DNA of 64,000 nucleotides from the NCBI GenBank assembly GCA_963971425.1, contig OZ020526.1:3871976-3935975 (forward strand). The letters are read 5' to 3'. Positions 1 to 64,000 of the stretch are shown in pieces. Within the stretch, counting starts at the first letter, position 1; each line of letters starts with the position of its first letter. A program made the position numbers and the translations under genes. Source of the DNA: Bryoerythrophyllum caledonicum. Taxonomy: Eukaryota; Streptophyta; Bryopsida; Pottiales; Pottiaceae. Below the pieces are notes generated by a model, which made no database searches, was not told the DNA's origin, and saw only the letters and a program-made list of their open reading frames with translations.

Positions 1-1466
1 AGTGGGAGGCTCAATTCATTAATTGGTAGTACGGAGTTGTTTGTGTGGAGGGTTTTAGACCATTTTTTGTTACGGTTTACACGGATTGAAATAGGTGTCG
101 GTGGGACAATTGCGCTGTATACTTTGTTAATGTTTAGATTTTTTGCTATCAAATTGAGATGAGTGAGGTTTTGTAGAGTACCTATCTCTCGAGTTTGGTG
201 ATGTATACATAGGATATGTAGGGTTGCTAGTTCAAGGCGGGGTGTTTGTATTTGCGGTGGTATAGTGGGTTCTTTGTAAGTCATAGAGTCCGCTTCAAAT
301 ATGATGTGAGAGTCCGGGAATGGACCTAAGTGTGGGTTAGGGTTGTGGTAGCAATGAGTGTCGGGAGTAATAATAATGGTGATGTTGTGGTTGGGATCAT
401 TGTTTGCCGCTTGGCGTGCCCAATGTGTTGCTTGTTGTGTTTCTTCTTCGTTGTGAGGGTGTGCAAGGCCTATTCTGCTCCACCTATAATCAAAAGTTTT
501 ACCAAGAGAACCAAAAATCTTATCACGTTCGAATGGAGAGTAGAATTTTGAAATTTTTGTGGAGCATGTAACGGGGGATGAGAAGTATGAATGTGTGATA
601 TTTAAAGATGTAATAAGGTAGTCTAAGATAGGGTCGGGTAATGTGTAGTGTGCATTTTTAAAGCGATCAATTTTGGATATTCCATATTTATATCTCTTGT
701 ATAGCCAAACAATTTCGGTTTCAAATGTTTGGGGTATTGGTTCAATATTAATGTGGGTTTGGAGTGCGTTGTGATATTGGTTCCACAGCCATAGTAGTCT
801 AGCGAGTGGTATGGTTATTAGGTGTCTACCATTACCTTCGTATATGTGGGCATTATCTTGTTGTATTTGGATTGTATTTGTTTGTGCGAGGATGTCAGTT
901 TTGGGGTTGCATTCGGTTGTAAAGATGTTGAGGAGGGGGATAATAAGAGGTGGCATGACAAATCTTCTATCTCGAGGTTGTGCTTGGGGGTGGTGTAATT
1001 GTATGGTCTTCAGGTTATAACTGTTTTGAGTTCTAAGGTAGTATTGTATGAGGATTTCAGTGTTATGTAAGGAAGCGTTTGGGTTGTGCCAAGGGAAAAG
1101 ATTTCTTTGCGGGAGCCATTTGGTGTAGGTGGTGTTATTGTCGGGCCAATGGCATAGGTATGACGTATATTGTTTGCTTATGTTGTTGGAGTCAATGTAC
1201 TTTCTATGTTTGTGCGCGGTTATGTTGTTTATTGGGTGCATGGAAGGATTTTTTAATATATGTGGTGGAGGGGCATATGGTCGTGGATGTGGCGGGTTTG
1301 GAGGGATTAATGGGAGGTTGATGTTGGGGTGGTTGTCATTGTGACCAATGATGTACGGGTCTTTAAGTGTGTAAGATGGGGCGTGAGTGGTGCAAGGGTT
1401 GGGGCATATAGAGAGGCATGGAGGATGACAGAATAATTGTTTAGCAATATTTAGTGCACTTTTTAT

Positions 1467-2189
1467 TCATTTGTGAGGGGTATTATAGAATGTTTTGTAG
1501 CTCTTGTCGTCCATAAAATGTGTTCCATTTGGTAGTGTAATTTGTTTTAGATCGGTAATGTTTGCGGAAAAAAGTTTTTGTAGGAGTTTGGCGAATAATT
1601 GACGGTCAAGTCTAGGGAGGTTATGTATTTCATTTGCCCAATTTTGTTCAAGCGACGCAAGGCCTAGTAGCAAATCTTCTAGTGTGCTTTTTAGAAATGT
1701 TTGGCCTTCTGTTTTGAGTAGAAAAAGTGTGCGGGTAATGGAAGACCGAAGGCAATCAAATTTTTTAAGTCTTTGGAGGAATTGTGTCCCTTCATAAATG
1801 GCAAGGATGTGCCAAAGGAGTCCACTGTAAATTAGTCCTAGTCGTCCCTTGTCGTTAAGTGCATTTGGGAGATGTTCTCCAATGCAACGTAGATAGGCAT
1901 TTTTGAGGGAAAAAGCTTCTAATCCGAATAGTTTGAGGGGGAGTTGTGTTATGACATTGGGCATACAATTAGGGAGTCCGCATACTTTCTTTTGTATGGC
2001 TATGATTTTTTTATCAAGTTTGTTTATGGCGGGCATGGAATAGGGGACCGCATAGAAACTATATGAGATACCCGGTCGTATGACGGTATCAATCATTTTT
2101 ATTTTTTGTTGCAATGTGGCCGGACATAGTGTAAGTTCATTGCATTGTTTAATAAGTTTGTAGTAGTAGCCTGAATTTGAATTTTCCAT
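1467..2189 (-). pseudogene. LINE copy A ORF2, reverse transcriptase thumb and connector
   Basis: Continues the reverse transcriptase in another frame, after a one-base deletion near 2190. It contains the post-palm sequence IDTVIRPGISYSFYAVPYS, KVCGLPNC and a helical connector. It ends in TPHK followed by TGA at 1467-1469. Copy C has the same stop at the same place (35476-35478), while the frame behind it stays open in copy C for another 165 codons. A CGA to TGA change in a shared ancestor, or a real ORF boundary, would each explain this. Confidence 0.8.
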
Positions 2190-3112
2190 TTTAACGATGG
2201 GACTAGGTTTATTCCAAGGTATATGTAGGGTTGGTTTTGGTTGAGAACCGGAATTGGTTGGTTACAATAGTGGATATTGGTAGCTTGGATAAGGGCTTTC
2301 AAGGCGGTTGGGTTTATTTTGGATTTGTTTGGGCATCCAGTTACGGCACATTTTTGGACCCCAAGTTCCATTCCGGTCCATAAACAAAATTTGTCTATTT
2401 TGTCTAATTGAATTTGGAGTGATTTAAGACGTCCGGAGATGGCCGCTAGATCGTCGACATATGCGGCCAAGTTTACGGTGACTTTTGAGGTGCCAAATGT
2501 GTAGCCATTATTACCTCTTTGAAGCCATCTCAATAGAGGTTCTAGAAAAATAATAAAGAGGTATGGGCTCAATGTATCGCCTTGGATGGTACCACGTTGG
2601 ATGGGGATAGGGCGTGTATTACCAAAGAATTCTCTAGTATATGTAGTGGTAGATTGGGAGTATATATTGCCAACCAGTGTGACTACGTCTTCCGGGTTTT
2701 CAAGATCGCTCATAATGGCTAGCAATCGAGGATGGTCAATGGAACCGAATGCGAGTTTGAAGTCAACGTAGAGTGTGTAAATGTCTTTATTAGTGAATTT
2801 TGCATCCTCAAGAGCGGCAATGAGGGTTTGAAGTTGCCGTGTGGTACTTCTCTCGGCTCTAAACCCTTCTTGGCTTTTGTGTAATATTTGGTGTTTTTCC
2901 CTGTAGGCCGATAATATTGATGTTAGTGTGCTAGTATATAATTTGTAAATGGTGTTAGCTAAGGCAATAGGTCGGTGGTTAGGTAGCACAGATGGGTTGC
3001 CTTTTTTGTAGAATAAGATTGTTAAACTTGTTTTCCAAGATGCGGGAATGGATTTTTGTTTGTAACAATGAAGGAAGAATAATGATAGAAGGTCATGGAA
3101 TCTTGGGGGCAT
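2099..3112 (-). pseudogene. LINE copy A ORF2, reverse transcriptase fingers and palm
   Basis: Encodes the catalytic core of a non-LTR reverse transcriptase. Motif A reads TLYVDFKLAFGSIDH with its aspartate kept, motif B reads GTIQGDTLSPYLF, and motif C reads AAYVDDLAAIS with both aspartates kept. Upstream is the thumb-side signature YKLYTSTLTSIL and GFRAERSTTRQLQTL. The frame is nearly collinear with copy C at 33682-34686 and differs at few residues, so the two copies are young relative to each other. It is lost near 2190, where copy A has one A fewer than copy C. Confidence 0.88.
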
Positions 3113-3128
3113 GTTTTTTAGAATTGAG

Positions 3129-5230
3129 TTAGGTATATGGTTCGGGCCGGGGGCTTTGGTTGGTTCCCAAATTTTTTAGGCACATGTTGTATGTGTCTCT
3201 GTTATAATATGTGAGGAGAGGTGTTGTTAGTTCGCCTCTTTTATCAATGGTAAATCCGTCCAAATCATGCCACGGGTATTGCCTAACTCCGCATGTGCAT
3301 GTTGATGTATGTTGTGGTTGGAAGTGACATGGGGGGGTGGTTGGTCTATTGTTTATGGATTGTTGAAAATGTATTTCGTTTGCAATGTCATCTAGGCTGG
3401 TTAGAATGTTATTGTTTTCATCTAAAATGCAGTCTAGTGGCAGGTTTGTGTTATTTTTAAAGACTTTTCTATTAATCTTTTTAGGGCTTGTTTCGTATAA
3501 TTGACGATACTTAGAAATGGCTTTTTTGACACATTCTTTTGCATATTTTGTAGTAATTTTCCGAGCTTCTTTGTCGGCAGCTTTTGCAATGATTGCAATG
3601 TCTTTTAGCCTATTTTCGTGAGGGGTGTTGGGTAGTGGTACTTGTGGGATTTGAGGATGACAGAGGTTTTGTAGCTCGGAGAGCATGGGGTGGGTTTGCC
3701 AATTTTGGTTAGTTTTAGCAATATAAATTGTTTTACGAATAGTGTGGTATGTGACAAGATGTTGTTTCCACTTTTTGGCTAGTTTTCTTGGGAGATACCC
3801 CCCTTGTTTCGAGGTTCTAGGTGTGAGTTGTGGAATCGGGGGCACTTTACAAGTCTTTTCTAATATAGTAGAAATTTCATTAATAAGTTTGTCAAGAGTC
3901 GTGCAAGCTTCTTGCCATTGTATGTGTGTGAGGTGTTGGTGGTTAGAAAGAATATTTGTAAGGGAGTCTATTTGTACTGAGTTTTTTTCAGGGAATATTG
4001 TATTAAAGTTATCAAGGTTTTCTTTTGGGATGGGGTTTAGTATTTTAATATCATTTGAGTTGATGGTTGTGGGAGGTCTACTTATAAGGGTGTCGTGAGG
4101 TATATTGAGTTGGATTGGGAAGTGGTCCGAGTTTAAGTTGGTTGTTGTATTGGTGATAGATGTATATTGGGTATGGTTAGGTGTTTTAATGTAAAATCCA
4201 TCAATTAGGCTAATGTGTGTGTAATTAAGTCCACCTTGACGAGAGTATTGTGTATCGGTTGGGATTAAATATAATTCTAGGTCATCCGTATAATTTTTCC
4301 ATTGATAGTCTATGTCAAGTGGGGGGTTAAAAACCCCTCCATTTTGTCGTCCAATAAGGGCGATATCTCGGTTAAAGTCTCCGCAAAGTATTATTGTATG
4401 GTTAGTGTATGTATTTATTTGTGAAGTGATGGAATTTTGGATCTCCGGAATAAGCCTAGAGTCTTCTACGTGCGAGGGCATGTATAGATGAAGAATGAGC
4501 CATGGTTGGAGGGGTCGGTTGGTAATTTCAATAATTTGAAGATATGGTGATATATTAGCCGGGGTAGGGATTTTAGTAATATTCCCGGGGAAGGCATATG
4601 ATTGGTGTATGAGCATGAGTAGACCTCCTCTTGCCGGTGTATATGGCCTTCGTTGTTGGATGCTTCGTGTGAGAGAATGAGTGATATTAAATATAAGTTT
4701 ATAATCGGAGAATGTTTTTTGGATGTATTTTGTGGATTTAGTAGCGGTTAGTTTAGTTTCTTGTATGGCAATTATGGCGGGTGGTGTGTTGGTGTGGGCG
4801 GTTAGATTGTAGATGCATGGTAAAGCAGTGTTTAACGTTGAGGCGTTCCATGTAGTTATATATGTGTTTCTATTGTCTATATTGTCGTGGTTACATAGTG
4901 GAGGGGAAATGTAGGCGGGTGTCGGGGTGGGGTGCGTGTAAGCATAGATTGGTTCAAAGCATTTAAGAGCTTCAAGGATAAGATTGTGCGAGAAGTAGGG
5001 AACATTTAGTTGTAGTTCATCAGGGGAAGGGGGTGGGATTTGCCTATGAATAAAGTTATATAGGTCATTGTGTAGAGAGGTTTTGTGTTCATAAAGGTGT
5101 TGGTTTTCCTCTAGGAATTTGGTGTATGGGTGGAGTATATCTATATGTCTTTCAGGGGGATTATGTACAGAGGATAAGGTGTTTAGTAATATATTTGTCC
5201 AATATGTTGGATTTGTGTTGGTAGAATGTT
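3129..5230 (-). pseudogene. LINE copy A ORF2, apurinic-type endonuclease part
   Basis: The frame is open from at least about 5200 down to 3129; the first in-frame ATG is at 4616, well inside the domain, so the true start lies further upstream. It encodes an exonuclease-endonuclease-phosphatase (APE-type) nuclease that nicks target DNA for target-primed reverse transcription. Visible motifs in order are TTWNAST, AIQETKL (catalytic E), GLLML, CGDFNRD and LNSDHFPI (catalytic D and H). A long linker follows, rich in K, N and T. The frame ends at 3129 because copy A has one extra base near 3160 compared with copy C; the next frame carries the reverse transcriptase. Confidence 0.82.
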
Positions 5231-5660
5231 GGTTGGTGATATTGTTGCATTCGTCTATTGAAGGGTGGAGGGTGGTAATTATGGCAAATAAGATATGTGT
5301 GGATGGGTGGTTGTTTTTTTGATGTATGTAGCGGGAAATGTTGGGGTAGAGGGTGGAATAAGTTTGGTGAAGTATGTGATTATTTTTTAGAAGTGGCGCA
5401 AAGGAAGATGCTAGGTGTTGGTATTTGGGGTGGTAGTGGGAGGGGTGTGGAGTGTTGTTGCTGTTGTTTTGTTCTTTTATTGTTTTTGTATTTTCTTTTC
5501 TTTTTTGTATTTTCTTTTTCTTTTGTATTTTCTTTTATATTTTTTGCATATAGTATATATATACTTTGGTATATATGAGTTTTTTGTTTTTATACTGTTG
5601 AGTATATAAATATACTAGTAGATATTTGACGTATTTAGTATAAATATATACTACTAAATA

Positions 5661-7207
5661 TATAATTGCTATCTCGTTGTTTGTCAAACCTATTTTGACG
5701 TGTCCATCCCTTCAATGATTAATACCCTTTGGCTAGCTCTCTCTTCTTCCTCCATGATAGTTTGTATGATATTTTTTCTAAGAGATGTCATTTCACTTCT
5801 CAATACCTTTTTGGTGGTTTGGTGTTGCACATCAAACATCGACATCAACAAAGCAATGCGACATTAGAAGTTTTTTAGTGTCTAGTGAGAGGTCTTTGTT
5901 TGATCTCAATGAAACATTATAATGTTTCTTATTGTTATTTAAGTATTTGATTTATTTATTTATTTGAATCATTCAAGTCTATTCTTTGCTATTGAAGATT
6001 TCTTATTCATAATGTACATACGTTACACCTTGTTACTTGCTATGTCTCAATGACCGTTTCACATGAGGTGAGATAAATCATATGTTAGGTCTCAATGAAT
6101 TTACTAGCTTGTTATGTCCTAATATGGATGTCACTAACTAAAAGTGATTCATTTCTTTGGTTTTTGTGAGTTATGGCATCTATTGGTGATTGATTCAAGT
6201 TGGAAAACCAAGTCTATGATAGTTTGCTATTTTATTTAATTTTCTGACTTTTTTCTAGGATTTAAAAATAAAACATAAAAAATAAAATTGTTGACAATAC
6301 CACATTTTGCCTAAAATTGCCAAATGTGAAATTATCGAAATTTTCACACCTTGATTATATCACACTTTTGGGTGAAACGGAGGGTGTGATATTATCAAGG
6401 TTAGACTGTACATGAATGTTGACTCTTCACATCATTTGACATCCTTTCATAAATAGCGTCATACAGTAAGGTTGGATGACCCATAACCACCACGAACCCC
6501 ATAATGGACAAGGTAAAGTGCACTAAAACCACCACAGACCCACCCCATTTCCGAAATTTTAGGAAGTCATATCTGATTGGGTGTCAGTTCATGATTGGTT
6601 CAAAGCTGCCGGTTTTTAGTCAATGCAAAAGTGGTTTTTAGTACAACTTAGTGTGGAAATAGAGAGTTGGGTAAGTCGAGGAATGGGTCACAGCTTTCTA
6701 TCCACTTTGAAAATTTGTAGCAATATCAATATGAAGAAATAAATGGTCACGACAATTGCAATATTCATGAAATCCTATTTTGAATTCCCAAAAAATGTCT
6801 TACCACGTATACAAACGCTATAAATAGGTCAGCAAGCTTAAGTTGGTGGTTATAGGTCTCCAACCTTATCACACCTCAACCAAGCAAGTAAGTTGACTAT
6901 TTGAGAATGATTGCCAATTGTTCAACAAAAGCAGGGTGAAAGCTCACCCACATGTGCTATTTGCTACAGTGTGTAAAAAGGATAATAATATCTTCAGGGA
7001 TGTGAGATCTTTCACAAGCATGTACTGTACAAACATGGGGTCTCCATAATTTGGTGACATGAGCTTCTGAGGGGAGGTGGGCCCTCGCCTTAGTCCTTTA
7101 ATGTTGGCCAGCTATGGTGCGACCATCATCTACGACGGTAATAGATTCTAAAATGCAATATCTACTATACTAGCAAATGGATGGTCACACTATACCCATC
7201 CTGGTGT
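5661..7207. other. No gene seen; AT-rich interspersed DNA
   Basis: I see no supported gene here. The first 50 bp are TA-rich and may still belong to the LINE 5' edge. Around 6290-6420 there is a short run of related phrases about tcacac and aaatgtgaaatt that could fold, but no clear element boundary. No long open frame and no known domain is visible. Confidence 0.5.
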
Positions 7208-8056
7208 TTAACCCCTAAAGTAGAAAGCCCTCAAAACTGCCAAAAACCCTCAAAACTGCCCTCTTTCAATGCAAGGTGAAAATTTTTAACTTTTGACAAA
7301 TTTTCGAGTATGTAACCGTAAGATCTAGTACCTAACTTGTACATGTACATGCATACCGAATCTTAGATTCAAACTCCTCTCCATTTGTGAGATCATAATG
7401 TTCAAAGTTGAAAAAAAAGATTTTTTCCTTGTTGTAGAATGGAAAACTAATGTGTTGGGGACCAAAAAAACCAATTTTGAAAGGAAATTTGACATGAGGC
7501 TCTTCAAATTCTTGTTCCTATGTGAGTAAGGAATATGTCCATATAATTTTTACCCTCATAGGACCTATAAAACCTAAAGAAATGCTTAATTTTTCACATG
7601 GAGGTATGCTGAAATACAAATACAAATGCCCATTTTCAACAATTAAAAAGGCATGTAAAAAATTATCTGAGTGAAAATCCAAACGGTGAGATCATGCTTT
7701 ACTACCTCTTTTACATGTACGAAAAACAAAATTCGGAAAAAAGTAAAATCTCAATTTTTGCTGAATTTTTGAAGTTACTGCGATCTAATTCATTTTGGGC
7801 AGATTTTGAGAATAAATGAGCATATACCGCAGTTCTGGGCAGATTTCAGCATGCCCTAACAGTGTTTTCAAACTTTGACCGTGAATATCTCCTAAAGTAA
7901 GAGGAATTTTGAAGCATGAATGGTGTCATTTTAAAGGTATGGGAAAACTCTACAACCCTCTAAAATTGTAACTTCATATGATCTAAATTTAGTAACTGAG
8001 AGCCTGACCAGAGTCAGGTCGACCACATTCTGGTCGATTTCGACTTTAGGGGTTAA
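7208..8056. mobile_element. TTAA-flanked MITE M1 (piggyBac-like)
   Basis: An 849-bp unit bounded by TTAA on both sides. The left end reads CCCCTAAAGTAGAAA and the reverse complement of the right end reads CCCCTAAAGTCGAAA, giving matched terminal inverted repeats. TTAA target duplication with C-rich termini is the signature of the piggyBac superfamily. The interior is AT-rich with no transposase, so it is non-autonomous. The ends differ slightly from M2-M6 (CCCCTAAAGGACCA), so this is probably a sister subfamily. Confidence 0.7.
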
Positions 8057-8093
8057 GGGTTAGTGGCATGCTCTCATTTTTCTGGCCCTTTCA

Positions 8094-9026
8094 TTAACCC
8101 CTAAAGGACCAGAGTCTCCTTCGGAGGGATTTCTGATTTTGGGCAGGTTCCTAAAATTCGAAAAAAAATCCTTTTTCTCTGAAAGTTTTATTCTAGATTG
8201 CCTCCGATAAGAGCTTCGTGGACATATTTTTATTTTATTTTTTGGATTTGTGGTTTGAAAGTTAGTACCTCTTAAAGCCAAAAGTGGGGACATCGGGCAC
8301 CTCCAAAATTTTTGACAAAAGTTTCTATTGACATTGAGATTTTTCACACATATAAAGAATATTTCCTTCTTTGGAAATTTTCAAAAAAAAATCTTGTCTT
8401 TAGTGTAAATAGGCATTTTATTCCAAGTCAAACATTTTCACACATTGTCGGGCAACGGGGGAAAAAACTTCATCTTTTCCACATAATACCTAGAGATCTT
8501 CATATTTTTCACTTTTTATTTTTTCTACAACAATATGTGGTGAAAACCTTCTTAATGACCGTTCGGATTATCATTTGAATACATATGTAGTTCACAAAAA
8601 AATAAAATGTGAAATGGCAATTTTTGAACCTCCACTCCTTGCACACTTGTTTTGAATATGCTACACCCCTTTTTTACCTCTAAAAATTGGTGAGTTGGGA
8701 AATAACATCATGCTTAAGACAATGGAAAAAGATTCAGACCTTGTACAATGAAAAAATTTGATAAAAAGTGAAATCAAAGTCTGCTGACCTACTCAACACT
8801 GGGAAGAAAATGAATCCATGTTTTGACTTTAAACACTAAAATCTATCAATCCGTGCGGTGGATTGCAACTTCAATTTAAAGGCATGTTTATATAGAAGTC
8901 TATTTTAAGATCTTACGGTTGAAAATCCAAAATTCACTTGAAAATAAGATTTTCATGTCTCTTTTTGGCAGTGGCAGTTTTGGACTGGTTTTAGAGCGAA
9001 AGTGGTCGTGGTCCTTTAGGGATTAA
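8094..9026 (+). mobile_element. TTAA-flanked MITE M2 (piggyBac-like)
   Basis: A 933-bp unit with left end TTAACCCCTAAAGGACCA and right end TGGTCCTTTAGGGATTAA. It is the inverted partner of M3 at 10535-11467, which has exactly the same length. Both share subterminal text such as CTCTAAAACCAGTCCAAAA and an interior phrase close to TAGAGATCTTCATATTTTTC. No transposase frame is present. The orientation given is arbitrary, set relative to M3. Confidence 0.82.
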
Positions 9027-9536
9027 GCCTACACACATGTGACCAGACATGAGTTGTCTAATGACCAACCCAGCTCCTGTAAGCCCAAATTTGGTTCTTG
9101 ACTTCCATTTGATTGCTAATTGGGCTAGGGGTAAAATTCGATTTGATGAAGCGTCATTCACATTGAGTTCCCATTGCGTTCCCATCGAGATCATGCGGAC
9201 TTCCCACTACATTGTTGAAGTGTTTTCAACACGTTCACATGCAGTTCCCATGGAATTCGCATTGCATTCCCATGGAGTTCCCACTATGTTCCTATAGTTC
9301 CCACAAAGTTCACATTACGATCTTGATGAGTTCCCACAACGTCTTCAAATGTTCCTAAGTGTTCCCAATGTCTTCTCAAGTGTGATTTTGGAATTACAGA
9401 TTGCCATGTGGGTCCCATCACCATTGAATATTGGTTTGCCCGCATGCTCATTTTAGGGGGTCTAAAGGCTTTTTTGGATTTTTTGGCAAATTTGGGGCTT
9501 GCGGCCACAATTACTCTTGGAGGGCTCCATTTGCTT
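9027..9536. repeat. Degenerate GTTCCCA repeat tract between MITEs
   Basis: Between about 9160 and 9395 the phrase GTTCCCA or ATTCCCA recurs roughly ten times at irregular 10-25 bp spacing. A reverse-strand relative (GGGAAC, TGGGAAC) occurs at 23950-24060. Downstream phrases about GGCTTTTTTGG and TGGCCACAA also recur near 25040. This looks like the end region of an older, unidentified repeat family. Short frames here show no recognisable protein. Confidence 0.5.
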
Positions 9537-10538
9537 CAATCCCTAAATTTCCTTGAAAATTTCACACCAAAAACACTTCAAAATTGTTCATTCTAGTTCA
9601 TTCTAGGCAATGAGTAATTAAGGAATAAAAAAAATGTGTTTCTAGTTTTCACTGTACAATCTCATTCAACACATACAAAATAACATACTCACAAAAGCTC
9701 ATCATCTTTGATTGCACAGACTACAAGATTACAGTGTTTGAAGTAGAAAAAATGGTTTATTTTCAACCTTGCCTTGTTTGAAGTAGAAAAATGGTTCATT
9801 TTCAACCTTGCCTTTAGTGGATCAGCAAACTTTGACTTCACTTGGTGTCAAAGTTTTGCACTACACAAGGTCTAAATTTTATATCATCGTGTTGACATAA
9901 TATTAACTCCTTGTACACCAATTTTTAGAGGTAGAGAATGGGTGTAGCACATTAAAAAAATTGTGCAAGGAGTGGAGGTTAAAAAATTATTGAATCACGT
10001 TTTAATTGTTTTGGGAACAAAATATGTTTCAAAATGATAATCCTAACGATCAATAAGAAGGTTTACACCACGTCTTGTAACAAACAAAAAAATAGAAAGT
10101 GAAAAATATGAAGATCTCTAAGTTTAATGTGGAAAGGAAGAAGTTTTTTGGTTCTTTGCTGGACATATGTGTGGCAATGTGTGATAATCTTTGACTTGGG
10201 ATAAAATGCATTTTTTCACTAAAGACAAGAAATGTTTTTTGACAATATGAAAGGACATAACATTACTTGCTAGCATTGAAAATCTCAAATTTACTAGAGT
10301 GTATTAGATTTTTTTTTTGGAAGTTGCCCGACATGCCCGCACTCAATAATTTTTTCTTTAAGATGGCAAAACTTTTTCTCTATAAGTCCAATGAGAATAA
10401 AGATTATACTCCCACGTACCTCTTGACTTCTTGCATGTGTATACAAAATTTCAAGAAATGAAAATATGGATTGCAACCATAAGTACGTGCCCGAGATATG
10501 CAAAAGCCCAATTTGGGGCTTTTATATTTAGGGGTTAA
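9537..10538. mobile_element. TTAA-type MITE M5 (piggyBac-like, worn left end)
   Basis: This copy shares the interior and right terminus (TTTAGGGG then TTAA) with M2-M6. The left end is worn (TCAATCCCTAAATTTCC against TTAACCCCTAAAG). Its right TTAA at 10535-10538 is also the left TTAA of M3, so the two elements abut and share one target tetranucleotide. It is longer than M2 and M3 partly because of a 40-bp tandem duplication at about 9735-9812. No transposase is present. Confidence 0.68.
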
Positions 10539-11467
10539 CCCCTAAAGGACCACGACCTAATTCGCTCTAAAACCAGTCCAAAACTGCCACTGTCAAAAAG
10601 AGAAATGAAAATCACATTTCAAAGTGAATTTTGGATTTTCAACCGTAAGATCTTAAAATAGACTTCCATATAAACATGCCATAAAATTTTGGTTGCAATC
10701 CACCGCACGGATTGATAGATATTAGTGTTTAAAGTCAAAACAATGGTTCATTTTCATCCCTGCGTTGAGTAGATCAGCTGACTTTGACTTCATTTTGTAT
10801 CAAATTTTTGCATTGCACAAGGTCTAAATCTTTTACCATTATCTTAAGCATGATGTTGTTACCCTACACACCAATTTTTAGAGGTAACAAAGGGGTGTAG
10901 CATATTCAAAACAAGTGTGCAAGGAGTGGAGGTTCAAAAATTGCCATTTCACGTTTTATTTTTTTGTGAGCTACGTATGTATTCAAATGATAATCCAAAC
11001 GGCCAATAAGAAGGTTTTCACCATATATTGTTGTTGGAAAAAAAAAAAGTGAAAAATATGAAGATCTCTAGGTTTTATGTAGAAAAGATGAAGTTTTTTT
11101 CCCCCGTTGCCCGAAAATGTGTGAAAATGTTTGACTTGGAATAAAATGCCTTTTTACACTAAAGACAAGATTTTTTTTTGAAAATTTCCGGAAAAGGAAA
11201 TATTCTTTACATGCGTGAAAAATCTCAATGTCAATAGAAACTTTTGTCAAAATTTTTGGAGGTGCCCGAAGTCCCACTTTTGGCTTTAAGTGGTACTAAC
11301 TTTCAAACCACAAATCCAAAAAAAATTTAAAAAATATTACCACGAAGCTCTTATCAGATCCTATCTTGAAAAAAAAGTTGAATCAAAAAGGATTTTTTTT
11401 CGAATTGTAGGTACATGCCCAAAATCCAAAATGACCCCGGGGGGACGTTTGGTCCTTTAGGGGTTAA
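10535..11467 (-). mobile_element. TTAA-flanked MITE M3 (piggyBac-like)
   Basis: A 933-bp unit with ends TTAACCCCTAAAGGACCA and GGTCCTTTAGGGGTTAA. It is the reverse-complement copy of M2 with the same length, so the two differ by substitutions and balanced small indels. Non-autonomous; no transposase frame is seen. Confidence 0.83.
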
Positions 11468-11881
11468 GTAGGTCTCCCATCCAAAAATAAATTACAGGCC
11501 AGGTTTTTCCCCACCCCCGTCCAGAAGCTCGTGCCACCGATACTGTATACTGTAGAGATCCATGTGCATGGCTGCAGTCCAAGCTTGCTTTTGCTTTTGC
11601 TTTTTAAAGCGGAGAAAGGCAGCCAACCACATTATATTGAACTCCAGCCTCTAAAATCAGAAGGCTGGTTCTCATTGGGTGGGATCGGAGATATTTTTGA
11701 AACCCAATGGCACACTTGAGAACTGAAAATTACTTTTGAGCGTAAACAGTCTTGAATTATCCGTTGGAATTTGAATATATTGACTGTGCCGTGTCTGGGG
11801 CCCAGGGCGAACTGACCCCTCGTGGGATGAAGGGGTCAGTTGCAGCTGTAGAGGTATCATCCCTCCCATCCGGCCAAGTGG
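11468..11881. other. Outer part of left arm of an interrupted inverted repeat
   Basis: Positions 11468-11787 show nothing recognisable. Positions about 11788-11881 (CCCAGGGCGAACTGACCCC to GGCCAAGTGG) match, in reverse orientation, 15826-15925. The arm resumes after MITE M4 at 12833, so M4 has split it. Its terminus resembles the inverted repeat around M6 at 21523 and 22722. Confidence 0.6.
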
Positions 11882-12832
11882 TTAACCCCTAAGGTACCGT
11901 GATAGTTTTACACCAAAAACACATCAAAATTGTGGGATTCTAGTGCAATGAACAATGAAGGAAACAAAAACTTTGATCTCTGGTTATGACCATAGGATCT
12001 CAATTAAGACTTATTTAGTAATATACTCACAAAATTTCATAAACTTTGACCGCACGGATTGAAATATTATAGAGTTTGAAGTCAAGCACATGGTTCATTT
12101 TCTTCCTTGCTTGGAGTGGATCAGCAGACTTTGACTTCGCTTGGTGTCAAATTTTTGCACTACACAAGGTCTAAATCTATTACCATCTTGTTAAGCATGA
12201 TGTTAGTTCCTTACACACCAATTTTTAGAGGTAGAGGACGGGTGTAGCATATTCAAAACAACTGTGCAAAGAGTGGAGGTTCAAAATTTGTTAGTTCACA
12301 CTTTAATTTTTTGTGAACTTAATATGTTTTAGATTGATAACCCGAATGGTCAATAAGAAGGTATACACCACATTTGTTGTGGAAAAAATAAAAAGTGAAA
12401 AATATAAAGATATCTAGGTTTTATGTAGAAAAGAAGAAGTTTTTTTGGTACCTTGCCCAACAATGAGTGACAATGTGTGAAAATGTTTGACTTGGCTTGG
12501 TATGCTATTTTTCACTAAAGACAAGATCTTTTTTTTGAAATTATGAAGGGAAATAATATTACTTGCAAGTACTGAAAATCTCACATTCAATAGAGTGTCC
12601 TAGCAAAAGTTTTTGGAGGTGCCCGAGGTGCCCGCTCTCCCCATTTGAAATTGAAAATCCTATAACTTTTTCATCAAATGTCCAATTTAGGAAAAAATTG
12701 TTTTTCCACTAAGGTCTTGGTAATGCCTTAGCATAGTAAAAATTTCAAAGAGGAATGTTGGAAATTGACACCATAGGAACTTGGCCGAACTTTCAAAAAG
12801 CCCATTTTGACACTTGGTCCTTTCGGGGTTAA
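11882..12832 (+). mobile_element. TTAA-flanked MITE M4 (piggyBac-like) with empty-site control
   Basis: A 951-bp unit with ends TTAACCCCTAAGGTACC and GGTCCTTTCGGGGTTAA. It is closest to M6 (21742-22691), which is inverted relative to it. The flanks join as GTGG-TTAA-ACCCC. The uninterrupted paralogous arm at 15.7-15.9 kb reads GTTGG-TCAA-ACCC at this point, so a single tetranucleotide was duplicated on insertion. That is direct support for TTAA-specific, piggyBac-like transposition. Confidence 0.85.
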
Positions 12833-12985
12833 ACCCCAGCGGGCTCGCTTACAAACCCTCCTTTCCTCCCGGCATATGCCCTAGCCCGTGCACTCCTCTC
12901 GTCCACCTATGTACGCCTCGGCCTGTCATGACACATTTCTCTACGAAATGCCCGTGATGGGTATTACCTCTTGTGAAGTAATACT
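12833..12985. repeat. Inner part of left arm of the interrupted inverted repeat
   Basis: The sequence from CAAACCCTCC through GGCATATGCCC and TCATGACACATTTCTCTAC is repeated in reverse complement at about 15660-15815. Together with 11788-11881 it makes one arm of about 250 bp. The other arm is intact, and the two arms enclose about 2.7 kb. Confidence 0.72.
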
Positions 12986-13239
12986 TGATAGAACCCCCAA
13001 AAAAGCAAAAGCAGAAACTTTTTATATTATTATGAAGTCATTAACATTGATATTATGTATACCATTTACACATCAAAAATGAAAGACACACAAACTTTCT
13101 AAAATGGTACTGACATTAAATCCAAGCATGTTTCACATGAACAATGAGTATAAGTTTAATATCCATGAGTATCACATCATGGTTCACATCACATCGTTCA
13201 CCAAAATGAAAACAATATCCAAATGAGTATTCAACACAC
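12986..13239. other. No gene seen inside the inverted-repeat element
   Basis: AT-rich DNA with no supported open frame or known motif. It lies between the left inverted-repeat arm and the LINE stub. Confidence 0.4.
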
Positions 13240-13252
13240 AAATTAGAAGACA

Positions 13253-13891
13253 AGAAGAAGAAGAAGAACGTCAGTCTCCGAAGGGGCCGGCATGAATAAA
13301 GTGTTTGTTCGTTCCACCACTTAGACCATGTCCACCAGACAAGGAATAAGTAGCATCGAACTACTACCCCCTCTCAAGGATAGACACTATGTGACAAGTA
13401 ACCAAAAGACACAAGTGACCAAAGTACCCAGGTAACCATCACTATTTAAAAGTATCAAAAGGGGAAGGGGAGAGGGAAGAAAAGAAGAGGGGAGAAAAAA
13501 TAGGAGGATAACATTGGGGGAGTGTGTTTTCAATGTGGAAGGTTTTTGAAGTTTTAAGGAAAAGTAAGTAATGGGTAATGCTATGGAGGGTTTTGTGTGT
13601 CGCGAAGGGCTTGGTTGTTTTCAATTTTGCGTTTGTGTTGAAGGATGGACATGGCATGTTGAATGGCAATGGTGTTAATGTTATTGATAGTGTATGAAAT
13701 TATTTCGATGGAGATTTTAAAGGTATCTTCAAGGATTTTGATAGATGGGATAAAGGTGGTGGCACGGGCGCCGGTTGTGATTACAATAAGAAGGTCCACT
13801 TTCCATCCCAGGGCTATGATGTCATCGATAAGGGGTCGGTATTTATTCATTTTGTTTTCAATTGTTTCAGGGGAGAATCTATCATTACAAT
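13253..13891 (-). mobile_element. LINE copy B, 3' stub with target duplication
   Basis: A 639-bp, 5'-truncated copy of the same LINE family. It encodes the C-terminal end of ORF2 (ALGWKVDLLIVIT, ARATTFIPS, NTIAIQHAM) and the 3' untranslated region. On the minus strand it ends in (TTC)n. It is flanked by a 13-bp duplication, AAATTAGAAGACA, at 13240-13252 and 13892-13904. This fixes the 3' terminus of the family and shows target-primed insertion. It inserted inside the larger inverted-repeat element. Confidence 0.92.
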
Positions 13892-13904
13892 AAATTAGAA
13901 GACA

Positions 13905-15655
13905 CTCATAACAAAAAAGAACCAAACAATACAAAGTAGAAACTCTACTTGGTCTACTCTTCATCTTTATCATGTCTTTGTTCTTCTTGTTTTTGTTTTT
14001 GTTCTTGTTCATTACATTCCTCGTTGAGATCTAAGCGGCGCTCATCCGCGTAGACGGAGCATGTTATTTCCATGCGGTCCATAGAAAGAATGTTCTTTAT
14101 GTGGAAGACATTCTTCTTGACCTCCAAATAGAGTTCAACGAATTTTGCCTTCCCCTCTTTGTGTCAACATTGCAAATTTTTTTATGTCAATAGCATACAT
14201 AAGCCTTAAAATACATAATAAATAAATAGATTAAATAACATTACAAGTTACAAACTTCATAAGAAATTAAAGTAATTGAAATTACATGGCTTGAATAGCC
14301 CGTTGAGGGTGCCAGGTACCAAGCGTTCCATATATTTGACTCAAAGTTTCAAATTCTTGTTCTAGTCCTTCTTTTGGTTGAAAATGCGGTGAAGATCCAT
14401 CAATTGCGCAATCTCCAACCCGTCCGCACAAAGGCCCAACTTCAACTCCATAACCGCGTTGACAAAATCGGAATGGCGCGGTAGTGCGTCCAGGCATGCC
14501 GCATCCAATTCTCCTACTCTTTTCTTCTTTGTTCCGAGGTGAGCGGCATACTTCTTTTCCATTGCAATAACAATGCAAGGTTTTTCCCACGCATTATGGT
14601 CAACGGTGGCTGCCATCTCTACCCGTGTCCATAACACCTTCGTCCACACTTGGAGTTTTTTCCAAAACTCCTTCTGTTGTCTGTTGAACGGCTTTGTTAA
14701 AATTCTTGCATTCGTATGGCCAAGTGTTTGATGTTGCGAAGTTGTTTTGCCTTCCGTAGACAACCAAGCATTTGTGTTGTGAGCTCCATGCGATGGCGAT
14801 GACGAAGATGATTATTCAAGTGTCACTGTTTCTTCCATGGACCCAAGCTCCAATTCTCAACCTCGCAATGTCATGGCTTCTTCGCACGAGGGACTTCCTT
14901 GTAGTCTTGGTCGAGAATGACAAGTGGTAAGCCGGATAATTCCATCTCGTGGAATGGAAAAAACTACACATAAGCAAGAATGTGTATCTTACATCTTCAA
15001 ATCTCTCTAAGCATTACAAGACCTAATCACAACACTAAGAAGAATGAAAGAGAGTATTCTAAAACACCAATACCTGTCATGATATTAAAACACACCAAAT
15101 ACAATATAAATGTAATGGAAAAATTGAAGCGACACTTGCTAGGACCCCCAAAAAAACACCTAATATGTCGCAATAATATAAAACCCATCAAGAGTTAATA
15201 AACATCTAAAACATCACTAAATAAAGGAAAAAAATTAGGCAATATCCCTCACGTCCTACAAATGGGCACATAATATGTCTCAGGAAAAGTCTGTGGCAAC
15301 ATACCTATACCCGTCACAACGTAAATTAGGACGCTAAATATGTCACAACTAATGGTTGTGACAAGTCTACAATACCCATCATGATTCTCAATAACGGGTC
15401 ACTAACTTGGAATCCATCACTATTTCCTCACTTTCTCACAACAAAATTCACTTACAATGTGCTACACCATGTATTGTAGAACAATTACAAAGCTCTTATG
15501 ACTAACTAAATCGGTAAAGAAAGATAAAAACCACTACTCTTGTAAAACTCCAATATCTGAAAACCACAATATCTGCAAAATAAAGTCACTTACATTGCAT
15601 GCCTCCCTCAAGCATACCTAAATATAGCTCCTATCCCCCATTGCAATACCCACCT
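13905..15655. other. Interior of the inverted-repeat element; unrecognised frame fragment
   Basis: On the minus strand, 14362-14763 is open for 133 residues with the phrases TKPFNRQQKEFWKKLQVW and EMAATVDHNAWEKP. Its codon starts are non-ATG and I do not recognise it; it may be part of a transposon gene. From 15240 to 15420 phrases such as CGTCACAA and TATGTCACAA recur, which is common in subterminal regions of plant CACTA-like elements, but I could not find CACTA termini. Confidence 0.35.
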
Positions 15656-15925
15656 ACAATTCCTATCTCCCATTCACGGGAGGCAATTCCCATCATGGGC
15701 ATTTTGTAGAGAAATGTGTCATGACGGGCCGGGGCGTACATAGGCGGGCGAGAGGTGCGCACGGGCCAGGGCATATGCCGGGAGAGGAGGGTTTGTGTGT
15801 CAACCGACTCGGGTTTGACCAACTAGCCGGTTGGAGGGATGATACCTCTAAAGCTGCAACTAACCCCTTCATTCTAGAAGGGGGAACGAGGGGGTCAGTT
15901 TGCCCTGGGCTTGTCTGGGAAGCCT
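15656..15925. repeat. Intact right arm of the inverted repeat
   Basis: The reverse complement of 12833-12985 followed by 11788-11881. It carries the empty site TCAA where MITE M4 sits in the left arm. The outer end reads GGTCAGTTTGCCCTGGGC. Confidence 0.75.
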
Positions 15926-18400
15926 ATTGTACCACAAATCTGTAATTCCCAGTGTGATCAGAGTTGCTTTGTATGTTTGGTGAAATGTATTGTACAGTCA
16001 GTTCCCTTTACAAGGGCATATTTTACAACAACATTTCAACTTTTAAACGTCATTCGGGAACAATATGTACATTAAGGTATTTTAGATTGTTGAATTCAAA
16101 GAAATGGATAAAATTTTAGCAAGACTTACACCTTTGGATTGAAGATTCTTCAACTAACATCTTTCATTTGGAGGTCATTTCAATAGCTGAACCTTATCAT
16201 GTTCAAATACAACAACATACATGTAGAATATTGTGACCACCAATGGCACTTTCTGACGTTTAAGGGTTATTATGATAGTCGGTTTGGGTCTCTAATAAAT
16301 ATTGCTTTCTACACCAACAATTTGCTGATAACAACATCCATCAAGCCGAAAGTCACCCCTCATGACATTCATGCATGTAACAACCATAATCATCTTTGTC
16401 CACTATAACAAGGGCTCCAAACATGAGCCAGAAATTTTGGTAGGACAAACTGGGGTTGTTGTAAAGGGAACTTACTGTATCTACATTGAACATTGATTGT
16501 CAACAAATACCTAGCCAAAGCCCACCTGTTCACATTAAGATATTCTTGAGGATTTTAACCCCTACAGACTAAAAGTCCTAAGATGGTCTTTTGCAAATCT
16601 CCGCCACATTCCTATGGTTGCTATAGAGTTATTTGTAAAGGGAACCGGTCTTTTGTCCTCCTTTTTTCATGGAAATGAAAATCTAACCTATGTTTGAGTG
16701 TAGGGGCAAGTAATCATGTGAAATAAATTTTGGATTTAGGGTTTTATGGAGGTGTCAGTTACCACATATGGCACAAATCTCCCAGAAACAAACAAGAACA
16801 ATGTTGAACAGTGTTGGATGATTGGACTAGTGTGGTATGCATATTCAGCAAAGTCGCTGACATGGCTAATTGAACAAGTTTGGCGCATACAAATGCAGAA
16901 TGTTGCTGACATGGCTGACTTGAACAGTGTGTACCATGTGACAACACTCGGCGCTCAATAAAAGCCAGGCTCAAATTGGAGTTTGGGAATTATGGGGCTC
17001 AAAAATTAATCTCTCCAATGTTCTATTCAAGGTCTATAGTAAAACCCTGCCTGTGGACTTTGCGACCCTGGCTTTTCCATTTTTCATATCAGAAACTGAG
17101 GATTTGGAGTACTTTGCGGATAATTCTAATTTATGTTTCCAATTCCTTCAATATTGTTCAAAGATGCAATGAGATTAGAGCTACGTGGAAATTATGTTTT
17201 ATTCTTTTTGGACATAAGAAAAAGTTATGATATTTTAACAAAAGAATCGTTGAGGGAGGTATTTTGAGCAACTTTAAAAACTTTTGAAACATCACGCTAT
17301 TAAATATGAGATTTCTTATACAAGTAATAATATTATTTTATTTGAGATTGTAACAAATAATACTCTTCTATAATGTAAAACTTTCATTCCACAATGAGTG
17401 AAGATTTCATACATTTTTCAGACAAGAAGCATAAAATGAATTTCATTTCATCATGGTCTTCATTTTTTTCTCATAGAATTTCATAGCTTCAAGAAAGGGG
17501 GCATCATTTGGATTTTCAGTTTACAAGAATGACTTGATTAGAAATCAACATGTGGTTTAGTGATTTTCAAACTTCTATTCATTGCATAATCTCTTACATA
17601 TGGTACACTTCTCCAATATATTTGAAAATTGGCACACAAGGCAGTAGTGTCACAAACATGTACTTTTTTATTTTCACTTTTTAAGCAATTCTGCAGTTTT
17701 ATTCATGAAAAATAGTTTTATAAATTAGCACTTAATACCTTTTTATTTAATACCTTTTTATGTAAGCATCAAATTAGTTCACTTCTCTGATGTTATATGC
17801 CTTTGAATGTCTAAACCTCAAGGCTATCATTGTGTTTTAAGATCACCTGGCTTAGGTTCATTGTAGTGCTTGACAGGGTGTCAGAAAGTGTGCAAATTAC
17901 ACATGATGAATGCAGGCATTTCATCAACTCCACAACAAAAACCATTATGAATGTCAAGCAACATAGCATTGACATGTCTTGGGAAGGTATTAAAACCAAA
18001 AATTGTAGTTACACTGTTCCCAAAAAATGATATAAGCTAACTATGTACACCAACCTGTAATGGACATACCACACATTTCCTGCCAAAGAACTAGAATCCT
18101 TGCAACCTAGAAGCGACTGCTAATCCTCATGTCCATGAACCTCTCGAGGACAGCAAACATCACATTGGTTCTAAAGCCTGCACTAATCAAGAACCTTTAA
18201 GGTATAGAGGAGCTTCCAAATGCATACCTCTTTGATTAACAAGCCATTCCACTACATGCCGATTACCATACCCATCATGCTGGGTAATTCAATGGTTGTA
18301 GTCTTCATCCTCCACACATAAAGCCCTGGAAGGGAAATAAAACATGACAGCTAACTTGCACATGAAAGGATAAAACTAAAGCAGCCTGCAATCATGAGAA
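15926..18400. other. No gene seen; AT-rich DNA
   Basis: I find no supported gene. At 16556 the phrase TTAACCCCTACAGACTAAAAG resembles one MITE end but no partner end follows, so it may be a worn remnant. The stretch from 17230 to 18060 is AT-rich with short frames only. The part from 18060 to 18400 could hold the 3' untranslated region of the B-box gene. Confidence 0.45.
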
Positions 18401-18419
18401 TGATATGGCTCTCACGTGT

Positions 18420-19945
18420 TCAACATCGTAGGAGTGCTAGCAAATGGATCTCCGTCATTGCCAATCTTCTTGTAGACACACCGGAGCACACTGCAACTTC
18501 GCTTACTTTCGGGACTGTGATTTGGGCTTCATCTAATCCAGCGGCCAAACGCAGGCAAGCTGCAAGAGTGACGCGCACACCGGAGTTTGAAAGCACAGCC
18601 GGTGCCAGAGCCCGGGACACCTTGCGGTACATCCGCAGCGCGAGAGGGACGGTCCCAGGGCTGCTCAGATGCAAGTCCCAATGCCACTTCGCCAGCATTC
18701 TCATCAACCTTGCAGTGGATGGAAGTGCCGCCATTTGCTGATGCCGAGAGAGAGATGGCCTTATTATCTGTGTCCTATCATCCATTCGCAGGCGCTTGGC
18801 AGAGGATAGAAGGTGACTACTGAAGGCTCTGTTGTGCTCTTGACTGGCATGAACGCTGACTCTTTGAGTAGTACTACTCGGCGACGAGGAGGCAGTGCTG
18901 TCACAATCACACTGCAAAGGCAAACAAAAGACGTTGTGAACAGGCACGTTGGCTGTCGCCGCATGTGAACCATTACTACCAAATGCTTAACCTGCCAAAA
19001 AATTCTACGCACATGCTAATCAACAAGAGGCAACAACAACACGTGAGGATTGTGGATCATCCATCAATCATCGCACCACTCCAGATCAAGTACTCTTCTC
19101 GCCCGCAGTAAGACTAACATGGCGCGAACTAAGTTGCCATCTGCTGCCCTCGACTACGACCACCTCTAGAGCCTCATGCGCAGAGAGTCTGATGGAAAAC
19201 GAGAACGTTCGCGTCTACCAAAAGTCGTGGTCATCCTAAGGCAGGAAACAAAGAGAGGGAGAGAGAGAGAGGGAATAATAAGAGAGGAAGTTACCTGTCT
19301 GTGAGCAACGCTTCTGTTGACATCTTCCAACGCTCTCGTCGCAATCTGCTTGCTTTGTGGAACAGACGCGGGTGAGCAGCAATCCAATCTCTTTCTCTTG
19401 AGTGAGATACCTGAGGACACACTCGCTTGAGCGCTCCGGCTATCTGCGGTTATGCCTCCCACGCATTCACTGGTGAGCTGCGACGCGCTCGGGCAGGCCG
19501 CATCGGCGGCGGCGGCAGCGTCCTGATCCTCATGTTGCACCACCTCGCCCAGGCCGAGGCAGCTGTCCGCCTTGCTCGACGAGCACCCCGTCTCATAGCC
19601 CGAGTCCGAGCCCCCCGAGCCTGGGCGACTCATCGACACTCTGTGCGCGTTCACCACGCTCCCGGTGTCCTCCTCGCGGCTCGGGCACTCCCCCTGCGAC
19701 TCCCCGTGCGAGCACTCCGCGCACAACAGTGGTCCCGCGCGCGGCGTCGGCGTCGCCCCCGACGCTTTCCACGCCGTCTGCGCCCCGCACGCCCCGCACA
19801 GCACCGCCCGCGTGTGCCGCGCCACTAAAAAATTCGCGCCGTGCACCTTCGCATCGCACTCCCAGCATATGTGCGCCTCATCCGCCACGCAGTACAACGC
19901 CGCCTCTCCATCACACAACTCACAACCTCTCCTCATCTTCGCCAT
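18420..19945 (-). CDS. B-box zinc-finger protein with cyclin-box-like C-terminus
   Basis: Two exons: 19945-19295 and 18911-18420, joined in phase 0 by a GT-AG intron with a GA-rich donor side. The product is about 380 aa. Residues about 8-50 form a B-box (CELCDGEAALYC, HICWECDAKVHGANF, ARH), which binds two zinc ions. A partial second unit follows (LCGACGAQTAWKASG to LLCAEC). The middle is low-complexity and acidic, with a basic patch SLKRKRLD. The second exon ends with a cyclin-box-like stretch (PLALRMYRKVSRAL, AACLRLAAGLDEAQITVPKV, MTEIHLLALL). B-box proteins are nuclear regulators of light and flowering responses in plants. The start is the first ATG before the B-box. The GC content is well above its surroundings. 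The C-terminus (LLRC then TGA) is uncertain and a further exon is possible. Confidence 0.8.
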
Positions 19946-20700
19946 CCCCTCCTCTCCCTCACACTCACATACTCGACCTCTCCAAAACCTCAAAAAACGC
20001 TCCAACCTCAAACCTCCCGCAAACGAAAACCTCGTCACCTCCAAACAAAGAAAAGACCCGTTAACAATGCCAATGCACTCGCGCTCACCACCACCGATCC
20101 GAGAAGGTGAAAAAAAAACTTCTCGCTCCAACAAACACTTCCAGAACGAAAGACGAGGAGGAAGGTGCTATTTTACGTAAACAATCGACTGATCGACGAC
20201 AAACAGTGGATACTTGAAGGCAAACATGTGGAGAGCAGCGCACGCACGGACGAGAAGTAGCCGACGAGGCGTCGTCAAGCGGGCCGACGGACACGCGACG
20301 GAGGCGGTGCGCGGGGAGCGGCATTCGCGGGCGGGAGGGTGCTTTGTGGCCACGAGAGAGGGTCGGCAAATATCTGGTGGGTCGGCGGGCGCAGGGGAGG
20401 CGCGGGAGAGGTTCGGGGGAGCGCCGGAGCGGGGACCGGGAGATGGGGGCCAATGGGGTGGCGGTATAATATCTGGCCGGGCGTAGAGTGGAGCTTGTGG
20501 ACAAGGCAGCAGAGGCGCACTGGATGGGTAGGAAGCGTCCAGCCGGGGCCTTCACCTGCGCCCTCGTGTCTCCGTGTCGTCACCCCCCCCGGATTTTCTT
20601 ACTACCCATTTCGGAACAACTGTAGTATTTGCCCATGTTGCGCCTTTTTACCATGGCCACTGGTACTGATTCACAGCGATCCCAGAATCAATTTCTGAAA
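19946..20700 (-). promoter_or_regulatory. GC-rich 5' flank of the B-box gene
   Basis: The 750 bp upstream of the B-box start are GC-rich and CpG-rich, unlike the AT-rich surroundings, as expected of an unmethylated gene promoter and 5' leader. Many overlapping frames here are side effects of the base composition. A minus-strand TATTATAC occurs near 20465. No transcription start can be fixed. Confidence 0.45.
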
Positions 20701-21520
20701 ATTAGTAGAAACGCTACAACCGAAGTTGTTAGGTAAGCCATTCAAACACATGATATGTGGAGATACCTAGGACATACCCTACAATATCCGTGGTCTACCT
20801 AGATGATATCCATGATAAACATATGTGATATCCATGGATATCATTTCATAAGGTGGCAAAATATCTATTATGCTAGTCGACATTCTGGCAATATTTCATT
20901 ATTTTTTTCAAATTTTAATTGTATACTATTAGCAGTCCGATTTTCAGCTAGTAATATCCAGTTTGGGAATTGCTGGTACTAAATGATTGATTTTCTTGGA
21001 AACATATAGCTAGTAATTGCATTAGCAAAAAAGTGGTTTTTACTAAGCTTCAAGGGCAAGGATAACGAAATATTTGATTTCAAAAAAGCCTTATATGATT
21101 AAAAAAATAATTAATGGACAAAGGAACAAATTTTTTAAGTTTAAATGATACAAAATTGGGGTAAACTTACTTTACATGTTCTTACTTTATCGTTTTCCAT
21201 ATGGTACCTTTGTGATTATAGCTGATCCCTCTATGAAATCCAAGACACTAATATTGAACTTCAAATAAAGATTTTTTTTTGAAATTTAACTGTCAAATGT
21301 TTGTGAGGAGATAAGTATCCATTGTTGTAGCTCATTATACCTCAAATAAATCATTAAAAATTTCTCCAAAGAGGTTGCTCAGTGAAGAAGAATTATTCAC
21401 ATTTAAAAAATGATGATTAAATGGCCATACGTATTTCTATTTATTTAAAGAAAATTGTTGCACCTAATAAAAATCTCTACATTGATGCGCCATTTTTTTG
21501 CCAAATGGTTCTCATTGTGA
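20701..21520. other. No gene seen; AT-rich DNA
   Basis: AT-rich sequence with GATATCCATG-like phrases repeated near 20805-20845. No open frame or motif is supported. Confidence 0.4.
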
Positions 21521-21522
21521 GC

Positions 21523-22722
21523 CAGGGAGAATTGACACCCTCGCTCGTCCTTACCGGAGGGGTCCACAAGGTGGTAGGGCCTAACCTGGCCCCTATATTT
21601 TTTTATGGGGCCCTCTTTACAGCAAGAGAAGGACCTTGTAGGTGAACAATGGTCATAGGCCCCAAATTTGTCAAAAAAAACTTCCCAAAATAGCCTCTGG
21701 ACCCTCCAAAATAAGAGGGCCAGAAAAATGACCCCATGCACTTAACTCCTAAAGGACCAAGTGTCCAAAACGGGCTTTTTGAAAATTCGGTCAGGTTCCT
21801 ATGCTGTCAATTTCAAACATTCATCTTTGAAATTCTTACCATAGAAGGGCATTACCAAGACCTTAGTGGGAAAACAATTTTTTCCTAAATTGGACATTTG
21901 ATGAAAAAGTTATAGGGTTTTTAATTTCAAATGGGGAGGGCGGGCACCTCGGGCACCTCCAAAAACTTTTGATAGGACACTCCATTGAAAGTGAGATTTT
22001 CAGTACTCGCAAGTAATATTATTTCCCTTCATGTTGTCAAAAAAAAGTTCTTGTCTTTAGTGAAAAATAGCATACCAACCCAAGTCAAACATTTTCACAC
22101 ATTGTCACTCATTGTCGGGCAAGGTACCAAAAAAACTTCTTCTTTTCCACATAAAACCTAGAGATCTTCATATTTTCACTTTTAAATTTCCACAACAATA
22201 TGTAATGTAAACCTTCTTATTAACCATTCGGATAATCAATCAAAAACATATTCAGTTCAAAAAAAATTAAAGTGTGAATTAACAAATTTCGAGCCTCCAT
22301 TCCTTGCACACTTGTTTTGAATATGCTACACCCTGTCTCTACCTCTAAAAATTGGTGTGTTAGGAGCTAACATCATGCTTAACAAGATGGTAATAGATTT
22401 AGACCTTGTCTAGTGAATTTTTTTGACACCAACTGAAGTCAAAGTCTGCTAATCCACTAAACGCAGGGAAGAAAATGAACCATTTGCTTGACTTCAAACA
22501 CTATAATCTTTCAATCCGTGCGGTCAAAGTTTATGAAATTTTGTACAAGTATTACTTAATAAGCCTTTATTGAAATCCTACGGTCAGAACTAAAAATAAA
22601 AGTTTTTGTTACCTTCTTTATTCATTGCACTATAATCCATTAATTTTGAAGTGTTTTTGGTGTATAACTGCCTTGGTACCTTAGGGGTTAAGGACGAGCG
22701 AGGGGTCAATTCTCCCTGGCCC
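21523..22722. repeat. Inverted repeat flanking MITE M6
   Basis: The left arm at 21523-21556 (GCCAGGGAGAATTGACACCC) is mirrored at about 22688-22722 (GGGGTCAATTCTCCCTGGC). The arms enclose about 185 bp of unique DNA plus MITE M6, so M6 inserted into a small foldback element. The terminus resembles the arms at 11.8 and 15.9 kb, which indicates one foldback family. Confidence 0.7.
21742..22691 (-). mobile_element. TTAA-flanked MITE M6 (piggyBac-like)
   Basis: A 950-bp unit with ends TTAACTCCTAAAGGACCA and GGTACCTTAGGGGTTAA. It is the inverted near-twin of M4, sharing termini and subterminal phrases (ACACCAAAAACAC, GGGCTTTTTGAAA). It has no transposase frame. Confidence 0.83.
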
Positions 22723-24230
22723 TAATTGTGTTCGTGTTGATGTTGGTAGTCGTCGTAAACTATCATCCTCACTTCTATCCAAGGTGGAACACTGAAGAAG
22801 TGAGATATTTTTAGGGGGAAGAAAAGAATCCTTTTGCGGCATGGTGGTGCCCGGCCAAGTCAGCTCATGCAAGCCACTCCCCTGCGCTCAACAGATTGCA
22901 GCCACAAAAGAAAGCCTCAACCACATGCTCATTGCTTACTAAGCGTAGCGACTGCCCCCTCATTGGCCAAGCCCACGTGAACAATACATCAACTGTTCAC
23001 CCCCATACCATGACGTCACCACTCCCATTTTCCTTTTCCCAACAAATTTTCCCTCCAAACCCTAATTGTTTGACACCATATATTATTATTAATATACTAT
23101 TAATACTACATTACTATTATTATTTTCATGTACTTCGATGAAGCCTTTTCTAATTTTTATTTGGAGCTTCATAGGGTCAAGTAGAATTATTACTATCGTT
23201 TATGCGATTGTTTTGTGGTGCAAGTGATTTTTGTTGGAGGGCTGGCCCCTGAAAAAACCAAGGTTTTTAGAGAAATAATGATTAAAAACTTCCTTTTTTA
23301 GACTGTAGGATCTTCTCAAAACTTGTATGAGATGATATGGAATTTTTTTTGGGTGAATTGTGACAGTTAGGATTGGAAGATAAATGCAATCAATGTGAAA
23401 AATTATGTAACCCATGTGGCTACTATGTCCTTTAGGGGCTAGGAAGTTAGTGGTTGTTGTGTTGTAAGGTGTGGGGTCGCGGTGGGAGTAATGTGTGTTT
23501 CGCAATGCCCAAGTGGCCATTTTTCTTGATATGTGATGGATTGTTTCTGGAAGTGAGCTAGTTTTGTCCACTTGCTGTTCCTTGTGGCTGCTGGTCCCAA
23601 GTGGCAGCCAGCTTGTTGGTCTGGAATGCTTGGCTGCAGACTCTTTCCCATTCTCCTCCACTTCATCACATCCTCCAATTGGATCCTTTCTACTCATCCA
23701 TAGATTCTTCTTTCGTATGTGACACTATGGATTTCATGGCTGGTATGGACATCCCAGTTTACTACAGTTCTCCACTTCATGACTATCTAGTATACTGACC
23801 GGTTGTCCCCAATGGAGCAACGTAGCAATATGCTCATACACATGTGTGCGGATGAGCCTGCATTGGGGCCCCAACGATTGGTGGCGGGCCCCACTAAACA
23901 GAAGGTAAATATGGATGTAATTTTAAAAGTATAAATTGGTTCCGAGTATATATGCGTTGGGAACTTTTTGGGAACAGGGAAACTATCAGGAACAGAATTG
24001 GGAACACGTTTAAGAACTCTGGGGAGCAATATGGAAACTCATCGGGAACACATGGAGAACGTTGTGGTAATAATATGGTTTAAATGGTAAATCAGATGAA
24101 GGTAATCAAATGGTTAGATTAGAAACCATATCAAATTTTACCATGAACTTGGTGTGGGCATGATGAGCCCAACCCGGTCTATCAGGGACCATAAATGGGA
24201 GATGGAGCCCCATATGGTTGTCGTGTATGT
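22723..24230. other. No gene supported; GGGAAC repeat tract
   Basis: A short open stretch on the plus strand at about 23727-23798 (MDFMAGMDIPVYYSS) resembles a first exon but nothing downstream supports it. At 23940-24060 the phrase GGGAAC or GGAAC recurs about eight times; it is the reverse-strand relative of the GTTCCCA tract at 9160-9395. Confidence 0.4.
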
Positions 24231-24244
24231 CTACCTAATATTCT

Positions 24245-24465
24245 TTCTTTCCCCGTTCCAAACGTCCAATCCCCATTCCCCACCTAAACTTCCCATCCTT
24301 GTCCATGTCCTTGACCCTCCGTCCTCCGTCCACCTCCTCGTCCCGATCCTCATCCCCATCCCCGCCCCCAACCTCGTCCCCCTTCCCCTCCTCATCCCCA
24401 TCCCCATCCCTGTCCCTATCCCTCTCTCCTTCCTTTCCCGTCCCCGTTTTGAGAATGTAACTGTT
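24245..24465. repeat. Pyrimidine-only minisatellite tract
   Basis: About 220 bp in which the plus strand is almost all C and T, built from variants of TCCCCATCCC and CTCGTCCCC. Both strands give long open frames (PIPVPIPL and DRDRDGDGDE types) that are low-complexity artefacts. Confidence 0.75.
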
Positions 24466-24479
24466 ATGATCTTGTTCTA

Positions 24480-26850
24480 AGATGACGTGGTAAAAATTAT
24501 AGATGATGTAGTAAAAATTTGTGAATTTTGACCATACTAATTTTAAAAGATGCTTGCTTAAAGTCAAAATGGTACCTTAACCTTGTGTTAAGTAAGGGCT
24601 TTATCACCTTCACTCTTTGTGTAAAGTTGTCCATACTAGTGTGAAAATAGCGTGGTTTGGGATGATATTGCACGTTCATCTACCAAAGCTATCAAATGAA
24701 GACGCTAAGATTACGCCTAGTGATGCAAAAAAAAATTCACACTCTACGTAACACCCAAGCACCACTCATACGCAATACCCGGGCACCACTCATACGGCTC
24801 ACTATGCACTGTTAAATAACAGCTTTTCTTCTCGATTTTCACTCTACAACCAGAGTTTGCCCCTCCCCTCACCTCGTCGCTCCACCACACGGTCATAGGG
24901 TGCCCGTCTCTACTTTATATATAGGGTGATCCATGTTTTCCTTCCCTTGCTTCTCACCCTTGTGACCTTGGGACGTCCATGTTTTGCCCCATCAAGCGTT
25001 TTTCATGAGGTCATTTTTTTTATCCTCTTATTTTGAGAAATTCAAAGGCTTTTTTGGCAAATTTCATGTCAATTTCGAAACATATGGCCACAAATCTCCC
25101 TAGAGGACCATGGTAATTTAAGTTCTAGCATGAGGTTTTCATTTTTAAAGATGCCCTACCTATATAAAAGTAGTAGGCATGTTTTCTCCCCACCTCCGCT
25201 CTAAAAAACCCTCGATGGGGCAATTTATGGTCATCTATGATCTAGAAGGGTTCTTACCCCACTAGTGACCATAGACTTTCCCACAATCTCCAAATTTTGT
25301 GTCTTTGACTTGCTTTTGTTGGAAATAGAATGTCTACTTTTAGTATCTAATCTTACAAAGTGGAGCTTAATCCATGATAAAAGCTTTGAGAAAAAATTGC
25401 ACTAACATCCAATAATGGGTGGAGTAGATTATAATATTTGAAGCCAAATTGTATTAGTTGTGAAATTTTTTGAATCTTGAAGGGTGTATTACTTACCAAT
25501 AAGAATGATCTTGTAAGAAAATAGATTCTCTAAATGCACAAGGTTTAGATGTGTATTATGGTGATAGTTTTGCTTGTGAAGACCTCTAGTGTTAAAAGAT
25601 TAAGTAATAAGCCTTAAAATTCAGTTGGGAACCATAAACACTCGCGTATCTTATTGTATAAAATACAAAAATGTATTAAAGTCTAATAAGACTTATACCT
25701 TTGAAATGAAGATTTTTCAACTAACATCTTTCATTTTCAAATACAACACCATACATGTGGAATACTATGGCCACACGTAGCACCTTCTGGTGTAGATCAA
25801 CGCGTGGACCTAGTCCAAGACCGAAGGATTTTAGATTTTAAGTTTTAAATGAGTTTTTAGGTAGATCGGATGGTTCTCAATAGATCTACAGAGCTTGTTC
25901 TACACTATCCTCAGCACTATATCCTAAACATGCTAATAAAGAACTAGGTTTGTGTAGATTTGCTAAATTAGATCTATTGATGTTTAGTCCTAATCTATAC
26001 TATCTGAAGCTTCAAATTCCCAAAATAACAATAAAAACCAAGTAGATTTCAATTTTTGAGGGCGGTTTTCACTTGATATACATATTAGAGTTGCACACAA
26101 AGAGTTTGGTCACCCAAAAACGTGTACAATCCAGCCTAATACCGCCTAATCTTGATTCCAACTCCCGGAGTGAAGTCATTGAGGGAGAGATGTTGAGCGC
26201 CTGAGCTCCGAAAATCTTGGTTAGGGGAGGGAGAGACTGAGTTTATGGATTGCAAAGTACGTGCAACAAGAGATAGCTCGCCTCGTTGGGGAGCCCTCGC
26301 ACATTGCAAAATCCTAGACTTTGAGTGGCTCTTTGTGTGAAACAGATCTAAGTGTTGGAAGGCTCCAGATTCAGATCTGAGGTTGAAAGGAGTCAAGCGG
26401 GTTAGTGAGGAGGATAGGTGTGAGTTAGATCTGAAGCAGGGATACTCCGTGTTGGGATACAAATCTGGAGTCAGTAGCTTGCATGTGGCACGATTCGAAC
26501 TCAATCTGGATGACCAGTCCCTGATCTGTGGAGCCCTCAGCTAGTCACCCCTTCTAGCTCAACAAACAAGTCAGTACATATGCACCAATCAAGGTTGCTG
26601 CGCAGCAGCATCTACGACACTCCACAGGCTTTTTCTCACCCATACTGTCATTGCATTTGTTTTAGCAAACCATAGTCTCATATCAAAATAGGAAAATGTT
26701 GTCCCAACACACACACAAGTAGATCACAATCACTCACTACACTAGAAAGGGTAGAGCCTTTATTCCACTCCACTAGCAACTGACACAAACCTAACATAAC
26801 TAATAACCAGTTAACTAGTTCTCAAAATACTAACCCTGTAGTACTCTACA
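24480..26850. other. No gene seen
   Basis: Mixed DNA with no supported gene. A TATA-like TTTATATATAGGG occurs at about 24914. At 24740-24800 the phrase GCACCACTCATACG is tandemly repeated. The minus-strand frame at 26136-26504 has no recognisable domain. Confidence 0.4.
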
Positions 26851-26879
26851 ACTCTAATCAGCAAAGAGCTGCTGGAACA

Positions 26880-29115
26880 GAACTTTGATGCCCGCAGAAA
26901 ACCTCACCGAGTTGCCATGGACGAAGATGGCCATTGCTACCCTCCATAGCTGACACAACAAGCGAAGAAAAATCAGACAACAACAACCGACACACGGGTG
27001 GACAACAAGCACAGCAAATGACGGACTCTGGACTCAGGAAGACGCCGATGCAGACAGACACAAACCCTGGAAAACAAGAGAACATCAGCCCAACAAGACA
27101 CGGGCAACATCAAAAGACGGACTCTTGATTCAGGAGGACGAGGACCCCGGAGGACGAGGGCAGTGGGAAACAAGGGACTCCAAACTCAAGTAGACGAGAA
27201 CAGTAGACAGACGCAGAACACCGACCCCGCTGCAATAGTACAGGAAGACGAGGACCACCGTTGCAGCTGCATCAACACAAGAAGTCAAAGACCTTCGACT
27301 TAACGGCTCCCAAAGACAAGGACGACACATCAGAAGACAAGGGCGACAAGACCAAGTACGCAGACCCTAAAAGACAGAAGACTTTCAACTACAGACCCAA
27401 CGTCGATACATGCAGACACAGACCACCAACCCAGTTGCTTCAATATAAGGCGACGTGGACTACCGACCCAGTCGCTTCACAAGACAAGGACGATAAATTC
27501 AAGAGTAGCTTAAGCCACACAAACTCTCTCGCTCTCGATGGGGGGAGGAGAATCTGGAGTCTTGTACAAATAATTCAAGGAGAGCGCCGAAGGAAGAAGA
27601 AAGAGAGATGGTTCCACCAAAACCCTGCCCCCGCCACAACCACAGATAACGAAGACACAAAGGGAACCAAGAAGACCAGCAAGGACTGCAACATCAGAGA
27701 CGCTGCCACAAGAACCCAGATTGGTGAGACCACAAAAAGCATACAAGAAACCAATGAGATCTATACTGATCAACACCGACTCTCAAGATCCAACAATCAA
27801 GATCAACAACATCATCAACAAACAAATCATGAATCAAGACTGCAAACAAACAAAAGGTACGCAAATCACAAGGTACGTAACCTCACCTTATTTCCCATTT
27901 CTTTCTTTGCTTGCACCTTGTTGCTAGGGGTAAATAAATGCCCCAAGACCACAAAACCTAGCCGCCTCAAACACATCAACGACAATACCAACGTGTCAAG
28001 ATCAGCGGAAATCAGCTCATCAAGTTCCTAAACCAGAGATGTTGGAAGTGCTAACGACAAAACCAATCCTAATCACCATCATCAGCTGCGACGAACGACC
28101 TTACCCCAATCAGAGAAAAATCCATCCAACAACACAAGAAACCAAAGGCATAAATCTTACCTCTCCACAAGTTGGAAACCCTCTTTTACTGATGCTAAGA
28201 TCGCTCAGACATCCGCCTTAGCACTAACCTGCTTAACAGCCGCCGTCACCTCCAAGCGAAGTGGAGAAGCCGCCCCCACACAAGAAATCACTCGAGCCGA
28301 CCTCTAGATCGCATCACCACTCTAGTGCAGTGAAGTACTTCTCTCACCCTCCCTTTCTTTTTCACACACTAACCTAGATCTCCACACATGGCCACCATGT
28401 ATCTCACAAGGTCGTCACAGTTCAAGATCACATTTTACATCTTTTAGAAGGACCGCATGTGACTTGATTCTTACAGAGACCGCAACAGATTCAGATATCA
28501 CGGCCAGTGCACCTAGGACTGGCTGCTACATGATCAAGACCGCAAGACAACCGCCCCCCGCACGAAACCCTACCACAGTCTACACAAGCCCGACATAGCA
28601 CGAGTCACAAGAAACGAAGGACTCTCGACCCAGGGAGACACAACCTCAGGTAGACACAGGAACAATAGAGGCTGAAGATACAGGAAGACGCGGACTACAA
28701 CTAGCAAAGGACCCTCGGCCCAGGAAGACGAGGACGCAGGAGAACATAGCCCCTCGGCCCAGGAAGACGAAGACGTAGAAGAACACAACCCCCAGTAAGC
28801 AATGGACGAGGACAATAAGCAGACAACAGGAAGACGGGGACTACCAACGCAACGATCCCATCACTGATAAGCGAGGACCTCTGATCCAGCCACTCCAACA
28901 CCAGAAGGCAGGGACTCCCGACCCCGCTGCCGTAGAAGACCAAGACGACACGTTTAAGCGCAGTTCAAGATACTCAAGCTCTCTCGCTCTCGGTAGGGAG
29001 AGGAGATACCGGAGCCCAGTTCAGACGTCTCAAGGAGAGCGCGGAAGGACGAAAGCAGGGAGACGGCTCTACCAAAATCCTACCCCCGCCCCAACCCCAG
29101 ACAACGATAACAATC
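26880..29115. repeat. Purine-rich degenerate repeats in two blocks with a 150-bp direct repeat
   Basis: Two blocks, about 26970-27250 and 28590-28945, are built from variants of GGAAGACGAGGAC and GACTCTCGACCCAGG with a loose 40-bp rhythm. Each block is followed by a related 150-bp segment (27520-27660 and 28975-29105) that begins CTCTCTCGCTCTCG and contains CAAGGAGAGCGC. The two units are about 1.45 kb apart in direct orientation. It could be a tandem duplication or the ends of a small retroelement; no coding domain supports either. The 256-residue frame at 27261-28031 is low-complexity and I do not treat it as a gene. Confidence 0.6.
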
Positions 29116-29517
29116 GTACCTTACTAAAGAGGTCATAAGGTGGAGGCGACACTGGGCAGGTTGGATGCATGCTAGGAAGGTCCAAGTTTGCCAACAGCCA
29201 ACATTGCCTCATCGAAAGTGCCAAATTGTTCCAGGTAATCTTAGAATCTGTACTTATTTACGTTGCCATACCATGTATCCCTATTAAACCTTTGCATAAC
29301 AAATCAAACCTTTTCCTTTTGAGCTCTGATCCCACATTACGGGACAGTGCTCGCACCGGTGTATGTGTAAGAATTGCATTAGAACTTAGAAATTATTGCA
29401 TGAATTTTTTTTTGTTGGGTTTGTAACCTCTTTTTGGAAAAATTGCTCTCAACAAGCCTCTAGCTTCTGGTGGTGGGAGAGAGCAACTCCAAGGTATTAA
29501 GAGGAAAAATTATAAAC

Positions 29518-31137
29518 ATGTCAACACCCAATAACACCTTTGTATGGTATATTTTCGGCATGTCTCAATCCCAAGCCAGCCAGTCTTCGAAGCGTTTGTT
29601 CAATGAGGTAGTAAGTGGACCTGTATGTGATGTTGTTGAAATTGAGTCAAATGCTATAATTGTCGCAGATACCCTCCAAAAAAAGGTGAAGGCAACAAGT
29701 TTGCCTCACACTGAATTTTGGTTGGGATTTAATACAATGAATGTCCTAGCCAAAAAGAAAGGGAGTCCTAAAGTCTCATTGATTACAATTGAAGGGCTAG
29801 TTAAGAAGGGAGTAAACCCTAAAGAGGCAACCGAAAGTTATGAGTCATTACCTTCTTTTCCGTACGTTGACCAGGAGGAATAGCCTTCAAAAAGGCCAGA
29901 TGGTAAAATGGGCAACCACTTTAACCTCACTCAACTTCCCAGTGAAATTGAAGTGGATACGGATGGTTTTGCCTTGGACTATCAAATTGCTATTTTCTTT
30001 GATATTGGTGAGCAAGTATGGTCTAGAGATGTCATGCTCACAATGGTAAGAAATAGACTTAAAGAAATGCACATACCAACCGGGACACGAATTGGAGAGC
30101 CAATCGCAATCTACTGCCAACACCAAACCAACAATTGGAGTGGAGTCATCAAACTACACCTGAAGCATCCGGATGTGGATGCGAGAGGGCTATTGCAAGG
30201 CCTGAGGCCATTCATCCTTACCTTAGGCAAAGGGATTCCTCACAAAGATAAAGTATGCAAAACTTATGATGTTATTGCATACTCGCACATGCTCTTGGTC
30301 AAAATTTCAGGTCCTAACTTGATGAATAGAGAGTCTCATGACATACACCTACAAATTGTGAGAGATAGTTTCTCGAGAGGATTTGAGTTTGAAATTACCG
30401 GAGTTGAAAAGAAAGGACCCATGACATTTGCTTTTGTGAAAACCACCACTCCAAAACAAGCGGCTAAGGTGAAAGATTTCAAAATCTCATTTTACAATGA
30501 GATCTTTGTTCCAACCCTTTCAACCCGCAAGATGGATGTGGATGAAATAGCTAGAAAGAATTGTTTGATTCTCATCGTCAAAAACCTTATCAAGATAAAG
30601 AGTGAGAAAGAAATTGTCGACGGTATCAAAATGATGATGGGAGAAGAGAATGTGATTGATACATTCTTCAAACTCGAACATGGGAGACATGTGGGCACAT
30701 GCAACATTGAATGTCTAAATGCAACCGTATACAAAAAATTTGTCAAAGAAAGTAAACTTCTTCATGGTAAATATATAATGTTCCACCCTCACCCTTAGAG
30801 TCTAGATGGTAGTGCCAAACCTAGCATAGATGAACTTGCTAGACTTGGCTTCACGGACATCAACGCAACAGTAGCAAGTGCAGCAACGGCAATGGATAAT
30901 GGACCTAGCAAAGGCAATCGAGTTACTTAACAACAATTTAGAAGAGAGATGAAGACTATGAAGACCGAGATTGTAGAAGAAGCCAAAGACTATGCCGACA
31001 TGGTGCAAGCCCAAACGGAGAAGAGCTTCACCGGGAAAATGTACAAACTAAGGGCATCCATTATAGCAACAATCCAAGCGGCAGAGTCGGAGGATTTGGA
31101 ACAACAAGGGGGCAATATCATGGACTTGTCAAACTAG
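29518..31137 (+). pseudogene. LINE copy C ORF1
   Basis: A single reading frame of about 540 codons runs from ATG 29518 to the TAG at 31135-31137, with three stops inside it: TAG 29881, TAG 30796 and TAA 30928. Each is one C-to-T change away from a glutamine codon. A segment near residues 340-425 (NCLILIVKNLIKIKSEKEI to GKYIMFHPHP) has an RRM-like alternation of strands and helices, as in nucleic-acid-binding ORF1 proteins of many LINEs. The C-terminus is helical and charged (KTEIVEEAKDYADMV). No CCHC knuckle is seen. Confidence 0.78.
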
Positions 31138-31302
31138 TTTGATACAACACCGCGGCAATAAGAGAAGAATCTAGAGTACCCTCACCTCCTAAATCAACGC
31201 ACAAATCAAAAAATATCTATTATAAAAACAAAAAATACCACAGTATATATATATACTATAAAATAAAAACAAAACACAACAAAGTATTTTTATATACTAC
31301 AC

Positions 31303-31306
31303 AACA

Positions 31307-31341
<35 letters not shown>

Positions 31342-31345
31342 CTCC
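31303..31345 (+). repeat. (CAA)n tract ahead of the 2A-like motif
   Basis: About 12 CAA units. Read in the frame of the downstream 2A-like motif they give polyglutamine. Copy A keeps a shorter, mixed version (CAACAGCAACAA). It may be a translated linker or part of the untranslated leader. Confidence 0.65.
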
Positions 31346-31349
31346 ACAC

Positions 31350-31520
31350 CCCTCCCACCAGTAGCCATAAACATTACTCATTGCAAACTATTAATTATAC
31401 TTTGTGGAGACATAGAAACTAACCCTGGCCCAATGCCAAATGTCTTCCACAACCATCCAAAAACACACAAAAGATTATCAAAAATATATTTCATTCCGAA
31501 AACTATAAAACTCCACCCCG
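31350..31520 (+). other. 2A-like ribosome-skipping motif at the start of LINE ORF2
   Basis: The frame reads HCKLLIILCGDIETNPGP then MPNV, with the core at about 31403-31434. DxExNPGP followed by P is the 2A signature, which makes ribosomes skip a peptide bond; the hydrophobic run LLIIL before it also fits. 2A-like motifs are known at the front of endonuclease-reverse transcriptase proteins in several animal and trypanosome LINEs. Here the next residue is M rather than P, so strictly the motif reads NPGP-M; the last P of NPGP is the residue normally released on the downstream product. Copy A lacks this segment. Confidence 0.8.
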
Positions 31521-32049
31521 AATATTAACACCTAGCATCTTCCTTTGCACCTCTTCTAAAAAATAATCACATACTTCACCAAACTTATTCCATCCTCTAC
31601 CCCAACATTTCTCGCTACATACACCAAAAAAACAACCACCCATCCACACATATATTATTCACCATAATTACCACCCTCCACCCTTCAATAGACGAATGTA
31701 ACAATATCACCAACCAACATTCTACCAACACAAACCCAACACACTAGACAAATATATTACTAAACACCCTATCCTCTCTATATAATCCCCCTTAAAGACA
31801 TATAGATATACTCCACCCATACACCAAATTTCTAGAGGAAAAACAACAACTTTTTGAACACAAAACCTCTCTACATAATGACCTATATAACTTTATTCAT
31901 AGCCAAACTCCACCTCCTACCCCCGATGAATTACAACTAAAATTTCCCTACTTCCCGCACAATTTTATCCTTGAAACTCTTAAATGCTTTGAACCAATTC
32001 ATGCTTACACGCACCCCACCCCGACACCCGCCAATATTTCCCCTCCACT

Positions 32050-33670
32050 TTGTAACCACGATAATATAGACAATAGAAACACATATATAACTACATGGAA
32101 CACCTCAACTTAAACATTGTTTTACCATGCATCCACAATCTAACCGCCCACACCAACACACCACCCGCCATAATTGCCATACAAGAAACTAAACTAACCG
32201 CTACTAAATCCACAAAATACATCCAAAAAACATTCCCTGATTATAAACTCATATTTAACAACACTCATTCTCTCACACGATGCATCCAACAACGAAGGCC
32301 ATATAGACCGGCAAGAGGAGGTCTACTCATGCTCATACACCAATCATATGCCTTCCCCGGGAATATTACTAAAATCCCTACCCCGGCTAATATATCACCA
32401 TATCTTCAAATTATTGAAATTACTAACCGACCCCTCCAACCATGGCTCATTCTTCATCTATACATGCCCTCGCACATAGAAGACTCTAGGCTTATTCCGG
32501 AGATCCAAAATTCCATCACTTCACAAATAAATACACACACTAATCATACAATAATACTTTGCGGGGACTTTAACCAAGATATCGCCCTTATTGGACGACA
32601 AAACGGAGCAGTTTTAACCCCCCCACTTGACATAGACTATCAATGGAAAATCTATACGGAGGACTTATAATTATATTTAATCCCAACCGATACACAATAC
32701 TCTCGTCAAGGTGGACTTAATTACATACACACTAGCCTAATTGATGGATTTTACATTAACACACCTAACCATACCGGATATACATCTATCACAAATACCA
32801 CAACCAACTTAAACTCGGACCACTTCCCAATCCAACTCAATATACCTCACGACACCCTTATAAGTAGACCTCCCACAACCATCAACTCAAATGATATTAA
32901 AATACTAAACCCCATCCCAAAAGAAAACCTTGATAACTTTAATACAATATTCCCTGAAAAAAACTTAGTACAAATAGACTCCCTTACAGATATTCTTTCT
33001 AACCACCAACACCTCACACACATACAATGGCAAGAAGCTTGCACGACTCTTGACAAACTTATTAATGAAATTTCTACTATATTAGAAAAGACTTGTAAAG
33101 CGCCCCCGATTCCACAACTCACACCTAGAACCTCGAAACAAGGGGGGTATCTCCCGAGAAAACTAGCCAAAAAGTGGAAACAACATCTTTTCACATACCA
33201 CACCATTTGTAAAACAATTGATATTGCTAAAACTTACCAAAATTGGCAAACCCACCCCATACTCTCCGAACTACGAAACCTCCGTCACTTTCAAATCCCA
33301 CAAGTACCACTACCCAACACCCCTCACGAAAATTGGCTAAAAGACATTGCAATCATTGAAAAAGCTGCCAACAAAGAAGCTCGGAAAATTACTACAAAAT
33401 GAGCAAAAGAATGTGTCAGAAAAGCCATTTCTAAGTATCGTCAATTATACCAAACAAGCCCTAAAAAGATTAATAGAAAAGTCTTCAAAAATAACACAAA
33501 CCTGCCACTAGACTGCATTTTAGATGAAAACAATAACATTCTAACCAGCCTAGATGACATTGCAAACGAAATACATTTTCAACAATCCATAAACAATAGA
33601 CCAACAACCCCCCCATGTCACTTCCAACCACAACATACATCAACATGCACATGCAGAGTTAGGCAATACC
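32050..33670 (+). pseudogene. LINE copy C ORF2, APE-type endonuclease and linker
   Basis: Collinear with copy A 3129-5045. Motifs kept include AIQETKL, GLLMLIHQS, CGDFNQD and LNSDHFPI. A one-base loss near 32104 breaks the frame just after TTWNTST, and a stop follows at 32668-32670; further breaks occur in the linker. The longest open piece is 32095-32670. Confidence 0.8.
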
Positions 33671-33681
33671 TGTGGCATGAT

Positions 33682-35478
33682 TTGGACGGATTTACCATTG
33701 ATAAAAGAGGCGAACCAACAACACCTCTCCTCACATATTATAACAGAGACACATACAACATGTGCCTAAAAAATTTGGGAACCAACAAAGCCCCCGGCCC
33801 GAACCATATACCTAACTCAATTCTAAAAAACATGCCCCCAAGATTCCATGACCTTCTATCATTATTCTTCCTTCATTGTTACAAACAAAGATCGATTCCT
33901 GCATCTTGGAAAACAAGTTTAACAATCTTATTCTACAAAAAAGGCAACCCATCCGTGCTACCTAACCACCGACCTATTGCCTTAGCTAACACCATTTACA
34001 AATTATATACTAGCACACTAACATCAATATTATCGGCCTGCGGGGAAAAACACCAAATATTACACAAAAGCCAAGAAGGGTTTAGAGCTGAGAGAAGTAC
34101 CACACGGCAACTTCAAACCCTCATTGCTGCTCTTGAGGATGCAAAATTCACCAATAAAGACATTTACATACTCTACATTCACTTCAAAAATGCATTCGGT
34201 TCCATTGACCATCCTCGATTGCTAGCCATTATGAGCGATCTTGAAAACCCGGAAGACGCAGTCACACTGGTTGGCAATATATACTCCCAATCTACCACTA
34301 CATATACTAGAGAATTCTTTGGTAATACACGCCCTATCCCCATCCAACGTGGTACCATCCAAGGCGATACATTGAGCCCATACCTCTTTATTATTTTTCT
34401 AGAACCTTTATTGAGATGGCTTCAAAGAGGTAATAATGGCTACACATTTGGCACCTCAAAAGTCACCGTAAACTTGGCCGCATATGTCGACGATCTAGCG
34501 GCCATCTCCGGACCTCTTAAATCACTCCAAATTCAATTAGACAAAATAGACAAATTTTGTTTATGGACCGGGATGGAACTTGGGGTCCAAAAATGTGCCG
34601 TAACTGGATGCCCAAACAAATCCAAAATAAACCCAACCGCCTTCAAAGCCCTTATCCAAGCTACCAATATCCACTATCGTAACTAACCAATTCCGGTTCT
34701 CAACCAAAACCAACCCTACATATACCTTGGAATAAACCTAGTCCCATCGTTAAAATGGAAAATTCAAAGTCACGCTACTACTACAAAACTTATTAAACAA
34801 TGCAAGGAACTTACACTTTGTCCGGCCACATTGCAACAAAAAATAAAAATGATTGATACCGTCATACGACCGGGTATCTCATATAGTTTCTATGCGGTCC
34901 CCTATTCCATGCCCGCCATAAACAAACTTGATAAAAAAATCATAGCCATACAAAAGAAAGTATGCGGACTCCCTAATTGTACGCCCAATGTCATAACACA
35001 ACTCCCCCACAAACTATTCGGATTAGAAGCCTTTTCCCTCAAAAATGCCTATCTATGTTGCATTGGAGAACAACTCCAAAATGCACTTAACGACAAGGGA
35101 CGACTAGGACTAATTTATAGTGGACTCCTTCGGCACATCCTTTCCATTTATAGAGGGGCACTATTCCTCCAAAGACTTAAAAAATCTGATTGCCTTTGGT
35201 CTCCCATTACCCGCACACTTTTTCTACTCAAAACAGAAGGCCAAACATTTCTAAAAAGCACACTAGAAGATTTGCTACTAGGCCTTGCGTCGCTTGAACA
35301 AAATTGGGCAAATGAAATACATAACCTCCCTAGACTTGACCGTCAATTATTCGCCAAACTCCTACAAAAACTTATTTCCGCAAACATTACCGATCTAAAA
35401 CAAATTACACTACCAAATGGAACACATTTTATGGACGACAAGAGCTACAAAACATTCTATGGTACCCCTCACAAATGA
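33682..35478 (+). pseudogene. LINE copy C ORF2, reverse transcriptase
   Basis: Two open pieces, 33682-34686 and 34831-35478, are split by TAA at 34684-34686. Motif B (GTIQGDTLSPYLF) and motif C (AAYVDDLAA) are intact. Motif A reads ILYIHFKNAFGSIDH: the catalytic aspartate present in copy A is histidine here, which would abolish polymerase activity. The piece ends at TGA 35476-35478, the same stop as in copy A, while the same frame stays open to 35973. Confidence 0.85.
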
Positions 35479-36960
35479 ATAAAAAGTGCACTAAATATTG
35501 CTAAACAATTATTCTGTCATCCTCCATGCCTCCCTATATGCCCCAACCCTTGCACCACTCACGCCCCACCTTACACACTTAAAGACCCGTACATCATTGG
35601 TCACAATGACATCCACCCCAACATCAACCTCCCATTAATCCCTCCAAACCCGCCACATGCACGACCATATGCCCTTCCACCACATATATTAAAAAATCGT
35701 TCCATGCACCCAATAAACAACATAACCGCGCACAAACATAGAAAGTACATTGACTCCAACAACATAAGCAAACAATATACGTCATACCTATGCCATTGGC
35801 CCCACAATAACACCATCTACACCAAATGGCTCCTGCAAAGAAATCTTTTCCCTTGGCACAACCCAAACGCTTCCTTACTTAACACCAAAATCCTCACACA
35901 ATACTACCTTAGAACTCAAAATAGTTACTACTTGAATATCATACAATTACACCATCCCCAAGCACAACCTTGAGATAGAAGATTTGTCGCGCCACCTCTT
36001 ATTATCCCCCTCCTTAACATCTTCACAACCGAATGCAACCCTGAAACTGACATCCTCGCACAAACAAATACAATCAAAATACAACAAGATAATGCCCACA
36101 TATACGAAGGTAATGGAAGACACCTAATAACCATACCACTCGCTAGACTACAATGGTTGTGGAACCAATATCACAACGCACTCCAAACCCACATTAACAT
36201 TGAACCAATACCCCAAACATTTGAAACCGAAATTGTTTGGCTATACCAAAGATATAAATACCAAATATCCAAAAATGATCGCTTTAAAAATGCACACTAC
36301 ACATTACCCGACCCTATCTTAGACTACCTTATTACATCTTTAAATATCAAACATTCATACTTCTCATCTCCCATTACATGCTGTACAAAAATTTCAAAAT
36401 TCTACTCTCCATTCGAATGTGATAAGATTGTTGGTTCTCTCGGAAAACCTTTTGATTAAAGGTGGAGCGGAATAGGCCTTGCACACCCTCACAACGAAGA
36501 AGAAACACAACAAGCAACACATTGGGCACGCCTTGCGGCAATCAATGATCCCAACCACAACATCACCATTATTATTACTCCCGACAATCATTGGTACCAC
36601 AACTCTAACCCACACTTAGGCCCATTCCCTGACTCTCACATCATAGTACTATTTGAAGCGGACTCTATGATTTACAAAGAACCCACTATACCACCGCAAA
36701 TACAAACAACCCGCCTTGAACCAGCAACCCTACGTATCCTATGTTTACATCACCAAACTCGAGAGGTAGTTATTTTAGAAAACCTCACTCATCTCAATTT
36801 GATAGCAAAAAATCTAAGCATTAACAAGGTATACACCGCAAGTTCGTTTCTTACACCTATTTCAATCCGTATAAACGGTAACAAAAAATGGTCTAAAACC
36901 CCCCACACAATCATCTCCGCACTACCAATTACCGAATTGAGCCTCCCCTTGCCCTATTAC
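35479..36960 (+). pseudogene. LINE copy C ORF2, connector between RT and RNase H
   Basis: The reverse transcriptase frame continues open from 35479 to 35973, with helical sequence (CHWPHNNTIYTKWLLQRNLF, TQYYLRTQNSYYLNI). It then meets TGA where copy A keeps CGA. The rest, 35974-36960, is homologous to copy A 1-970 and is broken into short frames. No separate domain is recognised in it. Confidence 0.6.
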
Positions 36961-36964
36961 CAAA

Positions 36965-37480
36965 TTAATACCGACCTTAAATTTGACCCCAACTTTAGCT
37001 ACTACACTGACGGCTCCTTTAAAGAACCACCGAAGTAAGCCCGAGACATTGGCATCGAGAAAAAGCCGGTTATGGGGTATACAATTCAACCAAACAAATT
37101 AAATTAGGCAAAAGACTACATGGACTCCAAAATATTCTAAGAGCCAAAATGATGGCTATACACAAAACCCTTAAGATAATCACCACTCAATACCCAAACG
37201 AACCGGCTCACATTTTTACAGATTGCATAAATGTATCACATCTCCTAAATACACACATGAAACACCCCACTTTACACAACAATCACCCGGACAAAACTAT
37301 CCTTACATCTATGGTTGCAATGCTCCAAAATCGCACACAAATTACTACACTCCACAAAGTCCGAGCTCATGCTAATATCGCCGGCAATGAACAAGCTGAC
37401 AAACTAGCAAAGGAAGGAAGAGAAAAAACCCACAAAAATGCCGAACACCCATACGAACACGCCCATGCCACCCCATAATA
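36965..37480 (+). pseudogene. LINE copy C ORF2, RNase H domain
   Basis: Motifs in order are SYYTDGSF (catalytic D), RAKMMAIHKTL, HIFTDCINV (catalytic D) and VRAHANIAGNEQADKLAKEG (histidine loop and last D). The second acidic residue of RNase H, usually E in RAE-MMAI, is K here. A frameshift near 37035 separates the first motif from the rest. The enzyme normally removes the RNA template strand. Confidence 0.82.
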
Positions 37481-37505
37481 CTTTCATAGATATGAATGGC
37501 TCTCT

Positions 37506-38522
37506 ATGGGCGAAACTCCCGATAAAGGCCCCATACGATTCTTGGACAAATACCTCAAAAAACATGATCTTGTAAATAACCTAGAAAAACTTACAGGAAA
37601 TTTCCTCAATATTGATAAATGGACCGGCAACCCAAACATTCACAACGTATTGTCCTACAATTTTTGGAAAAACCCCATAATTACGGATCCACATATCACA
37701 TGCCGAATTAAATTCTGCACTGGACAATACATGGGTAATGCCAACAAACAACTCTTCTTTGAAATAGAAAGATTTCCTAGAATAACATGTCCAATTTGCA
37801 ACACCATGGACCCGGACACATGGCTACATGTCTTACTCAAGTGCCAAAACCCCCATATACACTCACTAATTGTCAAAAGACATAACAAAGCCGTATGGGC
37901 TATTCGTAAACTACTTATATCATCAACCAAATCCCGGTGCTTCATTCTCATAAATGCCGGAACCTTTAATGACAACCCACAAGAAAATACGGTCCCTCCT
38001 TGGCTATTACCATGCATATGTTGCACTCAAAGATGCCACTGTAATGCAAGATTCAAACCGGACCTACTATGTGTTAGAGGACTTTCATACAAAGATCCGC
38101 CACCAAACCACATAGACCCTAGTCTCACCATCCAATTTATTGAATTCACATATTACAATGATAGATTCTCTCCGGACACTATTGCAAACAAAACAACTAA
38201 ATACCAACCACTATTTAACGATATTCAAGCACTAGGATGGAAAGTAGACCCCTTCATTGTCATCACCGCGGGTGCTAGAGCCACCACCTTCATTCCCTCA
38301 ATGACAACCTTTGAAGATACATTTAAAATCCCCATCACTTCAATCAAAACCACTTTTTCAAATATTAACACTATTGCAATTCAACATGCTATGTTGATAC
38401 TCGTGCACAAACGAAAACTTGAAACAACCAACCCCTTCATGATTCATCGAACCCCCTCCATGGACTTACATTTGCATTTCACCGTACACGCCCTCCCTCT
38501 TTTGGAGACTTTTGGGACCTAG
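37506..38522 (+). pseudogene. LINE copy C ORF2 C-terminus: zinc knuckle plus PD-(D/E)XK-like domain
   Basis: An open frame of 338 residues. Residues about 97-120 form a knuckle, CPICNTMDPDTWLHVLLKC (C-x2-C, H-x4-C). Further on, FKPDLLCVRG, then IQFIEFTYYND, then KTTKYQPL gives a PD...E...K pattern followed by GWKVDPFIVITAGARATTF. In R2-type LINEs a CCHC knuckle followed by PD-x-D and a K/KY motif marks the restriction-like endonuclease. The same stretch is kept in copy B. Having this plus an APE endonuclease recalls Dualen/RandI elements of green algae. Fold assignment is from motif order only. Confidence 0.6.
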
Positions 38523-38717
38523 GGTCCTTTGTTATTGGTTACTTGTTACTGGGTACATAGTGTCTACCCTTGAAAGGGGGAAGTAGTTCCATACTACTAA
38601 CCTATGCCCGGTGGCCATGGACTTAGTGGTGGAATGAACGGACACTTTATTCAAGCTGGCCTCCTTCGGGGACCGACGTTCTTCTTCTTCTTCTTCTTCT
38701 TCTTCTTCTTCTTCTTC
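38523..38717 (+). other. LINE 3' untranslated region with (TTC)n tail
   Basis: The 3' untranslated region carries GGTTACTTGTTACTGGGTAC and GGACACTTTATTCAAGC-like phrases shared with copy B, and ends CGACG followed by about 14 TTC units. There is no poly(A). Copy B ends with four to five TTC units right against its target duplication. Confidence 0.85.
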
Positions 38718-39000
38718 TAACTCCCACTTGCAGTCCAAAAATGCCCTAAATCCACTTCCAAGCTCTTCAACTCTCCATACCGTGCCCGTTGTTGCAAGAA
38801 AAAGTAAGGGGTGAAGGCCAAAGCCCTCATCTCTACCCAAATCCTAATCCGGGCTCGGATGGAAGGAAAATGGCCCGGATTATAATTCATCCAGCCTTCT
38901 AATTTCATCCACTTTGGACAATTTTACTCACTGGGCTAGTTGTCATCCAATTAGTTCAATCACCTAAATTTTTTCCCAAATACAATTTTTTTACTAGGTA
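38718..39000. other. No gene seen
   Basis: Unique-looking DNA after the LINE tail with no supported feature. Confidence 0.4.
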
Positions 39001-39990
39001 GTGTAAACAAGATCGCTGAACACAACAAATCGAGAATTACACCAAGATCGAATAAACAAAAAACATAGTCAAACAAAACTATGCTAAGCACACCCTCAAG
39101 AAAGAATGATGTGAATCACAAGAGTATTCAAGCATCTCGCACTCCACAAGGGAAGAATCAACGAGTGTGAGCATAACTAGAGAATGCAAAGCCTTTACTC
39201 ATGATAATCCATTACTTACAAGCAAAGGTAATTCACTAATCACCCTTTAAACACACTCACAAAGCTTGACTTGATGAAGACGTCAAGTCAAGTGCATACG
39301 CACCGTTGTACGCTCACATGCAAATCCCTAATGGATGAAATATATCCGTTGGGAAAATATAAAATGGTCAATGTACATCATCAACAAACATAGATTATAA
39401 CTATCTAATCTATGCTAACACCACGCAATATGATGCGGCCCTCGACGCCACATCCCGTGGGCCGTAACAGTTGTCGAGTAAACGAAGATCGCTAAACACA
39501 ATAGATTGAGAATCATATCCAACATCAAATCAACTAAAAACATAGCCAAACACAACTATGCTAAACACACCCTCAAGTGCCCTCCTGGCTTATATAGAGC
39601 CTCTCTAATCAGCTAGGATCAAACAACACTAATAAGACTAAACCCCATGCTGATGTCCGTATAAGAACTGTACGCATCAAGTGGAAGATGTCGTCCGTTG
39701 CTGAATCAAAAAGCATATGAAGAGTCAACTAAGAGAGGGTAGATTGGGTGCAATGTGAGGCCCATCTTTAATTGCCTGAGGCAACTTTGTTGCAAATCCC
39801 TTATTTAATCTTTATGTTGCCTATTTTTGAATCAAAACCATGAACTCCAAGTAGATGGCAACGCACAACAGAGTGACAAGTTCAAGTCGTTTCATCAGAT
39901 GAAACGTGGCTCGAAGACCTCCGACAATGAAGGCAAGCCCAATTCCCGGTCAGTAGAGTAGAAAGAAACGACGTCAAGCAAGCCATATGC
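39001..39990. repeat. Direct repeat pair of unclear origin next to the Ty3 remnant
   Basis: About 100 bp at 39001-39105 (AAGATCGCTGAACACAACA to CTATGCTAAGCACACCCTC) recurs at 39479-39580 in direct orientation with moderate divergence. A TTATATAGAGCC box follows the second copy. The position just beyond the integrase end of the Ty3 remnant suggests worn terminal-repeat material, but the limits cannot be set. Confidence 0.45.
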
Positions 39991-39994
39991 CAAT

Positions 39995-41405
39995 CACGCT
40001 AGCAATGATCACAAATCAACATGGTTGCCGCGCCCTTCTTTTCACCATACACGAAACATGGAAGACCGCCTGGCACAATAGCCAACTCTGGATAAACGGA
40101 GCCATCAATGGATAAATGGCAGGGAGCACAATTCATAGAGTGCTCCTGACACTCTAAGCCATCCTTGTCTTCCAGCAACAAGATGCCAATCGGCAACACA
40201 TCCTTTACGCGAAGAATAGTGCGCCCTAATTTGACGTCCAACGTCGTAGCGCCTCACGCTGTAGATAAACGTAATCCTCCGTGGAGAAATGTCGCAGCTG
40301 AGGTTGGTAGGCACCGCTACAAATACGAGCATACTACAGTGTGTCATGGTGCTGAGCGATGGAAAAGTTCTCCCTTGCCATTGGCATGGCCTACTTGAAG
40401 AACTCTGCTTGATCCGTAGACACTGGCCCACACCTCTGGATCATCCAAATCCACAACCGAAGCCAAATTTTTCCCAATGAAACTCGGTAAAATTGGCTAC
40501 TGCCCATACAACAATTGATAGGGCCTAAAAGTAGCCAGTAAAGCCTGCCGGCTTAATTGGTACCCCATGGCAATCCATGATATCATTAGATCCCAATCAC
40601 AATGGCGGCCTTGAAGTAATCCATACTTCCGTAGGCCCCTCTTAACAGTCTGAACCACACACTTCGCTAAATCGTTTGCTTCTAGGTGGTTTTGAGAATT
40701 GATATGGTGATCAATCAAAGCTTTGGTATACAAAGTTTTGAAAGCTCAAAAGAAGTCAAGCCCCTAGTCAGCCAACACCTCAGCTCGAGGAATGCCATGG
40801 CCGCCAACTTTGAAAAGTTCTACGATAGTGCGACAAGCTCATTCCACTTATTGAAATGCTCCACCATGAGCAACACATATTTGGCTCTACGTGGGGTGAC
40901 AATAAGCAGCCCGGCAAAATCTTAGGACCGACGGAAGCTCAACCCCATCATGGTCAAAGGCTGCAAGTGCGGTGACTCTTTTTTGAAGCTGGATCGTATT
41001 TGATAACACACTTTACATTGAGAAACATACACAACGAACTGCTGATACATGTCGGCCCACCAGTATTGGATCTCAAACATTGAATGCGTCCGTCGCACAA
41101 TAAAATGTCCTACGTTTTTGTGTACTTGTCGTACTGACGGAGCCCTCTGATCTGGCCTCAGAACTATGTGCCTAGTCCCACTTGGCCACACCCCAAATAG
41201 AAGGCCATTTTTCCAACGGAACCCTACTATTTGGTACTCAATTTGATGACGCTCAATAGCAAAAGGAGCTGAAGTGAGTGTCATAAGTTGTAGCCTGTGT
41301 ATGACTAGACCGTCTTTTGACACATCGCTAATAACTTGGGCCTTGTCTGGTCCCTCATCCGTTGCCAGAGTAGGCAACATAGATGCGGAGCCAGACTTCA
41401 ATGTG
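39995..41405 (-). mobile_element. Ty3-type LTR retrotransposon fossil, integrase region
   Basis: A broken minus-strand remnant of a Ty3/gypsy-family element. Parts in order: integrase zinc-binding segment (about 41.1-40.9 kb), part of the integrase core (about 40.7-40.5 kb), and an integrase C-terminal segment (about 40.2-40.0 kb). No gag, reverse transcriptase or clear LTR is seen. It carries several breaks and looks old. Confidence 0.78.
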
Positions 41406-42615
41406 AGGTAAGCCGCTACATGCCACCCCGGGACTTACTCTATAACAATCTCGTGCCACCTGGCACCAGCCACATCCTCCTCCAAAGGACTTTTCTACTA
41501 TAGAATCAAGACTTGGGGATCTGATTTAGGAGTTGGGACTCTAACTCCTGGGATTTCACTCATAATGTCGTTCGCGCCTGTCATGGTGAATATAAATTTT
41601 ACTTTTTTCTTCTACGTTTCACCTTTTTTTTGTTTTACCCCGTCCTTGGTATCCATTTTTTTGTTTCACCCCGTCCTTGGATAACAACACGTGCATCGCC
41701 ACTATTGTTTCTATTGTTGCTGCCTATGCCGTGAGAACCATCCTATAGGCCGACAATTGTCTACATCAGAGGCCTAGCTCTAGCAACAATCATTCGTGAC
41801 ATTCAAAATGGGATTTTGACTTGTGTTTAAATCATAACCGTTTGATTTCATAGGAAGATTGTCTCATTTTCTCAAATTTCTAAATTATTTTATTTTATTT
41901 TGTTTTTTGGAATTTATATAATTGTCCTATTAGGGTTTCATTGCAGGAAATCATGTCAACTTTGAATAGTGTCATCCCCTTGATATTACACACCAATTGA
42001 CAGACACAACTAACCACCTCACAGTTCTAAATGCAGTTTTAATTCAAATAATAACACTCAAGCTCAAAGTCCATGTTACTGTGCAAAATGAATTGGCTTA
42101 GTCTGCGGTAGAACATCAATACTCATAATAAAATCCCAAAGGTTATCCATTATAATATATTCATAGCTTTACTCCGGTTAGACTTTAAATGTATTGAAAT
42201 TCCTCAACGCCTCACCACCGCAACCGGTGCTATAAATTCTACTTGAAATACGTACTATGATTAAGAAATGACTCCACCTCATCACGTCTCTGTGGTTTGA
42301 TAGTTCCACTCTTGAAAATTGAATGCCATACACACACCTTCTGCCATAGATACACCCATGCATGAATTATAGTACGCTAGGCTGCATTTAACAAACCACC
42401 ATTTCCACACTTGCTTTCTCATCAATCACATTCTTAAAATCCGGTACTATAGAAAAATACGTGACATTATTAGAATCGTTTGAAAACAATCGAAATTTTC
42501 CATCGTTATAACTTCGACAAAGACTCGCTTCTCTTCTGAAAAGACTACATTAAAGTTTTATAGTTCACTTCATCAAACTGGATCCGAAGTACCTCAAATA
42601 TAAGATCAGTACTTA
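41406..42615. other. No gene seen between two retroelement remnants
   Basis: AT-rich DNA without supported frames; possibly worn parts of the flanking retroelements. A tandem phrase TTTCACCCCGTCCTTGG occurs twice at about 41620-41680. Confidence 0.4.
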
Positions 42616-43127
42616 ATTGTTTGTCCCCAGAGGCATCAAAATGGACCCTCTAAACACATGCATATGCGCAATGCATGGCTTGTGACCACTCCAAGCTTCT
42701 TAGGATGTGATGGTGACGACAGCCCTTCATTGGACATCGATTGCAGATGAAGTCTTGTAGACCGCATTGGCCATCGCCTTTGCCCAAAATTCAAGCTTTA
42801 GGCATTGTGCATGAATCATGCTCCTTGCCATTTCCACTATGGTACAATTAGCACGCTCCGCGACTCCATTTTGCTCCGGCGTGTATGGTGTTGACGTGTG
42901 CTTCTCAATGCCATGCTTCTTCAAGAAACTTCGAAAGCCTTTGGATATGAACTCCCCACCATTGTCCGACCGAAACACCTTGATCTTGTGCTCCGATTGC
43001 TTCTCCGCAAAGGCCTTGAACTCCCTATACTTCTCAAGGCATTTTCCCTTTGTCTTCAAAATGTACACCCACACCCTCCTCAAAAAGTCATCAATGAAGG
43101 TCACAAAATACCTTGCGCCATCTATGG
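42616..43127 (-). mobile_element. copia LTR retrotransposon fossil, integrase piece
   Basis: A minus-strand Ty1/copia integrase fragment. It is the downstream half of an element whose upstream half lies at 62757-64000; the two halves are adjacent in family order and are separated only by the 19.6-kb DNA transposon. Reverse transcriptase and RNase H parts are not seen to the left. It is broken and incomplete. Confidence 0.88.
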
Positions 43128-43215
43128 GGGGAAAGTTGTTCCATGAGCCTGGAGCGGGGAGCAGGGAGCAGGGAGCAGGGAAGAAGGGAGTGGGGAGCGT
43201 GGATTCAATGGAAAT
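43128..43215 (+). repeat. Left terminal inverted repeat of the 19.6-kb MULE
   Basis: Starts GGGGAAAGTTGTTCCATGAG and continues with tandem GGGGAGC / AGGGAGC units to about 43205. The matching right end is at 62690-62756. The outer 20 bp agree at only about 12 positions, so the ends are worn. Confidence 0.72.
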
Positions 43216-43819
43216 TTACAAAAATAAGTATAGTCTCTTAGAGGTGGACCACAAAAACCAAGAGAATCATGGAGTCCCTAGTACCGCGGAATTGAATATA
43301 AGGTAAAATAGACTTCTCAAAGATTTAAAAAAATACGGTTTAGGGGAAAATATAATATCTCAAAAATGATGATACTTTTACTACTATACAAAATACAACA
43401 TTATACACTATCAGAACTCAAAAGTTCTGATTTTGAACTATGAATAAAACTTCCACCTAATTCCTATTTCCAATCTACAAAGTAGTTAATGTAACTAAAA
43501 TTTCAGAATATTGAGTAAAATATGTTTTCTACAATTATACGAACATCCGCGAATTTGGACAAAGCCATTGTACGAACACATTAAAGCAAATCTCAGCAAA
43601 ATTGCATAGAAACTAATCTAGCAACATGCAAATTTCTAAAAGTTCAATAGACTCTTGGTAAAGAAAAATGAACTAAGGTTGGAAACAGAAAATTATGAAA
43701 CCAAAGTAGTGGCCCTTGTAGTCTCACTACTACAATATATATAGAGGTATAACATATTTCACCATAAGATAGCTGGTGAAACTCAAAATCGTTGACAAAA
43801 ACAACTTAGTAACTACATA
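43216..43819. other. Left subterminal region of the MULE
   Basis: AT-rich and non-coding. It holds the inverted subterminal block at 43701-43729 that pairs with 62338-62365. It probably also contains the 3' untranslated region of the ParB-methyltransferase gene. Confidence 0.55.
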
Positions 43820-46800
43820 CTACTGCCTAGATAAAGATGAACTGAAAGTACCCCTCTGAAAGGAACTATTAGAACGACGTGGAGATAGTGAACTCATAGT
43901 AGTAGATGAATGTGAAGAGTAATCCGAGCTAACATCCCCACTCACAATAGAAGCTTCAAGAAATCGAACATCCTCTGCAGCCGACACATCCAAATATTTC
44001 AACACCCTAGGATCACCTACATAGCACGAAGAATGAAAATAAGTAGGGGAGGTAATAAGAGAGGCCTGAGCTAACGCCTCAGCATATACAGGTAAGTGGA
44101 AAGACTTCTCCGGGGACAAGCATGAAAGGTCATGAAGGATGTGCTCTCCATGTCTAGGGGTCTTTACACGTGAGCTGTGGCCAAAAAATCAGAGCAAGGT
44201 AAGAAACAAAAAACATAGAGAACTAAAAAATATAAATATAATGAACTAAGAAAATCAATATCCAATGCAAGACTTACGTACAGAATCGATTTCGTGGAAC
44301 TATATCAATCATTGGCTCATCTTCTTCTGCCGGCTCTTCATCATCATCACCACTGGACTGCCCTGCATAAATGCGCTGCTTCTTCAAGCCTTCACTCACA
44401 CCCTGGACAATAAGCGGCTGCAGAATGGAGTTGAAAATTTCACCATCGTCCTCCAATGCCGCAACATGGCGACCCGCCTTGCGACAAGCATGAATGGAGG
44501 CGCCTGCCAATGGAAATGGCAAATGAAAGTATAAGGAAAATGACAAGCATGTAAGTTCCAAGACTACATCAGAAGAAATTAGAGAATTGGCACCATACCA
44601 GTAGAAGCAGTACAATCAAGCACAATGTCTCCAACATGAGTAGTAGCCTCTATCAACATTTGAAGGAGAATAGGGTCCTTCTCTCGTGCCCCTCTCCATG
44701 GAATTGTGTCATGCATAAGCTGTGAGTCCTTTGTAACGACATTGTGGAGCACATCATCTGCCACAATATCCATGCCAACTTCCTCCAATTCTTGAACAGG
44801 TTTCAGGGCAAATAGAGATGGTGTGGAGCCCGGGATATTGCGAACAAGCAATTTGATGCCAAATCGAAGAGTTTGCAAAAAAAAGCCATGCAAAACTCAA
44901 ACGAATTGAATTAAAACTACAAGATTCATTCTAAAACAGAAAAATTAAAATGCTAATTATAAGAGAACTCATACCGTTTTTGAGGGGTCCTTGGCACTCG
45001 TCAAGCGCAAGCGATTGACACCCATCCACTCCTTAAAAACTCTGAAGCAATATGCTTTCATATAACCCTTCAGTTTAGAGTTCAAACCAAGATCGTCAGC
45101 ATGAAAAATTAACATGCTGCCATCATTATGAATATGATTATTGGCAAAATCAAATGCCAAATCCACAAAGTTTTCATGAAGAACATTCCAAGGAGGAATA
45201 GATGGAGAAATATTTGGGACTGGCAAGTTCTCTGGAACATCCACAACCATCAAATCCACACCAGATGTCTTCTCGGGATGCCCTGGGAAATGGCGGGGAC
45301 GATCTAGCTTGTGCTGATAGAAAACAATGAGTTAGAAAGTAAATCAACAGAAACTTGAAGTATAACATAAAAAGAAACAAAGGCAGTGGATTACCTTGTC
45401 AAGAAACACATGTAAATCTGTCCATGCCGTAGGAAATGTGTTGAACTTTGTAAGGTGAGCATCAATCGAGAGCAGGGAGCCATTGATAACACACTCATCT
45501 ACAGACTGAGTGTATTGAGCACTATCCTTGAGCGCATGAGAAGTACCTAGAAGTAGCCTAGACATAGAAAGCCCTGCAAACGTGGCGTCTCGTTTAAGAT
45601 GCAAACGAGATAACAAATCAGAAGAGGTAGGGGATACACCAACAGTGGAGGGGCTATCTCCTAAGGTGCCAGATCTTGCAGAGCCGAGAGCCGCTGCCTT
45701 GACCTCTGCCTCCTTTGCCTTTGCAGCAGCAAGTTGTGCTGTTTTTTGAGCCCTCTCCAAAACCCGCTTCGCTTCATTATCCTTCTTCTGCTTTTCCCTC
45801 TCAGCTTATTTCGCTCGCTTCGCAAGGATTTTCATCTGATCTCTCTCAGTCAAAGCACTACCACCGGCTGTGTCCGTAACCTCGTCACTAAGGTCAACAG
45901 AGGTCTGTGTCGTGGCACCAACAACTCCACTAACCTCTGACCTCTCATGAGATGCCCTTATTGCTTCCTCTTCTGCTGGACAAAATGGCTTAGAACAATC
46001 CAAGTACCAACAACCATCCTTCAAATGAATAATAGACCAGGACTGAATCTGACCGGGAGTATACATGCAATGAGAGGAGTCCTTATCAACCCAGGTCTGA
46101 AGAAATAGAGGCAGCTGATGCTGCTCTAAAGCTCCCTTAACCAAGAGCTCCTTCATAAAGTACCTGAAATATGCAAAGCAGTACTCACAAAATTTGAATT
46201 GAAACAAGTATAAAAATCTGAAATGAGTACCAAAAGACACAAAGAGTCTAACCTCCAAACAACACGCTTTACAGCCAAGTCGATATACTTGTGGTCCTTA
46301 AAAGCCTTGGATCTTGAGAATGTACTCTTACTGCGCAAGAATGTAGGAAACGCATGCATCCAGAGCTTAACTCTGGATGCCTCCACATACTCCTGAGGAG
46401 ATCGAGGCTTTACAGGTGCATCAAGCCTCAGAGGCAAATTGTCCTCTTTCAAGACGGATTCAAAATCCTCTGTAACGGCCTCTTCCATCTAAACAAGAGC
46501 AAGAGAAACTAATGTAACATTCTTTATAACTTGTAAGGAAAAATGCCATGAAAACTCCAAACTGAATCAAAATAGAGTAGTATGTGAGTAAATTAATATA
46601 AAACATATATACGAAGGATGTTCGTATTGTACCCCAGCCCAAAAAGAAGCTTTGTTCAACCAGGAGTCTAGTTCTTTATCACTAAATCCTCTTGCTGGGA
46701 AATGGAGTGCTTCCCGAGTTGCTTGGCTTGAATTCCACCACTCGAGCCATCGGACCTTGAAATGTGCCGGAACGTTGGAGGTTGCGATTAGCTGCAGCTT

Positions 46801-48171
46801 ATCCAAAGTCATTTCAGGCTTTAAATTCTTGCTCCAATGCTTAGTGACCTGAAATTCAAAGAAGACAAAAAATTAGCAAAGCAATCAACGAATCATCCAA
46901 ATGACAATGCGAAATTGCTTACCTCTTCGAGAAACTTGTCACCTAACTTGGGATTTGCAACTGCCAAAAACTTCGACCAATGGCCCTTGTACATTTGCAA
47001 CTTTGCCTTTGCCGCGGCTCTCATTGCAGCGGTGATGCCTAAATCAGTCCTAAGCTCAGGTGGAGTATTCTCTTGATACAACCTAGCGGCTTCATTAGAG
47101 GCATCAGCTATTTCTTGCTGATGCAAGAAACCAGACCTAAATTTATTAATAGGGAATAGTGGCAATGCCACACCACAATTGCTGACGAAAAATACAAGTG
47201 GTGCAATGAGACAAGAAACGAAATATTGAACCACGTACCCGAAAGAGAAGAGAGACGAAAACATCGACAGGCAATGGATACCATGACTTAGCGTGCCTAG
47301 GATTACTTAAACACTTGCGATAATCCTCAGATGAAAGCAAATCATGAAATGTTTCCAATGGTTGGCTCCCGATAGCCTTGATGCGATGCAGAATGTGCAC
47401 AAAATTTGTCTTCACGTGAGAGTTCTCGGTTGCTCTGAAGAAGACACATTCAAAACATAATGTAATATCATAATATGAGAAGACTCATTAGAATAAACCA
47501 TCAACAATCTGATTAAGGAATGTACTCAAAATTCACCTATTAATATCGTGCATCGCATGAAGGGCCAACTCAACATTGCCCTTAATATCCAGACAAATGC
47601 AATCAACTGAGATATGCCATTCAGCATCAGCTTGATGCACCCTCTCAATGAAACCCATCCACGCCCAAAACCGATGATTCCCATCACATACATAGAGCTT
47701 TCGATTCAGCAAGAAGCTCATGTGAGGGGAATCCATCAGCCCAGACTCGAAGCGATCACTGGCAGCATTCCAAAGAGGTCCCCACTTATGCCTGTCCTCA
47801 TCAGTGATGAAGGATTCCTCACCAAGGCCATTTGTAAGAGATACATAAAAGACTGTAGCTTCAGGTCGGTAACCATGTGTAAATTCCGCTTCAAGTCGCT
47901 TTATGTCCGAATCCAGAGTTGGACGAACCAATGGCATATACGAAAGCCTGCACAGAGGAATGTCAAAACGGGGGCATGCCCTTGGAGAAATCCTTAATGT
48001 GTCAATTGCTGAAATGCAATTAATCCTCTGAGCTTGTCGAAGCTCGTCCTCGTTTAAGTGAATGTGGCAATCCATCTCCTGTGGCTCTGACAACTGGACA
48101 TCTGGAGCTGAACTTCCGCCAACAGAAGGTTCCGGCGAGCGCGACGGGTTCTCGGACGAAGATGGATCCAT
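43820..48171 (-). CDS. ParB-like / beta-class DNA methyltransferase-like protein of a MULE transposon
   Basis: Ten exons with consistent phases: 48171-47537, 47434-47239, 47117-46923, 46848-46633, 46488-46253, 46163-45395, 45313-44975, 44872-44599, 44503-44278, 44174-43820. They total 3441 nt (about 1146 aa). Residues about 65-235 resemble a ParB/sulfiredoxin-type domain, with RKLYVCDGNHRFWAW at 158-171 in place of the usual DGxHR. The middle is unrecognised, then a K/E/A-rich coiled coil (about 600-650). Residues about 765-1000 look like a beta-class N4/N6 methyltransferase: DLMVVDVPEN at the DPPY position, GSMLIFHADD, WRGAREKDPILL, and the SAM motif GDIVLDCTASTG with RHVAALEDD. DPPY has become DVPE, so catalysis is doubtful. 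Two lesions are visible: TAA at codon 612 (45806-45808) and a CAG to CAA change at the intron 7 acceptor. All other splice sites are canonical. A short upstream exon is possible. Confidence 0.75.
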
Positions 48172-48331
48172 GATCTGAAGAAAGAAATGGAACATATGAA
48201 GTCGGAGAGTTAGTAATCGATTTCAAGACTCTGGCGTAATTGCGAATTTTACATCTGAACAATAGTTCAGACATTGTAAATTCTGGAACGCAACTCTAAA
48301 TCAAGTTAGACTCAATACTGAATATAAACAG

Positions 48332-49574
48332 CTTCGGCGCCGAAGTAGTGTAAAGGTTCCGCATTCCGAAGGACCCTGAGATTACATCTTGTAAGTTATA
48401 ACCAATAGTCGGCACCGACGCTAACTAATTTCAATTATTAATTCCGTTTTTTAAGTTGAATCTCGACGGACATTCATCAAAAACACTACAGCGTCGGCAC
48501 CGACGCTGCATGGATTATATTAGATTCTCCGAATTTCCTCAATGAATCATAGAATCACGCCATCCAGAATATCGCCGGTAGTCGAATATGAGAATAACTT
48601 ACATTTTGAATGAACTAATCAGTTGAACATATCTAGCATTTGATCTCTGACAAAGACTAGCGTCGGTACCGACGCTCACTGAGCACAATCTAATTTATCA
48701 AGAATTGTAGCAAAATTTGAACCTTCACTAGACTAAAAGAAATCATGGGAGGGTAAATAAAACTGCGTCGGCATCGACGGGAGACATTTTTGAGAATAAT
48801 CCGAGCGTAATATCGAAAACATTTGGACAATATACCAATACTCTGCTCAAATACATTCCACCATTGACCACTTGCCAAGCAGCAGCGAGCGTATGACCAC
48901 GAACTTAGCCAAAAAGGTCAATTTCAACAAGGATCCTCTGACTGTGACCAACAGAGTCACTCAATCTAGTATAGATTTCAAGTTCTACGAAAATCGCTAC
49001 CAGGTGCGTCGGCACCGACGCTGCCTACAACCGACAATCACATGCCGAGCTCCATGGCGATCCGAGACATTTGTGGCTCAAGCTCGGCGTACAACCTTCT
49101 GCACTCAAGCTCGGCGCACAATCTTCTGCAGCAAGACCTGAATTCATTTCCCTTAAACTACCAGGAAAGAAAGCAAGGCGGGCAGCGTCGGCACCGACGC
49201 TGTAGTTACCAGACGGGACATGATCCGTAAGATCCGAGTTCCGAGTGCGAGAAGAAAATTAGCGAGGAGCTCTCGAAGCTGGAAAGCGTTTACGAGGATC
49301 AACTCAGAGAGCTGGTGGTTCGTGGACTCGCTCAGCGAGCAAGTGGTTCGTGACGGGGTTTGTGGACCCGCTCCGAGTGGTGATGATGATGTAGCGCATC
49401 ACGATGAAATCCGAGTTCTGGGACGAGAGCAGCCCAACTACGAAATCCAGCCACTTCTATAACAACCATAACGAAATCTCTCACGAGCAGGACTAAGGCA
49501 GCAGCAGCGGCCACAAGACGGAGGTCTCTTACCGGTCCGCCCCGAGCCTGGTGTCTACTACGTCGGTGCCGACG
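48332..49574. repeat. Array of eight 14-18 bp palindromes beside the ParB-methyltransferase start
   Basis: Sites at 48332 (CTTCGGCGCCGAAG), 48407, 48490, 48659, 48765, 49006, 49184 and 49561. The best form is AGCGTCGGCACCGACGCT: perfect 8-bp arms around CA, TA or TG. Spacing is irregular (75-380 bp), so this is not a simple tandem repeat; the palindromes are conserved while the spacers differ. The array lies between the two divergent genes, starting 160 bp before the ParB-methyltransferase ATG. I infer a protein-binding or modification site array. Around 49070-49135 a separate 26-bp phrase about AAGCTCGGCG is tandemly doubled. Confidence 0.82.
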
Positions 49575-51235
49575 GCATGAAGACCTAGTTCACGAACTCT
49601 GAAGGGGCCATCTCTAAAACTCCGACTTCGCTGACAGAGGAGAAGACTGAAACGAGTGATTATAGGATTGGGTAGACATACCCTAGCAGCGGCGCTACTC
49701 CACGGTCGTCCCGACTGCGCGCACGACCTAACTGCGACCTCCTTCGGCGACGAGGTATCCTACATCAGATGCACACACTTGTTAGTTTTGATTTTGTTCA
49801 AGGACACTGAAGGGTAAGAAGAGACATAACAACAATATTCGACTCTCCGAGCCGCACGCACCACTGACCGCGAAGAACAGAAAGTGTTGCACAGTTTGTT
49901 AGCGCTAGGGTTTCATGCCCAGTAACCGACAATTCGTATTCCTAACTGGAATACGGTCATACCATATTCTGGACCATACGTATTCTGGCCTGGAAAGTCT
50001 GTGGTCGGCAACATATCCAATTTATTGGCATCTTTGAATTGCAGTTTAAATGTTTACACACTATCTACCGAAATCATATTATGGATCACCAGTATAGCAT
50101 TTGTGTCGCTAAATTTTTATAGACTGATCTCATTATTTATTTTCAAATTTCAACAAGGAATACTGAAATAATTATTCATTGCCAACACTTACCACTTCCA
50201 ATGCGCTATGCGGAAATCCACGGCCCTCCTGCTCCGAGCCACTTGATTCGAACCTCAACTCCTTTATAGTAGACAAGAGACGTGAAATGTCAATATCTGA
50301 TGTCATATCTTCCTTCAGCCGACACCCTCTGCCTGGGCTACTCTCCTTTGAACTAGCTCCTACACCGCTCCATTCCTTTTGCTTTAACTCTTTCTACAAT
50401 CGATTTCTTGAAATGGTTTTCCTACTGGAGAATCTAAACCTTGTCCTCCGCCTCCCTCTGGTGCCCCTTCCTGAAGGCGTTTTGAATTGCCCATCAAGCA
50501 TTTGCACGAAATACCAATCAAGATCTAAGCACAAAATTCATAGATCTACTAAGACAAAACCTTCAATCTCCACACTCATCATAATGTCTCGGACAGTTTG
50601 TATTCTACAACTGATTGATAGCTCATTTGAATCCATTGGCAGTAGATGTTTGCTCCCCCTTTAAAGTGACCATATTCATTCAATCATGTCCACAGTTCTC
50701 CTGGCGTGTACAGGATGTATCCAGATCAGTATGTCGCAAAATACTCTTCCACTTGACAATTTGAAATGCCTACCACTCTGGCGCCATCATATTATAGTGC
50801 ATTCTTGTACTATTACTTCACTGACATAAAAATGAGCTTTAACAGGCTTCCTATGTTGTCCGCCTACTTGGTTTACATCTATTTCAAGTTACCCAACTCG
50901 ACGTACGTTACTTCGAATTCCTGTTTTATTTAGTTATCGCCGCGAATTTGTCATGCAATCCTTATATATCAAATGTATAATAAATGCATTCATGATGATA
51001 ACCACTTTTAATTAACATTCATCCAATTCCAACCCAATCTGGTATACCAGTGGCTGTTCTACAAGATTAGGGTGGATATATTGGTGTCCAACTGAGTTCT
51101 CCTTTCTAAAAATTTAGACTGAATCAATAATAGCACGTTTCAGAAATCTATCTGTTATGCGTAAGAATTTAATCCGTGGAAGTGATACTAAGAGAAGGCT
51201 TCTTCTTCCTCTAGTGTGACAGTAGCTGATGCTTC
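49575..51235. other. Region between the array and the transposase start
   Basis: No supported gene. A 161-codon frame at 50179-50664 is open on the plus strand but shows no domain and may be chance. Upstream exons or promoter elements of the transposase could be here. Confidence 0.4.
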
Positions 51236-53965
51236 ATGGACACAATGGGAATAGGTGATTGTCACAACACTATGGCCGTTATCCGGGCTTCTGACAATAG
51301 TTTGCCTCTAACAATCTCTCTCTGTGAGGATGGATATGCTCACGTTTCAGCTTCACGGTTGAGCCTTAGATTCCATTTGAAAGCTGAGTCCTTGCATCTC
51401 GATGAAGAGATTTATGATTCTTCCACCGGTTGCATGAGTCATACTATAGGTCAACTTCATACTTGTGATGGTAATGATAAGCTCTAGTTGCTTAAACCTG
51501 GAAGATTTAGAGTTTATGGAATTAGGGACAGTTTTACTGAATTGTCAACAGTAAATGCTACTCATCGAACTTCCCGAACACCAATTCTCTCCCGAGTGAA
51601 ACTTGACTTTGACTCTAACATGGTCACTGTCTTGAGTGATGACTCCGATGCAAATTCTCCAACTCGTAAGTTTGCATCTCCGCTATCATCACTTGAGCGC
51701 CCAGTACCAAGTTCTTCTGCTCCTCACTATCATGTACGAGATAGTACTCCACCTCGTAAGTTAGCATCTCCGCAATCTTCACAAAGCCGAGTACCTAGGT
51801 CTTCTGCTGCCCATGGTTCTCCAGCTAGTAAGCTAGCATCTTCGCAATCATCAATAGAGCGACCAATACCTAGTTCTTCGGCTCCCCATTGCCCAATCAA
51901 ATTTGGGTCATCAGTTGCAGGCGTTAAAGATGCTGTGAGTATCGTAGATTCACTCAAACTTCTTCGTCATGCAAAAGGATCTAGAAACATGTTGAAGAAG
52001 ATTGACTATAGCACTGTCCGTATTGAAAGAGTGCATTCTCTTTCATCTAAATTCAATGACAACGTCATTTTTGAGTTACCTCCTATCCATGCGACTGGAA
52101 CGCTCTTGCAGGCAAAGTTGATGACTGGCATGGACAAGCGCTACGATGGACATGACTGGACCAAGACAATTACTTCGCATATCAAGAACAAGGCGGGATT
52201 GACGTTTCGTACATCGACTTGCCTCGGCCATCTCCAATGCGATAATGCTAATTGTGCTTACTTGACTCGGGTTCATCGAACTTCACCTGTCAACAATACA
52301 GAGTGGGAGGGCACGTCGTCGTCGTCGTTTTCACCTGGTTGTCCTCCTCCACCAGGTTCAACTATGGTTTGTAAGACTTGTAAGGTACCTCCTTCTTGCA
52401 TTGCGAGTTGTGATGCAAGAATTTACTATGTATTTGGCAGTTCTAGTATGACACGTGCATGTGTGCATTTAGGAGTTCATGGTCATCCCGTGAAAGTTGG
52501 TGACTACAGAGACTTAATCGATAGGACCAGTGCCCTTCTTGGGAGCATGTTGAGAGGACCCCAAATGCTACGACCTCATCAATTGTTCTAGAGGCAAGCA
52601 AAGATCTTCTTGGTGAGCTCCTTTTGCGTCCTGAAGGTGCTTCATCAAAGTCATTGAATCTAGAGGAGTTGGTACCTGATCTTGACAAGTGCAAGTCCAT
52701 TACTTCACCTAGTATTCGGAATAAAGTCACAACTTTTAGGTGCCTACGGAGGTTTGGCATCATGGATAGTATTACCAAATTGCGGGGCTACAACAATTGG
52801 GCTTTTATTCAAGAGAGTAAATTTCCAGGTCAAGGATCCGATTCAGACAAAGTTTTTGTGTTTAAGATGGCTGAAGTTGGGCCAAGAAGTGGCGTAGACT
52901 TGGTGAGTCGAATGTAGCCAACAGGCGACCTCGAAGACGCATGGTTGATGTTTGACCATGTAAAGCGTGTCAAGCATTGGACCACGATGGCTTGCCATGT
53001 TTATGATTCAACCTATTGCAGGGTGATGACCATAGCAGTTTGTGATATGCAATCCGAGGATGTCGCAGCTCAATGCATTTTTTGGAGAAATCTGAATGCA
53101 GTATTGGTACGTCACAACATTCCAGATCCTCAGTTCAAAGGATTCATGGCTGACAGTGCTCAGGCAAATTGGAATGCATTGCGGATCATCTATGGAAGTG
53201 GTGATGCATCCGTTCCAATGATCAATCGAGAACGAACTTGTCTCTTCCACTGGACCCAGTCGTTGGAAAAGCATACGAAGGCCGATATCCGTGCTGATCT
53301 TCAAGATCAACATCGTCAACTCTGCAAACAATATAAGAATGCAGAAACGTTTTCGGAGGCCAAAACTCGATACTATGCCATTGTCGGATGGTGGCATTCC
53401 TCAGGCGCTACAACCGAAGAGGGGTTGCGGCGATTGGAGTTGTGGCTCGCCTTTTGGCATTTCCGATACCGTCAGTGGGGTGGATTCATGCAATTGGTAA
53501 GCTTAATCTTAAATGCATTTATTTAGGTGCTCAAATACATAAAGTCTTATTTTGTTTATGGTAATGGTTGAGCCAGTTTTGTCCTAATTGTTCTGGCACA
53601 TGTGTAGGGTCTCAATGATGCTCAGCTAGCCGAGATGCCCTCCTGCAATCTTGCGGAGACAATCCACAACAAATGGCTTCAACAATCCGGTAATCGAGGT
53701 AATGACTTATATGTGGCAACAGTGGATGACTTTGTTAGGGCGTTCATGCAAGTGGTAAAGTATTACCAATTCCTAAAAGGTGATCGTGGAGGCAATGGCC
53801 CTGGTATGGAAGAGTTGCTACTAAGGGTTGCCCAACGTTCCGTCTCGCGCTGAAGGAATCCCAAAGTCCTCAATGACGCTATGGCACGAATGCCCGGGGG
53901 GGGGATTGCTATTTTGCGTGCCCAAATTTGCGAGCCGCGAGCCGCGAGCCTAGGATTGCGAGCCT

Positions 53966-54770
53966 AGAAATAAAAAAGTTGTGTATTTTTTACAAAAGTA
54001 AAAGTTAAAGAAAAGCATAAAGTTAGAAAAAATATAATTTTAAAAAAAAAAATTAGAAAAAAAATGAAGTTAAAAGTAAAAGTTCAAGAGAAGGGGCCCT
54101 ATAGCCGTGGAAATTGATGAACCGTTGTCATTTATATTAACCTAGTCCTTTGTTATTAGGGCTTTGGGTTATAAATGGAGGTGATCTTGACTGCTAAAAT
54201 GGTTTAGGCACCCTATGGCCGTGGGCGTCTGAACCTTGATTCAAAATAAACTGGTAAACCTATGGATACACCATAGGTTTATAATCATTATATCACACTC
54301 CACATAAATTTTTATTGGAGAGTGATTTAACATAAAGATTTCTCACGCTCATATTATAGATAGCCTCCGGTAGATGTTTCCCCACGCGTTTGTCATAGAT
54401 AGTCTTGGGCAATAGAATGGACTCTTAAGTAGAATGATGGGCTTCATTATTCAAAGCTACCTTGTATTGAACTCTGTAGAGCAATTCTTGAGAGGCTTGA
54501 CAGTTCAAGTTATGTTGTGGTTTAGGGTCATATTATGGGACTTAGAAATTGTACTTTAAATTGGTGCAGCTAGAAGTAGTGAGTATATAAGGGTAGAGAG
54601 AGCAGTAGGTATTCATGAGCGTTATTCCAAAAGTCCTAAGAGTTGCGCAAGTGGATCATAGAGTCTTAGAAGTTTTGTTTAATTGATATGGATCTGCTTG
54701 ATTGATAGAATCATTTTGATTTGCTAGAAATCAAGTAGAGGTGACATAGATGGAGCAGATAAGTATGAAT
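53966..54770. other. Left subterminal region of the nested MULE
   Basis: AT-rich with no gene. The phrases CCCTATAGCCGTGG (about 54098) and CCCTATGGCCGTGG (about 54213) have inverted counterparts near the right end (CCACGGTCATAAG at 60817, CCACGGTAATAGG at 60901). They look like subterminal binding motifs. Confidence 0.5.
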
Positions 54771-55265
54771 GTGGACATCACAAAGCTCATTTGCTTGGGA
54801 AATGGTGAAAACTCAAAACTACATTTTTTACTACACTATGACTTTTAATGCAACTAGAGGTGGGTGATAACACTAACATCACCTTCAATGCGGTTGATAG
54901 TTCGGTGAAGGCATACAAGTGTGTCCTTTTGATGTACTCTCAAGTATTTGAAACAATGTTCAAGAATAATATGAGGGAAGCAATCACTTTGGAGGTTGAT
55001 GTGCTGGACATTTTAATTAAAGAACTGAAGTTCTTCATGGTGATCTTGTATATTCCTTGGAGGAATTTACTTAGATGGACCCGTTGAGTTGCTGATTATG
55101 CCGCCAGTGTTTCAGAAAGCCGTTGATATGCTATTTGATGAACTATTTGTTGCATGCATAAAGTATGAAGTGTGGGCACTGGAGGCCACACTCATTGCCG
55201 AAATGAAAGACCATTTGACGCGAGAAACTGCAATGTGTATTGGCGCCAGAGCACGACAATGACCC
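54770..55265 (+). pseudogene. BTB/POZ-like fragment 1 in the nested MULE
   Basis: The frame from 54848 reads LEVGDNTNITFNAVDSSVKA, then KCVLLMYSQVFETMFKNNM, matching the start of a BTB domain (D-x-x-F, H/Y-K-x-x-L, S-x-x-F). Later text in another frame (MPPVFQKAVDMLFDELFV) fits BTB helices. It is frameshifted. It may be a host gene fragment captured by the transposon. Confidence 0.45.
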
Positions 55266-56225
55266 AGAACGCGAATGGAATGTGGATTTGCAAGAGCTAC
55301 ATCAAGCATTACATTCAACACTACTAGTCAAGGTCGACAAAGGGAATGGACAGTGGTAGTGGTTTTACACCCGCATTTTTAAGCAAACTTCGAGAAGAGA
55401 ATATGGATTTGTTTAAAAATGCGGGCAATTGAAATGATATGCAATTGCAACATCCCACGGGGCCATGGCGCAGTCTGAGTCAGGAGAGATATGCTCCGCC
55501 ATCAGCCTGATGAAGTCATACAAATATTTGTGAAATAAATAAACAAAAAATGATGTTTGAGGAAATAACAAGAACTCCAACTAACTTACTCAATCCAATT
55601 TTCTTTGTAACTTTGCAGATTGTTTGATCATAAAAAAGATGCCAGGTAGTCCATAAACATGAAGAATCAACAATATACATAAACATGAAAGAATCAACAA
55701 GTGCAGCGATTGTTTGATCGTGAAGAAGACCTCAAGGAAGACGTCAAATCTAAATGAAACAAAGCCTCCCAAGGGCCTCCATCAGACAAAGCAAATGCAG
55801 AAAATCAACAATTGTCAATGATCAATTCAAAAAGCACCTTGATAGGGCCGCCGATAGCGGCATTCCAATTGATGAGCTTTGTGAATTGTAGATGTTAGGT
55901 TGCTCTACTAGAAATTGAGAAATAAACTCTAAAATGAATTGCAAACGCAGTTGTCCTATTCTTGTAGAGTTGGAGGGCTTCAATAAAAAAAAGGAGAGTT
56001 GAGGGAGACTGGATTATATGGTTAGTTTTAGATTTCTTAGTCTCTTTCAATAGATCTTTGTCTTTCTGAATTTTAGAGTTTTAAGATTGGTTGTGGATCA
56101 ATGCTAGGGACAAGAGTGTTGAGGAGGCTGTGAGAGATGTGGTTTCAATTCTTTATAACTATTGTAATTGTTGGCACTTGAGATTTGGATATAGTCAAAC
56201 AACAAGATTCAAGATGAAGCAGACA
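55266..56225. other. Spacer between the two BTB-like fragments
   Basis: No gene recognised. The phrase GATTGTTTGATC recurs at 55618 and 55706 with related context, so part of this is an internal duplication. Confidence 0.4.
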
Positions 56226-56700
56226 TGATAGAAAACTCCACGCTAAATTTGGACATCTCAGAGCTAATTAGCGTGGGAAGGGAGATTATTTGAAAGCTTC
56301 CATTTTGATGAAATTACAAGGTCCTCATCTAATTGATCATTGAAGATAATATAGATGTAACATTTCATATAATCGTAAGATTGGTGAAGGCACACAAGGA
56401 AGTTTTCTCGATGTATTTGGTGGTATTTAGAGCAATGGTGAAGCACAAGATGGAGGAAATAATTGCTTCCATGGACGGTCTATAGCTGTTCATTATGTTG
56501 TATGTTCTTGATGGAATATACTTTGATTGGACTAGACAAGTTGCAGAAAATGCCAACGGAGTTTTCATGAAGATATTGATGACCATTTTCATGAACTCTT
56601 TGATGCATGCATTAAGTATGGAGTGAGGTCGCTGAAGGCCACGATAATCTCCGGCATGTGAATTAGCGTTGATCAATGACCATGACCTTCAATATTAGTG
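56226..56700 (+). pseudogene. BTB/POZ-like fragment 2 in the nested MULE
   Basis: A diverged duplicate of fragment 1: both begin with a TTGGACATCTCA / GTGGACATCACA phrase, then DVTFHIIVRLVKAHKEVFSM and VFRAMVKHKMEE. It is broken by stops and frameshifts. The pair shows a tandem duplication of about 1.46 kb within the nested element. Confidence 0.45.
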
Positions 56701-56919
56701 GAAAAGATGACTACAAGTAATACTTTGTCAATCACAAGCACTTGTACCTTTCATTTTGGACAAAAGAAATAGACACAAGCAATGCATTTGCGAGCCCTTA
56801 TTTGAATCAAATTTGAGTAGATAAGGATTTGGAGTTAGCTAAATGGCGTGGTTGATTGATAAGATTTGATAAGATTCAATACAATATCATGCAATATTCT
56901 TCACAATCATCATACTTGT

Positions 56920-58215
56920 AAAAAGAGTGCCGACATCGGCACCCCCTAGGACGCTCTTCCCATATCCTTTGAGAGGAGTCTCCAAGGCAGTACACATTGA
57001 CACTCATCCAAAAGATCCTTCCTATCTGTAAAAAAGAAATCTTTAGAGGGAGTGCCGACATCGGCAATCCATAAGAGGGCCTATTTTATCTTCAAAACGG
57101 GATCCTCTAAAGGGGATGCCGACATCGGCAACCCCCTAGAATTCATATCCACGCTCTGGAAATTTTTGAGAGAATTCCAAAATGATATTGCACTTTATCA
57201 TCCAACACTTTAAGAACAAGTTATCCACGGATGAAGTAGTGAATTCCAAGACTTCATCCGTAGATAACTTATTCTTTGAGTGTTGGATGATGAAGTGTGA
57301 TACCATTCTGGAATTCTCTCAAAATTTTCTAGAGTGTGAATATAAATTCCAGAGGGTGCCGATATCGGCACTCCTTTTTGGAAGTTCCATTTAAAATATT
57401 GGATAGGCCTTCTTGTAGAGTGCCGATGTCGGCACCCCCTTTGGAGGTTCTCATTTTAAACAAAAGAAGAGTCTTCTAGTGGAGTGCCGATGTCGGCACC
57501 CCTTTTGGAGGTTCTCTTTTTAACAATAGAAAATATCTTTTTGAGGGATGTTAAATTTTAATGTCAAAATTCTTTTTGAAGGTTTCTTTTAATAAAAATA
57601 TAAGGGCATCCTAGGGGTGCCGATGTCGGCACCTCCTTTAGAGGTCTCAATTTTCCTTTTCAAAGATATATAGATCCTCTAGAGGAGTGCCGTTGTCGAC
57701 ACCCTTCTAAAGATTGATTTTTAAAAATGAGAAAGCTCCTTTAGACGAGTGCCGGTATTGGCACTACCTTTGGAGGTCTCTTTTCTAAATATAGGAGGAG
57801 CCTTCTAGAAGAGTGTCGGTATTGGCATCCACTTTGGAGGTTTCATTTTTAAATATAAGAAGGATCCTGTAGAGGAGTGCCGATGTCGGCAATTCCATTG
57901 GAGGTTCTCTTTCTTAAAATATGAAGGGCCTTCTAGTGGAGTGCCAATGTCCGTATCTTCCCTAAAGATTCTTTTTTAAAAACATAGGAAAGGTGTTTTA
58001 GAGGGTGTTAATGTCAGCATTCCATTTCTAGGTTTTTTTTCTAGACATGCGAATGATCCTCTAGTTTGATGCCGATGTCGGCATCCTCTTTAGATGGTTT
58101 TTTTTCATATGTAGGATGGATTCTCTTGTAGAGTGCCGATGTTTGCACCTCCTTTGGAGGTTTTTTTTTTAAAATATAGGAGAGATTCTGTAGAAGGGTG
58201 CCGATGTTGGCACCT
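56920..58215. repeat. 64-bp tandem array with palindromic core, inverted about its middle
   Basis: Each unit holds TGCCGATGTCGGCA or a variant. Clear copies start at 56928, 57053, 57117, 57357, 57421, 57485, 57618, 57688, 57750, 57814, 57878, 57942, 58006, 58070, 58134 and 58199, mostly exactly 64 bp apart. The flanking text of each unit (GGAGTG before, CCCCTTTGGAGG after) reads one way to the right of 57244 and the opposite way to the left. The array ends just before the transposase homology. Confidence 0.88.
57131..57356. repeat. Long hairpin at the reversal point of the array
   Basis: Imperfect arms of roughly 100 bp: TTATCATCCAACACTTT and CACGGATGAAGT on the left pair with ACTTCATCCGTAG and GAGTGTTGGATGATGAAG on the right. 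The centre is near 57244. The homology runs outward into the flanking 64-bp units, so the hairpin and the array reversal are one structure. Confidence 0.82.
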
Positions 58216-58249
58216 CCATAGTGGTTGGAGCGTGCAAGGATTAGCTCGG

Positions 58250-60015
58250 AAATTATTTTTATGTCCAAAAAATATTCTTGAGAAGACCCTTGCTTATGAG
58301 GAACTTGTCCTTGTCTTGGTCAAGTTCAAACAAATGTTCTACCCTAGTATTTGAAATGAAATAACCACTTTTAGATATCTGCGTTGTTTTGAAGTAATGG
58401 GCATTTTTATTAAACTGAGAAGCTTTAATAATTGGGCCTTCATCTAGGAGAAGCGTTTCCCAGGACAAGCAATGAACCCAATAATGTTTTCATCTTCAAA
58501 ATGGCAGAGATAGAACTTGAGATCAGGGTTGATTTAATTAAGACTATGCAACTTGGAGATGACTTAGAGGATGCGCGGATGATGTTTAACCATGTCAAAA
58601 GTATCAAGTCTTGGACCACTATGGCTGCCTATGTGTACAACTCTATTTATTGTCTCGTGATGACAATTGCGGTTTTTGATATGTACTCTAAAATGTGATA
58701 TTTCAGCAAGTGTTCTGGAGATTATGCAATGCGATTTCAAGTAGGCATGACAATTCAAATCCAAATCTCAAAGAATTGATGTCCGACATCAAGATTCAAC
58801 AACGGGATGCCGACATCAATATTACTTTAGAGTAGAATCGGTTTCGGCATCCCGTTGTTAGTACTACACTATTCATTGCTAGAAGTCACTCTCAAAGGAG
58901 TGCCGACATCGGCACTTTCTTTTGGCGGTTGTCATACTTATCTAATTATACTACCTTATGCCGCTACTAGCTATATTTTGTAACCTAAGTTCTTCTATCA
59001 GTTCGCCATGCCAAACGTTGTACTAATCATAATTATTGATCAAACGATCTATCGGAAGCTGTTCAAACAGATCAAGATGTTGTCATATATTTTGAAGGAA
59101 TTGGTGCACATCAAGTGGTTCCAACAGTCAGACAAAAAATTATCATATGTATATTGCGGCTATGGATGATATGGTCTGGGTATGCATACGGATTGTTGCC
59201 TATTACCAATATCTGAAAGGTGAAAAAACTAGGCAACGATCTTGGGAAAGATTAACTCACTCTTTGCATTGCCTATCGCATCATTCAACGCTCTGGAAAT
59301 CATGCTGCACTCGCCAATATGCTCGGTGCAGACGAGTTCTGTACCTGCAATCTTCACTTAGAAGGTGAGGAAATTTTTGTATCTCTAAAAAGAAAAATAG
59401 TTTCTTCTCCAGGATTAGAATTTGACTAGCATCACCCCGACAAAATAAGGGCATCACGCTTAATGATGAACGCTTGTCGTATTGATCCAATGATTGTTGA
59501 CCTAACAATTGAAGAGCGACCACAACACTCTACTTGCTCTTTTGAAGCAACTGAAGTACTTCCATCGGTGTCACCTGCAATTTATTTCCCGATTCAACAC
59601 GTCAAAGTTGTGCAAGAGATTGTCTGTGATGAGAAGCAATGACACATTGGAAGGCTTCCTAAGACATCTAGTAAAACATGTTTATTTCTATAGGCCGATA
59701 TAAGGAAGTAGTGTGTGGGCAAGATTGTGCAGCACAGAAGAAGTACATCTGCCTCAATATACATGGGACTGATGGACAATTTCAAGAAATTGAGAATGAA
59801 AGTAATGCAATTCTTCTTTTGTAACAATGACATTCATTGTTGTGTTGTAGACACACGACAAAGGTGGATCCAATCTAAGCTACATATCCCAGACTTCTAG
59901 CCAGTTGAGATGGGAACAAACTAGAGCATGATGGAGATATTTGCCCTCAAAAACGTCGAGTACCGTCGCACTGAGCGTAAGGCGTTGTCCCCTCAAAACT
60001 TATATTGTGTCACTC
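58250..60015 (+). pseudogene. Worn MULE transposase of the nested element
   Basis: Homologous to 52590-61760 of the host MULE in several frames: RSFNNWAFI, NVFIFKMAEIE, DARMMFNHVKSIKSWTTMA, VYNSIYCLVMTIAVFDM, then YIAAMDDMVWVCIRIVAYYQ, MQFFFCNNDIHCCV and a tail ending near 60015. The first catalytic D (CHVYDSTY in the host copy) is N here. The core between 58790 and 59110 is largely lost. No SWIM finger is seen. Many stops and frameshifts make this an old dead copy. Confidence 0.8.
58797..58866. repeat. Short hairpin with palindrome half-sites inside the worn transposase
   Basis: Arms AACAACGGGATGCCGA and TCGGCATCCCGTTGTT flank about 28 bp. The arms contain the TGCCGA / TCGGCA half-sites of the array. 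A full site, TGCCGACATCGGCA, follows at 58901-58914. Confidence 0.75.
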
Positions 60016-61016
60016 CAATTCTTTATAAAAGGCGGTGAGACTAAAAGGGCCACTTCCACCGTTTGTACTAGTTCTTGTCCATCACTCTTGAGTCTATACT
60101 TCGTAAAAATGACGGGACAGAGGGAGACTGAGATTGGAGATTTACACTTCCCTTGCAAGTATATAGAAGTCAAGTTTAATATCTCACTCTTCTAATGTCC
60201 CCCTCCAAGACTCTTTCTAATTTTTCCAGTTCCAAAAACTACATTCTGGGGTTGCAAATTATCCCTAGACTATCCTTCATATCTCCCCACTTTTCTCCCT
60301 TATCTTTGGTTCTAACCACTTACTATTTCTCCTCTACCAATAGTTTCATACTTTAAATCATTTGCTCTCCCTTGCACTAGCTTTACCGCCAATACACCTT
60401 TTAAATCTCCCAAATTTATCGTGCCCCGGGTCATCATCCACCAAATTGAATCGTCTATCTCATAATCGTCTACCTCTAAACTGCTAATCCTAACTCTAAA
60501 TCTTTGTTCTACAGTACCCTAAATTCAACCAATATTTTCAGATGTCCCACTCTCATTGTTCCCTACGCTCCATCTCTAAAACCTTCCAAACTATACTTGC
60601 CATCTTCTTAAATCGCACTATTCCCACCCCCTCCGATCCCCAGATTCCTAGAACCACTACCACTCTCCAAATTCTAAAACCTTCCTCCCCCTACTTCATT
60701 CTCTCTCCCTCCCCTCTCTCCCTCTCACTGTCTTTTTATACATACTAAAATCATGCTCCAAAGCTTTATAACCTCAGAAATTCTATCTTCCCTTCATTAT
60801 AGAACCCTAGACTCCACGGTCATAAGTCCATTTTTATAAAAAAAAATCAACAACATTGTCATTTTTAGATCCTTCTTGCATACAATTTCTCCACCCTTCC
60901 CCACGGTAATAGGTCCATTGATGTAATGCATTTAATCAATGTCATTCTAAAAAAACCTTAAAACTTTTACTTTTTTATGCCCTTTTCAAATTAAGAACTC
61001 GATTTTTGCCAACAAG
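60016..61016. other. Right subterminal region of the nested MULE
   Basis: Plus strand rich in C and T with no gene. The block GTGAGACTAAAAGGGCCACT at about 60035 matches the subterminal block of the host MULE at 62339. Motifs like CCACGGTAATAGG occur at 60817 and 60901. Confidence 0.5.
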
Positions 61017-62257
61017 GCTCGCAATCCTAGGCTCGCAGCTCGCGGCTCGCAAAATTACGCACGCAAAATAGCTTGGTCCTGCCCGGGGGTAACGAATTCT
61101 GCACTCGTGATCCACACATGGAAGGAGAAGAAGTTTTTGGCAGTCAAAAACGCAAACCGGATATGCCTTTGGGTGACGAGCACGAGTCCCATCGGCCTGA
61201 CAAGGTGAACTATTCCTATCCAAGAATAAATACGAGGTCATCTAGAGCTCGTATTGGTGGACATAGTGTGAGTGACTTCCATGAGGTTCCACCTTCTACA
61301 GTACCTGAAGAAGAAGCCATACCCATGGTTACAGAAGTATTGCAATCGGCCGCTCTATCTCCTTTGTCAAGTCATGTGACGGCTGTTCACGAAACTGTTT
61401 GTGATGAGTTGCAATGGCACATTGCAAGACTGCCGAAGACTTCTGCAAAAGCATGTTTTGCTTTACAGGCAATTACCAAGAAGAAATGCATTGCAAAGAT
61501 TGTCCAGGACAACAAAAATACAGCTGCTCCTACTTGCGTTTGGATGATGGAGAACTACAAGAAGAATAAGGTGGACCACATGCAGTTTTTTTTTTGCAAT
61601 GATGATATTGAGCGTTGTGTGAAGGGCACCAAACGCAAGTGGGTTATTTCAAAGCCTGATGTTCCAGATGTATGGCCAGTGAAAATGGGAACTAATCTTT
61701 CTAAGAAAGAAATATTGGCATTAGAGAATGTTGGATTCCAACTACCTCAACGTATGACGATGTCCCCAAGAAGACTATTTGGTAGCCAAAGTCCAATTTT
61801 GGATATCAATTCTTATTCCACTCCGGATTCTCCAGATGGATATCCAAAGAGCAGATCAGGGAAGAGTATTCGGCGAAATTCGAAGGCTCCTACAACAAAA
61901 CATTTGAACAATTGTGCATCAGCTATCACCCTCAAATGTCGCATTTTTCAGGTAACCATGATATCCTATCCAGGATTTGGATGTGTCGTTACTCTAGAAT
62001 CTGGAACAGTCCCAAACTCTCAACAGTACATGATCACTGTTGGTTCATTTCCAGAATGTTCATGTCCATACTTTAAAGAGATGTTAACAAAGTTCTTAGG
62101 GAAACGAGGACAGTGGACACAATGCAAGCATCTTTACTTCATCTTCACTGTTATTTGTAGTTTGGATTCCCAAGTAGATGTGTTCATGCATGCCCCAAGC
62201 TTCAGCTTTAATGAAGTGAAGCATGTTTTAGAATCTGGGATAGTAAGGCACTTATAA

Positions 62258-62690
62258 ACTTCATTGGAGTTTTTAGTATTTTCTATACTTCAGGTTTGGA
62301 ATTTTGTATGACGATGGTCATTTATATTTGAATATGGAGTGAGACAAAAAGGGCCACTACTAAGTTTTTGGAATCTTATATGTGTAATTTTTCCCAAAAA
62401 TATGTTTCTTTTTTTCCAAACCATTGGTTGAGTTTTGAAATATGGTCGCAAATCATGTGTTTCAACCCCCCAATTTGTTGAACTTCTGGATATTTCATAA
62501 GAAATGCAACATCTTCAAATCCTCGAAATCCATATTCAACCATAGCCATAAGTCCCCTGAGGAACACGGTAATAGGCATCCGTATTCTAATTATGTAGGC
62601 ATCTATAATCTATTTATTATTAGAATTTATTTAACATGTGTTTTTTATTAACATATATTTTTAGAATTTCAGAAGAATTGTTCCTAGTTA
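62258..62690. other. Right subterminal region of the 19.6-kb MULE
   Basis: Non-coding DNA after the transposase stop. It includes the subterminal block at 62338-62365 and CACGGTAATAGG at about 62566. Confidence 0.55.
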
Positions 62691-62756
62691 TGGCTCCCCG
62701 CTCTCATTTTCCCCGCTCCCTGCTCCACGCTCCCCGCTCACAAACTAGCTTCGCTC
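62690..62756 (-). repeat. Right terminal inverted repeat of the 19.6-kb MULE
   Basis: The reverse complement starts GAGCGAAGCTAGTTTGTGAG and continues with GGGGAGC, GTGGAGC and AGGGAGC units. It abuts the right CCATCTATGG target copy. Confidence 0.72.
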
Positions 62757-64000
62757 CCATCTATGGAAGTGACTTTCATCGGGCCGCACACATCCGAATG
62801 CACAATCTCCAAAGGCTTTGTTGCACGCGCTGCTCCATTCTTCGGAAATGGTGCCCTATGTTGCTTGCTTTACACGTAGCCTTCACAAAATGACATTGAT
62901 AATTCATCTTTGCCAAGAATCATGCCACTTGTCATGCCTTCAAGTAAATGTACACTTCTCATGTTCATATGACGAAGTCAACGATGCCAAAGCTCCAATG
63001 CACCGCTCTTTGTTAATGATTGTGCCACATTGGCCGCATCCACGTCAAACACTTTCATGAAGGTCACTTGGTCCAAATTGCCTTCACGAGGTGCTACCAC
63101 AAGAACATCTTTGTTTGGTGTCCTCAATACACATCCATCCACGTTGAATTGCACCTTCATTCCACTTGTCACAAGTTTGCTCACCGAGAGCAAATTCGCT
63201 TGCAACTTGGGCACATGGATAACGTCCTTGATTCTAAACCTCTTAGGAGCAACCCCTCACAAGCACTTTGACAACAATAGATCCAACACCAACGGCCTCC
63301 ACAATACTATCATTCCTAAATACACGTTATGTGAAATAATTACCTTGTACGTGATAAATGCCACCTTATGAGGTGTCATGTGTTTTGTGGCGCCCAAATC
63401 CATGATCCACTTATACATGGATTTGGGATGAGGTCTACCTTGAGTTGTAAATGCGTAGTCATTTGCATGATTGGCATTCTCCTTCTCCTTTACTTGGTTT
63501 GCATTGTCCTGCTCACACTTCTTTGGCTTGAAGCAATTTCATGCAATGTGGCCCAGTTTGTCACAATTGTATTATACCTTTGGCTCGCCACATGTTAAAG
63601 AAGAGCTTCTCCACTTGTTTTGTTTTGATACCAAGGCCGCATCGTCGCCATTGGGCTCCTTCTTCTTGCGTTTGGATACTTCGTGCATCAACTGTGCCGT
63701 CACAAACTCCATGGTAAGGCCGTGATCAAATGTTCATATGAAGGCGGCGAACTCTCAAGCAAAGTCATGACCACATCTTCATTTATCACCGGAACATCCA
63801 AGCAAGCGAGTTGATCCGCAAGTGCCTTCACTTTATTGGCATGATTTGATATATCATCTTCCTCTTGCATCTTGATTGTGAAGAACTTGTGACGAATGAA
63901 GAGGATGTTGGACAAGATCCTTGTTTTGTGGATGTTGCACAAAGGCTTCCATGCTTCCGCGGGTCTTTTGAAACTCTTGATGTGGGCAAGTTGGTTGTCC
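62757..64000 (-). mobile_element. copia LTR retrotransposon fossil, gag to integrase start
   Basis: A minus-strand Ty1/copia remnant running off the window end. Parts in order from the right edge: gag (about 64.0-63.7 kb), a zinc-knuckle and protease region (about 63.6-63.3 kb), and the pre-integrase segment (about 63.2-63.0 kb), reaching the start of integrase. It is the partner of the piece at 42616-43127. It carries a few breaks besides the inserted transposon and looks moderately old. Confidence 0.87.

Follow-up and report, generated by a model that had tools for sequence, protein, structure and literature searches.

A palindrome array between divergent transposase and ParB-methyltransferase-like genes in a large DNA transposon: a candidate self-recognition site

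Does a transposon that encodes a ParB-methyltransferase-like protein also carry, beside the gene, the DNA sites that the protein recognizes? The locus described here raises this question with an array of palindromes lying between two divergent genes. An earlier note on this DNA had proposed such a self-recognition system, acting in anti-silencing, segregation or transposition control, and had placed the element at 43820–49574. Within the window, the whole 64,000-nucleotide stretch of DNA that was analyzed, target site duplications and an empty site delimit a far larger transposon at 43128–62757 (Table 1). The locus is a transposon, as the note had claimed, because of the target site duplications and the restored empty sites; joining the flanks of the outer element makes the reading frame of a copia integrase whole again. 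Without the nested element and one duplication copy, the outer transposon amounts to 12,441 bp. It has two divergent genes, one for a ParB-methyltransferase-like protein and, across the array from it, one for a transposase that was absent from the earlier description. Rfam and tRNA scans of the whole window gave no match.

Target site duplications of about 9–11 bp together with terminal inverted repeats are the mark of MULEs. Both elements at this locus have terminal inverted repeats, with duplications of 9 and 10 bp. A Pfam search of four pieces of the transposase gene, at E-values up to 1, found no transposase family, the MULE domain included, and a single-sequence query of IMG/VR with a transposase piece, which reaches close relatives only, gave no match. 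The outer element may belong to the large MULE-like transposons of plants, an assignment that we hold as tentatively as the explanation below of which it forms a part.

Table 1. Positions of the features in the window.
Feature	Position	Strand	Remarks
Left target site duplication CATCTATGG	43119–43127	.	identical to 62758–62766
Outer DNA transposon	43128–62757	.	19,630 bp; 9-bp target site duplication, restored copia integrase frame
Left terminal inverted repeat, G-rich	43152–43198	+	47 nt, 85% to reverse complement of 62693–62739
Left subterminal motif with AGTGGCCCTTKTWGTCTCAC	43705–43728	+	24 nt, 92% to reverse complement of 62338–62361
ParB-methyltransferase-like gene, exon 10 plus stop	43820–44174	-	
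Exon 9	44278–44503	-	
Exon 8	44599–44875	-	motif I start, DCTAST-GAS; non-canonical TG acceptor before
Exon 7	44975–45313	-	motif IV DVPEN at about 45227–45241; HADDLGLN
Exon 6	45395–46163	-	in-frame TAA 45806–45808
Exon 5	46253–46488	-	
Exon 4	46633–46848	-	
Exon 3	46923–47117	-	
Exon 2	47239–47434	-	
Exon 1, residues 1–211	47537–48171	-	candidate ParB/Srx domain
DGNHR, residues 163–167	47671–47685	-	candidate ParB Box II (GxxR)
Palindrome 1 CTTCGGCGCCGAAG	48332–48345	.	weakest; 2 mismatches
Palindrome 2	48407–48420	.	1 mismatch
Palindrome 3 AGCGTCGGCACCGACGCT	48490–48507	.	
Palindrome 4 AGCGTCGGTACCGACGCT	48659–48676	.	
Palindrome 5	48766–48779	.	1 mismatch
Palindrome 6	49005–49022	.	
Palindrome 7	49184–49201	.	
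Palindrome 8	49561–49574	.	
Outer transposase-like gene, first part	51488–53523	+	three open stretches, frames differ or stops between; damaged
Outer transposase-like gene, exon split by nested element	53608–53900	+	one further stop; frame resumes past nested element
Target site duplication of nested element TGCCCGGGGG	53891–53900, 61080–61089		10 bp
Nested related transposon	53901–61079	.	7,179 bp; terminal inverted repeat 58 nt, 93%; empty site
Nested palindrome array AGTGCCGAYRTCGGCACT	56926–58916	.	12 matches at up to 3 mismatches, 0.02 expected
Nested transposase remnants	58343–59845	+	tblastx against outer gene
Outer transposase-like gene, last part	61090–62257	+	terminal CxC..CxH, SWIM-like, read by eye
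Right subterminal motif	62338–62361	-	partner of 43705–43728
Right terminal inverted repeat	62693–62739	-	partner of 43152–43198
Right target site duplication CATCTATGG	62758–62766	.	pair of left copy

The ParB-methyltransferase-like gene lies on the minus strand and runs away from the plus-strand transposase. As reported earlier, it has 10 exons, which encode 1147 amino acids when one in-frame stop is read through; the frame is otherwise open and the intron borders are GT/AG, with the TG acceptor of intron 7 as the sole exception. This copy of the gene is therefore damaged.

The C-terminal part of the protein is a beta-class DNA methyltransferase-like domain. Its Pfam match, to PF01555, lies below the curated cutoff both for the domain alone (E = 8.2e-5) and for the whole protein (E = 4.4e-4), and a PHROG DNA methyltransferase matches the domain at E = 4.9e-6. 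For comparison with phage ParB-methyltransferase fusions, 160 phage loci were fetched from IMG/VR (two sets, the best 80 of each), 150 of which held an open reading frame of 360–520 amino acids; together with EJ-1, and reduced at 75% identity, these gave 58 relatives of two fusions, picked by length and identity alone, 56 of them with enough of the ParB part. With a profile of the 58, hmmsearch detected the C-terminal domain at E = 2e-8; among 400 shuffles and 132 further open reading frames of the window, the lowest value was 0.55. By hhalign the domain aligned with the phage relatives from end to end (probability 95, E = 2.6e-8, 199 columns), a result reached by 0 of 150 shuffles.

Two of four phage loci examined, those of EJ-1 and Javan369, encode proteins of the ParB_N + N6_N4_Mtase type, and their methyltransferase part covers 74–78% of the transposon protein's domain. 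Among the best 30 of 185 records in a phage methyltransferase search, the best E-values (9e-5 and 3e-4) belonged to short matches to motif I, one of them in a 255-amino-acid reading frame too small for a ParB domain; EJ-1 scored 5e-3. A single-sequence query of IMG/VR with the spliced domain, which reaches close relatives only, found no match. The HADxxGLN stretch of the transposon protein also occurs in 11 of the 58 phage relatives. The likeness to phage proteins such as ORF37 of Streptococcus phage EJ-1 lies in the end-to-end alignment of the methyltransferase domain, this stretch included; the phage proteins have about 420 amino acids and DPPYN (55 matches in the 58 proteins), whereas the transposon protein is far longer, with 10 exons, a long middle region and DVPEN. 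The beta-class motif set reported earlier is present in the right order, but its catalytic motifs are degenerate: motif IV, at residue 774, has DVPE in the place of DPPY, and the SAM motif, motif I, reads DCTASTGAS at residue 949. Given these two changes, the protein may bind DNA instead of methylating it. Modification of the element's own DNA, also suggested earlier, has the methyltransferase-like domain in its favor and is made doubtful by the same two motifs.

For the N-terminal part, the DGNHR motif is where it had been reported and fits Box II of ParB, given as GxxR in the available text of PMC12704722. Of 56 phage N-domains, 29 have the pattern [VILM]x[DENSGA]G[HNEQ]xRxxA, which arose in 138 of 200,000 shuffled versions of exon 1. 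None of the sequence and profile searches, Pfam and PHROG among them, found a ParB domain in exon 1: the hhalign score against phage ParB was equalled by 33 of 150 shuffles, that of a gap-tolerant PSSM for ParB by 273 of 300, and no relative of exon 1 was found in phages or, with single-sequence queries reaching close relatives only, in GTDB genomes and IMG/VR. The structures predicted for exon 1 (pLDDT 42 whole, 35 trimmed) are both too poor to use; the order of helices and strands in the pLDDT-42 model looks ParB-like by eye, and Foldseek returned 44 rows for this model, the best at E = 0.56, with no ParB or Srx name. From DGNHR, the strand and helix order of this poor model and the overall architecture, we infer that the N-terminal domain may be ParB-like. 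Of the two folds assigned in the earlier note, the methyltransferase was matched by profiles, while every ParB profile test failed and the models were poor.

The outer array comprises eight palindromes, at 48332, 48407, 48492, 48661, 48766, 49007, 49186 and 49561. The whole window contains 14 matches to CGTCGGYRCCGACG with up to 3 mismatches against 1.01 expected, a count reached in 0 of 100 shuffles; nine of them have 0–2 mismatches, namely the eight array sites, five of which are exact, and one match at 19751. Across the eight sites, which were chosen by motif, the 18-mers are 77% identical and the 25-nt flanks 26–27%. Both the eight palindromes and their unrelated spacers are thus as first described.

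The nested transposon is inserted in the transposase gene of the outer element. Over the four longest same-strand stretches aligned by tblastx, the two transposases are 47–54% identical in amino acids (E = 3e-49 and 4e-47), and a 20-nt subterminal motif about 1 kb inside the nested right end differs from the outer right copy by one mismatch. The nested array contains a 500-nt inverted repeat (76%) and 64-bp tandem units. By tblastn, no ParB-methyltransferase gene was detected in the nested element (best E 0.47). This speaks against a strict pairing of such a gene with the palindromes. That a related element has an array of its own, with a similar but altered palindrome, is what would be expected of a recognition site. 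Helical phasing does not count as evidence here: at 10.5 bp the eight outer palindromes had a Rayleigh R of 0.715, with p 0.014 for that single period but 0.28 for any period of 10–11 bp, and the nested array had R 0.31 at 10.5 bp with a maximum of 0.61 at 10.66 bp.

Our best explanation, put forward tentatively, is that the array is the element's own recognition site, where an accessory protein counters silencing. This protein, related to phage-type ParB-methyltransferase proteins and encoded divergently from the transposase, or a complex containing it, would bind the palindromes between both genes, probably as a dimer. Once bound, it would keep the host from silencing the promoters of the two genes, in the way that VANC protects VANDAL elements, and its main activity would be binding, not methylation. 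The self-recognition proposal is strengthened by the transposon, the methyltransferase-like domain and the diverged sister array, and weakened by the unmatched ParB fold and the broken strict pairing.

The palindromes might instead serve the transposase, as a family-wide enhancer or transposase-binding array to which the ParB-methyltransferase-like gene is a mere neighbor. The nested relative favors this reading: it shares the transposase family and the subterminal motif, its array lies upstream of what is left of its transposase gene, and no accessory gene was detected in it. We consider this reading somewhat less likely than the best explanation, in that ordinary transposase-binding repeats are subterminal, unlike the outer array more than 5 kb from the left end, and that the nested element is a wreck from which the accessory gene may have been lost. 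It is very unlikely that host stress factors (DREB/CBF) use the array, making the promoters stress-inducible. RCCGAC, which we take to be the DREB/CBF core, is found 14 times on both strands in 48300–49600, against 2 in 43128–48299 and 3 in 49601–53900, and 11 times in 56900–58950, the region of the nested array; however, the outer palindrome holds RCCGAC by construction, and DREB/CBF factors bind DNA as monomers, which would need neither a palindrome of 18 nt nor conservation of its outer bases.

Structural or neutral arrays (hairpins, foldback sources of small RNAs, decayed tandem repeats) would fit the inverted repeat and tandem units of the nested array, but hardly outer spacers that are unrelated while the palindromes stay alike, or similar palindromes in two related elements, and we give this reading little credence indeed. 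Self-methylation, in which the protein both binds the element and sets N6-adenine or N4-cytosine marks on it, has the methyltransferase domain and the beta-class motif order on its side and is proposed for algal proteins in the available text of PMC12477816; with DVPE in place of DPPY and DCTASTGAS as motif I, it seems improbable.

The self-recognition idea has already been proposed for algal transposons. The available text of PMC12477816 describes Sola1-1_Ec32 of Ectocarpus, a 21.5 kb element whose 1104-amino-acid protein, encoded opposite to its transposase, is said to have ParB-like and N4C/N6A methyltransferase domains, proposes that such proteins bind and modify their own element, and cites Petroll 2025 for similar transposon proteins. 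In size and gene orientation the present element is alike, being giant (19.6 kb), with a product of about 1,100 residues (here 1147) encoded opposite to the transposase; unlike the Sola-1 element of the brown alga, it has a probable plant host, 9–10 bp target site duplications, a palindrome array and a degenerate catalytic motif. The available text gives no binding site for the algal proteins, ‘palindrom’ has 0 occurrences in the main text of that paper, and ‘ParB’ has 0 in PMC5890265 and PMC12636532. Neither a plant ParB-methyltransferase transposon nor a palindrome array in such a transposon was found among the literature matches listed, drawn from mainly open-access papers. New at this locus are a probable plant host, a candidate binding site and the divergence of the site between relatives. 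The clustered palindromes adjoining a gene with a GxxR box also recall ParB–parS partition, but the ParB domain is unproven and there is no sign of a partition role; the segregation purpose raised earlier finds no support here.

The targets of VANC lie within non-coding repeats and differ from one related element to the next (PMC5735166, available text), and the divergence of the arrays between relatives resembles this evolution. As in VANDAL elements of Arabidopsis, short non-coding motifs are repeated in a transposon, here probably also of a plant; at this locus the palindromes are candidate targets, whereas VANC21 binds the 9-base YAGTATTAY, not a palindrome. Each half-site of the 18-nt nested palindrome is three transitions and no transversion from the outer one, a closeness matched by 18 of 1680 permutations (94 of 1680 with transversions allowed). 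The locus offers a candidate binding site, an 18-nt palindrome array with a sister array of changed half-site, which makes the self-binding proposal testable by cognate versus non-cognate DNA binding. If the host is a plant, to which a gene next to the element points, the locus would extend the class of ParB-methyltransferase transposons from algae to plants and suggest that plant transposons reuse DNA-recognition modules of bacterial viruses, possibly as a second, independent solution to the problem solved by VANC. In a bolder version, to our minds a long shot, a ParB clamp of phage origin whose methyltransferase is dead would have become the self-recognition factor of a plant transposon, loading at the array, spreading like ParB from parS and shielding both promoters, with array and protein co-diversifying so that each family protects itself alone. 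Inside the two arrays lie 19 of the 20 window matches to a joint motif, AGYGYCGRYRYCGRCRCT (0.47 expected), a fit by construction because the motif was drawn from both; two of the eight outer sites, 48332 and 49561, miss it at 3 mismatches. Across the 12 nested units, the palindrome is 78% identical and its surroundings 52%.

The transposon is longer than the earlier note had described (43820-49574). This outer element spans 43128 to 62757; its ends are flanked by the identical 9-mer CATCTATGG, and when the flanks are joined a copia integrase frame is restored across the site. Each side carries a 47-nt inverted repeat (85%) and a 24-nt subterminal motif (92%). The transposase-like gene on its plus strand, to the right of the outer palindrome array, is damaged and is split by a nested element; joining the flanks of this insertion allows the transposase frame to continue. 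Transposase remnants in the nested element are related to the outer transposase (tblastx E 3e-49 and 4e-47) and a near-identical 20-nt subterminal motif is common to both, so the two elements are relatives. A Pfam search placed the transposase-like gene in no Pfam transposase family, and DDE and SWIM-like residues were recognised in it by eye. The nested element also contains two related stretches (55043-55189 and 56495-56642, 73% alike) within 54979-56660, which by eye look like BTB-type fragments and are perhaps captured host sequence.

Candidate sites and other features of the window.
Feature	Position	Strand	Details
Nested element	53901-61079		7,179 bp; 58-nt TIRs, 93%; 10-bp duplication
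Outer palindrome, candidate binding site	array at 48332-49574		AGCGTCGGCACCGACGCT
Nested palindrome, candidate site	array at 56926..58916		AGTGCCGACATCGGCACT
B-box zinc finger, likely host gene	19292-19945	-	PF00643 E 2.3e-5, above cutoff; GC-rich 5' part
Integrase zinc-binding domain of a further retroelement	40928-41434	-	PF17921 E 8e-10

The eight palindromes reported, which lie between the transposase-like gene and an accessory, ParB-methyltransferase-like gene, are real. When up to 3 mismatches are allowed, CGTCGGYRCCGACG is matched 14 times in the window, compared with 1.01 expected, and 0 of 100 shuffles reach that count; 8 of the 14 make up the outer array. The spacers are indeed unrelated, their 25-nt flanks being 26-27% alike (about chance) compared with 77% for the 18-mers, a value inflated by the picking of sites by motif. 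A 27-bp tandem duplication is present in the spacers at 49077-49130.

The nested element has palindromes of its own, with 12 matches to AGTGCCGAYRTCGGCACT compared with 0.02 expected, mostly within 64-bp tandem units. Across 12 such units the palindrome is 78% alike and the remainder 52%, and the palindrome ranks second among their 18-column windows (0.870 compared with 0.880). The outer palindrome, AGCGTCGGYRCCGACGCT, shares its length and centre with the nested one, from which it is three transitions apart per half-site; in a comparison made after the fact, this likeness was matched by 18 of 1680 half-site permutations, or 94 of 1680 with transversions allowed. A joint motif derived from the arrays themselves, AGYGYCGRYRYCGRCRCT, is matched at 20 places in the window compared with 0.47 expected. 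Of these, 19 fall inside the two arrays, and the outer sites at 48332 and 49561, two of the eight, fail to reach the motif. On this comparison, the two palindromes look like one recognition motif with a specificity shifted between relatives. Such a shift would resemble that described for VANC targets, which sit in non-coding repeats and vary among related VANDAL elements (PMC5735166). A 500-nt stretch of the nested array (56994-57493) forms an inverted repeat with 76% self-complementarity, a possible foldback and small-RNA source.

The accessory gene has the 10 exons proposed for it; the model lies on the minus strand and encodes 1147 aa, with GT/AG borders except for a TG acceptor at intron 7. 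One in-frame TAA (45806-45808) interrupts it, and hence this copy is damaged; statements about the accessory protein refer to the reading frame rather than a proven product. Profile searches, including one with a phage-relative profile, bear out a beta-class DNA methyltransferase domain at residues 750-1000. Pfam N6_N4_Mtase matches at E 8.2e-5, under the curated cutoff, and a PHROG match has E 4.9e-6. A further profile was built from 58 relatives of two phage ParB-methyltransferase proteins; with it, hmmsearch gave E 2e-8 and hhalign a probability of 95 (E 2.6e-8, 199 columns), a score reached by 0 of 150 shuffles. The protein's FHADDLGLN fits HADxxGLN, which is present in 11 of the 58 relatives. 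Catalysis is doubtful from the sequence, since DVPE stands in place of DPPY and motif I reads DCTASTGAS.

When phages were searched with the methyltransferase domain at E up to 1, 185 records matched, of which 30 were listed, and at no place was 80% coverage of the query reached. Among four phage loci examined, the matches in EJ-1 and Javan369 span 74-78% of the domain, and both loci have an N-terminal ParB_N followed by N6_N4_Mtase, the ParB_N score of Javan369 being slightly under the curated cutoff. ParB_N was not found at the Gordonia phage locus, and the fourth holds a 255-aa ORF too short to contain it. We do not claim the fusions as nearest kin, because the best E-values among the matches listed belong to short motif-I matches.

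VCDGNHRFWA in exon 1 fits ParB Box II, defined as GxxR (PMC12704722), but none of the searches found a ParB domain. Of 56 phage N-domains, 29 have a loose form of the DGNHR pattern, composed after the sequence was seen; the same form occurred in 138 of 200,000 shuffles of exon 1. In hhalign, 33 of 150 shuffles scored as well as exon 1 against the phage ParB domain, and with a gap-tolerant ParB PSSM 273 of 300 did. A very poor structure model of exon 1 (pLDDT 42) has a strand-helix order that was read as expected of ParB, and a trimmed model was worse. Judged from architecture, the N-terminal domain is likely ParB-like.

As the likeliest way of working, we tentatively suggest that the accessory protein recognises the palindromes, with binding likelier than methylation. 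It would recognise the outer array lying between two divergent promoters, and this recognition would keep the element expressible. The outer element has both gene and array, but the nested element has an array and nothing recognisable of the accessory gene (tblastn at best E 0.47), which speaks against a simple ParB-palindrome pairing. The gene may have been lost from the nested element, or the array may instead act as a site for the transposase or for host factors.

The ParB-methyltransferase kind of protein is already known, and fusions of ParB with N6_N4 methyltransferases are reported as more frequent in phages (PMC12704722). Among the open-licence literature matches listed, none reported a plant transposon with such a gene or a palindrome array adjoining one; these absences are weak because two primary algal sources lie outside the literature covered.

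Elsewhere in the window, the B-box protein is of the plant BBX type, which makes a land plant the probable host. Two regions in opposite orientation, 1-5534 (minus strand) and 32077-38519 (plus strand), show strong GC skew and encode peptides that are in part nearly identical, and by eye these look like two copies of one LINE.
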